Positions 1 through 64,000 of a stretch of 64,000 nucleotides of DNA are shown one piece after another. The number at the start of each line of letters is the position of its first letter. Positions within the stretch are counted from its first letter, which is position 1. Source of the stretch: DATDCY01 sp031406795 [NCBI: Candidatus Rokuibacteriota bacterium] (GTDB lineage Bacteria; JAUVQV01); the NCBI GenBank assembly GCA_031406795.1, contig JANOHV010000005.1, forward strand, positions 1 to 64,000, written 5' to 3'. A model generated the notes under the pieces. That model was not told the DNA's origin. It searched no databases and worked only from the letters and a program-made list of their open reading frames with translations. The position numbers and the translations under genes were made by a program.

Positions 1-213
1 GATCACGTCGTGCTTGACCTTCTTCTCGATCTCGAGGATCCGCGCGACGTCGATGCGGGCCTTCTTCCGGCAGACGACGGGGACCTTCTTCGGGATCCAG
101 CCGCGGCGGGCCATCGCCTCGGCGGCGGCCAGTTCAACCTCCAGCCAGGCCGCATAGCGGTTTCCGGTCTCCCAGATCGCGGCCATTTGCGGGCGGGAGT
201 AGCGTGCAATCAT
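1..213 (-). CDS. purB: Adenylosuccinate lyase, N-terminal part (runs off the window)
   Basis: Only the first 71 codons are present; the gene continues beyond base 1. The translated start (MIARYSRPQMAAIW, then NRYAAWLEVELAAAEAMA) matches the N-terminus of bacterial PurB, which releases fumarate from SAICAR and from adenylosuccinate in purine synthesis. The ATG at 213 is preceded by an AAGGAG ribosome-binding site about 8 bases upstream, which supports this start. It is transcribed in the same direction as the downstream-facing metallo-hydrolase gene but is separated from it by a 94-base inverted repeat. The family call rests on the N-terminal motif only, because the catalytic signature lies outside the window. 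Confidence 0.88.
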   Translation of the reverse strand, partial: MIARYSRPQMAAIWETGNRYAAWLEVELAAAEAMARRGWIPKKVPVVCRKKARIDVARILEIEKKVKHDVI

Positions 214-283
214 GTCTGTTTCTCCTTGGCAGGTTATCCCTCGTGAATGTTGGCTCCACTTTACCGATATTTCCAGCGATTGT

Positions 284-377
284 GTAGGGGCGGGGTTGAT
301 CCCCGCCGGCGATGGACATCGCGTGTGGGACGCCTGGATCGCTCGTTGCTTCGGGCGGGGATCAACCCCGCCCCTAC
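284..377. repeat. Inverted repeat with two 24-base identical arms
   Basis: Bases 284-307 and 354-377 are perfect reverse complements (24/24; arm begins GTAGGGGCGGGGTTGATCC). Each arm is itself a small hairpin (GGCGGGG, TTGAT, CCCCGCC). The right arm contains the stop codon of the metallo-hydrolase gene (374-376). This layout is typical of REP-like or MITE-like palindromic units, and it could also terminate transcription of the upstream gene. No T-run follows. Confidence 0.8.
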
Positions 378-1195
378 GGGCGAATGCTGACGGTGACGGG
401 AGCGTCGGGGCCGGCGACGTGCAGTGCGATCCGCCCGTCCAGGCGAAACCGCCGCAGAACGCCGCGGGCCGCGCCGAGCGCCAGGTCCGGCGTGTTGTTC
501 GTCTCGGAGAGATGCGCCAGGACCAGCGCTTCGAGCCCGGTGTCGTGACGGAGAATGTCCTCGAGGAGCTTCGCCCCCTGCTCGTTCGAGAGGTGCCCCC
601 CCTGCCCCTTGATCCACTGTTTCACCGGCCACGGGTAGGGGCCGCTCGCGAGCATCGCGGGATCGTGATTGAACTCCAGGACGAGCAGCCGGCAGCCGGC
701 GAGATGGTGGTCCATCAGCGCGATCGGGTGGCCGAGGTCGGTCGCATACCCGGCCTTCACCCCCTCGTGGAGGAACACATAGGCCACCGGATCGGCCACC
801 CCCTCCCGGTGGTTGCCGTGGCGGCCCCCCTGGCTCGTATGCGGCGTCGAGAATGGCCGGACCTCGACGTCGCCGAGCGTGAAGCTATGTCCCGGCTTGA
901 CGTGCCTGACGCTCGGCATCTCGCCGAGGTGCCGCCGTTCCGCCTCGTGCGTCCCCCGGGTGAGGTAGACGGGTGTCCCGTGGCGCCGCGCGAGGATGCC
1001 CGCGCCCCGGACGTGGTCGGCGTGCTCGTGCGTGATCAGGATCCCGGTGAGCTCGCGGGCATCGGCGCCGACCGCCGCGATGCGCCGCTCCAGTTCTGAA
1101 CCGCTCAGGCCGGCATCGACCAGGATGCGGGTGCCGCCGGCTTCAACAAGAGCGCAATTGCCAGCGCTGCCGCTGGCGAGCACATGGATCTTCAT
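374..1195 (-). CDS. MBL-fold metallo-hydrolase, YycJ/WalJ type
   Basis: A 273-residue cytoplasmic protein of the metallo-beta-lactamase fold. The N-terminus MKIHVLASGSAGNC is characteristic of the YycJ/WalJ group. The metal-binding motif HEHADH lies at residues 56-61, and further His/Asp ligands follow (DLGHP, LEFNHD, LSETNN). Relatives are exonuclease-like phosphodiesterases linked to DNA repair or cell-wall signalling in Firmicutes; the role here is unknown. The ATG is separated by only 3 bases from a perfect 7-bp hairpin, and no clear ribosome-binding site is visible, so translation may be weak or structure-controlled. Confidence 0.85.
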   Translation of the reverse strand: MKIHVLASGSAGNCALVEAGGTRILVDAGLSGSELERRIAAVGADARELTGILITHEHADHVRGAGILARRHGTPVYLTRGTHEAERRHLGEMPSVRHVKPGHSFTLGDVEVRPFSTPHTSQGGRHGNHREGVADPVAYVFLHEGVKAGYATDLGHPIALMDHHLAGCRLLVLEFNHDPAMLASGPYPWPVKQWIKGQGGHLSNEQGAKLLEDILRHDTGLEALVLAHLSETNNTPDLALGAARGVLRRFRLDGRIALHVAGPDAPVTVSIRP

Positions 1196-1198
1196 GAC

Positions 1199-1215
1199 GC
1201 GGGCGCTTCGCCCGC
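1199..1215. repeat. Short perfect hairpin, copy 1 (GCGGGCG-CTT-CGCCCGC)
   Basis: A 7-bp stem with a 3-base loop, followed by AAG. The same 17 bases plus CAAG context recur at 61720-61736. It abuts the start codon of the metallo-hydrolase gene. Confidence 0.6.
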
Positions 1216-1328
1216 AAGCTTGTGCAGAGTTGTGCCTGAGAGCGGCGAGATAGTTCCTTGAAGACAGACAGCGGGTACCGTCCCGGAGAAATTCTTGAAC
1301 GCGCCCCCCCCGGCCGGGCGGACCCCGC

Positions 1329-2531
1329 TCAAGGAAACTCGACGCCCGGGAGCGGCGCCGGGGCGCGCGCCGCGAACCGCTCGAGCATCTCCTTCACGAC
1401 GCCCTCGATCCCGGCGAGAATGGTCGCGTCGCTCGTCTCGTCGAACTGCTGGTAGATATTCAGCACGGAACCGTCAGGGTCCACGCTGACAATCGTCGGG
1501 AGAAACTCGATCTGCAGCGCCTGGGGAAGCGGGTTCTTCTCGTCATAGAGCACCGGGAAGTTCACCTTGATCTTGTTCTTCTGCTCGAACTCGCCGATGA
1601 AGCGCCGGACGGTGTCGGCCCCGTGCCCGTACTCGCCGTCGGTGTTCACGCTGACAATCTTCACCCCCTGCGGGCCATAGCGCTCCTGCACCGTGACGAG
1701 CGCCCGGAACTTCTCGATGCAGGACTGGCAGTACATCGACCAGAACACGAGGAGGATCTTGCTGCGCTGGGCCAGCATCCCCCGCAGGTCGACGTCCCGC
1801 CCCAGGATCCCGCGGGCCTTGATCGGCGGGATCGGGGCGCCGACCCGCAGGCCGCCGCGGCTCGGGAGCGCGGCGCCGAAGCCGCTGGTGGACACGCGCT
1901 CCGGGGTTTCGGAGGCGGCAGCCGCCTCCGCCGCCGGGAGGTGCAGGGACTGGCGCACGAGATCTTCAAGTCCCGCGAGGATCTCGGCATCCTTGTGTTT
2001 GCCGAAGGACTGGTAGAAGTTGCCGACCCGGCCGACCTCGTCCACCGTGACGATCGTCGGCAGCACTTCGACGTTCATCGCCTGGGCCACCCAGTTGCGC
2101 TCGTCGTAGAGGATCGGGAAGTTGATCCGGACCCCGCGCCGGCGCTCGTAGTCGGCGATGAACTCGCGCACCAGTTTCGGACCGCGGCGGTACTCGCCGT
2201 CGGTGTTGATCGAGATCACCATCAGCCCCTGGGAGGCGTAGCGGCTCTGGAGGGTCGTCATGGCGTCGAATTTGTCGACGCAGGACTTGCAGTACATCGA
2301 CCAGAAAGCCAGCAGGGGCCGCTTGCCCGCCCGCAGGACGGCGTCGAGGTCGATTTCGGCGCCGTAGATATCCACCGCCTGGAACCGCGGAACCACGTCG
2401 CCGCGGCGCAGCTGCCCGGTCGGGAGGATGTACGACCCCGCGCTCGGCGCCGGCGCGTCCCCTCCGCGACAGGGCACCGCGGGGGCGAGGAGCAGCAGCA
2501 GCGCCAGCACTGGAACAGCCTCAACCCGCAT
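1329..2531 (-). CDS. Secreted protein with two TlpA/ResA-like thioredoxin domains
   Basis: A 400-residue protein with a hydrophobic N-terminal export signal (residues 5-20) and two homologous thioredoxin-like domains, about residues 45-190 and 230-385. Each domain has the core FWSMYCxSC: C81-C84 (CKSC) in the first and C268-C271 (CQSC) in the second. Both share the NTDGEY and FP(I/V)LYDE segments, so the gene arose by internal duplication. TlpA/ResA proteins reduce disulfides in the envelope, for example on apocytochromes c, which suits the many c-type cytochromes in this window; the actual substrate is unknown. A cysteine at residue 21 follows Pro and does not form a standard lipobox. Confidence 0.85.
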   Translation of the reverse strand: MRVEAVPVLALLLLLAPAVPCRGGDAPAPSAGSYILPTGQLRRGDVVPRFQAVDIYGAEIDLDAVLRAGKRPLLAFWSMYCKSCVDKFDAMTTLQSRYASQGLMVISINTDGEYRRGPKLVREFIADYERRRGVRINFPILYDERNWVAQAMNVEVLPTIVTVDEVGRVGNFYQSFGKHKDAEILAGLEDLVRQSLHLPAAEAAAASETPERVSTSGFGAALPSRGGLRVGAPIPPIKARGILGRDVDLRGMLAQRSKILLVFWSMYCQSCIEKFRALVTVQERYGPQGVKIVSVNTDGEYGHGADTVRRFIGEFEQKNKIKVNFPVLYDEKNPLPQALQIEFLPTIVSVDPDGSVLNIYQQFDETSDATILAGIEGVVKEMLERFAARAPAPLPGVEFP

Positions 2532-2569
2532 GCCCGGTCCCCCGTCGGGAGTTTCCCGTCACTGTCATG

Positions 2570-2598
2570 AGCATACTCCAACCGCCCGCGCGCCACAA
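2570..2598 (-). promoter_or_regulatory. Likely sigma-70 promoter of the tandem thioredoxin gene
   Basis: On the minus strand TTGTGG (2598-2593), a 17-base spacer and TATGCT (2575-2570) precede the ATG at 2531. The -10 matches 4 of 6 consensus bases and the spacing is ideal. Sequence-only prediction. Confidence 0.45.
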
Positions 2599-2620
2599 TC
2601 GCGACGCCGGGAACCGCTCA

Positions 2621-3079
2621 TCAGCCGGTCGACCCGAAGCCGCCCGCGCCGCGGGCGGTCCCCGGAAGTTCGCTCACGAGTTCGAGTGTGGCGCGCTCGA
2701 CGCGGGCGACCACCAGCTGAGCGAGCCGCTCGCCCCGCCGGATCGTCACCGGCTCCGAACCGTGGTTGATGACGACGAGTTTCACGGTGCCGCGGTAGTC
2801 GGCGTCGATCGTCCCCGGGGTGTTCAGCAGCGTGATTCCCGAGCGGACGGCCAGGCCGCTGCGGGGGCGCACCTGCCCTTCGTACCCCGGCGGGATCGCC
2901 AGCGCGACGCCGGTCGAGACGAGCGACCGCTCCCCCGGCGCGAGTTGCAGATCCTCCCCGATCGCCGCGAGCAGATCCATCCCGGCGGCGTGATCACTCT
3001 GGTAGCGCGGCAGCTCGAGCCCGCGGCCCTCCGGGTCGACGCGGACAAGGACACGCACACTCCCGCCGTTGCCGCTCAC
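2621..3079 (-). CDS. dut: dUTP diphosphatase
   Basis: A 152-residue trimeric-type dUTPase, which hydrolyses dUTP to dUMP and pyrophosphate and so keeps uracil out of DNA. Signature segments are visible in order: [28 protein letters not shown] and the C-terminal [10 protein letters not shown] motif V that closes over the nucleotide. The start is taken as the GTG at 3079, whose GTGA overlaps the TGA stop of the upstream peptidase gene, indicating translational coupling. A second GTG seven codons later is also possible. It is the last gene of the rpsO-pnp-peptidase-dut run. Confidence 0.93.
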
Positions 3080-4371
3080 GCCAGTTCCTGCGCCACCTTC
3101 TCGATGCTGGCGGCCGGCCCAACCGCGGACCAGGCCGAGCGCGCGGGGTCGAAGAGCCTCCCCGCGAGCCGGCACAGGTGCGCCGGCGCAACCTCGTCGA
3201 TCCGCTCGAGGGTCTCCTCGATGGTGAACTGGCGCCCGAAGTAGATCTCCTGTTTGGCGAGTTTCATCATCCGGTGGCTCCCCGACTCGAGGCCGAGGAC
3301 GAGATTGCCCTTGAGGTGATCGCGCGCGCGCGTCACTTCCTTCGCGCCGGGAGCCCGCGCGGCGATGCGCTCGAGTTCGCGGCGGATGATCCGCGCCACG
3401 CGCGGCGCCTGGTCGGGCCGCGTGCCGACGCTGACCGAGAACAGGCCGGCGTCGCGATAGGCCGAGTGAGAAGAGAAGATCGAATAGGCCAGGCCGCGCT
3501 TCTCCCGCACCTCCTGGAAGAGCCGCGAGCTCATGCTGCCGCCGATGATCGTGTTGAGGACGTACAGGGCGTAACGATCGGCGTGATCCTGCTCGAGTCC
3601 GGCGCAGGCGTAATTGAGGTAGATCTGCTCCAGGTCGCGGGCGCGGCTGTAGAACCCGGGCTTGACCCGCGGCGTCGTCTGGCTCGCCGGACGGTGCACG
3701 CGCTTTGGAAAAGGGAAATAGCGGCGCCAGAGGCGTTCGAGATGCTCGTGGGTGACTCCGCCGGCGGCCGCGAACACCAGGTTGCCCGAGCGGTAGTTGT
3801 CCGCGAAAAACTTCAGCAGCCGGGCACGCGGCACCTTGCCGACGCTGCCGGGGCTGCCGAGGATCGGCCGCCCGAGGGTGCTGCCGCCCCAGAGACCCTG
3901 CACCAGCAGTTCGTAGGCGCAGTCCTCGGGGTTGTCCTCGGCGCAGCGGATCTCCTCGAGGATGACCCGGCGCTCGCGCTCCACCTCGTTGGCGGGGAAC
4001 GTCGAGTGCAGCAGGATGTCGGAGAGGATCTCCATCCCCCGCTCGAGGTGATCGACGAGCAGGTTCAAATAAAAGGCGGTGTACTCGCGGCTGGTGAAAG
4101 CGTCGAGGTGACCGCCGATGGCGTCGATCTCCTTCGCCAGGGCGGCCGCCGTCCGCTTTTTCGTTCCCTTGAAGAGCAGGTGCTCGATGAAGTGCGCCCC
4201 GCCCTCCAGACCGGCCCGCTCGACGCTCGAGCCGCTGCCGACCCAGACGCCGAGCGAGACGGTCGGGCGCCCCGCGAGCTCTTCGGTGACGACGCGGACC
4301 CCGCTCGGCAGCAGGGTCCGGCCGAACACCTGGGGACCCGCGGAAACCTTCCGGGTCACCGGACGCACCAT
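3076..4371 (-). CDS. M16 family zinc peptidase (processing-peptidase/YmxG type)
   Basis: A 431-residue pitrilysin-family protein. The inverted zinc motif HFIEH is at residues 60-64, with the downstream glutamate region VILEEI about 75 residues later, so the protein should be catalytically active. The second half carries the family's [10 protein letters not shown] and [18 protein letters not shown] segments. The place directly after pnp (one base gap) is the classic arrangement seen in Bacillus and many other bacteria, where the gene is called ymxG or mlpA. The substrate is unknown. No signal peptide is seen, so it acts in the cytoplasm. Confidence 0.92.
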
Positions 4372-6495
4372 CTAGACGCCTGCGGGGGCGTCCCCGCCCC
4401 GGCCGCGCATCGCTTCCTTCTTGCTGAGCTTGACCTTGCCGTCGCGGTCGATGTCGATGACCTTGACCATCATCTCGTCGCCTTCCTTCACCTCGTCGTG
4501 GATGTTGTTGACGCGGTGCTCGGCCAGCTGGGAGACGTGGCAGAGGCCCTCGGTCCCGGCGAAGATCTCGACGAAGGCGCCGAAGTCCATGACGCGCTTG
4601 ACCCGGCCCTTGTAGATCTTGCCGACCTCGGCCGAAGCGGTGAGCTCCTTGATGATCGCCATCGCGCGCTTGGCCGAGTTCTCGTCCACCGATGCGATGT
4701 TGATCGTGCCGTCGTCCTGGACTTCGATCTTGCAGCCGGTCTGCTCGATGATCGAGCGGATCGTCTTGCCGCCCGAGCCGATGACGTCGCGGATCTTGTC
4801 GATCTTGATCTTCATGGTCAGGATGCGCGGCGCGTAGGCCGAGATGTCCCCGCGCGGCGCGGTCAGAGCCTCGCTCATCTTGCCGAGGATGTGCATCCGC
4901 CCCTCGCGGGCCTGGGCCAGCGCGCGGGCCATGACTTCGCGGGTCAGCCCCTTGACCTTGAGATCCATCTGCAGCGCGGTGATCCCGGCCGCGGTGCCGG
5001 CGACTTTGAAGTCCATGTCGCCGCAGTGATCCTCGACCCCCTGGATGTCCGACAGGATGTGGAAACCGCCGCCCTCGGCGACGAGCCCCATCGCGATCCC
5101 AGCCACCGGGGCCTTGATCGGGACGCCGGCGTCCATCAGCGAGAGGGTGGCGCCGCAGACCGTGGCCATCGAGGAGGAGCCGTTAGACTCGAGGATGTCG
5201 GAGACGACCCGGATCGTGTAGGGGAACTTGTCCTTCTCCGGCAGCATGACGCGGATCGCCCGCTCGGCGAGCGCGCCGTGGCCGGTCTCGCGGCGGGTGG
5301 TGCCGCGCAGCATTCTCGCCTCGCCGGTGCAGAACGGCGGGAAGTTGTAGTGCAGCATGAAGCGCTTGCGCGAGACCAGGCCGAGGTCGTCGATGATCTG
5401 CTCGTCCTCGGAGGTGCCGAGCGTCGTGACGGCCAGCGCCTGGGTCTCGCCGCGGGTAAAGAGCGCCGAGCCGTGGGTGCGCTGCAGCACGCCGACCTCG
5501 CCGGTGATTGCGCGGATCTCGTCGAGCTTGCGGCCGTCGACGCGGCGGCCCTCCTCGGCGATCATCCGGCGGGCTTCGCGCTTCTCCATGTCGCCGAAGA
5601 TCGCGATGATCTCATTCTTGCGGTCGATCCCGGGGCTCGCGAACTCGGCGAACTCGCCGAATGCCAGCGTGCGGACCGCCTTGACCGCATCCTCCTTCTC
5701 GAACTTGCCGCTCACGAGCATCGCCTCGCGCATCTGCTCGAGGTACTCGGTCTCGAGAACCCGCTTGAGTTCCGCATCCATCACGCCCGCCACGAAGGGC
5801 ATCTTCTCGGGGGGCGCGCCGGCGGCGTCGCGCAGCTTGAGCTGCAGTTCGACGAGCTTCTTGATCTCCTCCTGCCCGAGCAGCAGCGCCTGGACGATGG
5901 TCTCCTCGCTCACCTCGAGGCTGCCGGCCTCGACCATCAGGATCGCGTCCACGGTCCCGGCGACCACCATGTTCAGCGTGCCGGTGGCAATCTGCTCGCT
6001 GGTCGGGTTGACGACGAACTGCCCGTCGACCTGGCCGATGCGCACGGCGCCGACCGGACCCTCGAACGGGACGCGCGAGATCGTCAGCGACGCGGATGCG
6101 CCGTTGAGCGCCAGGATGTCGGTCTCGTTGATCTGGTCCGCGGAGTAGACATTGCAGATGATCTGCACGTCGTTGCGGAAGCCCTTCGGAAAGAGCGGAC
6201 GCAGCGGGCGGTCGATCAGGCGGCAGCCGAGGATCTCGCGGTCGCCGGGGCGGCCCTCGCGGCGGAAGAAGCCGCCCGGGATCTTCCCGGCGGCGAACTG
6301 CTTCTCCTGGTACTGAACGGTGAGCGGAAAGAAATCGACGCCCTCGCGGGGGGAGTCGGCGGCGACAGCGGTGGCGAGCACCGCGCAGCCTTCGTAGGTC
6401 ACGAAAACGGCCCCGTCGGCCTGCTTGGCCATGCGGCCGGTCTCGAGGGTCAGGGTCCGCCCCCCGAAGTCCATGGAAACACGTGTGACGCTCAT
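4372..6495 (-). CDS. pnp: Polyribonucleotide nucleotidyltransferase (PNPase)
   Basis: A 707-residue protein of normal PNPase length. It degrades RNA 3' to 5' by phosphorolysis and is usually part of the RNA degradosome. Visible parts in order: the first RNase PH core, including the [11 protein letters not shown] segment, a helical linker, the second RNase PH core with [12 protein letters not shown] and the [20 protein letters not shown] segment, a KH domain ([15 protein letters not shown]) and a C-terminal S1 domain ([20 protein letters not shown]). It lies 37 bases downstream of rpsO, the conserved rpsO-pnp order. Confidence 0.98.
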
Positions 6496-6532
6496 AGTTC
6501 TGATCCTTTTCTGTTCTGCGAGCGCGGCGCCG

Positions 6533-6802
6533 CTACTTGCGGATGCCGAGCCGCTCGATGATTTCGCGGTAACGCTTGATCTCGGTGCGCTTCAGGTAGT
6601 TGAGCAGACGGCGGCGCTGGCCGACCATCTTCAGCAGACCGCGGCGCGAGTGGTGGTCCTTCGCGTGGGTCTTGAAGTGCTCCTGGAGGTACTTGATGCG
6701 CTCGCTGAGCAGCGCGACCTGGACCTCGGGGGAGCCGGTGTCGCTCTCGTGGAGCCTGAAATTGCTGATGACGCCGGTCTTTTCTTCCTTTTCCATGACC
6801 AC
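6533..6802 (-). CDS. rpsO: 30S ribosomal protein S15
   Basis: An 89-residue protein with the universally conserved S15 segments [16 protein letters not shown] and [20 protein letters not shown]. It binds 16S rRNA in the central domain of the small subunit. Two starts are possible: GTG at 6802 and ATG at 6796. The AGGAGG ribosome-binding site is 9 bases from the GTG and 15 from the ATG, so the GTG is preferred. It heads the rpsO-pnp-peptidase-dut operon. Confidence 0.97.
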
Positions 6803-6854
6803 TGCCGTGTTCCTCCTCGTTCGCTTGATTTCTTCTCTCTTGATTTGGTGCGAA

Positions 6855-6883
6855 ATTCTACACGATCAGCCCCGTGGAGTAAA
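6855..6883 (-). promoter_or_regulatory. Likely sigma-70 promoter of rpsO-pnp
   Basis: On the minus strand TTTACT (6883-6878), a 17-base spacer and TAGAAT (6860-6855, 5 of 6 matches to TATAAT). The start codon of rpsO is about 50 bases downstream. Confidence 0.6.
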
Positions 6884-6892
6884 TCGCAATCT

Positions 6893-7010
6893 CCTACAAA
6901 CGTGGCTTGACCGCTGCCCCCCTGCTCTTCGTGAGCGAAATCAGGCTTTTCCCGGTGAGTTTCGATGCCTGCTGTTCTGCTGGATCCGCGCGTGCGCGCG
7001 AATCTGGTGG
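6893..7010 (+). repeat. Dispersed intergenic repeat family R, copy 1
   Basis: About 115 bases sharing long blocks with 18172-18262 and 38694-38812: GCTTGACCGCTGCC, then GCGAAATC, GGCTTT, GGTGAGTT and GATGCCTGCTGTTCTGCTG, ending in the palindrome GATCCGCGCGTGCGCGCGAATC (6983-7004). It lies between the rpsO promoter and the 3' end of the giant Calx-beta gene. No reading frame is conserved between copies. Confidence 0.75.
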
Positions 7011-7037
7011 GCGACCGCGGTGCGGCGGGCGCAGACG

Positions 7038-7076
7038 AACGCCGGGGCGGGGCCCCTTTCGGGAACCCCGCCCCGG
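7038..7076 (-). terminator. Strong GC hairpin downstream of the Calx-beta gene
   Basis: CGCCGGGGCGGGG (7038-7050) and CCCCGCCCCGGCG (7064-7076) form a perfect 13-bp stem with a 13-base loop, 44 bases past the stop codon at 7120. The following bases on the minus strand are only weakly T-rich, so factor-independent termination is plausible but not certain. Confidence 0.5.
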
Positions 7077-7119
7077 CGCCGTTACCGACTCGGTGCGAAG
7101 CGCGGGCGAACCAGGCTCT

Positions 7120-10100
7120 CTAGCGCAGCGTGCCTCCCAGGGGAATCGTCCCCTCGAAGCCGAACTGCGTCTGCCAGAAGCCTTCGCTGCTCTTGAAGAT
7201 GTACCAGTTGCCGCCGGGCGGGTAGTAGCAGCCGATGTCGTCCCGCCCGTCGCCGTCGAAGTCGCCGACCACCGGCTCGGTCCCGGCGAAGCCGAACTTG
7301 GTCTGCCAGAAGCCGTTCGTGCTCTCGAAGACGTACCAGTCGCCGCCGGGCGGGTAGTAGCAGCCGATGTCGTCGCGCCCGTCGCCGTCGAAGTCGCCGA
7401 CCACCGGGATCGTGCCGGCGAAACCGAACTGCGTCTGCCAGAAGCCTTCCGAGCTCTTGAAGACGTACCAGTTGCCGCCGGCCGGGTAATAGCAGCCGAT
7501 GTCGTCGCGCCCGTCGCCGTCGAAGTCACCGACCACCGGGATCGTCCCCGGGAAGCCGAACTGCGTCTGCCACAGCCCGAGCAGACTCATGTCGATGCTC
7601 CAGCTGCCGCTGTCGGGGTGGTAGACGCCGATGTCGCTCCGGCCGTCGCCGTCGAAGTCCCCCGTGACCGGAATCGTCCCCGCATAACCGAACTGCGCCT
7701 TCCAGAGACCCTCGGCGCTCTTGATAATGTTCCAGCTGCCGTTGCCGGCGCGGTAATGGCCGATGTCGCTCGCGCCGTCGCCGTCGAAGTCGCCGGTGAC
7801 GGGAATCGCCCCGGTGATGCCGAGTTGCTTCTCCCAGAAGCCTGCCGTGCTGTTGAATCCGTACCAGTTGCCGCCGGCCGGATAGTAGCACCCGATGTCC
7901 GAACGACCGTCACCGTCGAAATCGTTCCTCCTGATCGGGTGGCTGGCCACGCAGTCCCGGTCCTCCTGGATGGTCACGATGGCACTGGCCGGAGCCCCGA
8001 GTGCGTAGGCCGGGCTCTCGCCGAGCGTCACGACCACCGACTCGCTGCTTTCGCACACGCCGTTGTCCAGAGGCGTCACGGTGATCGTCCCGGTCGCCGA
8101 TCCGGCGGGAATCGTCACGCTGACATCGAGCGGCACGTAGTCGCCGCCCGGGTTGGCCGTGCTGATCACGGTGAAGTCAACCAGAAGCGCCGCGCCCGTG
8201 TCTCCGGTGCGTGTCACCGTGAAGACTCCCGGCGTCGTCCCGCCCTCGGTGATCGTCGGAACCGTGGCGGCGATCGTCACTACCGGCACTGCCGGCGGGA
8301 GCGCCACATCATCGCTCTGGATCGTCACGCTCGCGCTTGCCGCCGCATCCACGAGGTAGGCGCCGCTCGCGCTGAGCGTCACCACGACATTCTCGTCCGG
8401 CTCAACCGCCGCGTCGTCAATCGGCGTCACGGTCACCAGCGCCGCCAGCGAGCCGGCCGGGATCACGACGCTGCCGGGCAGAGCCGCAAAGTCGCTGCCG
8501 GCCGTCGCCGTGCCGCCAACGGTGTAGCTCACCGTCAGCGCCCCGGTGGTGACCCCGGTACGCGTCAGCGTGAACTGTCCCGCCGTCGTTCCGGCTTCCG
8601 TCGCCGTCGGGTCCGTCGCCGCAATCGCCACGGTCGGCGGAACCAGATCGTCACTCTGAATCGTCACCGTCGCGCTCGCCGCCGCCCCTACGGTATACGT
8701 GGCGCTCGCGCCGAGCGTCGCGATCACGGTCTCGCTCGTCTCGATCGCCGCATCATCGATCGGGGTGACCGTCACGGCGACCGTCGCGGCACCCGCCGCG
8801 ATCACCACGCTTCCGGGCAGCGCCAGGTAATCGCTCCCCGCCGCCGCCGTGCCGCCGACCGTGTAGCTCACGCTCAACGCCGCAGTCGTGGCCCCGGTGC
8901 GCGTCACCGTGTACTGCCCGGTCGTCATGCCGGCTTCCGTCGCCGTCGCATCCGTCGCGGCGATCGTCACCGCCGGCAGGTCGTCGCTCTGAATCGTCAC
9001 CGTCGCGCTCGCGGCGGCTCCCACGTTGTACGCGGCATTCGCGCTCAAGGTCACGATCACGGTTTCGTCGGCCTCGACCGTCGCATCGTTGATCGGGGTA
9101 ACGGTCAGCATCGCCGTCAATGAACCCGCCGGGATCACAACGCTCCCGGAGAGAGCGGTGTAGTCATTCCCGGCCGCCGCCGTTCCCGCGACGGTGTATC
9201 GCGCCGTCAATGCAGCGGTCGTTGCGCCGGTGCGGGTCAGCGTGAACAGCCCCGTCGTGGTTCCGGCCTCCGTTGCCGTCGAATCCGTCGCCGCGATGGT
9301 CACCACGGGCAGCGCCGACAATTCATCGCTTTGAATCGTTACGGTGGCGCTCGCCGCAGTCCCCACGGCGTACGCCGCACCGGCGCTGAGCGTCGCCACG
9401 ACCGTCTCATCGATTTCCGCCAACGCATCGTCGATCGGCGTTACCGTCACCAGCGCCGTCAACGAGCCTGCGGGAATCACCGCGCTCCCGGAGAGGGCGG
9501 CGTAATCGCTCCCCGCCGTCGCGGTGCCGCCGATGGTGTAGCTCACCGTCAGCGCCGCGGTCGTGAGCCCGGTGCGCGTCAGCGTGTACTGCCCCGTCGT
9601 CGTCCCCAGCTCCGTGGCCGTGGGGTCCGTCGCCGCAATCGTCACCGTCGGCAGAACCACGTCGTCGCTCTGAATCGTCACGGTCGCGCTCGCCGCCGCT
9701 CCCACCGTGTAGGTGGCACCCGCGCCAAGCGTCACGACGACCGTCTCGTCGGGCTCAACCGCCGTATCGTTGATCGGAGTAACCGTAACGGTGGCCGTCA
9801 GGGCGCCCGCCGGAATCACCACACTCCCGAGGAGCGCCGTGTAATCGCTCCCCGCCGTCGCCGTTCCTCCGGCCAGGTAACTCACCGTCAGCGCCGCAGT
9901 GGTCGCACCGGCGCGCGTCAGCGTAAACTGCCCGGTCGTCGTGCCGGCTTCAGTCGCCGTCGGATCGGTCGCTGCGATCGTCACCGTCGGCAGAACCACA
10001 TCCTCGCTCTGGATCGTCACCGATGCGCTCGCCGCGGCGCCCAAGGTATAGGCCGCGTTTGCGCTCAATGTCACTACCACGGTCTCATCGGACTCGACCG

Positions 10101-10674
10101 CCGCGTCATTTATCGGTGTGACGGTAATCAGCGCCGTCAACGAACCCGCCGGAATCACCGCGCTGCCGGAGAGAGCCGTGTAATCGCTTCCTGCCGTCGC
10201 CGTTCCCCCGACCGTGTAGCCAACTGTCAGCGCCGCAGTCGTCGCTCCGGTGCGCGTCAGCGTATACTGCCCCGTCGTCGGCCCGACTTCCGTGGCCGTC
10301 GCATCCGTCGCCGCAAGCGTCACGGTCGGCAAAGCTACCGCTCCGGGATCAGCCGCATTCCCCGGATAAGTCAGTGCGGCGATCTCGGCCTGATTGGTGA
10401 TGCCATCGCCGTCCGAATCGAGCAGATTGATGGCCGTGAAGCTGTGGCCCGCTGAGGCGTATGCGGCCCCGTAGGGGTTGCGTGCCGAGGTGGACACGTT
10501 CGCAGTGGTATGGCAGATCAGGCAACCATCCAGCTTCGACCCCACCGCCGCCGGATAGGCCGTTCTAAATGCCGTCCGATATCCCGATGACGCCGCCGCC
10601 GTGCCGGCCAACGCCAGCACCCCGACCAACGCCGCGGACAACAACGTTTTCCAACCCCTGCTCTTCACGCCCAT
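7120..10674 (-). CDS. Giant secreted protein: CxxCH N-terminus, seven Calx-beta domains, FG-GAP-like C-terminus
   Basis: A 1184-residue protein from the chosen ATG at 10674, which has GGAGGAGGGG just upstream. A signal peptide (residues about 8-28) is followed by CLICH (51-55), a single c-type haem-like motif, and a DSDGDGITNQAE calcium-binding loop. Next come seven Calx-beta domains of about 112 residues (nucleotides roughly 10330 to 7950), each opening with VTIAATD and TATE and containing GSDY, IPAG and SDETVVVTL. The C-terminus has six repeats beginning DFDGDGRDDIGCYYPPGGNW (7930 to 7120). Calx-beta and FG-GAP-like modules bind calcium and occur in adhesins and surface proteins, so a surface role is inferred. 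An upstream in-frame ATG at 10803 also has a strong ribosome-binding site and would add 43 residues before the signal peptide. Confidence 0.85.
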   Translation of the reverse strand: MGVKSRGWKTLLSAALVGVLALAGTAAASSGYRTAFRTAYPAAVGSKLDGCLICHTTANVSTSARNPYGAAYASAGHSFTAINLLDSDGDGITNQAEIAALTYPGNAADPGAVALPTVTLAATDATATEVGPTTGQYTLTRTGATTAALTVGYTVGGTATAGSDYTALSGSAVIPAGSLTALITVTPINDAAVESDETVVVTLSANAAYTLGAAASASVTIQSEDVVLPTVTIAATDPTATEAGTTTGQFTLTRAGATTAALTVSYLAGGTATAGSDYTALLGSVVIPAGALTATVTVTPINDTAVEPDETVVVTLGAGATYTVGAAASATVTIQSDDVVLPTVTIAATDPTATELGTTTGQYTLTRTGLTTAALTVSYTIGGTATAGSDYAALSGSAVIPAGSLTALVTVTPIDDALAEIDETVVATLSAGAAYAVGTAASATVTIQSDELSALPVVTIAATDSTATEAGTTTGLFTLTRTGATTAALTARYTVAGTAAAGNDYTALSGSVVIPAGSLTAMLTVTPINDATVEADETVIVTLSANAAYNVGAAASATVTIQSDDLPAVTIAATDATATEAGMTTGQYTVTRTGATTAALSVSYTVGGTAAAGSDYLALPGSVVIAAGAATVAVTVTPIDDAAIETSETVIATLGASATYTVGAAASATVTIQSDDLVPPTVAIAATDPTATEAGTTAGQFTLTRTGVTTGALTVSYTVGGTATAGSDFAALPGSVVIPAGSLAALVTVTPIDDAAVEPDENVVVTLSASGAYLVDAAASASVTIQSDDVALPPAVPVVTIAATVPTITEGGTTPGVFTVTRTGDTGAALLVDFTVISTANPGGDYVPLDVSVTIPAGSATGTITVTPLDNGVCESSESVVVTLGESPAYALGAPASAIVTIQEDRDCVASHPIRRNDFDGDGRSDIGCYYPAGGNWYGFNSTAGFWEKQLGITGAIPVTGDFDGDGASDIGHYRAGNGSWNIIKSAEGLWKAQFGYAGTIPVTGDFDGDGRSDIGVYHPDSGSWSIDMSLLGLWQTQFGFPGTIPVVGDFDGDGRDDIGCYYPAGGNWYVFKSSEGFWQTQFGFAGTIPVVGDFDGDGRDDIGCYYPPGGDWYVFESTNGFWQTKFGFAGTEPVVGDFDGDGRDDIGCYYPPGGNWYIFKSSEGFWQTQFGFEGTIPLGGTLR

Positions 10675-11132
10675 TTCCCCCTCCTCCACTTTGTCGAGAC
10701 CAAAACTGAAGGTTCGGCCTTCTCGGTCAGGCCGCTTCATCCCGCCTAGATTCGCCAAAGCCAGCCGCACTCCACCACTGACTCCGCTCCAATTGCATCT
10801 CATGGCCATATCCCTCCTGAAATTCTAATGTAAAGGTAGTCAGACCTGTGCCTCAGGGCTGTGACGAATGTCACCTTTCAGGCGCAGGGCAAGGGGAAAC
10901 GCGAGGCGAATCAAGAGCGCTAAGACATTGATACTGCAGTTTAATTCAATATTCGCCAATTGCTCTTCGGCGCGACGGGCTCATGCTCCCGGATGAGGGG
11001 CGCGAATCCTGACCAGAATCGCTTCGAACTGGCGGATGACCGTGGCAGGCGATCGTCTTGCGACGGGGCGGGGAGGGTCCAGACCTCGAATCCGTGCCAA
11101 AGTGCGCTGGCCGGGACGGCAATGGCGGGAGG
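10675..11132. other. Gene-free stretch: leader and control region of the Calx-beta gene, and truB 3' flank
   Basis: These 458 bases contain the alternative start at 10803 with AGGAGGG, an AT-rich patch (10815-10835) with -10-like TACATT/TAGAAT on the minus strand, and a CRP-type palindrome at 10860-10875. From about 10900 to 11132 I see nothing convincing; the segment lies downstream of truB and has no clear terminator. Confidence 0.5.
10860..10875. promoter_or_regulatory. CRP/FNR-family operator candidate
   Basis: TGTGA, six bases (cgaatg), TCACC. This fits the CRP half-site spacing TGTGA-N6-TCACA with one mismatch, and the core GTGAC-GAAT-GTCAC is a perfect palindrome. It is centred about 40-50 bases upstream of the -10-like bases of the Calx-beta gene, a position suited to activation. 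Which family member binds cannot be told from the sequence. Confidence 0.55.
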
Positions 11133-12056
11133 CTACGGCTCCTTGAAAACCCTCAGGAATTTGAGCGGCGCTCCCGGCGCAAGCAGCCTGGCCACCGCCA
11201 ACAGCCGTCCCGCAGCGTCGACGAGCTTGACAGTCGCCCCAGGCGCAAGATCCGAGCCACCGCTGACCGGACGCAGGGTGGGTGCCCGGCCATCCATTAC
11301 ACCGCGAGCCTCGCGCTCGGCGAGCATCACGCCCGGGAGGTTGGCCAGCGCGTCGGCCAACCGGATGAGCGGAGGAGCCGCTCCGGGCGGCAGTGCGGCC
11401 AGGTCCGCGATGGTCAGTGCTTTCTCGAGCCGGAAGGGTCCGATTGCGGTCCGGGAGAGCGCGGCCAGATGCGCGGCGCTGCCGCAGCGCACCCCCAGGT
11501 CGCGGATCAGCGTGCGCACGTACGTCCCGGAACCGACACGTGCGACGAATTCCGCCTCCGGCGGACGCCAGGCCACCAGGCGCATCTCGCTGACCTCGAT
11601 GCGGCGGGAGGCCCGCTCCGTCTGCTCGCCGGCGCGGGCCAGATCGTAGAGCCGCCGGCCGCCGACCTGCACGGCGGAGTACATCGGCGGTTCCTGCAGC
11701 GACTCGCCGAGGAACGCCGCCATCTCCGCCTCGACCTGCCTCGCGCTCAGCTGCCCCCACGGCGCCGTCCGGATCGACGCGCCCGCCGCGTCCTGGGTGT
11801 CGGTCTCGGAACCGAAACGCGCCACACCGACGTACTCCTTCGCGAGATCGGCGAGATAGGGCACGAGCTTCGCCGCCTCGCCAAGCAGCACCAGCAGCAG
11901 CCCGGAGGCAGCAGGGTCGAGGGTGCCCGCATGTCCGGCCTTGACCCACCCGAGCTGGCGCCGCAGCTCCTGAAGCGCCTGGTTCGAGCTCGGTCCGACC
12001 TCCTTGGCGAACAGGAGCACCCCATGCAGATCGTCGCGTTCAGGCCTCTTCGCCAT
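11133..12056 (-). CDS. truB: tRNA pseudouridine-55 synthase
   Basis: A 307-residue TruB, which makes pseudouridine 55 in the T-loop of tRNAs. The catalytic motif GHAGTLDPAASGLL with its essential Asp is near residue 45. The KEYVGVARFGSETDT, PPMYSAVQVGGRRLYDLAR and SGTYVRTLIRDLG segments and a C-terminal PUA-like region follow. The ATG at 12056 lies inside the end of the upstream regulator gene (17-base overlap), so the two are translated from one transcript. truB is more often found with rbfA and rpsO; here it closes the heat-shock/two-component run. Confidence 0.95.
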   Translation of the reverse strand: MAKRPERDDLHGVLLFAKEVGPSSNQALQELRRQLGWVKAGHAGTLDPAASGLLLVLLGEAAKLVPYLADLAKEYVGVARFGSETDTQDAAGASIRTAPWGQLSARQVEAEMAAFLGESLQEPPMYSAVQVGGRRLYDLARAGEQTERASRRIEVSEMRLVAWRPPEAEFVARVGSGTYVRTLIRDLGVRCGSAAHLAALSRTAIGPFRLEKALTIADLAALPPGAAPPLIRLADALANLPGVMLAEREARGVMDGRAPTLRPVSGGSDLAPGATVKLVDAAGRLLAVARLLAPGAPLKFLRVFKEP

Positions 12057-13446
12057 CGGGCGCCTCCGCGCCGCCCAGACCGTGCTCGCGCAACTTGGAA
12101 TAGAGGAGTTTGCGGGAAATGCCCAGGGCGCGCGCCGCCTGGCTCTTGTTGCCCCCGTGCCGGGCCATCGCCGCCGCGACCACCGCTTTCTCGACTTCCG
12201 CGAGCGGCAGGTCCCGCCCGGAGAGATCGGCGAACGGCCCCGCGGACCCGGCTGCCGGACGCACCTGCGGCGGCAGGCTCGCAGCCTCCAGCAGCGGCCC
12301 GCGTCCCACAACGACCCCGCGTTCGATCGCGTTCTCCAACTCGCGCACGTTTCCCGGCCAGTCGTGCGCGCCCAGCAGTTCCAGGGCCGCCCCGGAAATC
12401 CCGTCGAAGGTCTTGCTCTCCCGGCGGGCGAACCGCTCGAGGAAGAACGCCGCCAGCAGCGGGATGTCCTCTCGCCGCTCGCGCAGCGGCGGCATCGTGA
12501 CCTCGACGACGTTGATGCGGTAGTAGAGGTCCTCGCGGAACCTTCCGGACCTGATCTCTTCCCCGAGGTTCCGGTTGGTCGCCGCCACCAGCCGGAAGTC
12601 CGTCGCGACGCGCCGCGTCCCGCCGAGACGCTGCACCTCCTTCTCCTGCAGGACGCGCAGCAGCCGCACCTGCAGTTCCGGGGAGCACTCGCCGATCTCG
12701 TCGAGGAAGACGGTGCCGCCATCGGCCAGTTCGAACTGCCCCGGCTTCGCCCCCGCCGCTCCGGTGAAGGCGCCCTTCTCGTACCCGAACAATTCGCTCT
12801 CGAGCAGCTGCGCGGGCAGCGCGCCGCAGTTGAGGCTCACGAAAGGACCCGCCCGCCGGGGGCTCGCCTGGTGAATGGCACGCGCCGCCAGCTCCTTGCC
12901 CGTGCCACTCTCCCCCTGGACGAGAACCGCGGCCTGGGAATCGCCGACGACCGCGAGAAAAGCCCGCAACTCCTCCATGCGCCGGGAGCGCCCGATGAGC
13001 TCGGAGGCCCCGGCCTCCCCCAGCCGCTCGCGCAGCGTGCGATTCTCCTCCTCGAGCGAGCGTTTCTCCAGCGCGCTGCGCACCAGCGCGCGCCACTGCT
13101 CCAGGTCGGCGGGCTTGGTCAGGAAGTGGTAGGCGCCCTCCCGAAGCGCCTGTACCGCCGTGTCGACGCTCCCGAAAGCGGTGAGCATGACGACCGGAAC
13201 CTCGGGACGCGCCGCCCGGATCGCGCGGAACAGACCGAGCCCTTCGACGTCGGGGAGAACGAGGTCCAGGACCACGAGTCCGAGCCGCGGCTCGCCCTTC
13301 GCGAGCGCCCGCGCCCGCTCGCCGGTGGTCGCGGTGACAACCGGGATACCATCCTCGCGCAGCAGCGCGCTGTACATCTGCAAGGCACTCTGCTCGTCGT
13401 CGACGAGGAGAACCTTCCACGGGCAACCGGGCTTCGTCTCAGTCAT
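12040..13446 (-). CDS. Sigma-54-dependent response regulator, NtrC/AtoC family
   Basis: A 468-residue regulator with three domains. The receiver (residues about 10-125) has the phospho-acceptor Asp61 in VVLDLVLPD. The AAA+ domain has Walker A GESGTGKE at 178-185 and the sigma-54 contact loop GAFTGA at 225-230. A Fis-type helix-turn-helix sits at the C-terminus (NKSQAARALGISRKLLY). It activates sigma-54 RNA polymerase when phosphorylated, presumably by the histidine kinase encoded 61 bases upstream. Target promoters are not evident in the window. Confidence 0.93.
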   Translation of the reverse strand: MTETKPGCPWKVLLVDDEQSALQMYSALLREDGIPVVTATTGERARALAKGEPRLGLVVLDLVLPDVEGLGLFRAIRAARPEVPVVMLTAFGSVDTAVQALREGAYHFLTKPADLEQWRALVRSALEKRSLEEENRTLRERLGEAGASELIGRSRRMEELRAFLAVVGDSQAAVLVQGESGTGKELAARAIHQASPRRAGPFVSLNCGALPAQLLESELFGYEKGAFTGAAGAKPGQFELADGGTVFLDEIGECSPELQVRLLRVLQEKEVQRLGGTRRVATDFRLVAATNRNLGEEIRSGRFREDLYYRINVVEVTMPPLRERREDIPLLAAFFLERFARRESKTFDGISGAALELLGAHDWPGNVRELENAIERGVVVGRGPLLEAASLPPQVRPAAGSAGPFADLSGRDLPLAEVEKAVVAAAMARHGGNKSQAARALGISRKLLYSKLREHGLGGAEAPDGEEA

Positions 13447-13507
13447 CGCAGTCCTCCCTCACCGCTGCTCCCCCGCAAGCCGGGCGACTGTACCAGAAAC
13501 GCCGCGG

Positions 13508-15511
13508 TCACCCTGCGGACTCGATCCCCGGCAGCCAGACCCGAAACACCGCTCCCCCACCCGGACGGTTTGCCGCGGTGATGCGCCCGTCGTGTTTCTC
13601 CACCACCCCCCTGGCAATCGAGAGGCCGAGCCCGGTCCCCCCGCGCTTGGTCGTCCGAAATGGCTCGAAGATCACCGGGAGCAGCCGGGGCTCGATCCCC
13701 GGGCCGTCGTCCGCAATCGCGATCGTCACCCCCCGGTCGGCGTGGCGGACGGCGCTCACGGCGATGCGTCCGCCTTCGCCGCCAGCCTCGGCCGCGTTGC
13801 GCACGAGATTCTCGAAGACCTGCCGCAACTGAAAAACGTCCCCCCGCACCCAGAGCCCCTGCGCCGGCGCGCTCAGTTCGAGGCCCGCGCCGGCAGGTTC
13901 GACCCCGTTCCGGCCCTCGCCGAACTCGCGCAGACTCAGCGCGAGATCGATCGGCACCAGGTGCGGCCGCTGCTCGCCGCAGGCGAACAGCACGTCGCGG
14001 ATGAAGCGCTCGCCGCGGGCGACCTCGGTTTCGACCACCCCGAGCACCGTCTCGCCGGGCTGCCCGCCGAACTGGCGGCGCAGGACCGCGGTGGCGCCGC
14101 GGATGACATTGAGCGGGTTGCGCAGTTCATGAGAGACCACCGCCGCCATCCGCCCGAGCGCCGCCAGCCGCTCCTGCAGCCCGACACGTTCGCGCAGGCG
14201 CGCCTGCTCGACCGCCAGGGCCGTCTGGCCGGCGATCGCGGCGCAGAAGGCGAGGTCCTCCGAGGACCAGATCTCGCCGCTCGACTTCGCACCGAGGAGG
14301 CATCCCCCGAGCAGCCCGTCGTGCCCCACGACCGGGATCGCCAGCTCGAACGCGCCCGCGGCGGCCAGGCGCCTCGGTCCCGTCAGACCCGCGAGCAGCT
14401 GCCCGGCGGCCTCGGCGTCGACTCCCGCCGTCCCCGTCCCCGCCGCCGTGAGAAACGCCCCGTCCGCGTGGCGCAGGACCAGCCCGCTCTCCGGGTGCGC
14501 GTGCAGCCACCCCCGCTCCCAGGCGGCCTGCCAGAGATCGCTCTCGCTCTCGAGGCCGCACAAGACTTCGGCGAAGGCCTCGCCCCGCGCGCGCATCTGG
14601 GCGCGCGAGCGGAAGAAGGTCTGGTCGAGACGCTCCTGCAAGGACGACTTGAGGGGCCCGACTGCCAGGGCAACAGCGAGCGCCGGCAGCATCGGCAGCA
14701 GCACGGAGCCGGCGAAGACGGCGTCCTGAAACCAGACCTGGAGCCCGAGCACCAGCGCGAAGTAGACCACCGTCAGCAGGAACGTCAGCGTCGAGTAGAG
14801 CATCCCGGCCCGAAAGAGGACCTGAACGTCGAGGAGACGGTGGCGGGCGATCGTCACGGCGATGACGCCGACGTAAGCGGCCGAGGCGATGTTGCCGAGC
14901 GGCAGGAACGCGATCCCCCACAGCGGCAGGAAATTGGTCAGGCTCGCGATGCCGAGCAGCAGGTTGGCCGCGAGCAGGTACTGGGCCTGCGTGCGCCGGC
15001 CGTGATCGCGCGTCGTCCGCACCTCGCGCGCCAGCAGCGTCGTGGAGATCGCGAGATAGGCGAGAAAGTAGCTGACAAAGAGCGGGTAGAGCGCCCCCGG
15101 GGTGCCGTACCAGCCGAACCAGAGCCGTCTCCAGCCGGCAAGGTAGCCCGGCCCGACGCTGACGACGATCAGCAGGCCCGCCCAGGCCCCGAACCCGATC
15201 AGCAGCGGGTGCGAGCGGCGCCGGCCGAGGAAGATGAAGAAGAAGAGCAGCGCCAGGAAGGGCATGACGATGATCGGCGGCTGCAGCAGCCGGTCCACCC
15301 GGCCGGCGATCTGACCGTCCCGGAGCGTGAAGAGCAGGAAGACATCGAGGTTCCACAGGGCGACCGCGATGTTGAAGGCCGCGAAACTGCGCTGGAGCGC
15401 CGCGTTGCCCCGGCGGCTCCAGACGAAGATGCCGAGGGCGAGCGTGAACACGAAGCCGGCCAGCGGCAGAAGCGCGGGCCACCCGACCGACCAGCCGCTC
15501 GCTCCGGTCAT
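13508..15511 (-). CDS. Membrane sensor histidine kinase with multi-TM N-terminus and GAF-like domain
   Basis: A 667-residue protein. About eight hydrophobic segments span residues 10-290. A GAF-like domain follows, then the dimerisation/phospho-acceptor box SHELRNPLNVIRG near residue 460. The ATPase domain has the N-box (ENLVRNAAEAGG), G1 (DDGPGIEP) and G2 (GTGLGLSIARG). The signal is unknown; a multi-TM input region suggests a membrane or lipophilic cue. It starts 12 bases after the sigma-factor gene and is followed by its likely partner, the NtrC-type regulator. Confidence 0.9.
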   Translation of the reverse strand: MTGASGWSVGWPALLPLAGFVFTLALGIFVWSRRGNAALQRSFAAFNIAVALWNLDVFLLFTLRDGQIAGRVDRLLQPPIIVMPFLALLFFFIFLGRRRSHPLLIGFGAWAGLLIVVSVGPGYLAGWRRLWFGWYGTPGALYPLFVSYFLAYLAISTTLLAREVRTTRDHGRRTQAQYLLAANLLLGIASLTNFLPLWGIAFLPLGNIASAAYVGVIAVTIARHRLLDVQVLFRAGMLYSTLTFLLTVVYFALVLGLQVWFQDAVFAGSVLLPMLPALAVALAVGPLKSSLQERLDQTFFRSRAQMRARGEAFAEVLCGLESESDLWQAAWERGWLHAHPESGLVLRHADGAFLTAAGTGTAGVDAEAAGQLLAGLTGPRRLAAAGAFELAIPVVGHDGLLGGCLLGAKSSGEIWSSEDLAFCAAIAGQTALAVEQARLRERVGLQERLAALGRMAAVVSHELRNPLNVIRGATAVLRRQFGGQPGETVLGVVETEVARGERFIRDVLFACGEQRPHLVPIDLALSLREFGEGRNGVEPAGAGLELSAPAQGLWVRGDVFQLRQVFENLVRNAAEAGGEGGRIAVSAVRHADRGVTIAIADDGPGIEPRLLPVIFEPFRTTKRGGTGLGLSIARGVVEKHDGRITAANRPGGGAVFRVWLPGIESAG

Positions 15512-15523
15512 CGGGGGCGGATT

Positions 15524-16360
15524 TCAGTCGAGAAAGTCCGCGAGGTGCCGGCTGCGGGCCAGCCGCTGGAGCTTCTTCTTCGCCTTTTTTTCGATCTGGC
15601 GGATCCGCTCGCGCGAGAGCCCGAGTTTCGTGCCGACCTCCTCGAGCGTCATCGTCTCCCCGGTCACGATGCCGAAGCGCAGTTCGAGCACCTCGCGCTC
15701 GCGCGGCGCCAGATCGCCGAGCAGGCCGGCGATTTCGGTGCGCAGCGAGCTCTCGAGCAGGTCGTGGTCCACGGCGGGAGCGTCCTCGTCGGCCATCAGA
15801 TCCATGTAGGCCGTCTCGGAGTCCTCGGTAATCGGGCTGTCGAGGGAGACGGGGCGGCGGGCCACGCGCTGGATCTCCTCGACTTCGCGCAGTTTGACGC
15901 CGAGCGCGTCGGCCAGCTCCTTGGAGGTTGGCTCGCGATCGTGCATCTTCGTGAGCTCCTCGGTCTTGGTGCGGATCTTGTACAGCAGCCCGGCCTGCTT
16001 GAGCGGCAGGCGCGTCGGGCCGCTCTGCTCGGCGAGCATCTGCATGATCCCCTGGCGAATCCACCAGACGGCGTAGGAGATGAACTTGACGTTGCGCGCG
16101 GGGTCGAAGCGTCGCGCCGCCTGCAGCAGACCGATGTTGCCCTCGTTGATCAGATCCAGCAGCGAGGGGCCGGCGCCCGAGAAACGGTTGGCGACCTTCA
16201 CGACGAAGCGCAGATTCGCCTCGACCAGGCCCTGGATGGCTTTCTGGTCCCCTTTGAGGGCGAGCTTGCCGAGGCGGATCTCCTCCTCGCGGGGGATCAT
16301 CGGGATCTTGGAGATCTCGCGCAGGTACGTCCCGAGCGACGAAGGGCTGTCAACCGCCAT
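15524..16360 (-). CDS. Sigma-70 family RNA polymerase sigma factor (RpoD/RpoH/RpoS-like, lacks region 1.1)
   Basis: A 278-residue sigma factor with region 1.2/2 (RFDPARNVKFISYAVWWIRQ), region 3 and region 4 (EEVGTKLGLSRERIRQIEKKA). The absence of region 1.1 marks it as an alternative group 2/3 factor, not the housekeeping one. The start is taken at the ATG 16360, which has GGGGGAGG 6 bases upstream; an in-frame ATG at 16384 lacks a ribosome-binding site. It overlaps the end of hspR by 11 bases and so is part of the dnaJ-hspR operon, suggesting a heat-shock or stress role; this is inference from context. Confidence 0.9.
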   Translation of the reverse strand: MAVDSPSSLGTYLREISKIPMIPREEEIRLGKLALKGDQKAIQGLVEANLRFVVKVANRFSGAGPSLLDLINEGNIGLLQAARRFDPARNVKFISYAVWWIRQGIMQMLAEQSGPTRLPLKQAGLLYKIRTKTEELTKMHDREPTSKELADALGVKLREVEEIQRVARRPVSLDSPITEDSETAYMDLMADEDAPAVDHDLLESSLRTEIAGLLGDLAPREREVLELRFGIVTGETMTLEEVGTKLGLSRERIRQIEKKAKKKLQRLARSRHLADFLD

Positions 16361-16832
16361 CGCGTCCTCCCCCGGCGCGCTCATGGGGGCGCCGCAACGT
16401 GGCGCGCGGGCCGACGCGCACCAGCGCGGTGCGCGAACGCTGCAGCTCGACCTCGCGCTTCATCTCGCGGCGCACGAACTCCAGCGCCTCGGCCAGCTCA
16501 GCCTGCATGCGCTCGAGCTTGCGCCGCATCTCGATCACGACCTCGACGCCGGCCAGGTTGACCCCCAGGTCGCGCGTCAGGTGCAGGATCCGCCGGACGG
16601 TGTCCACATCGGCCTCCGAGTACAGGCGGGTACCGCCGCGGGTGCGCCGGGGCCGCACATACCCCTCGCGCTCGTAGAGGCGCAGGGTCTGGGGGTGAAC
16701 GCCGAGCAGTTCGGCGACCACACTGATCATGTACAGCGGGGTCTCCCGGTCCGCCCCTTGAGCGCGCGCACCGGCCAGGTCGGCGACCTCCGCGGGCGCG
16801 GCGACCTTGGGGCGTCGTCCGCGCGGGCTCAC
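16350..16832 (-). CDS. hspR: MerR-family heat-shock repressor
   Basis: A 160-residue protein whose core PLYMISVVAELLGVHPQTLR, then LYEREGYVRP and RTRGGTRLYSEADVD, is the HspR version of the MerR helix-turn-helix, followed by a coiled-coil (residues about 100-135). HspR represses dnaK/dnaJ/clpB-type operons by binding HAIR sequences, usually with DnaK as co-repressor. The GTG start (GTGA) overlaps the dnaJ stop. A HAIR-like operator is present upstream of dnaJ at 18087-18107, so autoregulation is likely. Confidence 0.9.
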   Translation of the reverse strand: MSPRGRRPKVAAPAEVADLAGARAQGADRETPLYMISVVAELLGVHPQTLRLYEREGYVRPRRTRGGTRLYSEADVDTVRRILHLTRDLGVNLAGVEVVIEMRRKLERMQAELAEALEFVRREMKREVELQRSRTALVRVGPRATLRRPHERAGGGRDGG

Positions 16833-17914
16833 GCCGGAGCCCTCCCCGACCCGACGAGCGCTTTCTCGAACTCGAGCATGGCACGATGCACCCGCGGGTC
16901 CTCTCCCGAGGGCAGCGTCACCGTGACGGTGACGTGAAGGTCGCCGCGCGCCCCGCCGGCGGGCGAAGGCACGCCCTTGCCGCGCAGCGTGAAGACCTGA
17001 CCACCCTGCGTCCCCGGGGGCAGCCGCAGCGTCGCGCGCCCTTCGGCCGTGGGGACCGGAACCGGGCCGCCGAGAACCGCCTGGGGGAGTGTCACGGGAA
17101 CCGAGACGTACAGATTCTGGCCCCTGCGCTCGAGCAGCGGGTGGGACTGAACCTTGAGCGTCACCACCAGGTCCCCGGGCTCCCCGCCGCGCCGGCCGGG
17201 CTGTCCGGCGCCGGCGACGACGATCCGGCTGCCGGAGGAACTGCCGGAGGCAACCCGCACCGTGCGCTTTTCGGCGACCGGCAGATGGCCCCGCCCGCGG
17301 CAGTTCCGGCACGGCTGCAGGCCCGACTCGCCCTCTCCGTCACAGGTCGGGCAGAGCTTGCGGACCGTCCACGGCCCGTGGGGAACCTCGACCACCCCGC
17401 GCCCCCCGCAGAAATGACAGGTTTCGATCGGCGACCCCGGCGCCCAACGTCGGCCGTGGCATTCCGGACACGCGCCTTCGCGGCGGTAGCGACACTCGCG
17501 CACCGCGCCGCGAAGCGCCTCCTCGAAGCTCAAGTCGAGCACCTGGTGGATATCTTCACCACGCTGCGGCGCCATGGCCGGTTCGGTTGCCGCGGCCGCG
17601 GACTCGGGAAACAGTTCGCGGATGACCTGCTCCCAGCGCCCGCCGACGCCGGCCGCCCCGCCGCCCGGAGCGCGGGCGCCGCCCGCGGGAAGCGGACGGC
17701 GGCCCCGGCGATCGTAGTCCTCGCGCAGTGCCCGCTGGGAAAGCACCCGCCAGGCCTCCTGCAGGATGGCGTAGCGCGGCGCCGCATCACGGTCGCCCGG
17801 ATTCACGTCCGGGTGCTCCCGGCGGGCCAGCTTGAGCCAGGCACGCTTGATCTCCCGCGCACCGGCCTTCGGGTCGACGCCGAGAATGAGATAATAATCC
17901 TGCTCCCTGTCCAT
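16829..17914 (-). CDS. dnaJ: DnaJ-type co-chaperone with full zinc region
   Basis: A 361-residue class I J-protein. The J domain is residues 5-68 with HPD at 34-36. A short Gly-rich linker follows, then four zinc motifs between residues 150 and 210 (CPECHGRR, CHFCGGRG, CPTCDGEG, CRNCRGRG) and the two C-terminal substrate-binding domains. It stimulates DnaK ATPase. No dnaK or grpE is adjacent. The start is the ATG at 17914 (MDREQDYYLILGV), the usual J-domain beginning; the longer frame upstream is rejected. First gene of the dnaJ-hspR-sigma operon. Confidence 0.95.
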   Translation of the reverse strand: MDREQDYYLILGVDPKAGAREIKRAWLKLARREHPDVNPGDRDAAPRYAILQEAWRVLSQRALREDYDRRGRRPLPAGGARAPGGGAAGVGGRWEQVIRELFPESAAAATEPAMAPQRGEDIHQVLDLSFEEALRGAVRECRYRREGACPECHGRRWAPGSPIETCHFCGGRGVVEVPHGPWTVRKLCPTCDGEGESGLQPCRNCRGRGHLPVAEKRTVRVASGSSSGSRIVVAGAGQPGRRGGEPGDLVVTLKVQSHPLLERRGQNLYVSVPVTLPQAVLGGPVPVPTAEGRATLRLPPGTQGGQVFTLRGKGVPSPAGGARGDLHVTVTVTLPSGEDPRVHRAMLEFEKALVGSGRAPA

Positions 17915-18076
17915 CAGCGTCCGCCCGGCCCGGCCGCGGTAAGGCCGGGGCGCGCCGCGCGCGGTTGACCCGCACGTGTACCGAACTCCGCCGACTTCCC
18001 GAGAAACACGCCACGATCGTGCACGAGGCCCTCCCGCATGGCGGAAACCACCCCCCGCCGTCATAACTCGTCGTGC

Positions 18077-18107
18077 ATTATTCCACCTTGAGTCCCCGCG
18101 GATCAAG
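18077..18107 (-). promoter_or_regulatory. dnaJ-hspR promoter overlapping a HAIR operator
   Basis: CTTGAGT (18087-18093), seven bases, GATCAAG (18101-18107) matches the HspR-associated inverted repeat CTTGAGT-N7-ACTCAAG at 12 of 14 positions. On the minus strand a promoter runs through it: TTGATC (18106-18101), an 18-base spacer and AATAAT (18082-18077, 5 of 6). HspR bound here would cover the spacer and -35. The transcript would have a leader of roughly 155 bases. Confidence 0.75.
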
Positions 18108-18171
18108 TCTTCTTTGTGCCTGGTCTTGCTTTTCGGGTGTCGTGGCTCATACCGGACCGCGCTGCTCGCTG

Positions 18172-18262
18172 CAAGCGTTGCTTGACCGCTGCCCCCCTGC
18201 TCTTCGTGAGCGAAATCTGGCTTTCCCCGGTGAGTTGAGATGCCTGCTGTTCCGAGCCGGTT
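18172..18262 (+). repeat. Dispersed intergenic repeat family R, copy 2
   Basis: Shares GCAAGCGTTGCTTGACC, CTGCCCCCCTGCTCTTCG, TGAGCGAAATC and GAGATGCCTGCTGTTC with copies at 6893 and 38694, in the same orientation. The terminal palindrome of the other copies is missing, replaced by GAGCCGG right before the DsrE-operon promoter. Confidence 0.7.
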
Positions 18263-18267
18263 TCTAC

Positions 18268-18296
18268 TTGACAGTCCGACTAGGAATACCTATGGT
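18268..18296 (+). promoter_or_regulatory. Strong sigma-70 promoter of the DsrE/TusA operon
   Basis: TTGACA (18268-18273, perfect -35), a 17-base spacer and TATGGT (18291-18296, 4 of 6). The spacer end holds TAGG-AATA-CCTA, a small inverted repeat that could be an operator. The first start codon is 41 bases past the -10. Confidence 0.75.
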
Positions 18297-18336
18297 CTTT
18301 TTCATCCATTCACCAGGGAACGAGGAGGGGGGCTCA

Positions 18337-18633
18337 ATGAAGCTCGGCGTATTCGTCAGTGACTACTCGTCCACCGTGGACACGCTCGGCCGGCTGAAGT
18401 CGGACAAGCTCGGCGTATTCCTCGTGCAGAACGGCGTCTACCACGCCGTGATCCCCGAGAAGGGGAAGGGCTCGTGCCTTCTGGACGCGGCCCCGCGGGT
18501 CTACGTGCTGCGCGAGGACCTGGAAACCCGAGGCTTCGCCGCCGACGCGGTCGACGCGCGGGCCAAGATCGTCGGCTACGGCGACATCGTCGACCTGGTC
18601 TTCAACGACTACCCCAAGATCGCCTGGCTCTAG
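18337..18633 (+). CDS. DsrH/TusB-like sulfur-relay subunit
   Basis: A 98-residue cytoplasmic protein. The length, the LGVFLVQNGVYHAV segment and the aromatic C-terminus (PKIAWL) fit the DsrH/TusB branch of the DsrEFH superfamily. In the TusBCD or DsrEFH hexamer this subunit helps pass persulfide sulfur between TusA and downstream acceptors. A single cysteine (GSCLLDAAP) is present. It is the first gene of a four-gene run with two DsrE/DsrF-like genes and tusA. The ribosome-binding site GAGGAGGGG precedes the ATG. The exact subfamily is uncertain because these small proteins diverge fast. Confidence 0.7.
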   Translation: MKLGVFVSDYSSTVDTLGRLKSDKLGVFLVQNGVYHAVIPEKGKGSCLLDAAPRVYVLREDLETRGFAADAVDARAKIVGYGDIVDLVFNDYPKIAWL

Positions 18634-18652
18634 GAAAGGAGGGAGCACACCC

Positions 18653-19018
18653 ATGGCTAAACTGACGATCGGCTGTTTCTCCTCCCTCGTGGGCTCGATG
18701 TCGCTGGACTTCGCCGTCAAGTTCGCGGAGGCCGCCATCGAGAAGGGGCACGAGGTCGACTTCTGGATGTCCGGCAACGCCGTGATGCTCTCGAAGAAGG
18801 GGCAGAAGTCCTTCAAGGACTACTCGCACCTCGACAAGAGGATTCGCGCCGCGATGGACAAGGGGATGAACATGTGCGCCTGCGAGGCCTGCGCCGAGGC
18901 GCGCGGCTTCCACAAGGAGGACACCATCGACCACCCCAAGTTCATCCGCAAGAGCATGGACTGGTACCTGGCGAGTTGCCACACGGCGGACCGGGTCCTC
19001 CACATCGGAGGTGAGTGA
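18653..19018 (+). CDS. DsrE-like sulfur-relay protein
   Basis: A 121-residue protein with the DsrE fold pattern: an N-terminal beta strand (KLTIGCFSSLVG), an EKGHEV-type helix-strand unit, and the cysteine cluster NMCACEACAEARGF near residues 77-88. In DsrE/TusD the conserved cysteine in such a segment carries the persulfide. AAGGAGG lies 8 bases upstream of the ATG. It follows the DsrH-like gene by 19 bases and is followed at once by a DsrF-like gene, so the three probably form a complex. Confidence 0.8.
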   Translation: MAKLTIGCFSSLVGSMSLDFAVKFAEAAIEKGHEVDFWMSGNAVMLSKKGQKSFKDYSHLDKRIRAAMDKGMNMCACEACAEARGFHKEDTIDHPKFIRKSMDWYLASCHTADRVLHIGGE

Positions 19019-19020
19019 TC

Positions 19021-19434
19021 ATGGCAAAGACGACGAACCTGGCGTTCCTCGTGCAACGCGCCGGCTACAAGTGTGAGAACCCGAAGCTCGCGCTGACCCA
19101 CGCCATCGCGAGCCAGTCGGTCGAAATCTACCTCGAGGACGGCGACACGGTCGTCCCGGTCGTCGCCTTCGTCGGCGAGGGCGTGCTCAACTGCAAGAAC
19201 AGCCAGAAGGCGATGGAGGTCTACGGGATCACCAGCACCGAAAACCACCTCCAGAACGCGCTGCTGTGCGATCTCAAGGTGCTGGTCTGCAAGGAGGACC
19301 TCGACCGCTACGGCCTGACGGAGGCGGACATGCCGGACGCCGCCGCGATGGGGGCCGACACCTCGATTCACGTGGTGCCCTGGGAGCAGATCCACAACGC
19401 GCTCAAGGGCGCGGACCACCTGCTCTTCTTCTAG
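19021..19434 (+). CDS. DsrE/DsrF-family sulfur-relay protein
   Basis: A 137-residue protein. It shows the family's strand-helix rhythm (VEIYLEDGDTVVPVVAFVGEGV), a cysteine after GVLN (NCKNSQKAME) and a second cysteine pair in LLCDLKVLVCKEDLDRYGL, and it ends in the typical hydrophobic strand (DHLLFF). The ATG at 19021 is preferred over a GTG at 19015 because GGAGGT is 8 bases upstream of the ATG. It is the third gene of the operon, with tusA 43 bases downstream. Confidence 0.75.
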   Translation: MAKTTNLAFLVQRAGYKCENPKLALTHAIASQSVEIYLEDGDTVVPVVAFVGEGVLNCKNSQKAMEVYGITSTENHLQNALLCDLKVLVCKEDLDRYGLTEADMPDAAAMGADTSIHVVPWEQIHNALKGADHLLFF

Positions 19435-19477
19435 ACCACGCTCACGAACAACCTACTTTCAAGGAGGAACGGCAACG

Positions 19478-19714
19478 ATGAAAGGCAAGGAGACTGAGAC
19501 GCTCGACGTGCTGGGCCGGGTTTGCCCCTATCCGCTCGTGCTCACGAAGAAGAAGATGGAGAAGCTGGCCAGCGGCCAGATTCTGAAGGTGAAGTGCGAC
19601 GCCCCCGCCTCGGCCGAAGACTCGATCCCGAAGTTCTGCGAGAAGCAGGGCTACACCTGTCAGGTCGAAAAGATCGGCGACGGCGCCTGGGACATCTACA
19701 TCCAGAAGGCGTAG
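19478..19714 (+). CDS. tusA: Sulfur carrier protein TusA
   Basis: A 78-residue TusA with the hallmark CPYPLVLTKKKMEKLASGQ (persulfide-bearing Cys in CPxP) after LDVLGRV. TusA accepts sulfur from cysteine desulfurases or rhodaneses and delivers it to DsrEFH/TusBCD, or onward for sulfur oxidation, molybdenum-cofactor or tRNA thiolation. The clear AAGGAGG site and terminator make it the last gene of this operon. Pairing with DsrE-type genes is the arrangement seen in dissimilatory sulfur metabolism. Confidence 0.95.
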   Translation: MKGKETETLDVLGRVCPYPLVLTKKKMEKLASGQILKVKCDAPASAEDSIPKFCEKQGYTCQVEKIGDGAWDIYIQKA

Positions 19715-19741
19715 GGGCGCAGACGCGCTCCCGGCTGTGCA

Positions 19742-19792
19742 CGCCCGCCGGTGCGACTTGAACGAGTCGCGCATTCCGGCGGGCGTTTCCTT
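19742..19792 (+). terminator. Rho-independent terminator of the DsrE/TusA operon
   Basis: CGCCCGCCGG (19742-19751) pairs with CCGGCGGGCG (19776-19785), with an inner CGACT/AGTCG stem, followed by TTTCCTT. Confidence 0.85.
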
Positions 19793-19861
19793 ATAATCTT
19801 CACCATGAAATCACTCCGAAACAACAGCCTCTTCTGCTTGCGAGCTTCGCCCGCGGTGTGA
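19792..19861 (+). promoter_or_regulatory. Perfect -10 box and possible leaderless 18-codon ORF ahead of the GT2 gene
   Basis: TATAAT (19792-19797) is directly fused to the terminator tail, with no good -35. Seven bases later an ATG (19805) opens an 18-codon frame, MKSLRNNSLFCLRASPAV, whose TGA stop (19859-19861) overlaps the GTG start of the glycosyltransferase at 19858. A transcript starting near 19804 would be nearly leaderless for this small frame. It may couple translation to the next gene, which itself has no ribosome-binding site. Coding of the peptide is unproven. Confidence 0.4.
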
Positions 19862-20838
19862 TCTCGGTCGTGATCCCCGTCCGCAACGGCGCCCGCGCGC
19901 TGGACGCCTGTCTGCACGCCGCTTGCGCCGCAGCGCTGCCGGACCACGAGGTCGTCGTGGTCGACGATGGTTCGATCGACGAGAGCGCGTCGATCGCCGC
20001 ACGACACCCCTGCCGCCTCGTGCGGCTCGAACCCGGGCGCGGGGCGGGCGCGGCGCGCAACGCCGGCGCCGCCGCGTCGGACGGCGACACCCTGTTCTTC
20101 ACCGACGCCGACTGCGTCATCGGGCCGCCGGCCCTGGCGCGCGCCGCAACCGTTCTCGACGCCGCCGGGCCGCGGGCGGTGGTGGGCGGCACGTACGAAA
20201 CGCAACCCTCCGACGCGGGCTTTTTCCCGTCCTTCCAGGCAGTCTTCGTCAACTACCACGAAACCCGTCGCCCCGACGACCCGGACTACGTCGCGACGCA
20301 CGCGATGGTGATCCGCGCCGCCGACTTCCGCGCGAGCGGCGGCTTCGACGAGCACTTCCTGCCGATACTCGAGGACGTCGAGTTCTGCCACCGGGTGCGC
20401 CGCGCCGGCTACCGGCTGCGCATGGATCCGCTGCTGCTGGTTCGTCACCACTTCGGTTTCGGGCTCTTCGGGAGCCTGCGCAACGCGGCACGCAAGGCGC
20501 GCTACTGGGTGCGCTACTCGCTGCGCAACCACGACCTTTTCGCCGACTCCGGCACCGCCTCTCTCGGGTTGAAAGCCGCCGGCGCTCTGGCCGGACTCTG
20601 CTGGGCCGGCGTCGCAGCCGCCGCCATCTTGCACCACCCCGCCCCGCTGCTGCCGTTGCCGCTGCTCGTGCTTGTCGCCATCGCCGCCAACCGCGGACTC
20701 GTGCGCGCCTTCCACGCCGCCGGCGGCGCCTGGTTCGCTACGGCGGCCGCCGGCTATCTCGTGCTGATCTACCCCGGCGCGATCGCGGTCGGCGCGGCGC
20801 AGGGACTGCTGGACTTCATCCGGAAAGAGCGGGCCTGA
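19858..20838 (+). CDS. Family 2 glycosyltransferase with C-terminal membrane segments
   Basis: A 326-residue protein beginning ISVVIPVRNGARAL, the usual GT2 start. It has VVVVDDGS and the DxD metal site in FFTDADC near residue 82, then GGFDEHFLPILEDVEFCHR. The last hundred residues hold two or three hydrophobic helices, so it is membrane-attached. It adds a sugar from a nucleotide-sugar donor to an unknown acceptor. The stop TGATG overlaps the start of the next gene, a radical SAM protein, so the two are coupled. GTG start chosen from the conserved N-terminus. Confidence 0.88.
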   Translation: MISVVIPVRNGARALDACLHAACAAALPDHEVVVVDDGSIDESASIAARHPCRLVRLEPGRGAGAARNAGAAASDGDTLFFTDADCVIGPPALARAATVLDAAGPRAVVGGTYETQPSDAGFFPSFQAVFVNYHETRRPDDPDYVATHAMVIRAADFRASGGFDEHFLPILEDVEFCHRVRRAGYRLRMDPLLLVRHHFGFGLFGSLRNAARKARYWVRYSLRNHDLFADSGTASLGLKAAGALAGLCWAGVAAAAILHHPAPLLPLPLLVLVAIAANRGLVRAFHAAGGAWFATAAAGYLVLIYPGAIAVGAAQGLLDFIRKERA

Positions 20839-21920
20839 TGCGACACTCGCCGCTGCGTCACCTCGGCGCGCTGTTCTGGAAGCGCCGGCCGCTCCACCTG
20901 ACCTTCTTCGTCACCCGGCGCTGCGATGGGCGCTGCGACTTTTGTTTCTCGCGCGGGCGGTCGACGGCGACCGGCCCCGAACTCTCGGTCGCCGAAGTCG
21001 CACGACTGGCCCCCACGGTCGGACCGCTGCTCTGGCTCGCCTACTCCGGCGGGGAGCCGACGCTGCGCGAGGACCTGCCCGAGATTACCGGCATCTTCGC
21101 CAGGCACTGCCGGCCGGTCATCGTGCTGCTCTCCACGAACGGCCTCGACCCGAGGCGCACCGCCGCGGCAGCCGCGGGGCTGCTCGACGCTGCGCCCCGG
21201 AGCACGATCGTCGTGAAGCTCTCGCTGGACGGTCCGCCGGAGCTTCACGATCGTCTGCGCGGCGTGCCCGGCGCGCACGCCCGCGTTCTCGAAAGTCTTC
21301 GACTGCTGCGGCAGCTGGCGGCACGGGAGCGGCGCCTGGAGATCGGGATCAACACCGTCCTCAATGCCTCGAACCAGGAGGCAGCCGGAGAACTCTTCAC
21401 CGAGGTCTCGCGCCTGGCTGGCGTCGACACCCACACGCTCAGCCTGGTGCGCGGCACGATCCCCGACCCCGCGCTCGGCACGGTCGATCCGGCGCGCTAC
21501 CTCCTGGCCGCGGAAACACTTGCCCGCCAGCTGCGCGAAGGGTCCCAGCCCCGGTACCGCTTCCTCGGCGCGCGGCTCAAGGCGGCCCAGGACATCCTTC
21601 AGCGGCGACTTATCGCCGAAACCCTCAAGCGGCGGGGGCGCGTCATCCCGTGCCACGCCGGACGTCTCAACCTGGTACTCGACGAGCAGGGCGGACTTTA
21701 CCCTTGCGAGGATTTCTCCCTGCGACTGGGCAATGTCCGCGACAACGATCTCGACGTCCGGGCCACGGCGCGCTCGTCGCCGGCCCGCGCGGTTCTCGCG
21801 GGAATCGGCCGCGGCGAATGCTGGTGCACGCACGAGTGTTACCTGATGACCAACATCCTCTTCAGCCTGCGGCAGTACCCCGCGCTGCTGGCGGAGTACT
21901 TGCGCCTGCCGTCCCGGTAA
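20838..21920 (+). CDS. Radical SAM protein with SPASM-like C-terminal cysteines
   Basis: A 360-residue protein. The FeS/SAM motif CDGRCDFC (CX3CX2C) lies near residue 31, followed by AYSGGEPTLREDL and the beta-barrel core. A C-terminal cysteine cluster (IPCHAGRLN, LYPCEDFSLRLGN, GECWCTHEC) resembles a SPASM/Twitch auxiliary-cluster domain, found in enzymes that modify peptides or proteins and in some sugar-modifying enzymes. The overlap with the GT2 gene suggests joint action on one product. The substrate is unknown. Confidence 0.85.
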   Translation: MRHSPLRHLGALFWKRRPLHLTFFVTRRCDGRCDFCFSRGRSTATGPELSVAEVARLAPTVGPLLWLAYSGGEPTLREDLPEITGIFARHCRPVIVLLSTNGLDPRRTAAAAAGLLDAAPRSTIVVKLSLDGPPELHDRLRGVPGAHARVLESLRLLRQLAARERRLEIGINTVLNASNQEAAGELFTEVSRLAGVDTHTLSLVRGTIPDPALGTVDPARYLLAAETLARQLREGSQPRYRFLGARLKAAQDILQRRLIAETLKRRGRVIPCHAGRLNLVLDEQGGLYPCEDFSLRLGNVRDNDLDVRATARSSPARAVLAGIGRGECWCTHECYLMTNILFSLRQYPALLAEYLRLPSR

Positions 21921-22317
21921 GCCCGGGCCTGCAGCGGGACGCGGAAGGCTCCGGCGTCGAACGAAGCCCTGCCCGACCTGCCATCCGGACTCCCGGTACT
22001 CAACTTTCACTATTGAAGATGTCAAGTATCAATCCCGGCTTTCGTCCGATTGCGAAAAGAAAATCAAAAACGCGGAATATTCGTGAATATGTGCACAACA
22101 CTAGTAAACCGATTGACTTTAATTTCCAGTAGCTTAATCTTGACTCAATGACTCAGTTGCGGCAATCAATGAAACGAGCAACCGCATACCGTTTGGGAGG
22201 TGATGGGTAGCGATCGACCAGAGGTGGGTCGGAGCGTTGGCCGGAGGCGGTCAGTGATTTCCCGAGAGTTGGCGGAAAACCGCCGGCATAAACCAGCAGC
22301 AGAGGAGGAGTGGAAAG
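21921..22317. other. Gene-free control region before the beta-propeller haem gene
   Basis: 397 bases, unusually AT-rich from about 22010 to 22150. It holds TTGAAGATGTCAA (22013-22025, an FNR-half-site-like inverted repeat with a 5-base gap), the perfect palindrome ATATTC-GT-GAATAT (22077-22090) and a TTGACT (22113-22118) with AT-rich bases 16-18 bases downstream. These look like a regulated promoter, but no element is certain. No ORF of note. Confidence 0.45.
22077..22090. promoter_or_regulatory. Palindromic operator candidate ATATTC-GT-GAATAT
   Basis: A perfect 6-2-6 inverted repeat in the AT-rich upstream region of the beta-propeller haem gene, about 25 bases before a TTGACT that could be a -35. 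The size suits a dimeric helix-turn-helix regulator; the regulator is unknown. Confidence 0.4.
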
Positions 22318-23463
22318 ATGAAGAAGCTGATCAAGGTAGCGGGCATGGCAGCGGTTGTCGCCGCTGTCGTGGCCATCGGCACTCAGATGTTCAGCCCGGC
22401 GCCGGTTGTTTCCAAGGGCGCGGTGTACGGCGGGAAGCTGTATGTCGCCGGCCATGGCGGCCACATCGCCGTCGCCGAAGTCCAGATCGACCCGACCGCG
22501 GAGAAGCCCATCTCGATCACCAACCTCGACCGCATCGAGATCGGCACCCCGAAGAGCCACCCGTTCCACGATGTCCGCATCGACCCGTCGAACCGCGACC
22601 TGCTCTTCTACAGCACCTACAAGCTCGACGCCGAGGAAGGCCCCAACAAGGGCAAACTGCACTTCGGCTCGGTTGACCTCAAGGGCGAGAAGACGATCAA
22701 GGACGTCGCCCTGGCCGTCGATGCGCGCGCGACCGCGGATGGCGGCTTCACCGGCGCCAACTACTGCGCCTCGGGTCAGAGCAAGGATTTCTACTTCCCG
22801 GTCACGATGGCCATGGAAGGCTACATCGACGTCATCGACAAAAGGACGATGGAGCAGAAGCACCGCGTCTTCGTCGACTCGCTCGTCGGCAAGACCGGCT
22901 ACCAGTTCATGCACGGCAACACCTCGCCGGACATGAAGACCTTCCTGCTCGTGGTCAACAAGGCCAGCGGCACCCCCAAGGAAGGCTGGGCCACCACCGG
23001 CGAGCTGGCGCTGTTCCTGCTCGACGTGCCCGCCCTCGAAAAGGGTGAGCTGAAGGTTCTGCAGCAGGCGACGCTCGCCGGCGGCAACCCGAAGAGCACG
23101 ATCACCTTCCGCCAGTATTTCACGCCGGACGGCAAGTACGTCCTGCAGTCGGCGAACGACCTGTTTTACGTGATCGACGCGAAGACGCTGGCGATGGTGG
23201 CGAAGGAAAACCGCCAGGACGGCATGAACCACGACGCCTTCCCGACCCCGGACAGCAAGTACGCGATCCTCACGCTGCGCAAGAAGGGCCAGTGGGAGGG
23301 CTGCAACGAGCCGATCCAGGACGGCGTGATCCAGCTCTACGACATCGAGAACAAGAAGCTGCTTGGCGGCGGCGAGTCGGTCTGCTACGCCTGCCACAAG
23401 GGCGAGAAGATCACCAAGGACGCGATCCTCTGCGGCCTGGACGGGAACTGGAACAAGAACTAG
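22318..23463 (+). CDS. Exported beta-propeller-like protein with one C-terminal c-type haem site
   Basis: A 381-residue protein. An N-terminal signal or anchor (residues 3-25) is followed by repeated strand-turn units such as GGKLYVAGHGGHIAV, HPFHDVRIDPSNRDLL, HGNTSPDMKTFLLVV, YFTPDGKYVLQSANDL and AFPTPDSKYAILTL, the pattern of a YncE/cytochrome-d1-like beta-propeller. The single CYACH (356-360) near the C-terminus is a covalent haem site. It lacks the NirS-type N-terminal cytochrome domain. Start with AGGAGGAG 7 bases upstream; its own terminator follows. The role is unknown; the place next to cytochromes, NosL and rhodanese genes suggests periplasmic electron transfer or sensing. Confidence 0.8.
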   Translation: MKKLIKVAGMAAVVAAVVAIGTQMFSPAPVVSKGAVYGGKLYVAGHGGHIAVAEVQIDPTAEKPISITNLDRIEIGTPKSHPFHDVRIDPSNRDLLFYSTYKLDAEEGPNKGKLHFGSVDLKGEKTIKDVALAVDARATADGGFTGANYCASGQSKDFYFPVTMAMEGYIDVIDKRTMEQKHRVFVDSLVGKTGYQFMHGNTSPDMKTFLLVVNKASGTPKEGWATTGELALFLLDVPALEKGELKVLQQATLAGGNPKSTITFRQYFTPDGKYVLQSANDLFYVIDAKTLAMVAKENRQDGMNHDAFPTPDSKYAILTLRKKGQWEGCNEPIQDGVIQLYDIENKKLLGGGESVCYACHKGEKITKDAILCGLDGNWNKN

Positions 23464-23499
23464 CCTGAAACGAACCGGCGATTGCGCCGGGAGTGTCGA

Positions 23500-23536
23500 C
23501 GGGGAGCGGGAACCATCCCGCTCCCCGTTTTCTTTT
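23500..23536 (+). terminator. Rho-independent terminator of the beta-propeller haem gene
   Basis: CGGGGAGCGGG (23500-23510), loop AACCAT, CCCGCTCCCCG (23517-23527), then TTTTCTTTT. Perfect 11-bp stem. Confidence 0.9.
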
Positions 23537-23538
23537 CC

Positions 23539-24012
23539 CTACTTCCGCTCGGGGCGGGTAATCGCGAGGTACGCGGCGACATCGGCGACCTCGGCCTCGG
23601 TCAGGAGTCCCGGCTTCATTTCCGACATCCGCTGCGCCGTCGCCAGCCAGTCGGCGGCGGACTTGAACTTCCCGAGCGGCAGGTCGGTGGCGTGGCAGGA
23701 GGAGCACTTCGCTTCGAACGTGTTTTTGGTCAGCAGGTACGCGACGATCTGGGCCCGCTCTTCCCTGTTCACCTCGGCCCCGGTGTCGTGCATCCGCTCG
23801 ACGGTCTTCTCCCACCCCGCCCTGTCGAAAGTCTTCGACAACGGCCGCTCCAAGCCGTGACAGACGCCGCAGGCCCGCTCAAAGAGTGCCTTCGCGGAGG
23901 TCATGCTCTCGATGGGGCTCGAATCCGCAGCCCGTGCGTCAACCGGCGAACCCACTCCAACGAGCGCGAACACTGCTGCCGCGGCAACCGCCCGAAATAG
24001 AACGCGCTTCAT
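23539..24012 (-). CDS. Secreted dihaem c-type cytochrome
   Basis: A 157-residue protein with a signal peptide (cleavage probably after DARA near residue 28) and two CxxCH sites, CGVCH (48-52) and CSSCH (103-107), each followed by a short alpha-helical cytochrome unit (TVERMHDTGAE and WLATAQRMSEMKPG), the fold of small class I or SorB/c554-like cytochromes. It should carry electrons in the periplasm. It is the downstream gene of the FtsX-ATPase fusion (135-base gap) and faces the beta-propeller haem gene across a terminator. Confidence 0.9.
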   Translation of the reverse strand: MKRVLFRAVAAAAVFALVGVGSPVDARAADSSPIESMTSAKALFERACGVCHGLERPLSKTFDRAGWEKTVERMHDTGAEVNREERAQIVAYLLTKNTFEAKCSSCHATDLPLGKFKSAADWLATAQRMSEMKPGLLTEAEVADVAAYLAITRPERK

Positions 24013-24147
24013 GACTTACCCTCCTTTTTGCTGTGATTTCGAAGTGACCGAAACGATTCCGCCACGATGGACAACCCGATTTGGCCGCGCCAGCCACCCG
24101 AGCCGCAACGCCGCCAGGGGGATCGTCGCCCCCTGAACGACCCGGGC

Positions 24148-26073
24148 TTACGGGAGGATTCGTCCGCGGTCCATGGTGACGACGCGGTCGGCGTCCTTCG
24201 TGATCTCACGTTCGTGTGTCACCATCGCGATCGTCACGCCGCGACGGTGCAACTCGCGAAAGAGGCCCATCACCTCCTGCTCGGTCTCGACGTCCAGGTC
24301 CCCGGTCGGCTCGTCGGCGAGAATCAGCTGCGGGTCGAGGATGAACGCCCGTGCGATCGCCACCCGGCGTTGCTGCCCGCCGGAGAGCTGGCCCGGGTAG
24401 GCGTCGATCTTGTCGGCGAGCCCGACGAGCCCCAGCAGCCGCCGGCCCTCTTCCTCGACACCCGGCGGCGGCGCCGGCGAGAAGGCCGCCGGCAACAGCA
24501 CGTTTTCCAGCGCCGTCAGCGTCGGCACGAGGCTTGCGAATTGGAAGATGAAGCCGATCGAGCGGTTTCGCACCGCGGCGAGACGGGCCTCGTCGAGACG
24601 GGCGACATCCTCTCCGGCGAGCAGGATTTCGCCGTGAGTCGGCCGCGTCAGCCCGCCGATCAACGAGAGCAGCGTCGTCTTCCCCGAGCCGGAGTGCCCG
24701 AGGATCGCCAGAAACTCGCCGCGGCGGATCTCCAGCGAGAGCCCCTCGATTGCCGCGACGTGCCCGTCGGCCGCCGGATAGCGCTTCTCCAGCTCGCGGA
24801 CGCGCACGAGCAAATCCGCGGGGAGGGGCGGGCAGGGCCCGGGAATCCCCGGGGGGCATACCGAAGGCGACTCGCCGGTGTCCTTGATGGCGTCGAGCGG
24901 GTCGATCCGGCTGACCCGCAGCACGGGCTGCAGGGCCCCGAGCACCGCGACGCCGACCGCCGCGCCGAGCCCGCCGGCGCCGATCGCCAGCAGCACCAGA
25001 GGCGAGAAGTACACCGGGAAACGCGTCACCTCGTCCACGGCGCGCACCGCCGGCACGCTCAAGGCCGCGCCCGCTGCGATGCCGACCAGTCCGCCGATCA
25101 ACCCCGTCGCGACGGCCTCGGCGAGAAAGAGCCGGATCACGTGGCCGCGGGTCGCCCCGAGCGAGCGCAGAATGCCCACCTCTCGCGTGCGCTCGTTCGC
25201 GACCGCGGAGAAGACCGAGGCCACGACCAGCAGCGCGAGGATCGAGCCCACGGCGACGGTGAGCAGGAAGATCTGCAGCGTCACCCGGAAGAAGCGCGTC
25301 AGCCGGCTGCCGATCTCGCCGCGGGTGATCGCCTTGACGTCGAGGTTTTCGCGCTCGATCGTCTTGGCGACGGTGTCCGGGTCGAAGCCGCGGCGCAACG
25401 CGACAAAAGCGACGGAGACCTCGTCGGGGGAGACCACGTAAGGCGTGAGCTTCTTCTCGATGGCCTCGCGCACGTCCACCTCGCGCAGAAAGACCGTGTT
25501 GTCGAGCGGCGTGCCCGTCACGTCGAGAGTGGCGGCGACGTTGAATTTCATCCCCAACAGCCAGGTCTCCCGGCTCATCTCGATGGAGCTGATGCCCTCC
25601 ACCTTGCCGCCGAGCACCACCTCGTCCTTGCCGAGTTTGCGCTTGAGCCGCTGTTCGATCCAGGGGGTGATGACGAAGTCGGTCTCCGGGTCGAAGGCGA
25701 CGATCCGGGCCGAGGAGATGCTGCAGCAGACCCCCGCCAGCGTGGCGAGGTAGGTGTGCGCAGTGACCTTCTCGATGGCCGGCATCTCACGCAGCCGCGC
25801 CAGCATGTCGCGTTTGATGTGGAGGCTGAGCCGGTCGGTCGCGAAGAGGAACTCCTCCGGATTGGTGACCGCGCCGGGGGGCGCGACCATGATGTCGCCG
25901 CCCATCCGCCGCAGGGTGAGCTGAATGCCCTGTCCGAGCCGAAGCAGGGAGGCGAGCGAGAAGATGACGAGCGTCGCGAGCAGCGCGATGGAGAGCAGCA
26001 GCGAAAGCGTCCGGAATGGCCGGCGGCGCAAGTTGCGCACGGCGATGGCGCCGAGCCCGCGCACGTGCGCCAT
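24148..26073 (-). CDS. ABC transporter fusion: FtsX/MacB-type permease followed by ATPase
   Basis: A 641-residue single chain. Residues 1-380 are an FtsX-like permease: TM1 at about 20-45, a periplasmic domain, then three TM helices with the ERTREVGILRSLGATRGHVI hallmark. After a Pro-rich linker (residues about 385-400) comes a complete LolD/MacB-type ATPase: Walker A GHSGSGKTT near 460, Q-loop, LSGGQQRRVAIARA, and Walker B LILADEPTGDLD. The permease-then-ATPase order is the reverse of MacB. MacB-type systems do not import but transmit force to periplasmic partners. The start at 26073 has GAGAGG upstream. Divergent from the NosL-like gene, which recalls NosDFYL-type assemblies. Confidence 0.88.
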   Translation of the reverse strand: MAHVRGLGAIAVRNLRRRPFRTLSLLLSIALLATLVIFSLASLLRLGQGIQLTLRRMGGDIMVAPPGAVTNPEEFLFATDRLSLHIKRDMLARLREMPAIEKVTAHTYLATLAGVCCSISSARIVAFDPETDFVITPWIEQRLKRKLGKDEVVLGGKVEGISSIEMSRETWLLGMKFNVAATLDVTGTPLDNTVFLREVDVREAIEKKLTPYVVSPDEVSVAFVALRRGFDPDTVAKTIERENLDVKAITRGEIGSRLTRFFRVTLQIFLLTVAVGSILALLVVASVFSAVANERTREVGILRSLGATRGHVIRLFLAEAVATGLIGGLVGIAAGAALSVPAVRAVDEVTRFPVYFSPLVLLAIGAGGLGAAVGVAVLGALQPVLRVSRIDPLDAIKDTGESPSVCPPGIPGPCPPLPADLLVRVRELEKRYPAADGHVAAIEGLSLEIRRGEFLAILGHSGSGKTTLLSLIGGLTRPTHGEILLAGEDVARLDEARLAAVRNRSIGFIFQFASLVPTLTALENVLLPAAFSPAPPPGVEEEGRRLLGLVGLADKIDAYPGQLSGGQQRRVAIARAFILDPQLILADEPTGDLDVETEQEVMGLFRELHRRGVTIAMVTHEREITKDADRVVTMDRGRILP

Positions 26074-26187
26074 CAGCGCGCCCTCTCGCAGATCATCATG
26101 CGGGGAACTTTCACACACGGGCCGCGGACCGTCAAGCGGGGACAGATTTTCGCTCGATCTTGCGCCGTCTTCCGGCATTCCCGAGCA

Positions 26188-26238
26188 GGCTGCGGGGTCC
26201 TGACGCTGCGGACCTCCCCTCCGCGCCACCCCTCCGCC
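26188..26238 (+). repeat. Dispersed repeat family F3, copy 1
   Basis: GGCTGCGGGGTCCTGACGCT, then GCGGACCTC, joined to CCTCCGCGCCACCCCTCCGCC. The same left and right arms occur at 58756-58862 with about 55 extra bases between them. It lies between the divergent ABC and NosL genes. Confidence 0.65.
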
Positions 26239-26345
26239 AGGTGCGTGCCATCTCCCCTGGCCTCTGCGTATCGAAAGGCTGTAGACTCTCCGTTGCGTGC
26301 CAATTGCAAACTGGCCGTTTCGGCCGACAACCGGGGAGGGCGACC

Positions 26346-26843
26346 GTGCGAAAGATCGGAACGACAATCGTGCTGGCAATCGTTCTGGCCTCGTTCATCA
26401 GCGGGGCGAAGGCCGGGGCGGCGGAGAAGGACATCGAGAAAATACCCTCCTGCCAGTACTGCGGCATGGATCGCACGAAGTTCGCCGCGACGCGCATGCT
26501 CGTCGAGTACGCCAACGGCACGACCATCGGCGTCTGCAGCATCCACTGCGCGGCCGTGGAACTGGCGCAGAGCTTCGGCAAGGAGATCAACGCACTGAAG
26601 GTCGCGGACTACCGCAATGGCCGGCTGATCGACGCCGAGAAAGCGCTGTGGGTGGTCGGTGCCGGCCTGCCGGGGGTGATGGCCGCGAAAAGCCGCGTCG
26701 CCTTCGCCGACCGGGCACAGGCCGAGGCCTTCCGCAAGGACAAGGGCGGCGAGATCGCCGACTTCAACGCGGCCATCACCTCGACCTACTGCGACATGTG
26801 GCCTGACACGCAGGCAATCCGCTCGCGGCGAACGAAGCACTGA
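26346..26843 (+). CDS. NosL-like periplasmic metal-binding protein
   Basis: A 165-residue protein with a signal peptide (residues 5-25) and the NosL signature CQYCGMD (36-42), in which Cys, Cys and Met form the Cu(I) site in known NosL. The SIHCAAVEL and CDMW segments add possible ligands. NosL delivers copper to nitrous oxide reductase, but no nosZ is in the window, and NosL-like proteins also occur with other cytochromes. GTG start, with GGGGAGGG five bases upstream. A lipobox cysteine is missing, so it is soluble or anchored by an uncleaved signal. Confidence 0.85.
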   Translation: MRKIGTTIVLAIVLASFISGAKAGAAEKDIEKIPSCQYCGMDRTKFAATRMLVEYANGTTIGVCSIHCAAVELAQSFGKEINALKVADYRNGRLIDAEKALWVVGAGLPGVMAAKSRVAFADRAQAEAFRKDKGGEIADFNAAITSTYCDMWPDTQAIRSRRTKH

Positions 26844-26863
26844 GCGGCGTTGCCGGTGGCCGG

Positions 26864-27256
26864 CTAGCGGATGCCGCCCTGCTCGGACACGACCTTGACG
26901 GCGGAGACGAAATACCCCGTCTCCCCGAAGCAGGTCGTCGGGACGCCGACATGCTGCTCGTAGCTGACGGCGACCTTGGCCCCGATCGAATCGTTGATCT
27001 GCCGGGCGACCGCTTCGCTGGGCACGGTGAAGGGAAACTTCTCCGCGACGGTCCCGGGCATGGAGACAAGCGCCATCTCGCCCTCCCAGGTCTTGCACAG
27101 CCACCCCTTCTTCGACAGCTTCTGGACGTAGCCCGCGCGCTCGCCGGAGGAGAAACTCCAGTGGAGCACGATCCAGGTGTAGGCGGCGGCGGCCAGCGCC
27201 GGCAGGAACAGGACGATCACCAACCACTTCAGCATCTTCACCCCGGCGATTCCCAT
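26864..27256 (-). CDS. Small single-TM periplasmic protein, conserved hypothetical
   Basis: A 130-residue protein with one N-terminal membrane anchor (residues 9-28), then SSGERAGYVQKLSKKGWLCK, TWEGEMALVSMPGTV and VSYEQHVGVPTTCFGETGYFV. Two cysteines (residues about 54 and 109) could pair. I recognise this as a recurring conserved protein of unknown function, not a named enzyme. The ATG has AGGAGGG 5 bases upstream. It lies 67 bases downstream of the rhodanese cytochrome gene on the same strand, so probably co-transcribed. Confidence 0.75.
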   Translation of the reverse strand: MGIAGVKMLKWLVIVLFLPALAAAAYTWIVLHWSFSSGERAGYVQKLSKKGWLCKTWEGEMALVSMPGTVAEKFPFTVPSEAVARQINDSIGAKVAVSYEQHVGVPTTCFGETGYFVSAVKVVSEQGGIR

Positions 27257-27323
27257 GCGGTCCCTCCTCGTGCGGCATTGAGCCGCCGTCGCCCGACGCG
27301 AGCCGGGCGACGACGCGGCCCAC

Positions 27324-29522
27324 CTATTTCTTCATCATCGGCGAGCGCTCCCAGGATACCCAGGAACCGTCGTGAACCGCAACGTTCGGGTAGCCGAGGT
27401 ACCTGAGCGCGAACCAGGCCCCGGCGGCCTGCTGTCCCGTGTTGCAGGTGACGATGATCCGCTTGTCTTTCGTGATCCCGCGGGATTCCAGCAGCCAGAC
27501 GAGCGCCTGCGGATCCTTGAAGAAGCCCTCGACGGTCCACAACCCCTGCACCGAGAGGTTCACGGTCCTGTCGATGTGCCCGGTCTGCACCGTGAGGGGG
27601 TGCTTCTGCAATCCCTGGTACTGGCCGACCGGGCGCACATCCAGCACGATCGTCCCCGGGTCCTGCAGCGCCGCGGCCGTCTGGCGGTTGTTCACGATGA
27701 CCGCGTTGTCGACGGCGGGGGTGAAAACGCGCGGCAGGGCCGGCGGCGGATCCCCGGCCACGAGGGGCAGCTTCGCCTCCTTCGTCCAGGCGTCAACCCC
27801 GCCATTGAGGACCGCCACATTGCCGTGGCCGAGCCGCTGCAGGGCGAAGGCCAGGAAGGGCGCCTCGAGCCCGCCTGCATCGTAGACCACCACGCGCAGG
27901 CTGGTGTCGATCCCGCGGCTGCCCAGCAGGACGGCAAGTTCCTCGGGCGCCTTCATGGTCATCGCCCGGGGCGTCGCATCGGGCGGGTGGCGCAGTTCGC
28001 CCTGGACATTGAAGGCCACCGCCCCCTCGATATGGCCCTTCTTGTAGGCGGCACCCGTGCGCGCATCGACTACGACCAGGGGCTCTTTCTTCTGCAGCAG
28101 CTCGTGCAGGGCCTCGGCCGAAACAAGCATCGCGGCATTCACCTGCACGACCGGGTTCTTGAAGGTGTCCTCGGCGCGCCTGGTCGGGATCTTGTCGTCG
28201 GCCACGACAACCGCCTTGTTCGCGCCCTTCTCGTAGTCGAGCAGGTCGCTCTCGGCGAGGAAGACCGAGCGTTCGCCGTGACAGTGGTTGCAGGAGACGT
28301 TCCGCCACGTCAACTTCTGGATGTTGTGCGGCGAGGCGCGCTTCCAGGTCGGAACGTTGTCGAAGGTCTTGAAGCCGTCCTTCCCGTAGAAGTCGAAGAC
28401 GTCCTTGTCGGAGGGTTCGTGCCGCACGAGGATCCACTTCTCGGTGAGCCCCGTCCCCGGGTAGTTCAAGCCGATCTTGAAAGATTCGGTCTCCATCTGG
28501 TTCACGAAGTAGACGACACCCTGGTCGTCCTTGCCGGTGTGGCAGCTGTAGCAGTTCACGTAGTCCTGGGAGTGGCAGACCTGGCACTGCACCTTGCCGG
28601 CGTGGTCCTGGTGCTGTTGCGTCTTCCCGAGGTCCTTCTCGTGGCACCCCGTGCACTTGGGCAGCTGCGGCAACTGGTAGCGCGAGGTCAGCCCCTCGCC
28701 GGAGGCGTGCATCTCCCCCGCCGGGTGACAGGCCATGCAGTCCATTGCCAGCTTCGCCAGGTGCGCGTCCCCGATGCCGCGGCTGCCGAAATACTCGTCC
28801 CCCACGCGGCTGCCATGGCAGGCGGTGCACTGGTTCACCATGTCGGGCTTCTTGTTGAAGACGTGACCGTTCACCAGCCCGCTCTTGGAGAACTTGGGCC
28901 GGCTCACGTGGCACTGGCCGCAGCTGGAGTGGCAGGGGGTGCAGTGGTTCTTGCGCCCCTGGTCGACCACCGCATCCCAGTTGTGGGGATCGTCGCCGGC
29001 GCGGGCCCGCATGACCTTCGTGAAGGTGGAGAGGGTCGCGTGCAGGGACGTCGCCCCCGTCTTCACCTCGTTCTCGTGGCATTCCGCACAGACGATCTTC
29101 TCGCTCTTGCCGAAGGGCGGAACCTCGGTGGGGTCCTTGACGACGCCCTTGTGGGACTCCAGGCGCTCGACGGCGACGGGGTTGCCCCCGTGGCACTCCG
29201 CGCAGGCCTTCTCACCGTGCTCCGTGGCGAAGAACTTCTGCGATATGAAGACCTTTTCCCATAGCTCCAACGGAGCTACCGATCCCCCTCAGCCCTTCCC
29301 CGCCTGGAGTGCGGAGACCGGCGGTGTCGGTACCTTGGCGGCCTCCGCCTTGAGCTTCTCGGCGTCGGTGTGGCAGGCGACACAGCTGGAGGCCGGCTTT
29401 GCTGCCGCAGCAGCGGCACACGTATCGGACGACAGCACGGCGGCGGCGGCCACGATGCTGACACCGAGCATTCGCCAAACACGCCATTGGTGCGAACGAG
29501 AACCTCCCTGACAATGCGTCAT
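27324..29522 (-). CDS. Eleven-haem c-type cytochrome with two rhodanese domains; in-frame UGA at codon 78
   Basis: Read from the ATG at 29522 (GGAGG just upstream) the frame is 732 residues with an in-frame TGA at 29291-29289. Before it: a signal peptide (about 13-41) and the first haem site CVACH (47-51). After it: ten more sites, including CAECH twice, CTPCH, CGQCH, CTACH, CMACH, CTGCH, CQVCH, CYSCH and CNHCH. Two rhodanese domains follow (about 430-545 and 570-732). The first lacks the active cysteine (YDAGGLE); the second keeps it (IVTCNTGQQ, near 693). Rhodaneses move sulfane sulfur, so a periplasmic sulfur redox enzyme is inferred. The part after the TGA has only a TTG start inside a hairpin, no ribosome-binding site and no signal peptide. 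It therefore needs UGA bypass (selenocysteine or readthrough), or it is broken, or there is a sequence error. Confidence 0.82.
29262..29291 (-). promoter_or_regulatory. UGA codon followed by a bacterial SECIS-like hairpin
   Basis: In the transcript: UGA (29291-29289), ten bases GGGGGAUCGG, then UAGCUCC-GUU-GGAGCUA (29278-29262), a perfect 7-bp stem with a 3-base loop whose first base is G. The loop begins 18 bases after the UGA. Published bacterial SECIS descriptions ask for a loop of 3-14 bases with a G in its first two positions, about 16-37 bases past the UGA; this fits. Function is unproven. Confidence 0.5.
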
Positions 29523-29928
29523 GCGTCCCTCCCTCTCGGTCTCCTGGCCAATCGCCCGGCGAGCCCGGCACCGGCTGCCGAATCGAACTCCGTTGAGGTC
29601 TCCAGTGCTTACCCTACCGAACCGCTCCCCGTCAATAGATAAAAGATTGAACAACCCGATATTCTAGGCGATTCAAGGCTGTCCAGCCGTTCGCCACAAA
29701 GATTATTTCTGCTCCCGGCGGAGGCCGAAGGAAACAGACCGTCCGGAATCGGCGCCGACCGCATGCTCCGGGAATTATCCGACACCGCTTCTTAATCCTT
29801 ATTCGTTGACAAACATTCACATTTTAGGTAACTAACCAACCCAATACTGGCAGTCGGCGTCGGGCATCTACGACATCCGGTCTGCCTGGAACAGGCAATT
29901 CACACCGTGCACTGGGGGGCGTTTGGGC
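29523..29928. other. Divergent gene-free stretch between the rhodanese cytochrome and the YedE gene
   Basis: 406 bases, markedly AT-rich at 29625-29665 and 29790-29850. TTGACA at 29806-29811 points towards the YedE gene, with 17 bases to a poor -10 (TAACTA, 29829-29834), 95 bases before its ATG. On the other strand AT-rich sequence near 29640-29660 could hold the cytochrome promoter. No ORF, RNA gene or long repeat is seen. Confidence 0.45.
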
Positions 29929-31623
29929 ATGAGTCGAAACAGTCGTTCTCTCGTTGTGGTTCTTCTCGTGTTGGTGTTCCTGAGCGTGCAAGGTCTGGCC
30001 GGGGTCGCTTCAGCGGCTGACAGCGGCGGCTATGGCTCCCCGTCGCCGGCCGCCACGCCAGCGCCAAGCTCGGGGGGTTACGGCTCGCCCGCGCCGGCGC
30101 CCGCGGCCTCGTCCGGCGGCTACGGCTCCCCGACCCCGGCACCCGTACCGGCAGCCTCATCCGGCGGCTACGGCTCCCCCGCGCCTGCGGCAGTCGCCGC
30201 TCCGGCGGCCAGTTCCGGCGGGTACGGTTCCACCGCCCCCGCAGCATCCGCCCCCGCGGCTTCCACTGGCGGCTACGGGTCTCCGGAACCGGCGGCGAAG
30301 TCCGCCCCCGCAGCGGTCGTCGAAAAGTCCAGGGCCGCAACGACGGTCGCGAAGCCGGGCGCCCCGGCAGCCCCGGCGACCACCAAGCCCGCGGCCGCGC
30401 CCGCGGCGCAGTCCGCCGTTCAAACCGCCACGCCGCCGGCCCCCGCCGCATCGGCCGGCTACGGCAGTCCCGCGGCGCCGGCCACGCCCGCAGCCCCGGC
30501 TCCCGTCGCCGCGCCGGTCGCGGCAGCCGCCCCGCAGCAGGGGAGCGGGCTGCCGCCGGTCAACTTCGGGTTTCTGATCACGGCGCTGCTCTGCGGCGGG
30601 CTGATGGGGTGGGCGCTTCAGCGCGGTCGTTTCTGCATGAACACCGCGTTCCGCGACACGATCTTCATCAAGGAGTTCGTCACCTTCCGGGCCTTCCTGC
30701 TCGCGCTGCTCGTCAGCATCATCGGCGCAAATCTGCTGAGCGACGGCGGCGTCATCGCGCTGAAGGCCCAGCCGTTCTGGCCGATCGCCCACATCCTCGG
30801 CGGGCTGCTCTTCGGCATGGGGATGGTGCTCGCCGGCGGCTGCGGCAGCGGCATCTGGTACCGGGTCGGCGAGGGGCAGATCGCCTCCTACATCGCGGTC
30901 GGCGGCTTCTTCAGCGGCATCGCGATCATGCAGGACGGTCTGTTGAAGCCCTTCTACGAATGGTCGAAGTCAGTCATGCTCATCGGCAGCGAAGGCCCCT
31001 ACAAACTCTCGCAGATCTTCGGGGGCAGCACCGGCGGCAAGTGGGCTTTCATCGCCGTCGTCGCGGTCGCGATCTTCATCGCCATCTGGCCGGAGAAGCC
31101 TTTCGCGATCAAGAAGGGCAAGGGCTACTACTGGTCGGTGACGGGCGTGTTCATCGGCCTGATCTCCGTGCTCTCCCTCTGGGCCTCCGCGAAGTTCGGC
31201 GACCTGCACGACTCCGCGCGCGGCCTCTCGTTCACGACGCCGACCCGCGAACTGTTCTTCACGCTCTTCACCGGTGAGTCGCGCTCGAGCTTCTTCCAGA
31301 ACTACGCGCTCGGCGGCCTCAAGATCACCTGGGGCGTGATCTTCATCATCGCGGTGCCGATCGGGGCCTACCTCTCGGCGCGCGGCCTCAAGGAGTTCTC
31401 CTGGAAGACCCCCCGCGACCCGAAGGAGATCCTCGCCGTGATGCTCGGCAGCGTGATGATGGGCTTCGGCAGCTCGCTCGCGCTCGGCTGCAACGTCGGG
31501 CAGGCAATCACCGGCCTCTCGACGCTGTCGGTGGGCAGCCTCTTCGCGACCCTCGCCATCATCGGCGGCAACTGGATCATGGTCTACTTCAAGTTCATCA
31601 AGCCGATGCAGGACATGGAGTAG
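29929..31623 (+). CDS. YeeE/YedE (TsuA-type) permease with a signal peptide and GGYGSP-repeat N-terminus
   Basis: A 564-residue protein. An N-terminal signal (residues 10-28) is followed by about 175 low-complexity residues rich in Ala, Pro, Ser and Gly with seven GYGS(P/T) units (29 to ~205). A full YeeE/YedE membrane domain of about nine helices follows. The three cysteines of the thiosulfate transporter TsuA family are present in GRFCMNTAFRD, LAGGCGSGIWYR and LGCNVGQ, so thiosulfate or another sulfur compound is the likely substrate. Typical family members have no such extension. ATG at 29929 after a GGGGGG patch. Divergent from the rhodanese cytochrome. Confidence 0.88.
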   Translation: MSRNSRSLVVVLLVLVFLSVQGLAGVASAADSGGYGSPSPAATPAPSSGGYGSPAPAPAASSGGYGSPTPAPVPAASSGGYGSPAPAAVAAPAASSGGYGSTAPAASAPAASTGGYGSPEPAAKSAPAAVVEKSRAATTVAKPGAPAAPATTKPAAAPAAQSAVQTATPPAPAASAGYGSPAAPATPAAPAPVAAPVAAAAPQQGSGLPPVNFGFLITALLCGGLMGWALQRGRFCMNTAFRDTIFIKEFVTFRAFLLALLVSIIGANLLSDGGVIALKAQPFWPIAHILGGLLFGMGMVLAGGCGSGIWYRVGEGQIASYIAVGGFFSGIAIMQDGLLKPFYEWSKSVMLIGSEGPYKLSQIFGGSTGGKWAFIAVVAVAIFIAIWPEKPFAIKKGKGYYWSVTGVFIGLISVLSLWASAKFGDLHDSARGLSFTTPTRELFFTLFTGESRSSFFQNYALGGLKITWGVIFIIAVPIGAYLSARGLKEFSWKTPRDPKEILAVMLGSVMMGFGSSLALGCNVGQAITGLSTLSVGSLFATLAIIGGNWIMVYFKFIKPMQDME

Positions 31624-31640
31624 CGGCGAGAACCGAGACA

Positions 31641-31692
31641 CGCGGCCGGCCCGGGGCGCCCGCAGCGGCGAGCGCTCCGGGCCGCGTTGTTT
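31641..31692 (+). terminator. Possible terminator after the YedE gene
   Basis: CGCGGCCGGCCCGG (31641-31654) and CCGGGCCGCG (31677-31686) form a bulged GC stem followed by TTGTTT. Confidence 0.4.
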
Positions 31693-31717
31693 CACGGACC
31701 TGCTACCATCCCGCCCC

Positions 31718-33139
31718 ATGGCAGCGAAATCGCCCGGCGCGCCCGGCCCGCCGGAAGCCCCCGCCCCGCAGACCGGTGCTTCCCCCGTGCTCGTTCTCGG
31801 GGCCGGCCTCGCCGGGCTCGCCGCGGCGCACACGCTCGCCGCCGCCGGCCGCGAGACGCTTGTCCTCGAGGCCGGACCGGTCGTCGGCGGACTCTCCCGA
31901 ACCGAGACGTTCGGTGAATTCCGCTTCGATCTGGGGGGCCACCGGTTCTTCACCCACGACGCCGAGGTCGCCGACCTCGTCGCGCGGCTGCTGGGCGAGG
32001 AACTTATCGACGTGCCGCGTTCGAGCAAGATCCTGCTGCGGGGCCGCTACGTCGACTACCCGCTGCGGCCGCTCAACGCGCTCGCCGCCCTCGGGCCGGC
32101 CACCGCCCTGAGCGTGCTCGCGGACTGGGCCGCGGAGCAGGTCCGCGGGCTCGCCATCGAGCGGCCGGACGTTTCGCTGGAGGACTGGGTCGTGCGGCGC
32201 TTCGGCCGGACGCTGTTCAACATCTACTTCAAGGAGTACAGCGAGAAGGTCTGGGGTCTGCCCTGCGAGCGCATCAGCGTCGGTTGGGTGGCGCGGCGGA
32301 TCGAGGGACTCTCGCTCGGCAGGGCCGTGCGCGACGCCTTCACGCGCGAACATCGCAGCACCGTCGCGAGCCTCGTCGACCGCTTCGCCTACCCGCGGCT
32401 GGGCATCGGCCGCGTCGGCGAGCGCTTCGCCGAGGGACTCGCACCGCGCGGGCGGGTCCAGTGCGGCGCGCGGGTCACGCGGGTGCGGCACGAGGGAGGC
32501 CGCGTCCGCGAAGTGTTCGCCGCGACCGCCGACGGCGAATACGCCTTCGCCGCCGATGCCGTCATCTCGACGATGCCGCTGCCGGCGCTCGCGCGGCTGC
32601 TCGACCCCGCGCCGGCGCCCGAGGTGCTGCGGGCGGCGGCGGCGCTCGGATTCCGGGATCTGCTGCTGGTCGCCGTCGCCGTCGACCGCCCCTTCGTCAC
32701 CGATCAGACCTGGATCTACCTCCCGGACCGGGCGATCCCGTTCGGCCGCATCCACGAGCCGAAGAACTGGTCGCGCGCAATGGCCCCGCCGGAGCGCTCC
32801 CTCGTCGTGGCCGAGTACTTCTGTTTTCGCGACGACGAGACCTGGGCGTCGCCGGACGAGCGCCTCGCGCAGCTGACGGTCAGCGGTCTCGAGCGGCTCG
32901 GCTACCTCCAGCGCGGAGAGGTCAGCGGCACGCGCATCGTGCGGGTGCCCGCCGCCTACCCGCTGTTCGAGGTCGGCTACGAACGCCAGGCCGCCGCGGT
33001 ACGCGACGGGCTGGCGCGCGCCGACAACCTCTTCGTCGCCGGACGCAGCGGCTGCTTCGCTTACCAGAACATGGATCACGCGATCCGCTCCGGCATCGAC
33101 TCCGCGCGACGGCTGCTGGCCGCGGATTCGACGCTATGA
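31718..33139 (+). CDS. FAD-dependent amine-oxidase-like oxidoreductase (protoporphyrinogen oxidase/UDP-galactopyranose mutase superfamily)
   Basis: A 473-residue protein. The dinucleotide-binding motif VLVLGAGLAGLAAAHTL lies near residue 23, followed by LVLEAGPVVGGLSRTE and the FDLGGHRFFT segment common in sugar- or lipid-linked FAD oxidoreductases. The C-terminal FAD motif is VAGRSGCFAYQNMDHAI. There is no membrane anchor. It overlaps the next gene (ATGA), a B12-binding radical SAM protein, so both likely modify one molecule; with GT39 and GT2 genes nearby a glycan or lipid is plausible. The true substrate is unknown. The first 20 residues are disordered, and a later start cannot be excluded. 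Confidence 0.82.
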   Translation: MAAKSPGAPGPPEAPAPQTGASPVLVLGAGLAGLAAAHTLAAAGRETLVLEAGPVVGGLSRTETFGEFRFDLGGHRFFTHDAEVADLVARLLGEELIDVPRSSKILLRGRYVDYPLRPLNALAALGPATALSVLADWAAEQVRGLAIERPDVSLEDWVVRRFGRTLFNIYFKEYSEKVWGLPCERISVGWVARRIEGLSLGRAVRDAFTREHRSTVASLVDRFAYPRLGIGRVGERFAEGLAPRGRVQCGARVTRVRHEGGRVREVFAATADGEYAFAADAVISTMPLPALARLLDPAPAPEVLRAAAALGFRDLLLVAVAVDRPFVTDQTWIYLPDRAIPFGRIHEPKNWSRAMAPPERSLVVAEYFCFRDDETWASPDERLAQLTVSGLERLGYLQRGEVSGTRIVRVPAAYPLFEVGYERQAAAVRDGLARADNLFVAGRSGCFAYQNMDHAIRSGIDSARRLLAADSTL

Positions 33140-34596
33140 GGTGCGCGCTGGCGATCCCGGCCTGGTCGCCGTCCGAAATCTTTTCGAGCCGCACCGCCGC
33201 CTCCCAGATCAACTACTGGCAGCCGCTCGGGACGCTCTACGTCGCCGCCAGCCTGCGCGAGTCCGGCCACGAGGTGCGCTTCTTCAACGGCGCATTCCGC
33301 AGCCACGGGGAGATCCTCCGCGAGCTCGCGACCTTCTCACCCCGCGTCGTCGGCCTCTACGCGACCGCCTTCGGCTGGCACAAGGCTCGCCAGACGGCGT
33401 CCGCGGTTCGGCGTGTCCTGCCGGACGCCTTCATCGTCGTCGGCGGGCCCTACCCCGCCTTCGCCGGGGCGCAGTGTCTGCGCGAGGCGCCCGACATCGA
33501 CGCCGTGGTCACGGGTGAGGGCGAGGACACGATGGTCGAGCTTGCCGGGCGTCTCGGGTCGGGCGCCGCGCTCGACGGGCTGGCGGGGATCGCGTTTCGC
33601 CGCGGCGACGAGGTCGTCGAAAACCCGCGGCGGCCGCTGATCATCGACCTCGACCGCCTCCCTTTCCCGGCGCGCGACCTGCTCGGCGACCGCGAGGTCT
33701 ACATCCCGCCCCCGGCCACGTACCGCCGTACCCCGGTGGCGGTGATGATCACCTCGCGCGGCTGCAATCGCCGCTGCATCTTCTGCTTTCAGCTCGACCG
33801 CGAGCGCCGGCACGGCATCCGCTGCCGCAGCGTCGACAACGTGCTGGCCGAAATCCGCCACCTGGCGGCCAGCGGCTATCGCGAAATCAAGTTCCTGGAC
33901 GACACGCTCGCCGCCGACCGCGGGCGTGCGCTGGAAATCGCGCGGCGCATCAAGGCCGAGCGGCTCGACATCGTCTGGTTCGCTTCGGCCTGCGTCCACC
34001 AGGTCGACCGCGAGCTGCTCGAGGCCTTCCGCGACGCCGGCTGCTGGGCGATCCTCTTCGGCGCCGAGAGCGGCGTGCAGCGCAACCTGGACGCGCTTCG
34101 CAAGGGGATCACCCTCGAACAGACGCGGCGCGCGGTGCGGGCGGCCAAGGCTGCCGGTCTCGCCGTGCACACGCCGTTTCTCTTCGGCATCCCCGGGCAG
34201 ACGTGGGAGGAGGGGCTGGAGACGATCCGCTTCGCCTGCGAGCTGGACCCGGACATCGCCAGCTTCCACGCGCTGACGCCCTTTCCAGGATCGGAGCTCT
34301 GGGAGCGTCGCCTCGAGTTGGGAACCGTGGCCGAGGATCTCGCGACCTACACCTACCAGGGCGCCGCCTTCGTGCCGCACACGATGACACGCGACGAGAT
34401 CCAGCGCCTGCGCCAGCGGGCCTACCGCACCTTCTATTCGCGCCCGCGCTATCTTCTGCGGCGCACGCTCGGCATCCGTTCGCTCCACGAGGTCTCGGCG
34501 GCCTGGCGCGGGGCACGCAGCCTGATCGGGCTCTGGACGAAGCGCAGGGCGTTCGCGAGGGACGAGCCCGGGCCGTGGGGGAGCGGCGGCGACTAG
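33136..34596 (+). CDS. B12-binding-domain radical SAM protein
   Basis: A 486-residue protein. An N-terminal B12-binding-like Rossmann domain (residues about 15-150: QPLGTLYVAASLRESGHEV, VVGGPYPAF, VVTGEGEDTMVEL) precedes a radical SAM domain with SRGCNRRCIFC (CX3CX2C) near residue 215. The B12 His motif (DxHxxG) is not obvious, so cobalamin may not bind. This architecture is common in lipid and secondary-metabolite tailoring (methylation, cyclisation). It overlaps the FAD oxidoreductase gene by 4 bases and ends before the convergent GT39 gene. Confidence 0.85.
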   Translation: MRCALAIPAWSPSEIFSSRTAASQINYWQPLGTLYVAASLRESGHEVRFFNGAFRSHGEILRELATFSPRVVGLYATAFGWHKARQTASAVRRVLPDAFIVVGGPYPAFAGAQCLREAPDIDAVVTGEGEDTMVELAGRLGSGAALDGLAGIAFRRGDEVVENPRRPLIIDLDRLPFPARDLLGDREVYIPPPATYRRTPVAVMITSRGCNRRCIFCFQLDRERRHGIRCRSVDNVLAEIRHLAASGYREIKFLDDTLAADRGRALEIARRIKAERLDIVWFASACVHQVDRELLEAFRDAGCWAILFGAESGVQRNLDALRKGITLEQTRRAVRAAKAAGLAVHTPFLFGIPGQTWEEGLETIRFACELDPDIASFHALTPFPGSELWERRLELGTVAEDLATYTYQGAAFVPHTMTRDEIQRLRQRAYRTFYSRPRYLLRRTLGIRSLHEVSAAWRGARSLIGLWTKRRAFARDEPGPWGSGGD

Positions 34597-34702
34597 CGGG
34601 GCTCCCGATCCGCGGGGAGCGGCGGCGCCGCCGGGTGACCTCCGTCCGGGACTTCGGGAAGATACTTCTCGAGGCACTCGGGACTTGAAGCGCCCGCGCC
34701 GC

Positions 34703-36400
34703 TCACGGTGAAGTCAAAGGCGGCGCCAGCCAGACCAGGACATGCGTCCGGTACCGGAAGACCGCATCCCGGGCGAAGACGGCGTCCGGCAGGCGCAGCG
34801 CGAGCGTCGCGGGGAGGGACGCGCCGGGGTCGCCGGTTATCAGGAGTCGGGCGACCCCCGCCGACGGCGCATCGCCGCGATACCAGGACGGCAGCGGTTG
34901 CTCCCAGGTGAACCGGAAGGAGGAGGTCTCCAGCTCCGCCTGCGGCGGGGTCGGGGGGGGCGGCGAACGCACGATGATCTTCGCCCCGGTGTGGTAGTCC
35001 AGCAGCGGGACCGCGACTTCGGGGTTGATCACCACCCCGGGCGCCGGCAACACCGTCACCTCCGCCTCGACGACCCCGTGCTCGTCGAGGAAGCGTCCGG
35101 CCGCTTGAAGGTTCGCGGTGTTGACCCACATCAGGAACGGCCGATAGACCGCGAAGACCATGACGAGCGAGAAGCCCGCCGCGGCCAGCACGGCGAAGCG
35201 GCGCGCGCGGCCGGGCAGCCCTTCGAGCCCGCGGGCCGCCAGCAGCGCGATCATCGGGAAGACGGGGAGCAGATAGCGGGTGCGCCGGGCGCCGAGTACG
35301 AGAAGCACGAAGGGCAGAGCCGCCGCCACCAGCACCGCACGGTCGCGCCCCCGCCACCCTTGCCAGAGGGCGGCGAACGCGGCGGCGGCGAGCACCGGGT
35401 GGGTCTGGAAGAGAAAGGTCGAGGGATAGCTTTCCACCCAGCGGCGCAGGCCTTCCCACTGGAAACCGGCCAGAAGCGCCACCTGCCGCTGGACCAGGTC
35501 CGGTTTCAGCAGCGCGAAGAACGCCGGGGCGAGCGCGCCCGCCACGAGGGCGGCGCTGCCCCGCGCGACCGCCGCCCACCGGCCCCGCCGTGCCTCGAGC
35601 AGCAGGATCAGCCCGCAGGACCCGAAGAGCAGAACCCAGGTCGAGTACTTGGCGAGGAGCGCGGCGGCGAGCGCGAGCGCGGCGGCGGCAACCCGCCAGG
35701 CGCCGGGGCGTTCGAGCGTCTCGAGCAGCCCCCAGAACGCCACTGTCACCGCGGCCATGGCCGGCACGTCCGCCATGAGCAGGGGCACCTGCACGAGCAG
35801 GCAGGGAATGGCGAGGAGCAGCAGCGCGCCGCGGGCGCCGGTGCGGGCGCCCCAGAGCAGGCTGCCGACGCGCGCCGTGGCGAACGCGGTCAGCGCGAAG
35901 AGGCCGGCGCTGAAGACCTGCTGGGGGAGCCGCTGCTCCCCGAACACCCTGAAGATCAGACCGTAGAGAAAGGCCGGCAGCGGCAGGTCGGTCCAGGCCG
36001 GCAGCGCGCCGCCCCAGTCGCGAAGAAACGCCGACGCGCCGAACAGCTCGAGGTGCTTGGCCTGGGTGAAGTAGCGCGAGGCGTCGATCACCACCTCGGG
36101 TTGGCCCGCCAGCGCAACGCCGACACAGAACGCGGCCGCCACCGCAGCGGGAAGGCCCCAGCGGCGGGGCAGCGCGACGCGTGACAGGAACCAGGCGGCG
36201 CCGACCGCCGCAAGATGCAGCACCCAGAGACCGACGAGGTCCCGGCCCGCGAGAACCCAGGCCCACGAAGTGAGGCTGTTGTCGTCCAGGTGGCGCAACG
36301 CGGCGAGCAGCGGAAAGAGACCCGCCGCCGCCACGACGAGCGGCACCAAGGGCCCGTCATCCTCCGGTGTGCCGCCAGCCTGCGGCGAAGATCGATTCAC
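34703..36400 (-). CDS. GT39/ArnT-like integral membrane glycosyltransferase
   Basis: A 565-residue protein with about ten to eleven hydrophobic segments up to residue ~410 and a soluble C-terminal part. It shows the family's first-loop acidic motif (PEVVIDASRYFTQAKHLELF), a GxxLPLPAF segment and LLAKYSTWVLL. GT39/PMT-like enzymes transfer a sugar from a polyprenyl-phosphate donor on the periplasmic side, to protein or lipid A. The acceptor is unknown. Convergent to the radical SAM gene and alone on its strand here. Confidence 0.8.
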   Translation of the reverse strand: MNRSSPQAGGTPEDDGPLVPLVVAAAGLFPLLAALRHLDDNSLTSWAWVLAGRDLVGLWVLHLAAVGAAWFLSRVALPRRWGLPAAVAAAFCVGVALAGQPEVVIDASRYFTQAKHLELFGASAFLRDWGGALPAWTDLPLPAFLYGLIFRVFGEQRLPQQVFSAGLFALTAFATARVGSLLWGARTGARGALLLLAIPCLLVQVPLLMADVPAMAAVTVAFWGLLETLERPGAWRVAAAALALAAALLAKYSTWVLLFGSCGLILLLEARRGRWAAVARGSAALVAGALAPAFFALLKPDLVQRQVALLAGFQWEGLRRWVESYPSTFLFQTHPVLAAAAFAALWQGWRGRDRAVLVAAALPFVLLVLGARRTRYLLPVFPMIALLAARGLEGLPGRARRFAVLAAAGFSLVMVFAVYRPFLMWVNTANLQAAGRFLDEHGVVEAEVTVLPAPGVVINPEVAVPLLDYHTGAKIIVRSPPPPTPPQAELETSSFRFTWEQPLPSWYRGDAPSAGVARLLITGDPGASLPATLALRLPDAVFARDAVFRYRTHVLVWLAPPLTSP

Positions 36401-36454
36401 GACCGCGGCAGACTACCACAGGCGCGGAGCAACGCCGCAAGTCGTCCCGCTTCA

Positions 36455-36484
36455 CCCAGATCCGCGCGTGCGCGCGGATTGGGG
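36455..36484. repeat. Palindrome CCCAGATCCGCGCG-TG-CGCGCGGATTGGGG
   Basis: Solo copy of the palindrome that ends repeat family R (GATCCGCGCG core). It lies between the GT39 start and the end of the second DsrE operon and may act as a terminator or REP unit. Confidence 0.65.
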
Positions 36485-36496
36485 CCTCAGCGGACG

Positions 36497-36799
36497 CTAC
36501 AGAATGAGGATCTTGTCCGACTCCGAGACCATGATGGCGTTCTCGAACTGACCTGCCTGCGCGACAGCCTCAGGCAGAGCAGCCGGCCGGCCGCCGTAGC
36601 ACGCCGCGCTGTGATCACAGTAGCTCATCCTCACGCCGGCGAGCGCGCTGAGCGAGGAAAACTGGTGATCGGCCAGCAGTTTCGCCCCTTCGTCGGTGGC
36701 GAATATCGCGACGGTGTGCCCGTGGGTGAGAGCCGCCTGCGTGATGCCGCGGATCTGCGCGAGGTGCCGGTCGGTGGTCACCATGATCCCGAGTTTCAT
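36497..36799 (-). CDS. DsrE-family protein, second operon, fourth gene
   Basis: A 100-residue protein with the DsrE pattern: strand KLGIMVTTDR, HGHTVAIFATDEGAKLL, then a cysteine-containing loop (VRMSYCDHSAACYGG) and a closing strand (DKILIL). The pair of cysteines in that loop (residues about 59 and 65) suits persulfide transfer. Last of four co-directional genes of the same superfamily between 37715 and 36497. Partners and sulfur donor are unknown. Confidence 0.75.
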   Translation of the reverse strand: MKLGIMVTTDRHLAQIRGITQAALTHGHTVAIFATDEGAKLLADHQFSSLSALAGVRMSYCDHSAACYGGRPAALPEAVAQAGQFENAIMVSESDKILIL

Positions 36800-36815
36800 C
36801 GCTCGCCTGCGCCTG

Positions 36816-36986
36816 CTACCAGCAGATGACCCGGTCGGCGGCGGCGATCTCGTCGACGATCCGGCCGTAGTCCGTCTCGCACCGCAGGTCGGTCACCGTC
36901 ACCAGGTGCTCCTTCGCGTTCTCGGCCAGCAGCGCGGCGCCGGAGTCGCCCAGCTCGCCCGTCAACAGAAAGAGGACCCTCACCAT
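36816..36986 (-). CDS. Very small DsrH/TusB-like protein
   Basis: A 56-residue protein: VRVLFLLTGELGDSGAALLA, then a short helix-strand unit and IAAADRVICW. The Trp at the end after a Cys resembles the DsrH/TusB C-terminus, but the protein is about half the usual length. The frame is open further upstream, but the ATG at 36986 is the only credible start. Placed between two DsrE-like genes with short gaps. Function inferred from context only. Confidence 0.55.
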   Translation of the reverse strand: MVRVLFLLTGELGDSGAALLAENAKEHLVTVTDLRCETDYGRIVDEIAAADRVICW

Positions 36987-37002
36987 CGACTCCCTGGCAC
37001 CG

Positions 37003-37275
37003 CTAGTACGGCAGGATGACGTCACACGCGACAATCTGCCGGGCAAGTTCCGCGTTCGAAAGCAACTCGAGGTCGGCGTTGTCGACGCAGTTTGTCGCGA
37101 CCCGCACCCCGATCTCCTTGAGAACATCGAGGTACCCCCGGAGCTCAGGCGTGTCAACGATGCTGCGATCAAGAACGAAGACCTCAACCCGCTCGACCCC
37201 GAGTGTCAGGCCGGCCGCGACGCGCAATGCCTCCCCCTGGCGCTCCCGAACCAGCACCGCAACGGATTTCGCCAT
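37003..37275 (-). CDS. DsrE-family protein, second operon, second gene
   Basis: A 90-residue protein (AKSVAVLVRERQGEALRVAA, VEVFVLDRSI, LKEIGVRVATNCVDNADLE, CDVILPY). It follows the DsrE/F strand-helix order and has cysteines in the two places where family members carry them. The ATG at 37275 has a G-rich site upstream; a GTG at 37311 would add 12 residues. Co-directional with its neighbours, gaps 16-62 bases. Confidence 0.7.
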   Translation of the reverse strand: MAKSVAVLVRERQGEALRVAAGLTLGVERVEVFVLDRSIVDTPELRGYLDVLKEIGVRVATNCVDNADLELLSNAELARQIVACDVILPY

Positions 37276-37337
37276 CGCGCCCCCCCCGGCCGACAGTATC
37301 GCCGATTTCACGGGTTCACGCGAGCGAGACCCCGCAG

Positions 37338-37715
37338 TTAGATGCTGATCGAGAAGGGAACGTATCCGTCGAGCAGCAACTCCCCGAGATAGGAACTGGA
37401 CTGGATCTGTACGCCTTCGACGAGGTCCTCGAGCTTCACGCCGGGCATGAACGCGTGGCAGACGTAGAACTTGATGCCGATTTCGAGGGCCATGTCGATC
37501 AGGTCGCCGACGTTGGTGGTGGCACCCTCGAGCTCCATCGAGATCGTCGAGGCCACGCCTTTCTTCGCCAGCTGGACTCCCTCTCCCAGCAGAAAGACGA
37601 CGATATCCGTCTCATCGTCGAAGGCCTTCATGTTCGAGGAGATCTTCAGGATGCCAATGGCTTCCAGGGGACTCGAAATGGCGTGGGAGACGGTGAACAG
37701 AAATTTCTTTGCCAT
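37338..37715 (-). CDS. DsrE-family protein, first gene of the second DsrE operon
   Basis: A 125-residue protein with a clear DsrE/DsrF layout: KKFLFTVSHAISSPLEAIGI, VVFLLGEGVQLAKKGV, and a cysteine in IKFYVCHAFMPGVK (residue about 95), the place of the active cysteine. GAGGAG lies about 7 bases before the ATG at 37715, and 62 bases separate it from the next gene. It heads four small DsrE-superfamily genes with no TusA, so it is likely a second, specialised sulfur-relay complex. Confidence 0.8.
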   Translation of the reverse strand: MAKKFLFTVSHAISSPLEAIGILKISSNMKAFDDETDIVVFLLGEGVQLAKKGVASTISMELEGATTNVGDLIDMALEIGIKFYVCHAFMPGVKLEDLVEGVQIQSSSYLGELLLDGYVPFSISI

Positions 37716-37808
37716 GGCTTCTCTCCTCAATTTGTTTGGCTTGACAAAACCCGATCGTATTTTGATTCCCGGCCCGCCGTTCCGTTTCAGGAATTCGCGA
37801 AGCCAGAG

Positions 37809-37837
37809 TTGACTTCTCCGCTCGCATGCGCTACCAA
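37809..37837 (+). promoter_or_regulatory. Weak promoter candidate for the secreted protein gene at 37847
   Basis: TTGACT (37809-37814), 17 bases, TACCAA (37832-37837). Good -35 and spacing, poor -10. Confidence 0.3.
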
Positions 37838-37846
37838 GGCACCACA

Positions 37847-38548
37847 ATGAGAAGCAATTCGACGGCGCTGCGTCTGACCAGGAATGCGATCCCGCTCGCG
37901 GGTCTGCTGGTAATGCTGAGCGCCCTGGCCGCCCAGGCGGCGGTCGTCGCCGAGGGCATCTACACCATCAAGACCCCCGAGCGCCGCGTGATCAACTTCC
38001 GCATGGTCCTCACCCCCACCGGGGCGCGGATCACCCCGAACCGGGGCGAGACGATGATCTTTTCCTACGAAAAGAAATCGGCGCTGATCGTCGATGACGC
38101 CAGCCGCAGCTACTTCCTGCTCCCCCTCGAACTGGTCCCGCCGCTGCTCGCCTCGGGCCTCGGTTACGACCCCCGCGGGCTCGGCGCCACGGCCTCAGGG
38201 GCGACGAAGATGCTCCTCGGCACCTCCTGCGCGGAGGTGATCGTCAGCGGCAAGGCGCCGCGTCTCACGCTGCGCTCCTGGCGCGTCACCGATCCCGCCT
38301 GGAGCCGCGACTACGCGCGGCTCGAGAGCGCGCTCGGCCTGCCCTGGGCGGTGGCCGCGCCCCCGCTGGTGCTCGTCGGCCTGCCGCTCGCCGGCTCGTT
38401 GGAGATCGAAGGGCCGCAACCCTACCGCGCCTCGTGGGAGATCACGAAGATTTCGCAGGAAAAGAGCCTGAGCGAGGGCTTTGCCATCCCGCCCGGCTAT
38501 CGCATGGATGTGGAGCGACTTCTTTCCGTCCAGACCAGGCAGCCCTGA
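37847..38548 (+). CDS. Secreted protein of unknown function
   Basis: A 233-residue protein with a signal peptide (hydrophobic residues about 13-31, probable cleavage after AQA). The mature part is beta-rich (EGIYTIKTPERRVINFRMVL, TMIFSYEKKSALIVDDASRS) with a single cysteine and no haem motif. The pattern recalls DUF4412-like proteins that test dried or lipid-associated substrates, but I cannot assign it firmly. It is divergent from the second DsrE operon; the ATG at 37847 was chosen because the upstream frame start at 37826 would only add seven residues. Confidence 0.7.
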   Translation: MRSNSTALRLTRNAIPLAGLLVMLSALAAQAAVVAEGIYTIKTPERRVINFRMVLTPTGARITPNRGETMIFSYEKKSALIVDDASRSYFLLPLELVPPLLASGLGYDPRGLGATASGATKMLLGTSCAEVIVSGKAPRLTLRSWRVTDPAWSRDYARLESALGLPWAVAAPPLVLVGLPLAGSLEIEGPQPYRASWEITKISQEKSLSEGFAIPPGYRMDVERLLSVQTRQP

Positions 38549-38602
38549 GGCTTCGGCGCCCGATGCCGGCCGTTTCCCCCGCAGTCCTCCCCGGCCCGCC
38601 CA

Positions 38603-38624
38603 AATCCGCGCGTAACGCGCGGAT
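38603..38624. repeat. Palindrome AATCCGCGCG-TA-ACGCGCGGAT
   Basis: Solo copy of the GATCCGCGCG palindrome, 55 bases after the secreted-protein stop. Same family as 36455-36484 and the ends of repeats at 6983 and 38781. Confidence 0.6.
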
Positions 38625-38693
38625 CAGGAGCGTCAGGCTTGTCACCTGGTCCGGATTTATCCGAGTCGTTGCTCATTTCTGATCGCAATGCCT

Positions 38694-38812
38694 GCTTCAA
38701 GCGATGCTTGACCTCTGCCACGCCGTGCTTCATGCACGAAATCCGGCTTTTTCAGTGGTTGAAATGCCTCCTCTGCTGCTGGATCCGCGCGTACGCGCGG
38801 ATCTGGGGCCCG
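38694..38812 (+). repeat. Dispersed intergenic repeat family R, copy 3
   Basis: Shares GCTTGACCTCTGCC, GCACGAAATCCGGCTTTTTC and AAATGCCTCCTCTGCTGCTG with copies 1 and 2, and ends with the perfect palindrome GGATCCGCGCGTACGCGCGG (38781-38800). It lies directly upstream of the efp promoter. Confidence 0.75.
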
Positions 38813-38821
38813 GACAACGCC

Positions 38822-38850
38822 TTGAAAAACCGCACCCGGGCTGGTACTGT
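38822..38850 (+). promoter_or_regulatory. Likely sigma-70 promoter of efp
   Basis: TTGAAA (38822-38827, 5 of 6), 17-base spacer, TACTGT (38845-38850, 3 of 6). Confidence 0.45.
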
Positions 38851-38968
38851 GTCCGGACTCGTGCCTCTTCGGCAGCCCCCCTCCTGCTGAGCCGGCCGGA
38901 GGCCGGACCTGCCGGGCGCACCCCCGCCGCGTGCGACCAGTGAACGACAACCCGAACGGAGGAGCACC

Positions 38969-39532
38969 ATGTACGAAACAGCCGACATCCGCAAGAACCT
39001 GAAGGTCGTCATCGACGGTGCGCCCTGGGTCGTCATCGACTTCCAGCACGTCAAGCCCGGCAAAGGCAACGCGTTCACCCGGACCCGGTTGAAGAACATG
39101 ATCACCGGCAACGTGCTGGACCGGACGTACAAGACGGGCGAGCGGCTCGAGCCGGCCGCGCTCGAGGAGCACGACATGCAGTTCCTCTACAAGGAGGGGG
39201 ACCGCTTCCACTTCATGAACAACGCGAGCTACGAACAGGTCGAGCTCGACGAGGGTCACGTCGGGGACGCAGCCAATTGGATCACCGAGAACCTTTCGGT
39301 CAAGATCCTCTATTTCCGCGACCAGCCGATCGGCGTCACTCCGCCGAACTTCGTCGAACTCGAGGTGATCGAGTCCGACCCCGGCCTCAAGGGCGACACG
39401 GCAACCGGCGCGACGAAACCGGCAAAGCTCTCCACCGGCGCCACGATCTTCGTGCCGCTGTTCGTCAAACAGGGCGACTGGCTGCAGATCGACACCCGCA
39501 CGGCGGAGTACCTCCGGCGCGTCACGCGTTAG
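38969..39532 (+). CDS. efp: Elongation factor P
   Basis: A 187-residue EF-P that relieves ribosome stalling at polyproline stretches. The modification loop is present with a lysine (VKPGKGNAFTRTRLKN), the residue that is beta-lysylated by EpmA and EpmB. Three beta domains follow; the C-terminal one contains DTRTAEYLRRV. AACGGAGGAG precedes the ATG. The modifying enzyme gene epmA follows after a repeat element, which supports the lysine-modified type. Confidence 0.97.
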   Translation: MYETADIRKNLKVVIDGAPWVVIDFQHVKPGKGNAFTRTRLKNMITGNVLDRTYKTGERLEPAALEEHDMQFLYKEGDRFHFMNNASYEQVELDEGHVGDAANWITENLSVKILYFRDQPIGVTPPNFVELEVIESDPGLKGDTATGATKPAKLSTGATIFVPLFVKQGDWLQIDTRTAEYLRRVTR

Positions 39533-39541
39533 GGCACCGGT

Positions 39542-39669
39542 TGGCTACGAGGCCATTTTTCGCCCCAGCGGCGTTGCCCGGCCGCTTCGCTTGTGCGGCG
39601 TGCACCAGCACGCCTCCGCGCGAGCGTTCCGGGCTGCCTTGCTGGAACGAAAAATGACGCTCGTATCCA
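39542..39669 (+). repeat. MITE-like palindromic repeat family F2, copy a
   Basis: A 128-base element with imperfect terminal inverted repeats of about 48 bases: the left end GGCTACGAGGCCATTTTTCG pairs with the right end CGAAAAATGACGCTCGTATC. The centre is GTGCGGCGTGCACCAGCACG, then CCTC. It resembles, in direct or reverse orientation, 46029-46154, 48366-48507 and 58177-58284. It lies between efp and epmA. Confidence 0.7.
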
Positions 39670-39694
39670 ACCTGCGCCGTCATCCGTTTCTTTC

Positions 39695-40612
39695 ATGAAA
39701 ATCGATCGATATGGAGCTTTGCCGCTTGCGGAGCGGCTGCGGTTGCGCGACCTGGTGGTGCGGCGGCTGCGCTCCTGGTTTCATGAACGCGGCTACGTCG
39801 AGGTCGAGACCGCCCAGCGGGTGGTCTGCCCGGGCATCGACGCCCACATCGACGCCCTCCCCGCGGGCGACGGCCGGTATCTGGCAACCTCGCCCGAACT
39901 CGAGATGAAAAAGCTCCTGGCCGCCGGCTGCCGTCGGATCGTACAGGTGGCCCGGGCGTTCCGCGCCGGCGAACGCGGCGAACGGCACAACGCCGAGTTC
40001 ACGCTCCTGGAGTGGTACGCCGCGGGCGAAGACTACCGCGACCTGATGACGAACACCGAGGCGCTTGTCGCGCAGGCCGCCGATGTGCTCGAGAGCGAGG
40101 GCGTCACGACGCGACTGGCCTCGTGGTCGCGTCCGTTCGCCCGGCTCGGCGTCGACGAGATCTTCGAACGCTGGGCCGGCTGGCGCCCCTCGACGGCTTT
40201 CGACGAGGAGCGGTTTTTCGAGGACTTCGTCATGAAGATCGAGCCGCGCCTCGAGACACTCGGCGCGGTCTTTCTCGCCGACTGGCCGGCACCCGCCGGC
40301 GCGCTGGCGCGGCGCTCCGCCGCCGACCCCGCGGTCTGCGAGCGCGTCGAACTGCTCCTCGACGGCGTGGAGATCAGCAACGGCTTCTCCGAGCTCACCG
40401 ATGCCGAGGAGCAGCTGGCGCGCTTCGAGCGCGACAACGCCGAACGGGTGCGGCGCGGGAAGGTCCCCTACCCGCTCGACCAGCGCTTCCTGGACGCCCT
40501 GACCAGCGGCGTCCCCACCTGCGCGGGCAACGCGCTCGGGGTCGATCGGCTGCTGATGGCGCTCACCGGCTGCAGGCGCCTCGCCGACGTCACCCTGCTG
40601 GCGGGCGCTTAA
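39695..40612 (+). CDS. epmA: EF-P lysine ligase (EpmA/PoxA/GenX)
   Basis: A 305-residue protein resembling the catalytic core of class II lysyl-tRNA synthetase without the anticodon domain. Motif 2 is seen in [20 protein letters not shown], then TLLEWY, and motif 3 in [16 protein letters not shown]. EpmA attaches (R)-beta-lysine to the EF-P lysine. A radical SAM EpmB (lysine 2,3-aminomutase) is needed and is not in the window. The start is the ATG at 39695 (MKIDRYG); the longer upstream frame runs through the F2 repeat and is rejected. Confidence 0.95.
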
Positions 40613-40760
40613 CGCTCGAGTCTTCGCGAACAGCGACGGGGACGGGCAGCCGCGGATTAGCCAGCACCGAGCTAAACCGCGGTCCTCGCGCGGCTACTGG
40701 CGGGACGGCGCGGGGAAGGCTATGATTGCGCCATCCGACCAATCACGGGGGGGGACGACG

Positions 40761-41393
40761 ATGGGAACCGACGAGAAGAGCACGAAGGTCCTGGTGGTGT
40801 ACTACTCGATGTACGGTCACGTCCGCCGCATGGCGGACGCCGTCGCCGAAGGCGCGCGCGAGGTTCCCGGGGTCCAGGTCGAACTGCGGCGCGTCCCGGA
40901 GACGCTGACGGAGCAGGTCCTCCAGGCAATGGGCGCCCTCGAGGCCCAGAAGGCCATGGCCGGCGTCCCGATCTGCACCACCGATGAGCTTGCCGCCGCC
41001 GACGCGATCGTCTTCGGCACCCCGACACGCTTCGGCAACATGTGCGGCCAGATGCGCCAGTTCCTGGACTCCACGGGGGGGCTCTGGGCCAAGGGCGCGC
41101 TGATCGGCAAGGTCGGGAGCGTCTTCACGAGCAGCGCGACGCAGCACGGGGGCCAGGAGTCGACCATCCTCTCGTTTCACACCACCCTGCTGCACCAGGG
41201 CATGGTGATCGTCGGCCTGCCCTACTCCTACCAGGGGCAGATGCGCATCGACGAGGTGACGGGGTGCTCGCCCTACGGCGCCTCCACCATCGCCGGCGGC
41301 AAGGGCGAGCGCATGCCGAGCGAGAACGAACTGGCGGGCGCCCGGTTCCAGGGGCGGCACGTGGCGGCATTGGCGAAGAAGATCGCCGGTTAG
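40761..41393 (+). CDS. wrbA: NAD(P)H:quinone oxidoreductase, WrbA type
   Basis: A 210-residue flavodoxin-like protein: [20 protein letters not shown] (FMN phosphate loop), [40 protein letters not shown] and [13 protein letters not shown] are WrbA hallmarks. It reduces quinones by two electrons with FMN and guards against redox cycling. The ATG at 40761 has a GGGGGGACGACG stretch upstream. Likely co-transcribed with the small zinc-ribbon gene 16 bases downstream. Confidence 0.95.
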
Positions 41394-41409
41394 GCGGGAG
41401 GGCGCACCG

Positions 41410-41643
41410 ATGGGTTTCCTGGACAAGGTGACGGAGTTCTTCAAGGAAGACGACACCTGGATGCGCAAGGAGCCCCGGCAGTTTCAGGGCAAGACTTTCA
41501 CGGCCTGGGACGAGAAGGCCGACGAGCGCTCCGCCTGGCCGAACGCCCCGTGCGCCAAGTGTGGGGGGATCGGCCTGAAGAAGGAACTCTACTGGAACCG
41601 CGAGACCGACACCTGGTACCACCCCGACTGCATGACGGAGTAA
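41410..41643 (+). CDS. Small zinc-ribbon-like protein, unknown function
   Basis: A 77-residue acidic protein, GFLDKVTEFFKEDDTWMRKE, then a C-terminal CAKCGG (residues about 48-51) and YHPDCMTE. The three cysteines and a histidine could bind one zinc. AGGGCGCACCG precedes the ATG. It follows wrbA closely, and mfd reading begins at its end. I do not recognise a named family. Confidence 0.65.
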   Translation: MGFLDKVTEFFKEDDTWMRKEPRQFQGKTFTAWDEKADERSAWPNAPCAKCGGIGLKKELYWNRETDTWYHPDCMTE

Positions 41644-44600
41644 CCGCGTCCCTGCGCGAGATCGCCGCGACCCTGAGGCGGGGTCCGGCGCGGCTCACCC
41701 TGCGCGGCGCCGTCACGTCGGCGCGTCCTTTTCTCGCTGCCGCGCTGCACCGCGCGCTGCGGACACCGGTCCTGGTGGTCACGGCGGGCAACCGGGAGGC
41801 GGAGCGCTTCTGCGACGAGGCCGCTTTCTGGCTGCCGCGCACCGAGCGGGCGCTGCTCTTCCCGTCGCGCGAGATCCTGCCCTTCGAGCCGCTCTCTCCC
41901 GAGCCGGGGATCGCAGCCGGGCGCATGGCGACGCTCGCGGCGCTGGCGGCCGGCGCCGCGCGCCCGCTGGTCGTGGCGCCGCTCGAGGCCGTTCTTCAGT
42001 ATCTGATCCCGCGGGGCAAGCTGCACCTCGCGCGCCTCGACGTGCAGCGCGGCGCCACCCTCGAGTGGGAGCGCTTCCGCCGGCACCTCGTGCAGTGGGG
42101 CTACCGGCCGGCCGGCCGGGTCGCCGAGCCGGGCGAGTTCTCCCAGCGCGGCGGCATCGTCGACCTGTTCCCGCCGGCCCAGCCCGCGCCGGTGCGGATC
42201 GAACTGCTCGGCGACGAGGTCGACTCGCTCCACGCCTTCGACGTGGAGACCCAGCGCAACACCGCCCCCCTCGAGCGGGTGGCCGTCCTGCCGGCGCGCG
42301 AGGTGTTCCTCGACGGCGGCGTCCTCGGGGCGCTGAAGAAGCATCTCGTCGTGCCCGAAGGCGGACCGGCGGGCGGGGATTCCTGGCTGTCGCAGCACGC
42401 CGCCGCGCTCCCGGGGCTCGAGCACTACGGCGCCGCGCTGCTGCACTCGCGCCAGACGCTGCTGGATTACTTCGCGACTCCCCCGGCGCTGCTCCTGGAC
42501 GAGTGGCCGGATCTCGAGTCCCGCGCCGGCAAACTCGCCGAGGAGATCGCCCAGGGACTCGGGCGGGCCGCTTTGCCGGGCCTCGCAGATCCGGACCGGG
42601 TCTTCGTCGGCTTCGACGCCTGGCGCGCAGCGATCAAGGATTTCGGGGTCGTGCAGTTCGATCTGTTCGGCCTCGCGCCGGACGCCGACCGCGAGTTCCA
42701 CGTCGAGACCGTGACCGGACGCGCCTTCCTCGCGGCCGGCGGGGCGTCCGGAACGCGCGAGGGGCATCTGCCGGCCGCGGTGAAAACCATTGCGGCCGCC
42801 CAGGGGCGCACGGCGGTGCTCGTCGTCGCCCGCACGCCCGCGGACACCGCGCGCATCGGCGAATTGTGCCGCGAACTGGGCCTCGGCACCGCGCCGCTCG
42901 AACCGGACGCGGTCCCGGGCGTCGTGGCCGACCCCCGGCCCGGCGCGCCCCTGCTGACCTTCGGCCCGCCGGCCGAGGGCTTCTGCTGGCCGGAAGCCGG
43001 GATCGCGGTGCTGACCGAGGACGACCTCTTTGGCACCCGGGTGCGCGCGCACACGGCAGCGGGACCGCCGCGCGGAACCCTGGTGCCGGACTTCGCGCTG
43101 CTGCGCCCCGGTGACCTGCTGGTACACACCGACTACGGGATTGGCCGCTTCGGCGGTCTCGTGCGCCTTGCAGCCGGCGACGGCGAGGAGGAGTTCCTGC
43201 TGCTGCTTTACCAGGACGAGGCGAAGCTGTACGTGCCGGTCGGCGCCATCGACCGGGTCCAGCGCTACATCGCCGCCGAAGGCGTGCGCCCGCTCCTCGA
43301 CCGACTCGGCGGCCGGGGCTGGGTCACGACCAAGAAGCGCGCGAAGAAGGCGATGCTCGGCATGGCCCGCGAGCTGCTCGAACTGGCGGCGCTGCGGCAG
43401 CACGCCCCCGGGCACGCGTTCGCCGCCGATTCGCCCTGGCAGGCGGAGTTCGAAATGGCCTTCGACTACGAGCCGACGAAGGACCAGCTGCGCGCCGCCG
43501 AGGAGACCAAGGCCGACATGGAGCGGCCGCACCCGATGGACCGGCTGGTCTGCGGGGACGTCGGCTACGGCAAGACCGAGATCGCGATGCGGGCGGCTTT
43601 CAAAGCCGTGATGGACGGCAAGCAGGTGGCGCTGCTCGCCCCGACCACCGTGCTCGCCCAGCAGCACTTCGTCACCTTCACCGAGCGCTTCGCACCATGG
43701 CCGACCCGCATCGAGGTCCTCAGCCGATTCGTGGCGCCGAAGGAGCAGCGCCGGATCGTCGAGGCGCTCGCGCGGGGCGACGTCGACATCCTGATCGGCA
43801 CGCACCGCATCGTCGGGAAGGACATCGTCTTTTCCGATCTGGGCCTGCTGATCATCGACGAGGAACAGCGCTTCGGCGTGCGCCACAAAGAGGCGCTCAA
43901 GCGGATGCGCGCACACGTCGACGTGCTGACCCTGACGGCTACGCCGATCCCGCGCACCCTGCACCTGGCGCTCTCGGGGCTGCGCGAGCTCTCGCTGGTC
44001 GCCACGCCGCCGGAGAACCGGCTGGCCATCCAGACAACGATCGCGCGCTTCGAGCCGGCGCTCGTCGCCGAGGCGGTGCGGCGCGAACTGGCCCGCGGCG
44101 GGCAGGTCTTTTTCGTGCACAACCGCGTGAAGAGCATCTTCAGGATCGCCGCGTGGCTCGCGCGCCTGGTGCCCGAGGCCCGCGTGGGCGTCGGCCACGG
44201 CCAGATGGCCGAACGCGAACTCGCGCGCGCCATGGCGGCGTTCCGCGGCGGCACGCTGGACGTGCTGGTCTCGACCTCGATCGTGGAGTCCGGGCTCGAC
44301 ATCCCGAACGCCAATACGATGATCGTCAACCGCGCCGACGCCTTCGGGCTCGCCGAACTCTACCAGTTGCGGGGGCGCATCGGGCGCTCGCGCCACCGCG
44401 CCTTCGCGTACCTGCTGATCCCGGGCGAGGACGCGCTCTCCGACACCGCGCGCCGCAGGATCGAGGTGCTTCGCGAATACTCCCACCTGGGGGCCGGCTT
44501 CCAGGTGGCGCTCTTCGATCTGGAGATCCGCGGGGCCGGGAACATCGTCGGCTACGAGCAGTCGGGGCAGATCGCCGCTCTCGGCTTCGAGATGTACGCG

Positions 44601-45098
44601 CAGCTGCTGCGCGACACGATCAGCGAACTGCAGGGGGAGCCCGTCCCCGAGGTGCTGCCGACGCAGGTCACGATCTGTCTGCCGACAGTCCTGCCCGAGT
44701 CCTACGTGGCCGAAGCGCCGCAACGGCTGGATTTTTACAAGCGGATCGCCGCGGCGCGCGACCCTGCCGCGCTGGAGGAGGCCGGCGGCGAACTGCGCGA
44801 GCGGTTCGGCCCCCTGCCCGAACCGGCGCAGAACCTGCTGCGCGTCGCGAAACTGCGACTGGCCGGCGAGGCACTCGGGCTCGAGCGCATTGGCTGGCAG
44901 GCCGACACGCTCGAGATCGTCGCGCGACGCGGGGCGGCGGTGGCGCCCGAGCGCGTGGTGGCCCTGCTCGCGCGCTCGGGCGGGCGGGCTCGGCTCGCCG
45001 GCGAGAGCCGCCTCACGTGGCTCTGGCGCCGTCGCGACGCGGACGGACGGCTCGCCGAAGCACTCGAGCTCTTGAGCGGGCTCGCGACCTCGTGCTAG
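41550..45098 (+). CDS. mfd: Transcription-repair coupling factor
   Basis: Up to 1182 residues. Mfd displaces stalled RNA polymerase and recruits UvrA. The UvrB-like module comes first (GEFSQRGGIVDLFPP), then the RNA-polymerase-interacting CarD-like domain (RPGDLLVHTDYGIGRF), then the SF2 translocase with Walker A GDVGYGKTEIAMRAAFKAV, the DEEQ box (LLIIDEEQRFGVRHKE), LTLTATPIPRTL and QLRGRIGRSRHRA, and the C-terminal TRCF domain. The start is uncertain: the only ATG (41550) lies 94 bases inside the zinc-ribbon gene, and the family's N-terminus corresponds to about 41644 (TASLREIAATLRRG), where only CTG codons exist. Non-canonical initiation or an overlap is required. Confidence 0.95.
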   Translation: MRQVWGDRPEEGTLLEPRDRHLVPPRLHDGVTASLREIAATLRRGPARLTLRGAVTSARPFLAAALHRALRTPVLVVTAGNREAERFCDEAAFWLPRTERALLFPSREILPFEPLSPEPGIAAGRMATLAALAAGAARPLVVAPLEAVLQYLIPRGKLHLARLDVQRGATLEWERFRRHLVQWGYRPAGRVAEPGEFSQRGGIVDLFPPAQPAPVRIELLGDEVDSLHAFDVETQRNTAPLERVAVLPAREVFLDGGVLGALKKHLVVPEGGPAGGDSWLSQHAAALPGLEHYGAALLHSRQTLLDYFATPPALLLDEWPDLESRAGKLAEEIAQGLGRAALPGLADPDRVFVGFDAWRAAIKDFGVVQFDLFGLAPDADREFHVETVTGRAFLAAGGASGTREGHLPAAVKTIAAAQGRTAVLVVARTPADTARIGELCRELGLGTAPLEPDAVPGVVADPRPGAPLLTFGPPAEGFCWPEAGIAVLTEDDLFGTRVRAHTAAGPPRGTLVPDFALLRPGDLLVHTDYGIGRFGGLVRLAAGDGEEEFLLLLYQDEAKLYVPVGAIDRVQRYIAAEGVRPLLDRLGGRGWVTTKKRAKKAMLGMARELLELAALRQHAPGHAFAADSPWQAEFEMAFDYEPTKDQLRAAEETKADMERPHPMDRLVCGDVGYGKTEIAMRAAFKAVMDGKQVALLAPTTVLAQQHFVTFTERFAPWPTRIEVLSRFVAPKEQRRIVEALARGDVDILIGTHRIVGKDIVFSDLGLLIIDEEQRFGVRHKEALKRMRAHVDVLTLTATPIPRTLHLALSGLRELSLVATPPENRLAIQTTIARFEPALVAEAVRRELARGGQVFFVHNRVKSIFRIAAWLARLVPEARVGVGHGQMAERELARAMAAFRGGTLDVLVSTSIVESGLDIPNANTMIVNRADAFGLAELYQLRGRIGRSRHRAFAYLLIPGEDALSDTARRRIEVLREYSHLGAGFQVALFDLEIRGAGNIVGYEQSGQIAALGFEMYAQLLRDTISELQGEPVPEVLPTQVTICLPTVLPESYVAEAPQRLDFYKRIAAARDPAALEEAGGELRERFGPLPEPAQNLLRVAKLRLAGEALGLERIGWQADTLEIVARRGAAVAPERVVALLARSGGRARLAGESRLTWLWRRRDADGRLAEALELLSGLATSC

Positions 45099-45106
45099 GG
45101 TTCGGC

Positions 45107-46027
45107 ATGCCCGCGCTGCGTGTGCTCGTCCCGCTGATCGCGCTCCTGATCGCCCTCGGCTGCCGGCTGCCGCGGGACACGGCGGCCGAGGTCGATGGCC
45201 GGCGCATCGGGGCCGCGGAACTGGAAGCCGCTGTCCGCGCCTTCAGTGCGACCTTCGGACAACTGCCGCCGGCCCTCGAGCGGGAACTGCCTCGCGTCCG
45301 CCGCGCCGTCCTCGAGCGGCTGATCGACCGCGAGATGATGCTCGCCGAGGCCGGGCGGCGCGGCATCCGCCCCTCCCCCGGGGAGCTCGAAGGGACGCTG
45401 TCCACGACGCGCGTGGGGATGCCGGCGAAGGAACTCGAGGCGACCCTCGCCGAAGCCGGCACCGACCGCGAGAAGTGGCGCCTCGCCGCCGAGCGCGACC
45501 TGACGATCGAAAAGCTGCAGGCCGCGATCACCGCCCCGGTGACCGTCGGCGAGCCGGAAATTGACGCCTGGATCGCCACCCACCGCGAGCGGCGCGAACT
45601 GCCGGAGGAGGCGCGCGCCGCGCAGCTGCTGGTGCGCGCCGAGGCCGACGCCATCGAGGCGCGGCGGCGGATTGCCGGCGGCGCCGCGTTCGCCGACGTT
45701 GCGCGCGAGGTCTCACTCAGCCCGGACGCCGAACGCGGCGGCGACCTCGGCTACTTTGCCCGGGGCCAGATGCCGCCCGAGTTCGACGAGACCGTCTTCT
45801 CCCTCCCGCGCGGCCAGCTCAGCGAGGTCGTGGCCAGTCCCTACGGCTTTCACCTTTTCCTCGTCCTCGACCGGCGGCCCGGCCGCTTCCGCAGCGACGT
45901 CGAAGTGCGCGCGGACGTGCGGACCGCCCTGCTGGCCAGCAAACGCGAAGAGGCGTTTCGCGCCTGGCTCGCCGACGCCCGCGCCAGGGCGCGCATCACG
46001 TACAACCGCTCCCCCCTCCCCCGCTAG
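45107..46027 (+). CDS. Parvulin-type peptidyl-prolyl isomerase lipoprotein
   Basis: A 306-residue protein. The N-terminus LVPLIALLIALGCRLPRD has a good lipobox (ALGC), so it is a lipoprotein. A SurA-N-like helical part is followed by a parvulin domain: EEARAAQLLVRAEADAIEA, GGAAFADVAREVSLSPD, GGDLGYFARGQMPPEFDETV and SPYGFHLFLVLDRRPG. It probably assists folding of exported or outer-membrane proteins. It starts 8 bases after mfd and precedes a second, SurA-like chaperone gene, with repeat F2 copy b between them. Confidence 0.9.
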   Translation: MPALRVLVPLIALLIALGCRLPRDTAAEVDGRRIGAAELEAAVRAFSATFGQLPPALERELPRVRRAVLERLIDREMMLAEAGRRGIRPSPGELEGTLSTTRVGMPAKELEATLAEAGTDREKWRLAAERDLTIEKLQAAITAPVTVGEPEIDAWIATHRERRELPEEARAAQLLVRAEADAIEARRRIAGGAAFADVAREVSLSPDAERGGDLGYFARGQMPPEFDETVFSLPRGQLSEVVASPYGFHLFLVLDRRPGRFRSDVEVRADVRTALLASKREEAFRAWLADARARARITYNRSPLPR

Positions 46028-46028
46028 C

Positions 46029-46154
46029 GCAGGCAGTTGAAAAAGGCCCTTCTGCGGCGTCGGGCTTCGCCCCTCGTCACTGCGGCGTACTGCTCGTACG
46101 CCTCATTCCTCAGGGCTCGCCCGCCTTGCACCTGGACCTTTTTGAACTGCCTGC
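46029..46154 (+). repeat. MITE-like palindromic repeat family F2, copy b
   Basis: Ends GCAGGCAGTTGAAAAAGGCC and GGACCTTTTTGAACTGCCTGC are inverted repeats. The centre holds the smaller palindrome GCGGCGTACTGCTCGTACGC. The left half shares GCGGCGTCGGGCTTCGC and the right half GCCTTGC with the other copies. It lies between the two parvulin genes. Confidence 0.75.
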
Positions 46155-46207
46155 TTGTGTAAGAACTCATTAATCCCGTTTCCGCGGACTTGCCAGAGAA
46201 GGACCGA

Positions 46208-47218
46208 ATGGCGTATACAGATGCTCCGATGCTAACGATCTTCCGTACCCTCGCGACCGCCGGACCTGTTCTCGCGCTCGTCCTGACGCTGGCGCTGACG
46301 TGCGTCCCGGCGGCGGCGGTCGTGGTCGACGGGATTGCCGCCGTCGTCAACGGGGAGGTCATCACGCTGCTCGAACTCGAGAAGGCCGGCGGCCTCGCTC
46401 TCGAGGAACGCCAGCGCACCGCCCCCGCCGCCGACCAGGAACGACTGCGCCACGAGGTTCTGGCGGCAGTCCTCGACCAGCTGGTCCTCGTCCGGATCCA
46501 GACGCAGCGCGCCCGCCAGTCCGGAGTCCAGGTCGCCCCGGCCGAGATCGACACCGCAATCGCCAACATCCGCGAGGACAACCGGATGAGCGAGGAGGTG
46601 CTCACCCGCCTGCTGCAGGAGCGGGGGATGTCGCCGGAGGAGTATCGGCGCGACATCGAGGATCAGATCCGGCTCTCCAAGCTCGTTCAGCGCGAAATCC
46701 GCGCCAAGGTCGCGGCGACAGACGAGGAGACCGCGGCGTGGTTCGCCGAGCACCGCCCGGACTGGTACCGTCCCGAGAAGATCCGCGTCCGCCACCTGCT
46801 GATCCCGCTGCCGAAGGAGGCTTCGGCCGACGAGGTCGAGGGCGCGCGGGCGCGGGCGCAAGCGCTGCTCGAGCGGGTCAGGGGGGGGATGGACTTCGCG
46901 GCTCTCGTGCGCGCCGAGACGCCGGGCGCCGCCGCCGACACCGACCCCGTTTCCGGCGAGTTGGCGCGCGGCGAGCTCTTCCCGGCGCTCGAGGCGGCCG
47001 CATTCGTTCTGCCCGTCGGCGGCGTCAGCGAGCCCGTGCGCAGCCCCGCGGGCTTCCACGTGGTGCAGGTGGCGGAGAAGACACCGGCCTACGAGCCGAA
47101 ACTCGACGAGGTCCGCGCGAGCATCGAGCAGAAGATCGTCGAGCGCAAGACGCGGGAACGCTACGACGTCTGGGTCAAGCAACTTCGATCCGAAGCCATC
47201 ATCGAAATCCGTTACTAG
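46208..47218 (+). CDS. surA: SurA-like periplasmic chaperone/PPIase
   Basis: A 336-residue protein with a signal peptide (residues about 10-38). The SurA N-terminal domain is present (VVDGIAAVVNGEVITLLELE, RMSEEVLTRLLQERGMSPEE, YRRDIEDQIR) with one parvulin domain (EKIRVRHLLIPLPKEASADE, GGMDFAALVRAETPG, SPAGFHVVQVAEK). It escorts outer-membrane proteins through the periplasm. ATG 46208 was chosen; TTG 46190 and ATG 46229 are alternatives. The E. coli protein has two parvulin domains; one is usual in this group. Confidence 0.9.
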   Translation: MAYTDAPMLTIFRTLATAGPVLALVLTLALTCVPAAAVVVDGIAAVVNGEVITLLELEKAGGLALEERQRTAPAADQERLRHEVLAAVLDQLVLVRIQTQRARQSGVQVAPAEIDTAIANIREDNRMSEEVLTRLLQERGMSPEEYRRDIEDQIRLSKLVQREIRAKVAATDEETAAWFAEHRPDWYRPEKIRVRHLLIPLPKEASADEVEGARARAQALLERVRGGMDFAALVRAETPGAAADTDPVSGELARGELFPALEAAAFVLPVGGVSEPVRSPAGFHVVQVAEKTPAYEPKLDEVRASIEQKIVERKTRERYDVWVKQLRSEAIIEIRY

Positions 47219-47249
47219 GCGCCCGGGTCCGCCCGCGGCGGGAGTGCGG

Positions 47250-47879
47250 TCAGGTTGTCTTCTTCGCCTTCCGGGGCTTGAGCGGCGGGACGAGGGCGAT
47301 CCCCTCGCGGCGGGCGGCGATCACGATGCGGGCGCAGGCCTCGGCATCCGATGCCGGGTCGTGGTGGTTCAGCGCTATCCCGAGGTGCTCGCAGACCGCA
47401 GGCAGGTTTGCGCGGGTCAGGCCGCTGGGCCTCCAGGCCCGCCGGGCAAGCTGCACCGTACAGTGAAAACTCAGCGCGGGCGGCGGCACCCCGGCAACGC
47501 CGCAACAGGCCGCGAGCACGCCGCGGTCGAACGAGGCGTTGTGCGCCGCCAAGAACGTCGCCCGGGCCAGCTTCGCGGCGATCTCGGGCCAGAGTTCGGC
47601 GAAGGACGGCTCGCCGCGCACGTGCGCCCAGGTGATCCCGTGGATGTGCGTGAAGGCGAACCGCGCGCGCGGCGGGCGTATCATGAACAGGTCGCGACCG
47701 ACGATTTCGAGGCCTTCCACGTGCACGAGCGCCAGAGCGCAGGCGCTGTCGGCGCCGTAGTCCGCGGTCTCGAAATCGATTGCGGTGAACGGGCTGTCGA
47801 CCGCCGGCGGGGCGGCGCCCGGGGGACAGCCCGCCGGCTTAGTACCGCCGGGCAAGATAGTCGGCGAGGATCTGCGCAT
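47250..47879 (-). CDS. DnaQ-like 3'-5' exonuclease (DEDDh)
   Basis: About 209 residues. The three exonuclease motifs are visible: DFETAD (Exo I), [10 protein letters not shown] (Exo II) and [15 protein letters not shown] (Exo III with the catalytic His). The closest well-known relatives are DNA polymerase III epsilon-like and single-exonuclease proteins of unknown pathway. The start is not firm: ATG 47879 overlaps the Nudix gene by 41 bases; TTG 47855 overlaps by 17. The real domain begins at [10 protein letters not shown]. Co-transcribed with the Nudix gene. Confidence 0.88.
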
Positions 47880-48237
47880 GGTCGAAAACGAGCGGCGGCA
47901 ATTCACCCGCGGGGAAGACGCGCGCCTCCGCCGCGTCGTCGCCACCGCGCGGGACGCCGTCGGCGTCGGCAAGAAAGACCGTGCTGATCGTGTGCCGTCG
48001 GGGGTCGCGCGCCGGGTCGGAGTAGGTGTGGAACTGCCGCACAAGGCGCACCGCGAGCGCCGTCTCCTCGAGCGCCTCGCGCACGGCCGCGGCTTCGAGC
48101 GTCTCTCCCGCGTCGACGAAGCCGCCGGGCAGCGCCCAGCCGAGCGGCGGGTTCCTTCTCTGCACGAGCACGACGCCGCCGCCGAGACGGATGATCAGAT
48201 CGACCGTCGGCACCGGGCTCCTGTGGTCTGCCTTCAT
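47839..48237 (-). CDS. Nudix hydrolase
   Basis: A 132-residue protein with the Nudix box [20 protein letters not shown] (metal-binding REALEE). The substrate may be a nucleoside diphosphate derivative such as ADP-ribose or 8-oxo-dGTP; the sequence does not decide. LGWALPGGF precedes the box as in ADP-ribose pyrophosphatase-like proteins. It lies upstream of, and overlaps, the exonuclease gene, which hints at a shared nucleotide-sanitation role. Confidence 0.93.
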
Positions 48238-48365
48238 CCGTTCACCAGGATTGATGGATACCCAAGGACGGCTTTGGAGCGTCTACCAATCAGCGTTCTC
48301 CATCGTGACTTGTGGAAAGTTCTACGTAACTGAACACCGTCTTTCGACACGTTTTCCGAACGGGG

Positions 48366-48507
48366 GAACGGGTGCTGCGGGAGCGTCATTTCGCGCCCTG
48401 GCAAGGCAGTCCGGAAGCGTGCGCGGAGGCGGGCTGGTGCCCGCCGCACAAGCGACGCGCCGGACAACGCCGCCAGGGCGCGAAAGGGCCTCCCGCAGGG
48501 CCCGTTC
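48366..48507 (-). repeat. MITE-like palindromic repeat family F2, copy c
   Basis: A 142-base inverted repeat. The outer ends are GAACGGG and CCCGTTC, continuing inward as TGCGGGAGCGTCATTTCGCG against CGCGAAAGGGCCTCCCGCA, then GCCCTGGCAAGGCAGTCCGG against CCGGACAACGCCGCCAGGGC. The centre is GGAGGCGGGCTGGTGCCCGC. Read on the minus strand it aligns with copy a over its whole length. Confidence 0.8.
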
Positions 48508-49153
48508 ATAAATTCAAGATCATGTCTTGAAAATTCTTCCACCAGTAGTAGAGGAGCATCGTGATCGCGATGCTCAGCGCGAAGAACCCGAGAAAGAGGT
48601 AGACCGCGACCGAGGAGAGCCGCAGCGAGGCCTGCGCCTGCGCCCCGATCTTGGCGACCGCGTCCGCCTTGAGCTTTCCGGCGGTCCGTTCCATCGCCAG
48701 CCCGAGATCCATGGCCTGACTGCGCAATTCGTTCACTTCCGACCAGTTGGTGACGCCGCCGATGCGCGGCAGATTGTTGACCACGACCCGATACTTGTCG
48801 AGGCTGGCCTTGATCGCCTCCAGGTCGGCGCGCCACTCCGCCCCGGCATCCTGGGTCAGCGCCACCGCGATGGTCTTCTCCAGAGTCGCCGTGTGCGCGG
48901 CCACCTCGCCGGTGTCGGGCAGGTACTCGCCGAGGTACTTGTAGAAACTCGATTGCGCCTGGTGCACCAGCGTGCTGATCTCCCCGGCGGAGACCAGCCC
49001 GGGCTGGTAGCGCTCGTGGATGCGCGTGATCGCGCTCTGGAGCGTCAGCAGACTCGCGGCCGCGATCACGTCCAGCATGACCATGGCGACCACGAGCACG
49101 ACCAGCCAGCGCTTGATCTGGACGCCGGCAGGCTTTCCGGCAATGATTCCCAT
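48506..49153 (-). CDS. Membrane protein with a periplasmic four-helix-bundle-like sensor domain
   Basis: A 215-residue protein: TM1 at about 16-38, a helical periplasmic part (YQPGLVSAGEISTLVHQAQS, KTIAVALTQDAGAEWRADLE), TM2 at about 183-203 and a short cytoplasmic end. This is the layout of 4HB_MCP chemoreceptor input domains without any signalling domain. It is the last of three co-directional genes with EB_dh-domain and DUF4388 proteins, which may supply the missing parts. Function unknown. Confidence 0.75.
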   Translation of the reverse strand: MGIIAGKPAGVQIKRWLVVLVVAMVMLDVIAAASLLTLQSAITRIHERYQPGLVSAGEISTLVHQAQSSFYKYLGEYLPDTGEVAAHTATLEKTIAVALTQDAGAEWRADLEAIKASLDKYRVVVNNLPRIGGVTNWSEVNELRSQAMDLGLAMERTAGKLKADAVAKIGAQAQASLRLSSVAVYLFLGFFALSIAITMLLYYWWKNFQDMILNL

Positions 49154-49180
49154 CGGTCGTCCCCCCCGCCGCGTGAACGG

Positions 49181-50692
49181 CTACTCGAGCTTGAGCGTGA
49201 GCTCCTTCGAGGTGCTGTGGTCGATCCCCTCGCGGCTGTTGAAGACCGCGAGGGAGAAGTAGATTTCCCGTCCCGACGCGAAGTGCACGTCGGCCGGATC
49301 GCCGCTCGTGAGCCGCCGCGAGAACTCGACGGTCCAGAACCCGTCCTTCCACGAGCCCTTGGCCGTGACGTCCGCCATGCTCCCGGAGGGGGTGCGCGCG
49401 ATGTAGCGGGGGATCCGCTCGCCGGCATAGGCCCCGACGATCTGCGCCTGGTAGGGCTGGGAGCCGGCATCCGGATCCTCCTTGACCCAGACGGAACGCC
49501 CGCTGCGCGTCTGGTAGGAGTTCGCGCGCGCGATCCGCTGAAAGCTCAGCGTCATGGTCGCATCTTCGGCGAACCCGGACGGGTCCGTGCGCCCGGCGCG
49601 CCAAGTCCACAGGTCCGAGGCGGCCTCGTTGCCGGCGAGCATGCATTCGCCCATCCGCCCTTCCCGCGCGAACGAGAGCGCCAGCGCGTCCTCGACGTCG
49701 CGTCCGGCGACATACGCCTTCTCGGCCTTCGACCAGACCCAGGGGCGGTGCACGTCGTCCCGCATCTTGTCCGGCCAGCGCACCAGTATCCAGAGGCGAT
49801 CGGGCGACCAGAGCGCCGCCGCGCTGACGGTCATCTTCCCGGAAGCGCCCGCAACCTCGACGGAGAGCGGCGTCGCCGCCTGCCAGGCGGCGTCCGAGGG
49901 CTGGCCGTCGACGACGGGGGCGGCCCCGCGACCGAGTTCGTGCGCGGAGAGATACAGAGCATCCCTGGCCGGCGGGGGCGCGGCAGGCTCTTTCGGCGCC
50001 GGAGGCGGCGTCGCCGGCTTGACCGCGGCCGCCTTTGCGGCGGCTTCGGCTGACGCCCGGGCCTCCTCGGCGGCGTTTGCCTTCGCCGCGGCGGCGGTCT
50101 TCGCGGCGGCGGCCACGCGGGCTTCCTCGGCGGCCCGGGCGTCGGCGTTTGCCTTGGCTTCGGCGGCGGCGCGCTCCTCGACCTCGCGGCGCGCCTGAAC
50201 CTCGCGAACCGCCTTGAGCGCCTCGCGCAGATCGAGCGTCAGGTCGATCATCGAGTAGCGTCCGTCGTAGCGGTAGCCGACCTCCCGCAGCAGCGGCTCG
50301 GCGGCCTTCGCCTCCTGCAGGGCCTCGGTCATCCCGGTGATGTCGGCGCGCGCCGTCCGCATGCGATAGTAGATCATCTTGTCGAGGGTGAACTGGAAGC
50401 TCACGGGGATGTCGTCGACGCCGCTGGCGGTGAGAACGAGGCTGACCCGGCCGCTGGCGCGCTGCAGACGCACGCTGAGCACCGCGGGCGAGAGCCCGAT
50501 GATGCGGTCGACGATCTCGGCGCTCTGTTCGCCCTGGTTGTCGGTCGCGATCAGGGAGAGCAGTTCACCGGTAAAGATCAGGGAGATCTTCTTCTCCTGG
50601 GCGTGCGCCGCCGTGCTCAGGAGCAGCGCCAGGACCGGGACCAGCAGCAGGCAGACCCGCGCGCGCAGTGGCGGCCGCAGTCGGCGGGCCAA
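49181..50692 (-). CDS. Exported protein with Ala-rich coiled region and EB_dh-type haem-binding-like domain
   Basis: About 503 residues. A signal peptide (VCLLLVPVLALLLSTAAHAQ, near 16-35) is followed by an AMIN-like beta domain, an Ala/Glu/Lys-rich helix (about 175-250: EERAAAEAKANADARAAEEA) and a Pro-rich linker. The C-terminal domain resembles the ethylbenzene-dehydrogenase gamma-subunit/cytochrome c-552 haem-binding domain (WSPDRLWILVRWPDK, VWSKAEKAYVAGRDVEDALA, WKDGFWTVEFSRRL). Such domains bind haem b with Met/Lys or His ligands. The start is a TTG at 50692, and no ATG/GTG precedes the signal peptide, so the start is uncertain. Confidence 0.75.
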   Translation of the reverse strand: MARRLRPPLRARVCLLLVPVLALLLSTAAHAQEKKISLIFTGELLSLIATDNQGEQSAEIVDRIIGLSPAVLSVRLQRASGRVSLVLTASGVDDIPVSFQFTLDKMIYYRMRTARADITGMTEALQEAKAAEPLLREVGYRYDGRYSMIDLTLDLREALKAVREVQARREVEERAAAEAKANADARAAEEARVAAAAKTAAAAKANAAEEARASAEAAAKAAAVKPATPPPAPKEPAAPPPARDALYLSAHELGRGAAPVVDGQPSDAAWQAATPLSVEVAGASGKMTVSAAALWSPDRLWILVRWPDKMRDDVHRPWVWSKAEKAYVAGRDVEDALALSFAREGRMGECMLAGNEAASDLWTWRAGRTDPSGFAEDATMTLSFQRIARANSYQTRSGRSVWVKEDPDAGSQPYQAQIVGAYAGERIPRYIARTPSGSMADVTAKGSWKDGFWTVEFSRRLTSGDPADVHFASGREIYFSLAVFNSREGIDHSTSKELTLKLE

Positions 50693-50712
50693 CGGGTGCG
50701 TGCGCTCCCCCG

Positions 50713-51336
50713 TCAGGGAAGCGGCTCCTCGACGATCGTGCGCAGCCGCTCGGCCACCGGGCGGGCCCGGGCGGTGTCGATGAAGACGTAGATGAACTTC
50801 TCGGCCTTCGTGCAAAAGTCCAGCAGGCCGAGTTTCGTCCCCGGGCACTTCTCGAGTTCCTGCTCGATCTTGCCGGCCTTGCGGCCGAAGCTCTCCCGCA
50901 GCGCCGCGCGCATCAGAGCCTTCACCGGTGCGGCGTCCCACACCGGCCGCACCGGGGCCTGCGCTTTGACCGTCCCGCCGCCTCCCTCGAGGTCGTCGAG
51001 ACCGTCGAACCCGTCGTCATCGCCCTTGCCGGACTCGTCCGTGACCCGGGCGGCCTCCATGATGGCGCCCATCCACTCGCAGACGAAGTTGCGCTCGTCG
51101 GTCGTTGCATCGGCGAGGAACTGGAAGCTCCCCTCCTGCTCGAGGAACAGGTGGTTGATGACCGCCTGACCGTTGAGGTCGCGATAGTCGGCGTGGACGA
51201 TCGTCCCCTCTTCGAAAAAGATCGAGGCCCGCGCGCCCGCGAGCGTGACCAGCAGCAGCCCGGTGCGACGCGCCGACCCGATGAACTGGACGACGTCCGG
51301 CAGCGGAAAATTCCGGATGCTGCCTTTCAGTTCCAC
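50713..51336 (-). CDS. DUF4388 (PATAN-like) regulatory protein
   Basis: A 207-residue protein beginning ELKGSIRNFPLPDVVQFIGS, then RTGLLLVTL, FFEEGTIVHADYRDLNGQAV: the DUF4388 domain found in gliding and signalling proteins of delta-type bacteria. An acidic linker (GKGDDDGFDGLDDLEGGGG) and a second helical domain follow. GTG start with GGAGGAGAAGG upstream. First gene of a three-gene operon with the EB_dh and helix-bundle proteins. The biochemical role is unknown. Confidence 0.82.
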   Translation of the reverse strand: MELKGSIRNFPLPDVVQFIGSARRTGLLLVTLAGARASIFFEEGTIVHADYRDLNGQAVINHLFLEQEGSFQFLADATTDERNFVCEWMGAIMEAARVTDESGKGDDDGFDGLDDLEGGGGTVKAQAPVRPVWDAAPVKALMRAALRESFGRKAGKIEQELEKCPGTKLGLLDFCTKAEKFIYVFIDTARARPVAERLRTIVEEPLP

Positions 51337-51389
51337 GCCTTCTCCTCCGGCACCCGCTGCGGCCCGTCATGGCAAGTTGGTAATTTTTT

Positions 51390-51418
51390 ATGCTAATCGC
51401 CGGCCAAACACTTGTCAA
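51390..51418 (-). promoter_or_regulatory. Sigma-70 promoter of the DUF4388 operon
   Basis: On the minus strand TTGACA (51418-51413, perfect), 17-base spacer, TAGCAT (51395-51390, 4 of 6), followed by an A-rich run. The GTG start is 54 bases past the -10. Confidence 0.7.
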
Positions 51419-51491
51419 CAACGCGTATCGCGCGGAAACACCCGGCGCCGTCCGGCGCCGGCGGGGCGAAGCCGGGCGGATCCGGACGCCG

Positions 51492-52691
51492 CTACGTCGT
51501 GAGCAGGCGTTCGCCGGACAACTCGGCGACCGCCCGCACGATGCGCTCGCAAACCGCGTCCCACGAGCACTCCGCCAGGACGTAGCGCCGCCCCGCCTCG
51601 CCGAGGGCGCGGCGCAGCTCCGGGTCGCCGGCCAGCAGGTCGACGGACGCGGAGTACTCGAGGAAGTCACGGAACCAGAGCCCCCCCCCGCTGCGGCGGC
51701 AGTGCCCGACCGTCACGGCGCAGCCGGCGTGCACCAGCACCGGCACCTCGTTGAGCCAGGACTCCATGATGACCCGCGAGAAGCTCTCGTTCACCGAGGG
51801 CTGGCAGAGCGCGAGCGCCCCGGCGCAGGCGTCCATCTTCCCCTGCTCGTCCGGGACCCCCGTGGGCAGGAACACCGGTTCGTCGGGCGGGATCGCCAGC
51901 GGGCCGCTGCCGAGCAGCACCAGCCGCTCGGCTCCCGCGCGCAGCCGCGCCCGCTCGCGCGCGTACGCCATCAGCAGGTGGGTGTTCTTCCCGCGGTCGA
52001 GCCGCCCGACGTACAGCACGTACGGCTCGCGCACCCCGCTCTTTTCCCGAAAACGCCCCGCGTCGCCGCGCAGGTGCGTGTCGATCCCGCCGCCGGTCAC
52101 TCGCCCCGGCGGGGTCTTGCCGCAGGCCTGCCGCGCCACGGCGGCCTCCTCAGGAGTGAAGAAGAGCGAGCCGCGGACGCCGAGAAGCACCCGGCGCGTG
52201 ACCCCCAGATAGGCGTAGCCTTCGTCGTGCAGGCAGGGGATCAGCAGGCTGCGATCGGGTCGCACCGCCGCACCGGCGAGCGTCGTGCCGTACAGGTAGG
52301 GGGTGAACACGAAGAAGTAGCGCTCCGCGTATTCCGCGATGAAGCGGTACAACGCGCCGCTGTTGATGCTCTCGCGGACGAACGCGTCCTCGAGCTGCGC
52401 GTTCGTGGGCGCTCCCGAGAGCAGAACCTGTATGGCGGCGGCGAAGCGCCCCTCGTCGCGCGCATCGACCGCGAAACGGCGCACGGTGATCCCCTCGCGC
52501 TCGGTGACGCCGGGGGCGTGATGGTTCTCGTCCCAGCGGTGCAGGAAGGAGCGCGAGCAGGTGGTGAGGATCTCGACGCGGCAACCGCGACGCGAGAGCT
52601 CGCGCGCGGTCTCCCACCCCTGCAGTTCGGCCCCGCCGCGGACCTCGTCGCCGAACCAGGGCACGACGAAAGCGAGCGTCACCCCCGTCAT
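51492..52691 (-). CDS. Family 4 glycosyltransferase
   Basis: A 399-residue GT-B enzyme: VTLAFVVPWFGDEVRGGAEL at the N-terminus, the second Rossmann half with YVLYVGRLDRGKNTHLLMAY, and the donor-site segment ALCQPSVNESFSRVIMESWL (E-x7-E). It is related to the first half of the 790-residue fusion at 53300-55672 (shared LIPCLHDEGYA). Last gene of a leftward glycan cluster; ATG overlaps the stop of the preceding small gene by two bases. Confidence 0.9.
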   Translation of the reverse strand: MTGVTLAFVVPWFGDEVRGGAELQGWETARELSRRGCRVEILTTCSRSFLHRWDENHHAPGVTEREGITVRRFAVDARDEGRFAAAIQVLLSGAPTNAQLEDAFVRESINSGALYRFIAEYAERYFFVFTPYLYGTTLAGAAVRPDRSLLIPCLHDEGYAYLGVTRRVLLGVRGSLFFTPEEAAVARQACGKTPPGRVTGGGIDTHLRGDAGRFREKSGVREPYVLYVGRLDRGKNTHLLMAYARERARLRAGAERLVLLGSGPLAIPPDEPVFLPTGVPDEQGKMDACAGALALCQPSVNESFSRVIMESWLNEVPVLVHAGCAVTVGHCRRSGGGLWFRDFLEYSASVDLLAGDPELRRALGEAGRRYVLAECSWDAVCERIVRAVAELSGERLLTT

Positions 52692-53221
52692 TCCGGCACC
52701 GCCGCGCGTCCGTCGGGCTCGATTCGGGAACGCAGGCCGTCGATTTCGGCCTGCAGCTCCCGGTTGCGGCACTCCAGATCGTGGAGGCGGCGCGCCATCG
52801 TCTCGTTGTCGGCCTCGAGCGACTGCACGCCGCGGCAGGCGCCGGTGAGCAGCCGCACAACGGCGCCGTTGAACTCCGCCTGCCGCGCCAGGGTCACCGC
52901 CGCCACGGGGCGGGCGAGGCGGTGCAGCACGCGCTTGGCCGCGACAATGAGGGCACCGATCCCGCCGCGGTGCGAGCTGAATGGGTACGGCCCGAGCGGG
53001 TCCCACGAGGAATGCACTCGGGCGAGATCGTCGGACGGTGCCGGCCCGAAGTCGGTCCGCTCGCGCGGCTCATGCTCGACGCGGCGCAGCGCCGCGAGAT
53101 CGGCTCGCCCGTACTCCCCCCGGCGCAGCTTGCCGGCGATGCCGGCGCGCACGCGCTGCATGATGGCGTCCACGTCGGGAACCGGCGCGCTCCCGGCGCC
53201 ATCCTTGAACGGCACGCTCAT
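52688..53221 (-). CDS. Orphan copy of the methyltransferase N-terminal domain, unknown function
   Basis: A 177-residue protein without a catalytic domain. AAKRVLHRLARP and LARQAEFN match AKRLMHRLTRP and LARQTAFN of the methyltransferase at 55672-56955, and both are followed by a coiled-coil (here ETMARRLHDLECRNRELQAE). It therefore looks like the stand-alone N-terminal domain of that protein, perhaps a scaffold for the glycosylation cluster. The ATG at 53221 (MSVPFKDG) was chosen over 53254. Confidence 0.65.
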   Translation of the reverse strand: MSVPFKDGAGSAPVPDVDAIMQRVRAGIAGKLRRGEYGRADLAALRRVEHEPRERTDFGPAPSDDLARVHSSWDPLGPYPFSSHRGGIGALIVAAKRVLHRLARPVAAVTLARQAEFNGAVVRLLTGACRGVQSLEADNETMARRLHDLECRNRELQAEIDGLRSRIEPDGRAAVPE

Positions 53222-53299
53222 GATCGCCTGCACCTCCCCCCGCCCCGTCGCCACGGCGAGTGTACCTCAGGAGCCGGCCGGAGAGGACGTGCCTTCACC

Positions 53300-55672
53300 T
53301 CAGCCCAGCTCCAGGCCGAGCCGCGTGCGGAGCACCTGGCGCAGACGCTCTTGCACGATGTCGGGCCGGAAGGCCTCCAGCCGCTCCCGGGACCGCTGCC
53401 CGAGCGCCGTGCGCAGGGAGACGTCGCCGAGCACGCGCGCCAGCAGCTCCGCGGTGGCGAACGGGTCGGGGTCCGCCAACAGGATTCCGCCGGAACCGAG
53501 GGTGCCGGGCACGCCGGCGGCGGCGCGGGCCACGATGGGCAGTCCGAAGTGCATGGCCTCCACCAGCGGCACGCAAAAGCCCTCGTGGGCGCTCAGGCAC
53601 AGGTAGAGGTCGGCCGAACGGTAATATGCGCTGAGCGCGGCGTTGGACACGTGGCCGGTGAAGTACACCCCGGGGACGCCCAGTTCGCGCGTGAGCCTCC
53701 TGACCCCCTGGGCATAGGGGTTGGTCTCCCCGCCCCCCACGACGAGCAGGCGCGCGAGTGGCAATGCGCGGGTCAGCCAGTGGTGCGTCTTGATCACGTC
53801 CTCGATCCGCTTGTTCGGCACGAGACGGCCGACGTGCAACACCGTCGGGCGCTCGTCGCCGAAGCGTGCGAGCAGCCGGGGGTCCGGAGCGGTTTTGAGT
53901 ACCGTCAGGTCCAGCAGGATCGGGACCTCCTCGACGGCGGCGCACCCGGCCTCGGTCAGTTCGGCGCAGTTGAAGGCGCTCACGCCCACGCCGAGTTCCA
54001 CCGCTGCGGCCAACCCGGGGAGCTGCCGCCGCCCCAGGCGCGCCCGCTCGGCTCCGTCGGGGTAGACGCCATCGAGAAAGTGGGCCGGGGTGATGTTGTG
54101 ATAGCGCAGCACCTTGCGCCCCGGCAACCCGGGGAGCGCATCGGCCAGCGGGTGACCGATCGAGAAATGAAAGATGAGCACGTCGTCCGCTCCGGCCTGC
54201 GGGCCGTATTCCTCGACGGGGCGGACCAGTTCGCGCAGGCGCGGCTGGTAGTGACAGGCGAAGATCTCCGAACGCACGCCCCAAGACCTGAGCGCTTTCT
54301 GGATCGCCAGGACCTCGTTCCCGATGGCGTCGCCGGCGGCGAAATCCGGCAGCATCTGGTGCACCGCGGGCCCGTCGGGCGCGCCGGCCCCGGCGGCGGG
54401 GCTCCGGCTGGTCGACGGGGCCGATCCGCATCCGGGATCGGCGCCGGCGGCGGGGGCAGGTTCGGCGTCGATGCGCTCGATCAGCCGCAGGTAGCGCTCG
54501 GTCACCACCGGCCAGGAGTAGTTGGACAGCACGTACTGCCGGCCCGCGGCGGCCAGTGCGGCGCGCAGGTCCGGGCGGGCGAGCAGGAGGTCCAGGCACT
54601 CGGCGAAATGCGGGTAGTCGGCGAAGTGCAGGCCGCCGCCGGAGGCCTCGACGTGCCCGCGGGTGACCGCGCAGCCCGTGCGGACCAGAGCGGGGGTGCC
54701 GGCGAGCCAGGCTTCCATGAGGACGATGGAGAAGCTCTCCATCAGCGAAGGCTGCACGAAGATGTCGGCCGCGGCGTAGGCGTCGTGTTTGTCCTGCGGA
54801 GCGAGGAAACCCAAGTCGATCACGCTCCGCTCCCCGCCCGCGGGGATGGCGACGGTGCCGGGACCGATCAGCGCCAGTTTGAGCCCGTCCGCGCCGCCGC
54901 GATCGGCCAGGTAGCGCAGGAAGTACCGCACCAGCAGCGGCGTGCCCTTGCCTTCTTCCTTGCGCCCGGCGTACAGCAGCAGCGGGCCGTCCAGGCCGTA
55001 CGAGCGGCGGAAACGCCCGGCGTCGGCGCTCCAGTCGGTCGCGATCCCAACGCCGAGAACCAACGCTTCGCCCCGGGCGTGCCCGTACAGCATTGTGGCC
55101 AGGTCGCGCTCGGCGGGATCATTGAAGGCGAGCGCCCGCGCGCTCTCGAAAGCCCGACGGACCGCCTTTGTCCGGGCATAGCCCTCGTCGTGCAGGCACG
55201 GAATCAGCACGCTCCTGGCCGGATGGACAAGAGCGCCGTACACGGAAGTGGCGAACAGGTAGGGAATGAAGAAGAACGGACCCAGTTCCGGGTGGCCGGC
55301 CAGGTGCCGGAGCAACGCCGGACTGTGCGCCATGTTGTCGAAGAAGTCGTGCTCCTCCTCATCGCTCAGGGGTTCGCCGGCCATCACCCGGGGCTGGAGC
55401 AGGCAGAACCGGCCGCGATTGCGCCTCGCGGTCGGGAATCGCACGATGCGCACCCCCGATTCAAGCGACTCGCCGACAGGGTAGCGATCGAGATCCCAGT
55501 CGGTGGCGGGCCCGCCGAGACAGGTGGTGAGGACCGTCACTTCGACGCCCGCGGCGGCCAGGTGCTGCGCGGTGGCTCGGGCCTCGGCCTCGGCTCCACC
55601 GGGGATGTCCTCGCCGTACCAGGGCGTCACGAAGCAAGCGCGCAGGCGCCGGCCGGGCACTGCCGACGACAC
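53300..55672 (-). CDS. Double glycosyltransferase: two GT4 enzymes in one chain
   Basis: A 790-residue protein. The first GT4 unit (about 1-405) begins RACFVTPWYGEDIPGGAEAE and has LLLYAGRKEEGKGTPLLVRY and FVQPSLMESFSIVLMEAWLA. An Ala/Pro/Gly linker (about 408-438) leads to a second GT4 unit (about 440-790) with GNEVLAIQKALRSWGVRSEI, TVLHVGRLVPNKRIEDVIKT and LCLSAHEGFCVPLVEAMHFG. Both keep the E-x7-E donor site, so both may be active and add two successive sugars. GTG start at 55672 shares one base with the methyltransferase stop. No membrane segment. Confidence 0.9.
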   Translation of the reverse strand: MSSAVPGRRLRACFVTPWYGEDIPGGAEAEARATAQHLAAAGVEVTVLTTCLGGPATDWDLDRYPVGESLESGVRIVRFPTARRNRGRFCLLQPRVMAGEPLSDEEEHDFFDNMAHSPALLRHLAGHPELGPFFFIPYLFATSVYGALVHPARSVLIPCLHDEGYARTKAVRRAFESARALAFNDPAERDLATMLYGHARGEALVLGVGIATDWSADAGRFRRSYGLDGPLLLYAGRKEEGKGTPLLVRYFLRYLADRGGADGLKLALIGPGTVAIPAGGERSVIDLGFLAPQDKHDAYAAADIFVQPSLMESFSIVLMEAWLAGTPALVRTGCAVTRGHVEASGGGLHFADYPHFAECLDLLLARPDLRAALAAAGRQYVLSNYSWPVVTERYLRLIERIDAEPAPAAGADPGCGSAPSTSRSPAAGAGAPDGPAVHQMLPDFAAGDAIGNEVLAIQKALRSWGVRSEIFACHYQPRLRELVRPVEEYGPQAGADDVLIFHFSIGHPLADALPGLPGRKVLRYHNITPAHFLDGVYPDGAERARLGRRQLPGLAAAVELGVGVSAFNCAELTEAGCAAVEEVPILLDLTVLKTAPDPRLLARFGDERPTVLHVGRLVPNKRIEDVIKTHHWLTRALPLARLLVVGGGETNPYAQGVRRLTRELGVPGVYFTGHVSNAALSAYYRSADLYLCLSAHEGFCVPLVEAMHFGLPIVARAAAGVPGTLGSGGILLADPDPFATAELLARVLGDVSLRTALGQRSRERLEAFRPDIVQERLRQVLRTRLGLELG

Positions 55673-56955
55673 TATTTGCGCCCCACCACCGCGTAATCCA
55701 GAGGACCGTAGATCAACTCATTGAGGCGCGAGACGTTGCGATTGAACGCGCCGGCGACCTCGGGTGCGTCCGTACCGCCCGGCAGCATCTCGAGCTTGTG
55801 CTCGGGCGCCATGGCCGAGAGGTACAGGATCTGCACATCGCCCAGCCCGGCCCAGCGCCACAGGAAGCGGGCGGCCTCGGGGTGCACGGGCTTGTTGTGC
55901 GTCAGATCGACGTAGAACGCCCCGGCGAACGTGCTCAGGCTCTGGGGGTTGACCGTCTCGGCGACGAGGGTGCCGCCGGGGGCAAGTTTCTCGGCGCACA
56001 ACGACACGAGCTCGCTCAGCTGGTCGAGATCCAGATGCTCGATGACCTGACTCAGCAGGATCCCCCCGAGCCCGCCGGGCGGCAGGGCGCGCAGGTAGGT
56101 CAGGCCGTCGGCCTCCGCCACGTCCAGCCCCCGTTCCCGGCAGAAGGCGACCATTGCGGGGTTGACGTCGACCCCGCGGGCGGGCAGACCGTTCTCGCGG
56201 CAAAGTTCGAGGAATTCGCCCCGGCCGCAGCCGAGGTCCAGCAGCGGCGCCTGCGGGCCGATCGAGCGCTGAAAGTGCGGGAGATAGACCGACTGCCGGC
56301 GCTTGATCTCCTCGCGCGTCCCGCGGTGCAGATCCTCGAAGGCCAGGTAGGCGGCGCCCCGGTTGGCGGCGCGGACCTCGGCCACTTCCCTGGCCGCTCC
56401 GGGAGCCAGCCGGCCGGCCGGGGACTGATCCTCGACGAGGCGCTGCAGGCGCGCCAGAAGCGCCTCGGCCTGCGCGTTGCCGGAGTACAGCCGCCGCTCC
56501 AGCGCGGTCAACCGGGCCTCGACGTCGCTGAAGCGATCCTCGGACTGGTCCAGGCGCAGGCGCAGCGCGGTGACCTGGGAGAGCAGAAGGTTCTGCAGCC
56601 GGGCGCTGTGATTGTTGAAGGCCGTCTGCCGCGCCAGCGCGACGTTCAGATAGGGTCGGGTCAGCCGGTGCATCAACCGCTTCGCGCCAACGACCAGCCG
56701 GCCCGCGAGTCCCGCCCGGTGGGTGCTGATGTCGCAGACCTTGGCGTCCCAGGTTTCCCGCAGATACGCGGCCAGTCCCGCCATCGCCGCCGCGTCCGGA
56801 TCGAGCTGCAGGGTCACCGCGGCGTCCTCGACCCGGCGGATTTCAGCGGGGTTGTACAACCCCCGGGATTTCTTGGCGATGACCGCGGCGTCCACCTCGG
56901 CCAACAGCGCCGCCACGTCGGGCCGGGAAGGCGCTTTCGGATCGTCCGCGCTCAT
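55672..56955 (-). CDS. Class I SAM-dependent methyltransferase of a glycan cluster
   Basis: A 427-residue protein. An N-terminal helical/coiled-coil region (about 1-215) with AKRLMHRLTRP precedes a Rossmann methyltransferase: LLDLGCGRGEFLELC (SAM motif I) near residue 240, VAEADGLTYLRALPPG and ILLSQVIEHLDLDQL. Such proteins cap or modify O-antigen-like polysaccharide ends; the link to the adjacent GT4 enzymes supports this. ATG at 56955 was chosen; GTG at 56964 is possible. Confidence 0.88.
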   Translation of the reverse strand: MSADDPKAPSRPDVAALLAEVDAAVIAKKSRGLYNPAEIRRVEDAAVTLQLDPDAAAMAGLAAYLRETWDAKVCDISTHRAGLAGRLVVGAKRLMHRLTRPYLNVALARQTAFNNHSARLQNLLLSQVTALRLRLDQSEDRFSDVEARLTALERRLYSGNAQAEALLARLQRLVEDQSPAGRLAPGAAREVAEVRAANRGAAYLAFEDLHRGTREEIKRRQSVYLPHFQRSIGPQAPLLDLGCGRGEFLELCRENGLPARGVDVNPAMVAFCRERGLDVAEADGLTYLRALPPGGLGGILLSQVIEHLDLDQLSELVSLCAEKLAPGGTLVAETVNPQSLSTFAGAFYVDLTHNKPVHPEAARFLWRWAGLGDVQILYLSAMAPEHKLEMLPGGTDAPEVAGAFNRNVSRLNELIYGPLDYAVVGRK

Positions 56956-56987
56956 CGTGTCCACGCTCCCGGGATGCCGGACTCCGC

Positions 56988-58142
56988 CTAGAGCGGCGAC
57001 ATCTCCCGCAGTCTGCCGATGATCCCGGGCAGGTGCGTCATCAGCTGTTCGATCTCGCTCAGGGTGTTGTCGCGGCCGAGCGAGAAGCGGATCGCACCGC
57101 GCGCCTCCAGCGCCGTGCGGCCCATAGCGGTGAGCACGTGCGAGGCCTCCTGGTCTTCGGAGCTGCAGGCCGAACCGGTGGAGACCGCGAAGCCCTGCTG
57201 GTCCAGCAGCAGCAGCGCGGACTCAGCCTCGATGCGCGGGAAAGAGACGTTCAACGTGTTCGGCAGCCGCTCGGTCGGGTGGCCGTTGAGCCGCACGTCG
57301 GGGATCTGCGCCCGGATGCGCGCCCAGAGGTCGTCCCGCAGCGCGGTCAGGTGCGCCGCCTCGGCGTCCAGTTCCAGCCGCGCCAGTTCGGCGGCCTTGC
57401 CGAGGCCGACGATCCCCGAGGTGTGTTCGGTGCCGGCGCGGCGCCCGATCTCGTGGCCGCCGCCGTGCATCAGCGGGTCGATCGCGACGCCTTCGTGGAT
57501 GTAGAGCACCCCGACGCCCTTCGGACCGTAGATCTTGTGCGCCGAGATCGAGAGCAGATCGACGCCCCAGTCGGCCACCGGCGTCGGGATCTTGCCGACC
57601 GCCTGCACCGCGTCGGTGTGGAAAAGCACGCCGCGCTCGCGGCAGATGCGGCCGATGGCCGCGACGGGGTTGATGCTGCCGCTCTCGTTGTTGGCGGCCA
57701 TGATCGACACCAGCACCGTCGCAGGGGTGATCGCCGCGCGCACCGCCTCGGGATCGACCAGCCCGTCGGCGTCGACGCCGAGATACGTCACCGAGAAGCC
57801 GAGGCGCTGCTCGAGCCAACGGCAGGTGTGCAGGACCGCATGGTGCTCGACGCGGGAGGTGACGATGTGCGTCCCCTTGCCGCGCAGCGCGAACGCGGTC
57901 CCCTTGAGCGCGTGGTTGTCGCTCTCGGTGCCCCCGGAGGTGAACACCACCTCGACCGGGCAGCAGCCGAGCAGCGCGGCGACCCGGGCGCGGGCCTCCT
58001 CGCGCAGCGTCCGCGGGCCGCCGCCGCAGGCGTGGACGCTCGAGGGGTTGCCGAACTGCTCGCGGAACATCGGCAGCATGGCCTCGATTACCTCCGGCCG
58101 GACCGGCGTCGTCGCATTGTGGTCCAGGTACACGGGTTTCAT
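56988..58142 (-). CDS. Cysteine desulfurase, NifS/IscS family
   Basis: A 384-residue PLP enzyme: PVYLDHNATTPVRPEV at the start, TSGGTESDNHALKG, the PLP lysine in SISAHKIYGPKGVGVLY, GGGHEIGRRAGTEH and the active cysteine loop STGSACSSEDQEASHVL. It converts cysteine to alanine and makes enzyme-bound persulfide for Fe-S clusters or sulfur carriers. The long SACSS loop puts it with group I (IscS/NifS). No iscU or nifU adjoins; the NIL-ferredoxin and DUF39 genes upstream suggest sulfur supply for homocysteine, as an inference. Confidence 0.95.
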   Translation of the reverse strand: MKPVYLDHNATTPVRPEVIEAMLPMFREQFGNPSSVHACGGGPRTLREEARARVAALLGCCPVEVVFTSGGTESDNHALKGTAFALRGKGTHIVTSRVEHHAVLHTCRWLEQRLGFSVTYLGVDADGLVDPEAVRAAITPATVLVSIMAANNESGSINPVAAIGRICRERGVLFHTDAVQAVGKIPTPVADWGVDLLSISAHKIYGPKGVGVLYIHEGVAIDPLMHGGGHEIGRRAGTEHTSGIVGLGKAAELARLELDAEAAHLTALRDDLWARIRAQIPDVRLNGHPTERLPNTLNVSFPRIEAESALLLLDQQGFAVSTGSACSSEDQEASHVLTAMGRTALEARGAIRFSLGRDNTLSEIEQLMTHLPGIIGRLREMSPL

Positions 58143-58176
58143 CAATGCACTCCTCTCAACCGTCTTGCGCAGGGTG

Positions 58177-58284
58177 TCGAGAATGGTCTGGATGCAAGGC
58201 GCGCGACGATCCGGCGACTGAGGCGGGCTGGTGCCCGCCGCAGGGAGCCGGTAGGAGCGGAACGCAGCAGACGGGCCATTATCG
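58177..58284 (-). repeat. MITE-like palindromic repeat family F2, copy d
   Basis: Inverted halves TCGAGAATGGTCTGGATGCA and GGGCCATTATCGG flank the centre GAGGCGGGCTGGTGCCCGCC, which is identical to the centre of copy c over 19 bases. On the minus strand the order CTGCTGCGTTCCG ... GCGCCTTGCATCCAGACCATT parallels copies a and b. It lies between the NIL-ferredoxin and cysteine desulfurase genes. Confidence 0.65.
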
Positions 58285-58294
58285 GCGGCCTGCG

Positions 58295-58711
58295 CTACAA
58301 CGCCGTTTGCATGGCGTGGGGGGGGCAGGCCGGGATGCACATCTCGCAGGCGATGCACTTTCCCGCGTCGAAACTCACGACCCAGCTCTCGCGATCGACG
58401 TCGAGCGCCTCGGTCGGGCAGACGGCAAGGCAGGCCCCGCAGTGGGTGCACTTGGCCTCGTTGCGGGTGACGTCGCGCTCCAGCGGCTCCACCCGCACCC
58501 CCTGCTCCTTGAGGAACCTGATCCCCTTGCGGTACTCGCCCTCCGGGCCGGAGAGGTCGAGGACGACGAGCCCCTCTTCCTGCGGCGTGACCTCGGCCTT
58601 GGTGATCGAGAAGCAGAGGTCGAACTCCTTGGCGAGCCGGCAGACGATCGGCCGGTCCCAGATCTGTTGCGGAAAGTGCAGGACAATCTTGTGCGCAACC
58701 TGCGTGGTCAT
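58295..58711 (-). CDS. NIL-domain ferredoxin with two 4Fe-4S clusters (homocysteine biosynthesis partner)
   Basis: A 138-residue protein. The NIL domain (about 8-78: KIVLHFPQQIWDRPIVCRLA) is followed by two cluster motifs: CTHCGACLAVCPTEAL and CIACEMCIPACPPHAM (CX2CX2CX3CP twice). In Methanosarcina and Desulfovibrio the equivalent protein works with DUF39 to make homocysteine from aspartate semialdehyde and a sulfur source. The DUF39 gene is directly upstream here. GGAGGAACCG precedes the ATG. Confidence 0.93.
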   Translation of the reverse strand: MTTQVAHKIVLHFPQQIWDRPIVCRLAKEFDLCFSITKAEVTPQEEGLVVLDLSGPEGEYRKGIRFLKEQGVRVEPLERDVTRNEAKCTHCGACLAVCPTEALDVDRESWVVSFDAGKCIACEMCIPACPPHAMQTAL

Positions 58712-58755
58712 CGTCGGTTCCTCCTGAACAGGCCAGGGTCATGAGTTGCCGTGCG

Positions 58756-58862
58756 GGCTGCGGGGTCCTGACGCTGCGGACCTCCGCCGTGTTTATGCCC
58801 CCCGAGCGGGCACTCCCTCCGGTCCGCCGACGGAGACCCCCCCTCCGCGCCACCCCTCCGCC
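58756..58862 (+). repeat. Dispersed repeat family F3, copy 2
   Basis: Left arm GGCTGCGGGGTCCTGACGCT plus GCGGACCTC is identical to 26188; right arm CCTCCGCGCCACCCCTCCGCC (58842-58862) is identical too. Here about 55 bases, including GGTCCGCCGACGGAGACC, separate the arms. It lies between DUF39 and NIL-ferredoxin. Confidence 0.65.
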
Positions 58863-58917
58863 CAGTACGTGCGACAGAAGTGACAATTCCCTCGCAGCGA
58901 ACTCTCCGGGCCATGTT

Positions 58918-60123
58918 TCAGTGTTTCCTCGAAGGGCGATCGTGCAGGCCCTTGAGGGCGATGCCCGACCCTGGCCCCGGCAGCGGCTGCGCGGGCTCTG
59001 AAAGCGTGAACTCCCCCGCGGCAATCCACTGCTTCAGCGTCGCGGCGATCGTGCGCGCCTTGGCGAAGCTCGAGAGCGAGACCGTCGGCACCTCGCGGCC
59101 CTGGATCGTGATGCTGCCGCTGCGCAGCTGGGCGTAGCTGACCTCCCCGAGGCTGCGCGCGACCATCTCCGGATAGTCGTGGGAGTAATCCACGATCTGG
59201 GTCACCAGGTCTTCGTCCCCGAGCGCGGCGTGGCGCATGACATCCTCGTCGAGGATCGGGATCGGCACCCCGACGCCCACCGCGAGGCTGACCCCGTAGC
59301 CCATGAAGCTCACGCCGACGACGAACTCGGGCGACATCTGCTTGAGATCGCCGGTGACCGCGAGCGTCCCCGCCCCCCCCGTGGGCACCCCGAGCGCCGT
59401 GCGCCGCACCTCGGGGTTGTGCTGGGTCCCCGGGCCGACGACGTACCCGACGCCGCCGCCGAGGAAGATGCGCGTCCCGACCCCGATCGTGCGATAGAGC
59501 GGATCCTTGAGCAGCGGAGAGAGCACGCCGGCGCTGCAGTAATTGGCGTTGCCGATGTTGGGCTTGAGGACTCCCATGTAGGTGTAGATCATCCGGTCGG
59601 AAACGTTCACTGCACAGTTGTAGTTCTGGTAGCAGTTGCGCGGGTTGAAGAGATACGCCTCGTTGACCGTCTTGAGCGAGATCGTCGTTTCGATCTCCTT
59701 ACGCGGGTAGCAGTCGGTGCCGTACCCGATTGCGCGCAGGCGCACTTCCTTGCCGGCCACGAGCTCCTGGATCACGTGCGCGCCGCCGTACGGGAACGAC
59801 CCGGGGTAGACGCGGTTCTCGGGGTCGGACTCGGGCAGTTCCGTGGCGCCCAGGTAGCAATCGACCGCCGCAAGGCCGCAGTAGGCCTCGACGTCGTTGA
59901 ACCAGGCCTTCTTCATCTTGATGCGGGGCTTGGTGTGCCCGGTGTTGACGATCGCCCCCGAGGAGCACATCGGCCCGAAGGTGCCGGTGGTGACCACGTC
60001 CACCTCGGCGGTGGCCTTGCGCAATCCCTTCTCCTTGACGAGCCGTGCGACCTCCTCGGCCGTCAGAACGACCGCCTGGCCCTTCCTGATCCTCTCGTTG
60101 ATCTCGGCAACGGTGCGTTTCAT
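58918..60123 (-). CDS. DUF39 homocysteine biosynthesis protein
   Basis: A 401-residue protein of the DUF39/COG1900 family, which with a NIL-ferredoxin converts aspartate semialdehyde to homocysteine without the usual O-acyl homoserine route. Conserved parts: VDVVTTGTFGPMCSSGAIVN, WFNDVEAYCGLAAVDCYLGA, YPGSFPYGGAHVIQELVAG, and GVGTRIFLGGGVGYVVGPGT. Cysteines in MCSSG and YCGLAAVDC are candidates for carrying the incoming sulfur. The methanogen form often has CBS domains; they are absent here. It heads a long leftward run. Confidence 0.93.
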   Translation of the reverse strand: MKRTVAEINERIRKGQAVVLTAEEVARLVKEKGLRKATAEVDVVTTGTFGPMCSSGAIVNTGHTKPRIKMKKAWFNDVEAYCGLAAVDCYLGATELPESDPENRVYPGSFPYGGAHVIQELVAGKEVRLRAIGYGTDCYPRKEIETTISLKTVNEAYLFNPRNCYQNYNCAVNVSDRMIYTYMGVLKPNIGNANYCSAGVLSPLLKDPLYRTIGVGTRIFLGGGVGYVVGPGTQHNPEVRRTALGVPTGGAGTLAVTGDLKQMSPEFVVGVSFMGYGVSLAVGVGVPIPILDEDVMRHAALGDEDLVTQIVDYSHDYPEMVARSLGEVSYAQLRSGSITIQGREVPTVSLSSFAKARTIAATLKQWIAAGEFTLSEPAQPLPGPGSGIALKGLHDRPSRKH

Positions 60124-60192
60124 GGTCCGCCTTTCTCCCGCCGGACGGGCCCGCGTCCTCTTGCGGGTCTTCGTCCAGGTTGATAGACTTAA

Positions 60193-60221
60193 ACTTTACG
60201 AAATAATACCGGAACTTGCAA
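60193..60221 (-). promoter_or_regulatory. Promoter candidate of the DUF39 operon
   Basis: On the minus strand TTGCAA (60221-60216), 17-base spacer, TAAAGT (60198-60193); each hexamer matches consensus at 4 of 6. The surrounding 60185-60250 is the most AT-rich stretch here and is shared with mobA, which reads the other way. Confidence 0.4.
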
Positions 60222-60288
60222 GGTTGCTGACGCATCCAATACCAGAATACCGGCGATCAGCACAGGTGCAGAGATGCGAGGGAGGGTG

Positions 60289-60921
60289 ATGGGAAAAGTT
60301 GAGGTGCGCGCCCCCCGGTTCCCGGGGTGCTCCGCGGCGATCCTTGCCGGCGGGAAGAGTACGCGCATGGGGGCCAACAAGGCCCTTCTGGAGGTCGGCG
60401 GCAGCGGCATGCTTGGCCGCACGGCGCGGTTGCTGCGCCCCCTGGTCGACGAACTCTTCCTCGTGGCCGACGACGCCGCCCCCTATGCCGGGCTGGGGCT
60501 GCCGGTCATACCCGACGTGCACCCCGGACGCGGTGCCGCCGGCGGGATCCACGCCGCGCTGCAGCACGCGGCGCACCCGCTGGTCCTGTGCGTCGCGTGC
60601 GACATGCCGCACATCGCGCGCAGGGTGATCGAGCTGCTGCTGAACTCCGTTCGCCCCGATGACGACGCGCTGCTCCCCCGCATCGGCGGCCTGCCGGAGC
60701 CGCTGCTGGCCGTCTACGGCCGCAGCGCGCACGCGGGTTTCGAACGGGCGATCCGCGCCGGCCGCTACCGGGTGGTGGAAGCTCTCGAGGGCCTGCGCGT
60801 GCGTTACCTCGAAGAGCCGGAGTTGCGGGTCGCAGACGCCGCGCTGCGCAGCTTCGTCAACGTGAACACCCCGGGCGAACTCACCACCGCCCGCGTCGTT
60901 TCCACGCAGGGGGAGCCGTGA
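60289..60921 (+). CDS. mobA: Molybdenum cofactor guanylyltransferase
   Basis: A 210-residue MobA: CSAAILAGGKSTRMGANKAL (GTP-binding loop), LPVIPDVHPGRGAAGGIHAA, LVLCVACDMPHIARRVI and FVNVNTPGEL. It joins GMP to molybdopterin to make the bis-MGD cofactor used by formate dehydrogenase and related enzymes. GGGAGGGTG precedes the ATG. It overlaps fdhD by 4 bases, so both serve the same Mo/W enzymes, not found in the window. Confidence 0.95.
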   Translation: MGKVEVRAPRFPGCSAAILAGGKSTRMGANKALLEVGGSGMLGRTARLLRPLVDELFLVADDAAPYAGLGLPVIPDVHPGRGAAGGIHAALQHAAHPLVLCVACDMPHIARRVIELLLNSVRPDDDALLPRIGGLPEPLLAVYGRSAHAGFERAIRAGRYRVVEALEGLRVRYLEEPELRVADAALRSFVNVNTPGELTTARVVSTQGEP

Positions 60922-61712
60922 CGGCGACGCACCCGCGGGCGCGCACACGCGCCGCCCGCCTCTGGCGGGACGGGGCTTTCAGCGCGGTCGAAGTCCCCGT
61001 CGCGCGGGAGATCCCCGTCAACCTCAGGCTCAACGGCCGGGAAATCATCACCCTGCTCGCGTCGGACGACGCCCTCGATTTTCTGGCCGCCGGGTTTCTC
61101 AAGGCGGAGGGTTTCGTCTCGCGCCGCGAGCAGATCGTCTCCATCAGGGTCGAACCCCGGGATGAGTCGGTGGATGTGGAGGCGACCGGGGTGGATACGC
61201 TCGCGGAGAAGCTGCTCGAGCGGCGGGCCGTAACCTCCGGTTGCGGCAAGGGAACGACGTTCACACACGCGATCGACGCGCTCCAGGCGCAGCCGGCGCC
61301 GGCGGGTCCGCAGGTGGACGCCGGCCAGCTCCGCCGGCTGATGCACGCCCTGTTGCGTGGTTCGGATCTCTACCGGGAATCCGGCGGCGTGCACAGCGCC
61401 GCACTTGCCACCACCGACGCCATCGTGATCTTCCGCGATGACATCGGGAGACACAATGCCGTCGACAAGATCCACGGCGAGTGCTTCTTGCGGGATATCC
61501 CCGTCGGGGACAAGATCCTGCTCACCACCGGCCGCATCTCCTCCGAAATCCTCGTCAAGGCCGCCAAGCTCGGCGTGGCCGTCCTCGTGTCGCGCTCGAG
61601 CCCGACCGACCTGGCACTGGAACTGGCCGGGCGCACCGGCATCACGGTGGTCGGCCAGGTCCGGGGCGGCGGCCTCACGATCTACACGGGGGAAGAGCGG
61701 GTGGGCGCATGA
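60918..61712 (+). CDS. fdhD: Formate dehydrogenase accessory sulfurtransferase
   Basis: A 264-residue FdhD, which passes sulfur from a cysteine desulfurase to the Mo-bis-MGD of formate dehydrogenase. Typical segments: REIPVNLRLNGREIITLLAS, FLAAGFLKAEGFV, RAVTSGCGKGTTF (cysteine loop), GVHSAALATTDAIVIFRDDI, GRHNAVDKIHGECF and TTGRISSEILVKAAKLGV. Only one cysteine remains in the loop. GTG start (GTGA) overlaps mobA. Formate dehydrogenases of this kind are often selenoproteins. Confidence 0.96.
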   Translation: MTATHPRARTRAARLWRDGAFSAVEVPVAREIPVNLRLNGREIITLLASDDALDFLAAGFLKAEGFVSRREQIVSIRVEPRDESVDVEATGVDTLAEKLLERRAVTSGCGKGTTFTHAIDALQAQPAPAGPQVDAGQLRRLMHALLRGSDLYRESGGVHSAALATTDAIVIFRDDIGRHNAVDKIHGECFLRDIPVGDKILLTTGRISSEILVKAAKLGVAVLVSRSSPTDLALELAGRTGITVVGQVRGGGLTIYTGEERVGA

Positions 61713-61719
61713 ACATAGC

Positions 61720-61736
61720 GCGGGCGCTTCGCCCGC
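61720..61736. repeat. Short perfect hairpin, copy 2 (GCGGGCG-CTT-CGCCCGC)
   Basis: Identical to 1199-1215, including CAAG after it, 8 bases past the fdhD stop. May help terminate or stabilise the fdhD transcript. Confidence 0.6.
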
Positions 61737-61833
61737 AAGGCTATGGAGGCTTCGGCCTGAGGACGCCGAAGTCTTACCATGCAGACAGGCACTGGGTCTG
61801 TTTCGCTGAAGAAGACAACTATTCTCGCGGATA

Positions 61834-62301
61834 ATGCAAATGTTGCCAAGAAATACTCTGCTGGCGCCGCCGGGGGGCCGCATCCTCGGGATCGACCCGG
61901 GCACGAAGACCATCGGGCTGGCGGTGAGCGACGAGCTGTTCTTCGCGGCGCACGGCCTCCCGAGCATCCCGGCACGGCCGGCCGCGAAAGCGCTGGAGGC
62001 TATCAAAGCGCTGATTTCGGACTATACTGTGTACCAGATAGTGGTGGGGTTGCCGATGAACATGGACGGGAGCATCGGCCCCAGCGCGGAGGCAGCCCAG
62101 GGGTTTGCCCGCAGCCTCGAAGTTTTGCTCCCGGGAGGTGTGTGCATGATCGACGAACGTCTGACGACCGTGCAGGCCGAGCGCACGCTGATCGAGGCGG
62201 ATGTCTCCCGGGCCAAGCGGCGCGGGCTGCGCGATCAGGTCGCGGCCGTGCTCATCCTGCAAAGTCACCTGGACAGCCGGGGCCATGCGTCTGGCGACTG
62301 A
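61834..62301 (+). CDS. ruvX: Putative pre-16S rRNA nuclease, YqgF/RuvX family
   Basis: A 155-residue RNase H-like protein: RILGIDPGTKTIGLAVSDEL (catalytic Asp), QIVVGLPMNMDGSIGPSAEA and CMIDERLTTVQAERTLIEAD match YqgF/RuvX. The family member in E. coli matures 16S rRNA 5' ends; Holliday-junction resolution has also been proposed. Two ATGs (61834 and 61840) are possible. It overlaps the following mltG start by 17 bases, a conserved pair in many bacteria. Confidence 0.93.
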   Translation: MQMLPRNTLLAPPGGRILGIDPGTKTIGLAVSDELFFAAHGLPSIPARPAAKALEAIKALISDYTVYQIVVGLPMNMDGSIGPSAEAAQGFARSLEVLLPGGVCMIDERLTTVQAERTLIEADVSRAKRRGLRDQVAAVLILQSHLDSRGHASGD

Positions 62302-63334
62302 GTCCGGGCACGATGGCGCAGCCCGGCCGCACACCGGCGCGCCGCTGCTTTTCGCAACGCTGGGGAGCGGCCTGGCGCTGGCGCTGGCGCTGGCGCACCT
62401 GTTGCTGGTTGCGCCCGCCGGGACCGGTGACGGCCCGGCAGCGGTGCGCATCCCCGCCGGGGCGGACGTCCGGCAGATCGCACGCGCGCTGGCCGACGCC
62501 GGCGTCATCACCAGCCAGAAGACCTTCGTGCTGGCGGCCCGGCTGGCCGGGCTCGACCGGCGTCTGCATCCGGGCGATTACCAGCTCGACCCCGACATGA
62601 GTTTTCCGGCGCTGCTGCGCGCGCTCCGCGACGGGCGGGGCCGGACCGCCGCCGTGACCATTCCCGAGGGTTGGCGCCTCGAATCGATCGCCGAACGCCT
62701 CGCGAGTTCCGGCGTCTGCGAACGCGAGGCCTTCCTCGCGGCGGCCCGCGACCCGGCGCTGCTCGCCGAATTGTCGATCCCCGGCCCCAGCGCAGAGGGG
62801 TTCCTGTTCCCCGAGACGTACGCGCTGCGGCTCCCGAGTGCCCCGGCCGACGTGATCCGCGCCATGCACCGGCAGTTCGAGAAGATCTGGAACGAACTCG
62901 CCGCCAGCGCCCCGCCGGCGACGCTCTCGCCGCTGGCCGCGGTGACGCTCGCGAGCATCGTCGAGCGCGAGACCGCGGCGCCCGCCGAACGGCCCCTCGT
63001 GGCGGCCGTCTTCCTGAACCGGCTGCGGCTCGGGATGCCCTTGCAGGCCGACCCGACGGTCATCTACGGCCTGGAGGCGTTCGACGGCAACATCCGCAGC
63101 CGCGACCTGGCATCGGCGAACCCCTACAACACGTACGTCATCCGCGGGCTCCCGCCGGGGCCGATCGCGAGCCCCGGACGCGCTTCGCTCGCCGCGGTGC
63201 TCACCCCCGCCGCAGTGGACTATCTTTACTTCGTGGCCCGCAACGACGGCACGCACCAGTTCTCCCGCTCGCTGGCGGAGCACAACCGCGCCGTCCAGCG
63301 CTACCAGCTCGCGGGGGGGAGGCGCCGCGGATGA
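62285..63334 (+). CDS. mltG: Endolytic murein transglycosylase
   Basis: A 349-residue YceG/MltG protein with one N-terminal membrane anchor (about residues 22-44), a LysM-like part (RIPAGADVRQIARALADAGV), and the catalytic YceG domain: LASIVERETAAPAERPLVAA (catalytic Glu), FLNRLRLGMPLQADPTVIYG and SPGRASLAAVLTP, then YLYFVARNDGTHQFS. It cuts nascent peptidoglycan strands and sets glycan length. The ATG at 62285 lies within the end of ruvX. Confidence 0.95.
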   Translation: MRLATESGHDGAARPHTGAPLLFATLGSGLALALALAHLLLVAPAGTGDGPAAVRIPAGADVRQIARALADAGVITSQKTFVLAARLAGLDRRLHPGDYQLDPDMSFPALLRALRDGRGRTAAVTIPEGWRLESIAERLASSGVCEREAFLAAARDPALLAELSIPGPSAEGFLFPETYALRLPSAPADVIRAMHRQFEKIWNELAASAPPATLSPLAAVTLASIVERETAAPAERPLVAAVFLNRLRLGMPLQADPTVIYGLEAFDGNIRSRDLASANPYNTYVIRGLPPGPIASPGRASLAAVLTPAAVDYLYFVARNDGTHQFSRSLAEHNRAVQRYQLAGGRRRG

Positions 63335-64000
63335 CCAGGCGCCTGCGCTTCGCCGCCGCACTGCTGGTCTGCGGCCTCATCGCCGCGGCCGCCCCGGCCC
63401 GGGCCACTCTGTACTCGTTCGTCGATGAGAACGGCGTCACGCACTACACGAACGTGCCGAGCGACCCGCGGTTCCGCAAGGTTCCCGGAAGCGCCCCGCC
63501 GCCCGCAGGCCGCTCCGGCTCCGCCAGCCTGACCGCGGAGAAGTACGAAACCGAGATCGCCCGGTGCGCCGACGACCACGGGGTGGACAGCGCGTTGGTG
63601 AAAGCGGTCATCAAGGCCGAGTCCAACTACGACAACCGCGCCATCTCGCGCGCCGGGGCCCAGGGCCTGATGCAGCTGATGCCCGCGACCGCGAGGCTGC
63701 GCAACGTCGACAATCCCTTCAACCCGGAGCAGAATATCGACGGCGGGGTGCGCCACCTCAAGCACCTGCTGAAGACCTTCAACGGCGACACCAAGCTCGC
63801 GCTGGCGGCCTACAATGCCGGCGAGAACGCGGTGCGCAAGTACAACAACAGCGTGCCCCCGTACCCGGAGACGAAGAACTACGTCTCCACGGTGCTCTCG
63901 CACTACGGGCGCTACAGCGGGCTGGTTCCGGGTGCCGGGGCGGGCCCGATCGCCGCGGCGCCCCAGACCGCCCGGATCCAGGAGTTCGTGAACGCCGAGG
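63331..64000 (+). CDS. Lytic transglycosylase with DUF4124 and SLT domains (runs off the window)
   Basis: The first 223 codons are present. A signal peptide (residues 5-25, cleavage after ARA) is followed by a DUF4124 motif (TLYSFVDENGVTHYTNVPSD) and a Slt/MltC-type domain: ALVKAVIKAESNYDNRAISR (catalytic Glu), GAQGLMQLMPATARLRNV, LALAAYNAGENAVRKYNN and PPYPETKNYV. It cleaves the glycan strand of murein. ATG overlaps the mltG stop by 4 bases (ATGA), so these two wall enzymes are coupled. Confidence 0.93.
   Translation, partial: MTRRLRFAAALLVCGLIAAAAPARATLYSFVDENGVTHYTNVPSDPRFRKVPGSAPPPAGRSGSASLTAEKYETEIARCADDHGVDSALVKAVIKAESNYDNRAISRAGAQGLMQLMPATARLRNVDNPFNPEQNIDGGVRHLKHLLKTFNGDTKLALAAYNAGENAVRKYNNSVPPYPETKNYVSTVLSHYGRYSGLVPGAGAGPIAAAPQTARIQEFVNAE

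What the first reader, a model, noticed from the sequence alone, without database searches (positions are those of the whole stretch)
27324..29522. In-frame UGA followed by a SECIS-like hairpin inside an 11-haem rhodanese cytochrome
Seen: from the ATG at 29522, signal peptide and haem site CVACH are in the same frame as ten more haem sites and two rhodanese domains, interrupted only by TGA at 29291-29289. Ten bases later comes a perfect 7-bp stem with loop GUU (29278-29262). The loop begins 18 bases from the UGA and starts with G. Known: bacterial SECIS elements need a loop with G in its first two positions about 16-37 bases past the UGA. Inference: either a selenoprotein, a UGA readthrough, a recent nonsense mutation, or a sequence error. 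The downstream part alone has no usable start or signal peptide, so it could not be matured as a c-type cytochrome. A Sec in a Gly-rich linker instead of an active site would be unusual.
Basis: partly seen in the sequence, partly recalled or inferred. Interest (0 to 1): 0.85.

Follow-up and report, generated by a model that had tools for sequence, protein, structure and literature searches.

The report
Selenocysteine multihaem cytochrome with rhodanese partner
A stop codon inside a bacterial electron-transfer gene is almost certainly read as the rare amino acid selenocysteine, because the same codon, the same RNA hairpin and a sulfur-transfer partner recur in dozens of distantly related genes.

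Summary
Frame 29522-27324(-) has 11 CxxCH haem sites and two rhodanese domains, broken only by UGA (29291-29289) between haems 1 and 2. The hairpin alone is weak evidence: 14.6% of codon positions in 15 window genes pass the bacterial SECIS constraints. Relatives decide. In L001's phylum 36 of 47 cytochrome-part matches carry the in-frame UGA; in Chloroflexota 12 of 12 listed ones do. With the window that is 49 genes; 48 have a GUU loop 17 nt downstream. Pairing and loop exceed synonymous-codon expectation. One homologue has Cys. SelB or tRNA-Sec, or both, were found in 44 of 45 genomes with these genes. A rhodanese is adjacent or fused in 48 of 49 UGA genes but in 2 of 9 UGA-less ones. The core resembles octahaem tetrathionate reductase (Z 9.3). 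Most likely: an unlisted selenoprotein family whose Sec links rhodanese-bound sulfur (or selenium) to a haem wire. That chemistry is inferred. The window's own genome, Sec genes and reads could not be checked.

The parts
27324..29522 (-). whole gene: 732-residue multihaem cytochrome fused to two rhodanese domains, UGA at codon 78
29526..29534 (-). Shine-Dalgarno-like AGGGAGGGA upstream of the ATG at 29522
   Evidence: sequence
29370..29384 (-). haem site 1, CVACH (codons 47-51), the only one before the UGA
29289..29291 (-). in-frame UGA, proposed selenocysteine 78, motif GKG-U-GG; an in-frame UGA in the same segment of 48 further genes
29262..29278 (-). SECIS-type hairpin, 7-bp stem with GUU apical loop at 29271-29269, 17 nt after the UGA
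28278..29204 (-). haem sites 2-11 (codons 107-415); the matching part of relative L105 resembles octahaem tetrathionate reductase
   Evidence: fold match made on L105, not on the window protein
27780..28121 (-). rhodanese domain 1 (codons 468-581), YDAGG in place of a Cys active-site loop
   Evidence: sequence
27342..27689 (-). rhodanese domain 2 (limits approximate, about codons 612-727) with loop TCNTGQQ, Cys693 at 27446-27444
29923..31623 (+). divergent neighbour: TsuA/YeeE-type sulphur (thiosulfate) transporter domain with a long N-terminal extension
   Evidence: PF04143, 1.5e-65; below the TsuA model cut-offs
26864..27256 (-). 130-aa ORF of unknown family just downstream
   Evidence: no NCBIfam or Pfam match at the limits used
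24148..26379 (-). FtsX-type permease fused to an ABC ATPase, downstream on the same strand

Best explanation
The gene encodes a selenoprotein. UGA78 is decoded as selenocysteine by SelB and tRNA-Sec, directed by the GUU-loop hairpin 17 nt downstream. The product is an exported multihaem c-type cytochrome whose N-terminal haem is followed by a Gly-rich arm carrying the Sec. Its haem core looks related to octahaem tetrathionate reductase. It works with a rhodanese, here fused to its C-terminus. Proposed mechanism (inferred, about 0.4 on its own): the rhodanese cysteine picks up sulfane sulfur (thiosulfate, polysulfide or similar, possibly a selenium analogue) as a persulfide; the Sec on the arm attacks it, and the haem chain supplies electrons to reduce and release it (or, in reverse, takes them up). 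Shown by comparison: UGA, hairpin, conservation, co-occurrence with Sec machinery in relatives and with rhodanese. Inferred: Sec in this very host, substrate, direction, the Sec-persulfide step. The confidence given is for the selenoprotein reading.
For: In-frame UGA in 36 of 47 cytochrome-part matches from 245 genomes of L001's phylum and in 12 of 12 listed from 400 Chloroflexota genomes. 49 genes with the window; the codon is followed by Gly-Gly codons in 47 of 49. GUU loop at the same distance in 48 of 49; the exception, L049, has its own 8-bp stem with GGU loop. Stem columns on 35 sequences: 78.8% of cells paired against 30.6-46.5% when slid; covariation 0.414 against at most 0.162 slid, 0 of 500 shuffles. 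Over 48 sequences 82.7% against 31-46% (the row labelled -1 there is the structure). Synonymous-codon control on 48: 5.8 of 7 pairs against 3.7 expected, GUU in 48 of 48 against 11% expected. Cys in L027. SelB over cut-off in 31 of 34 plus 11 of 11 genomes with UGA genes, tRNA-Sec in 28 of 34 plus 10 of 11, at least one of the two in 44 of 45. tRNA-Sec (anticodon TCA) lies upstream of the cytochrome operon in G107 and G112. Rhodanese adjacent or fused in 48 of 49 UGA genes against 2 of 9 UGA-less ones, Fisher p 9e-7, or 6e-6 without L036 (contig ends 252 bases behind the gene) and the duplicate L023 (not corrected for kinship). UGA-less genes need at least 5 changes on the tree. Fold match of L105 to 1sp3; profile match of 97.8% over 192 columns to TIGR04315 proteins. 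A sulphur-transporter gene diverges from the window gene.
Against: The window's own genome is not held, so its SelA, SelB, SelD and tRNA-Sec are untested; reads were not available. By my unbroken-stem rule only 12 of 37 hairpins tested pass the published -7.5 kcal/mol limit, because many stems have a mismatch. RNAalifold predicted no consensus structure on the 54-column alignment. Two of the five measures did not exceed shuffles (pairs changed on both sides: 105 of 500 shuffles as high; further pair types: 438 of 500). MFE exceeds synonymous shuffles only modestly (mean z -0.97, 20 of 48 under -1). G001 shows neither SelB nor tRNA-Sec (1.5 Mb). In Chloroflexota the Sec machinery is common anyway: of 21 other genomes 12 pass SelB and 17 the tRNA-Sec cut-off, so there it does not discriminate. 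One UGA gene, L114, has no rhodanese within 3 kb upstream and 6 kb downstream. Eight homologues replace Sec by residues other than Cys. In the window the first rhodanese domain lacks the Cys. Nothing shows the substrate; the operons also fit extracellular electron transfer or selenite/tellurite reduction.
Confidence: 0.93

Rival explanations
1. Ancestral selenoprotein, but in the window's own organism Sec decoding is lost and the gene is dying, or UGA is read through by another tRNA.
For: The host genome is not available, and loss of the UGA occurs in relatives.
Against: The window keeps a perfect 7-bp stem, the GUU loop, all 11 haem sites and an open frame to codon 732. Window genes with family matches end in TGA (3076-4371, 12040-13446, 13508-15511, 15524-16384, 53300-55672), so UGA is an ordinary stop there.
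Confidence: 0.04
2. Sequencing error or recent nonsense mutation at codon 78.
For: A single base change would explain the window taken alone.
Against: 48 other genes have an in-frame UGA in the same segment with a hairpin behind it.
Confidence: 0.01
3. Selenoprotein as proposed (a sub-reading of the best explanation), but the chemistry is selenite/tellurite reduction (Ext-like) or terminal reduction in extracellular electron transfer rather than sulfane-sulfur turnover.
For: The L058 operon of L001's phylum holds MerR, a rhodanese protein, a 396-aa protein without Pfam match, an 11-haem MtrC-domain-like cytochrome, a 17-haem protein with cytochrome b561 domain and an NrfH-like cytochrome; related gene orders recur in other contexts. 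Weak matches to ExtM in 9 of 28 members (best 2.3e-9, cut-off 800 bits). The Geobacter ext cluster pairs a rhodanese, a porin and a Sec cytochrome (PMC5877670, passages).
Against: 0 of 28 members match ExtKL at E 0.01. Chloroflexota loci show mainly rhodanese and, in nine loci, a gene family whose representative is a LysR regulator. The fold match is to tetrathionate reductase.
Confidence: 0.35
4. Selenoprotein as proposed (sub-reading), but the Sec is a metal ligand or haem-proximal redox relay and the rhodanese only repairs or supplies sulfur.
For: Sec follows haem 1 by 27 residues on a Gly-rich arm; Cys replaces it once.
Against: Rhodanese is missing at 7 of 9 UGA-less homologues, six of them with enough flanking DNA, which fits a direct partnership better.
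Confidence: 0.15

Closest known systems
ExtKL, Sec-containing 5-haem cytochrome of Geobacter (NF040886; GSU2937-GSU2936)
   Same: Multihaem cytochrome with one in-frame UGA, in a cluster with a rhodanese (ExtH) and other cytochromes (PMC1914089, PMC5877670: passages)
   Different: In ExtKL the N-terminal part holds five haem motifs and the C-terminal part resembles nothing characterised (PMC1914089, passage); here one haem precedes the UGA and ten follow in the window. 0 of 28 members match NF040886 at E 0.01
Octahaem tetrathionate reductase (OTR, TIGR04315, PDB 1sp3)
   Same: Fold match of the L105 model Z 9.3, rmsd 4.8, 272 residues over model residues 105-454, the only one of 126 chains with Z 2 or more; profile match 97.8% over 192 columns
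   Different: TIGR04315 proteins of the same phyla show 8 haem motifs in 26 of 29 rows (one row, L146, is a wrongly picked frame) and no in-frame stop in any of 19 and 16 listed matches. Our members hardly match the model (1 of 44, E 3.2e-5). The haem 1 and Sec arm lie outside the aligned range
GenBank-annotated 'tetrathionate reductase family octaheme c-type cytochrome' selenoprotein WP_331457571.1 (Table 1 of PMC13188914)
   Same: Listed as a Sec-containing multihaem cytochrome of the OTR family; could be a close relative
   Different: Its sequence and Sec position could not be read here; relation untested
Rhodanese-type selenoproteins (for example NF041203, TsoB NF045694)
   Same: Rhodanese domain in a selenoprotein; the partner rhodanese of L105 passes the NF041203 cut-off
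   Different: Here the rhodanese keeps Cys and the Sec lies in the cytochrome

Membership tests
bacterial selenoprotein with bSECIS | in-frame UGA conserved among homologues, with Cys homologues | tested here: met
   49 UGA genes and one Cys homologue
bacterial selenoprotein with bSECIS | loop 3-9 nt, stem 4-16 bp, G in first two loop positions, 16-37 nt from UGA, MFE at most -7.5 (PMC13188914, section 5 read) | tested here: met
   window: 3-nt GUU, 7-8 bp, 17 nt, -10.1; of 37 genes tested, window included, 12 pass the energy limit by an unbroken-stem rule; the 12 Chloroflexota genes were not put through that rule
bacterial selenoprotein with bSECIS | SelB and tRNA-Sec in the genome | tested here: inconclusive
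   window genome not held; relatives with UGA genes: SelB 42 of 45, tRNA-Sec 38 of 45, at least one 44 of 45
bacterial selenoprotein with bSECIS | Sec found in the protein | not testable with these tools
   needs mass spectrometry or 75Se labelling
ExtKL (NF040886) | sequence match to the family model | tested here: not met
   0 of 28 members at E 0.01
ExtKL (NF040886) | five haem motifs in the N-terminal part, none described after it (PMC1914089, passage) | tested here: not met
   one haem before the UGA, ten after it in the window
octahaem tetrathionate reductase TIGR04315 | score above the curated cut-off of 375 bits | tested here: not met
   1 of 44 members matches at E 1 or better, at E 3.2e-5
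octahaem tetrathionate reductase TIGR04315 | shared fold | tested here: inconclusive
   Z 9.3 to 1sp3 on the L105 model, 97.8% profile match over 192 columns; multihaem spacing can inflate both, and Z under about 13 can be common arrangement in helical proteins

The most novel reading that the evidence does not exclude
An old selenoenzyme class: a Sec-bearing arm on a multihaem wire takes sulfur (or selenium) from a partner rhodanese's persulfide and couples it directly to respiratory or extracellular electron transfer. It occurs in at least two bacterial phyla and is missing from the selenoprotein inventory that I could read.
Probability: 0.4. Interest if true: 0.9.

Novelty: new variant of a known kind. 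Interest (0 to 1): 0.82.

Why it matters
Standard gene callers would end or start these genes at the UGA and so lose the signal peptide and first haem; the proteins are likely split or overlooked in annotation (inference). The 2026 inventory of 119 prokaryotic selenoprotein families (PMC13188914, Table 1 read) lists no family with this haem arrangement that I could recognise; its nearest entries are named under Closest known systems, and one of them could not be inspected. Linking Sec to rhodanese and a haem chain gives a testable idea of how bacteria may couple sulfane-sulfur or selenium chemistry to respiration. It also shows that a Sec in a Gly-rich linker can be the conserved centre of a family.

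Tried and rejected
Own genome: not held. Only two phyla could be reached, through the genomes of L001 (phylum not named) and L002 (title Anaerolineae, class of Chloroflexota). PNPase identity (46-54% in nine of ten genomes) did not place the window's taxon; the cytochrome tree sets it beside the Chloroflexota genes on a long branch. Sequencing error, recent nonsense mutation and a general UGA reassignment are rejected for the reasons under the rivals. Hairpin statistics alone were rejected as proof. RNAalifold gave no consensus structure. AlphaFold of the window protein was poor (pLDDT 55); the 50 listed of its 456 Foldseek matches were nearly all rhodaneses. The L105 model was better (82); Foldseek found nothing at E 0.001 for it, and of the 126 chains realigned by VIA-align only 1sp3 scored. 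A viral-contig scan found no relative. The 10 listed of 249 plasmid records matched the rhodanese part. A codon-bias scan for other UGA-broken genes in the window gave nothing convincing, but it did not list the known case either, so it is insensitive.

Rows dropped and limits. L021 is the same gene as L001 and was left out. L054 (cut by a contig end) and L055 (my script took the wrong frame) were dropped, so 9 of the 11 UGA-less matches enter those counts. L022 and L023 are identical and share one context. L036 has only 252 bases behind it and L056 only 527 in front, so their missing rhodanese is weak evidence. In one search at most two candidates per genome were scored and the list was cut, so its count is a lower bound. 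The genomes used as 'without the family' were the first ones listed (20 of 196 unmatched; 21, ten of which had a rhodanese-part match), not a random draw. Alignment in the Gly-rich segment is uncertain for UGA-less rows. One search shows 25 of 46 families. In one search my index was off by one, so the row labelled -1 is the hairpin.

Literature: Haft's two Sec-family papers were not held. Searches behind 'not found in print', in the held library only. Of the papers found, I saw section 5 and parts 1-2 of section 7 of PMC13188914, and passages only of PMC5029168, PMC5877670, PMC11976967, PMC1914089, PMC9312934, PMC3971608, PMC9012536 and PMC3655542; a term search in PMC12013277 gave no hit for cytochrome or heme.

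Full report
What is there. The minus-strand frame from ATG 29522 to 27324 encodes 732 residues with 11 CxxCH sites and two rhodanese domains, interrupted once by UGA at codon 78. A Shine-Dalgarno-like AGGGAGGGA precedes the ATG. Haem 1 lies before the UGA, haems 2-11 after it.

The hairpin alone proves little. The 25-nt hairpin folds at -13.5 kcal/mol, but in this GC-rich DNA 14.6% of 9,040 codon positions in 15 window genes are followed by a structure meeting the bacterial SECIS constraints, and 6.3% by one as stable.

Relatives carry the case. The only strong genome contigs relative (L001, 36% identity) has an in-frame UGA at the equivalent place and a hairpin with different stem bases and the same GUU loop. 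In 245 genomes of its phylum, 47 of 55 listed matches cover the cytochrome part and 36 of these 47 carry an in-frame UGA. In 400 genomes of L002's phylum (Chloroflexota by its title), 12 of 12 listed cytochrome-part matches do; these include the window's nearest relative on the tree, L104. The protein alignment puts the UGA in one column in 36 of 48 rows, window included; L049's UGA lies a few residues away. Nine UGA-less rows could be judged: one has Cys (L027) and eight have Arg, Tyr, Gly, Asp, His or Ala in that column. None has UAA or UAG.

RNA-level selection. In 49 genes the GUU loop stands at the same distance in 48. Stem positions covary: 78.8% of cells paired against 30.6-46.5% in slid controls, covariation 0.414 against at most 0.162, 0 of 500 shuffles (35 sequences). 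Under synonymous re-coding with each gene's own codon usage, 3.7 of 7 pairs and an 11% GUU frequency are expected; 5.8 pairs and 48 of 48 are seen. Against this: two of five measures do not exceed shuffles (105 of 500 and 438 of 500 as high), MFE differs only modestly from synonymous shuffles (mean z -0.97), many stems contain a mismatch, 12 of 37 pass -7.5 kcal/mol by an unbroken-stem rule, and RNAalifold finds no consensus fold.

Decoding machinery. SelB scores over cut-off in 31 of 34 genomes with UGA genes in L001's phylum, 6 of 8 with only UGA-less members and 2 of 20 without the family; tRNA-Sec in 28 of 34, 8 of 8 and 1 of 20. In Chloroflexota SelB is in 11 of 11 and tRNA-Sec in 10 of 11, but 12 and 17 of 21 other genomes there also pass, so the association is informative only in the first phylum. 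Of the 45 genomes only G001 shows neither. In G107 the tRNA-Sec gene (anticodon TCA) lies about 0.3 kb upstream of the MerR gene that heads the cytochrome operon; in G112 it lies about 1.2 kb upstream of it, with two small ORFs between. The window's own genome is not held.

Partnership with rhodanese. A rhodanese is encoded next to, or fused with, 48 of 49 UGA cytochromes: C-terminal fusion in the window, N-terminal fusion in L103, usually the next gene elsewhere, sometimes the one before. The exception is L114. Of 9 UGA-less homologues, 7 show none (L036 with too little DNA behind it to be sure); the other two are the Cys homologue L027 and L057, whose nearby rhodanese belongs to the UGA paralogue L032. 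Fisher p is 9e-7, or 6e-6 without L036 and the duplicate L023, not corrected for kinship. The tree needs at least 5 changes between UGA and no UGA (bootstrap 5-6); since UGA rows surround the UGA-less ones, I read these as losses, so Sec and rhodanese seem to be lost together more than once (inference). Of 21 partner rhodaneses printed, 18 show a Cys-x-x-Gly loop by the pattern used.

What it resembles. The L105 model (pLDDT 82) aligns with Shewanella octahaem cytochrome 1sp3 at Z 9.3 over 272 residues, and the family profile matches TIGR04315 proteins at 97.8% over 192 columns. By sequence the family fails the TIGR04315 and ExtKL tests, and TIGR04315 matches in the same two phyla have no in-frame stop in any of 19 and 16 listed rows. 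The L058 operon adds MerR, more multihaem cytochromes, a cytochrome b561 domain and an NrfH-like protein. The window gene diverges from a sulphur-transporter gene.

How it likely works. Shown by comparison: conserved UGA, conserved hairpin, Sec machinery in relatives, rhodanese partnership. Inferred: the Sec, on a Gly-rich arm 27 residues after haem 1, exchanges with a rhodanese persulfide, and the haem chain carries the electrons. Substrate and direction are open; sulfane sulfur is favoured from rhodanese, transporter and fold, with selenite/tellurite or extracellular electron transfer as rivals.

Known or new. Table 1 of the 2026 inventory (PMC13188914, read) lists ExtKL, the GSU2204 family and a GenBank-annotated octahaem tetrathionate reductase-family cytochrome as multihaem-related selenoproteins. 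ExtKL is excluded by sequence and haem order; the GSU2204 family is described there as an outer-membrane beta-barrel protein, which does not fit. The last could not be inspected and may be a relative, so novelty is claimed as a new variant, not a new category. In NCBIfam of June 2026 the best cytochrome match over 44 members is E 3e-10 (ExtM; 25 of 46 families shown), so I saw no model that names this family.

Noticed in passing
window 29923-31623 (+): TsuA/YeeE-type sulphur transporter domain with about 217 residues of N-terminal extension, divergent from the cytochrome gene; a shorter Sulf_transp gene lies near the homologue in L073.
   Followed up: partly
window 24148-26379 (-): ABC exporter with the FtsX-type permease part first and the ATPase at the C-terminus in one chain.
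   Followed up: no
window 7120-10809 (-): 1,229-aa protein with seven Calx-beta stretches, FG-GAP repeats and a match below cut-off to a GEGP-motif dihaem family.
   Followed up: no
L103 (G257:C164): Sec cytochrome with rhodanese repeats fused N-terminally and a 4Fe-4S ferredoxin-type gene right behind it.
   Followed up: partly
L049/L082 (G107:C23): The UGA is shifted a few residues and has its own SECIS-like hairpin with GGU loop; tRNA-Sec lies upstream of the operon.
   Followed up: partly
L011/L059 (G086): A relative without Sec has Arg-Gly-Gly at the site, keeps a GTT at the loop position and shows no rhodanese nearby.
   Followed up: yes
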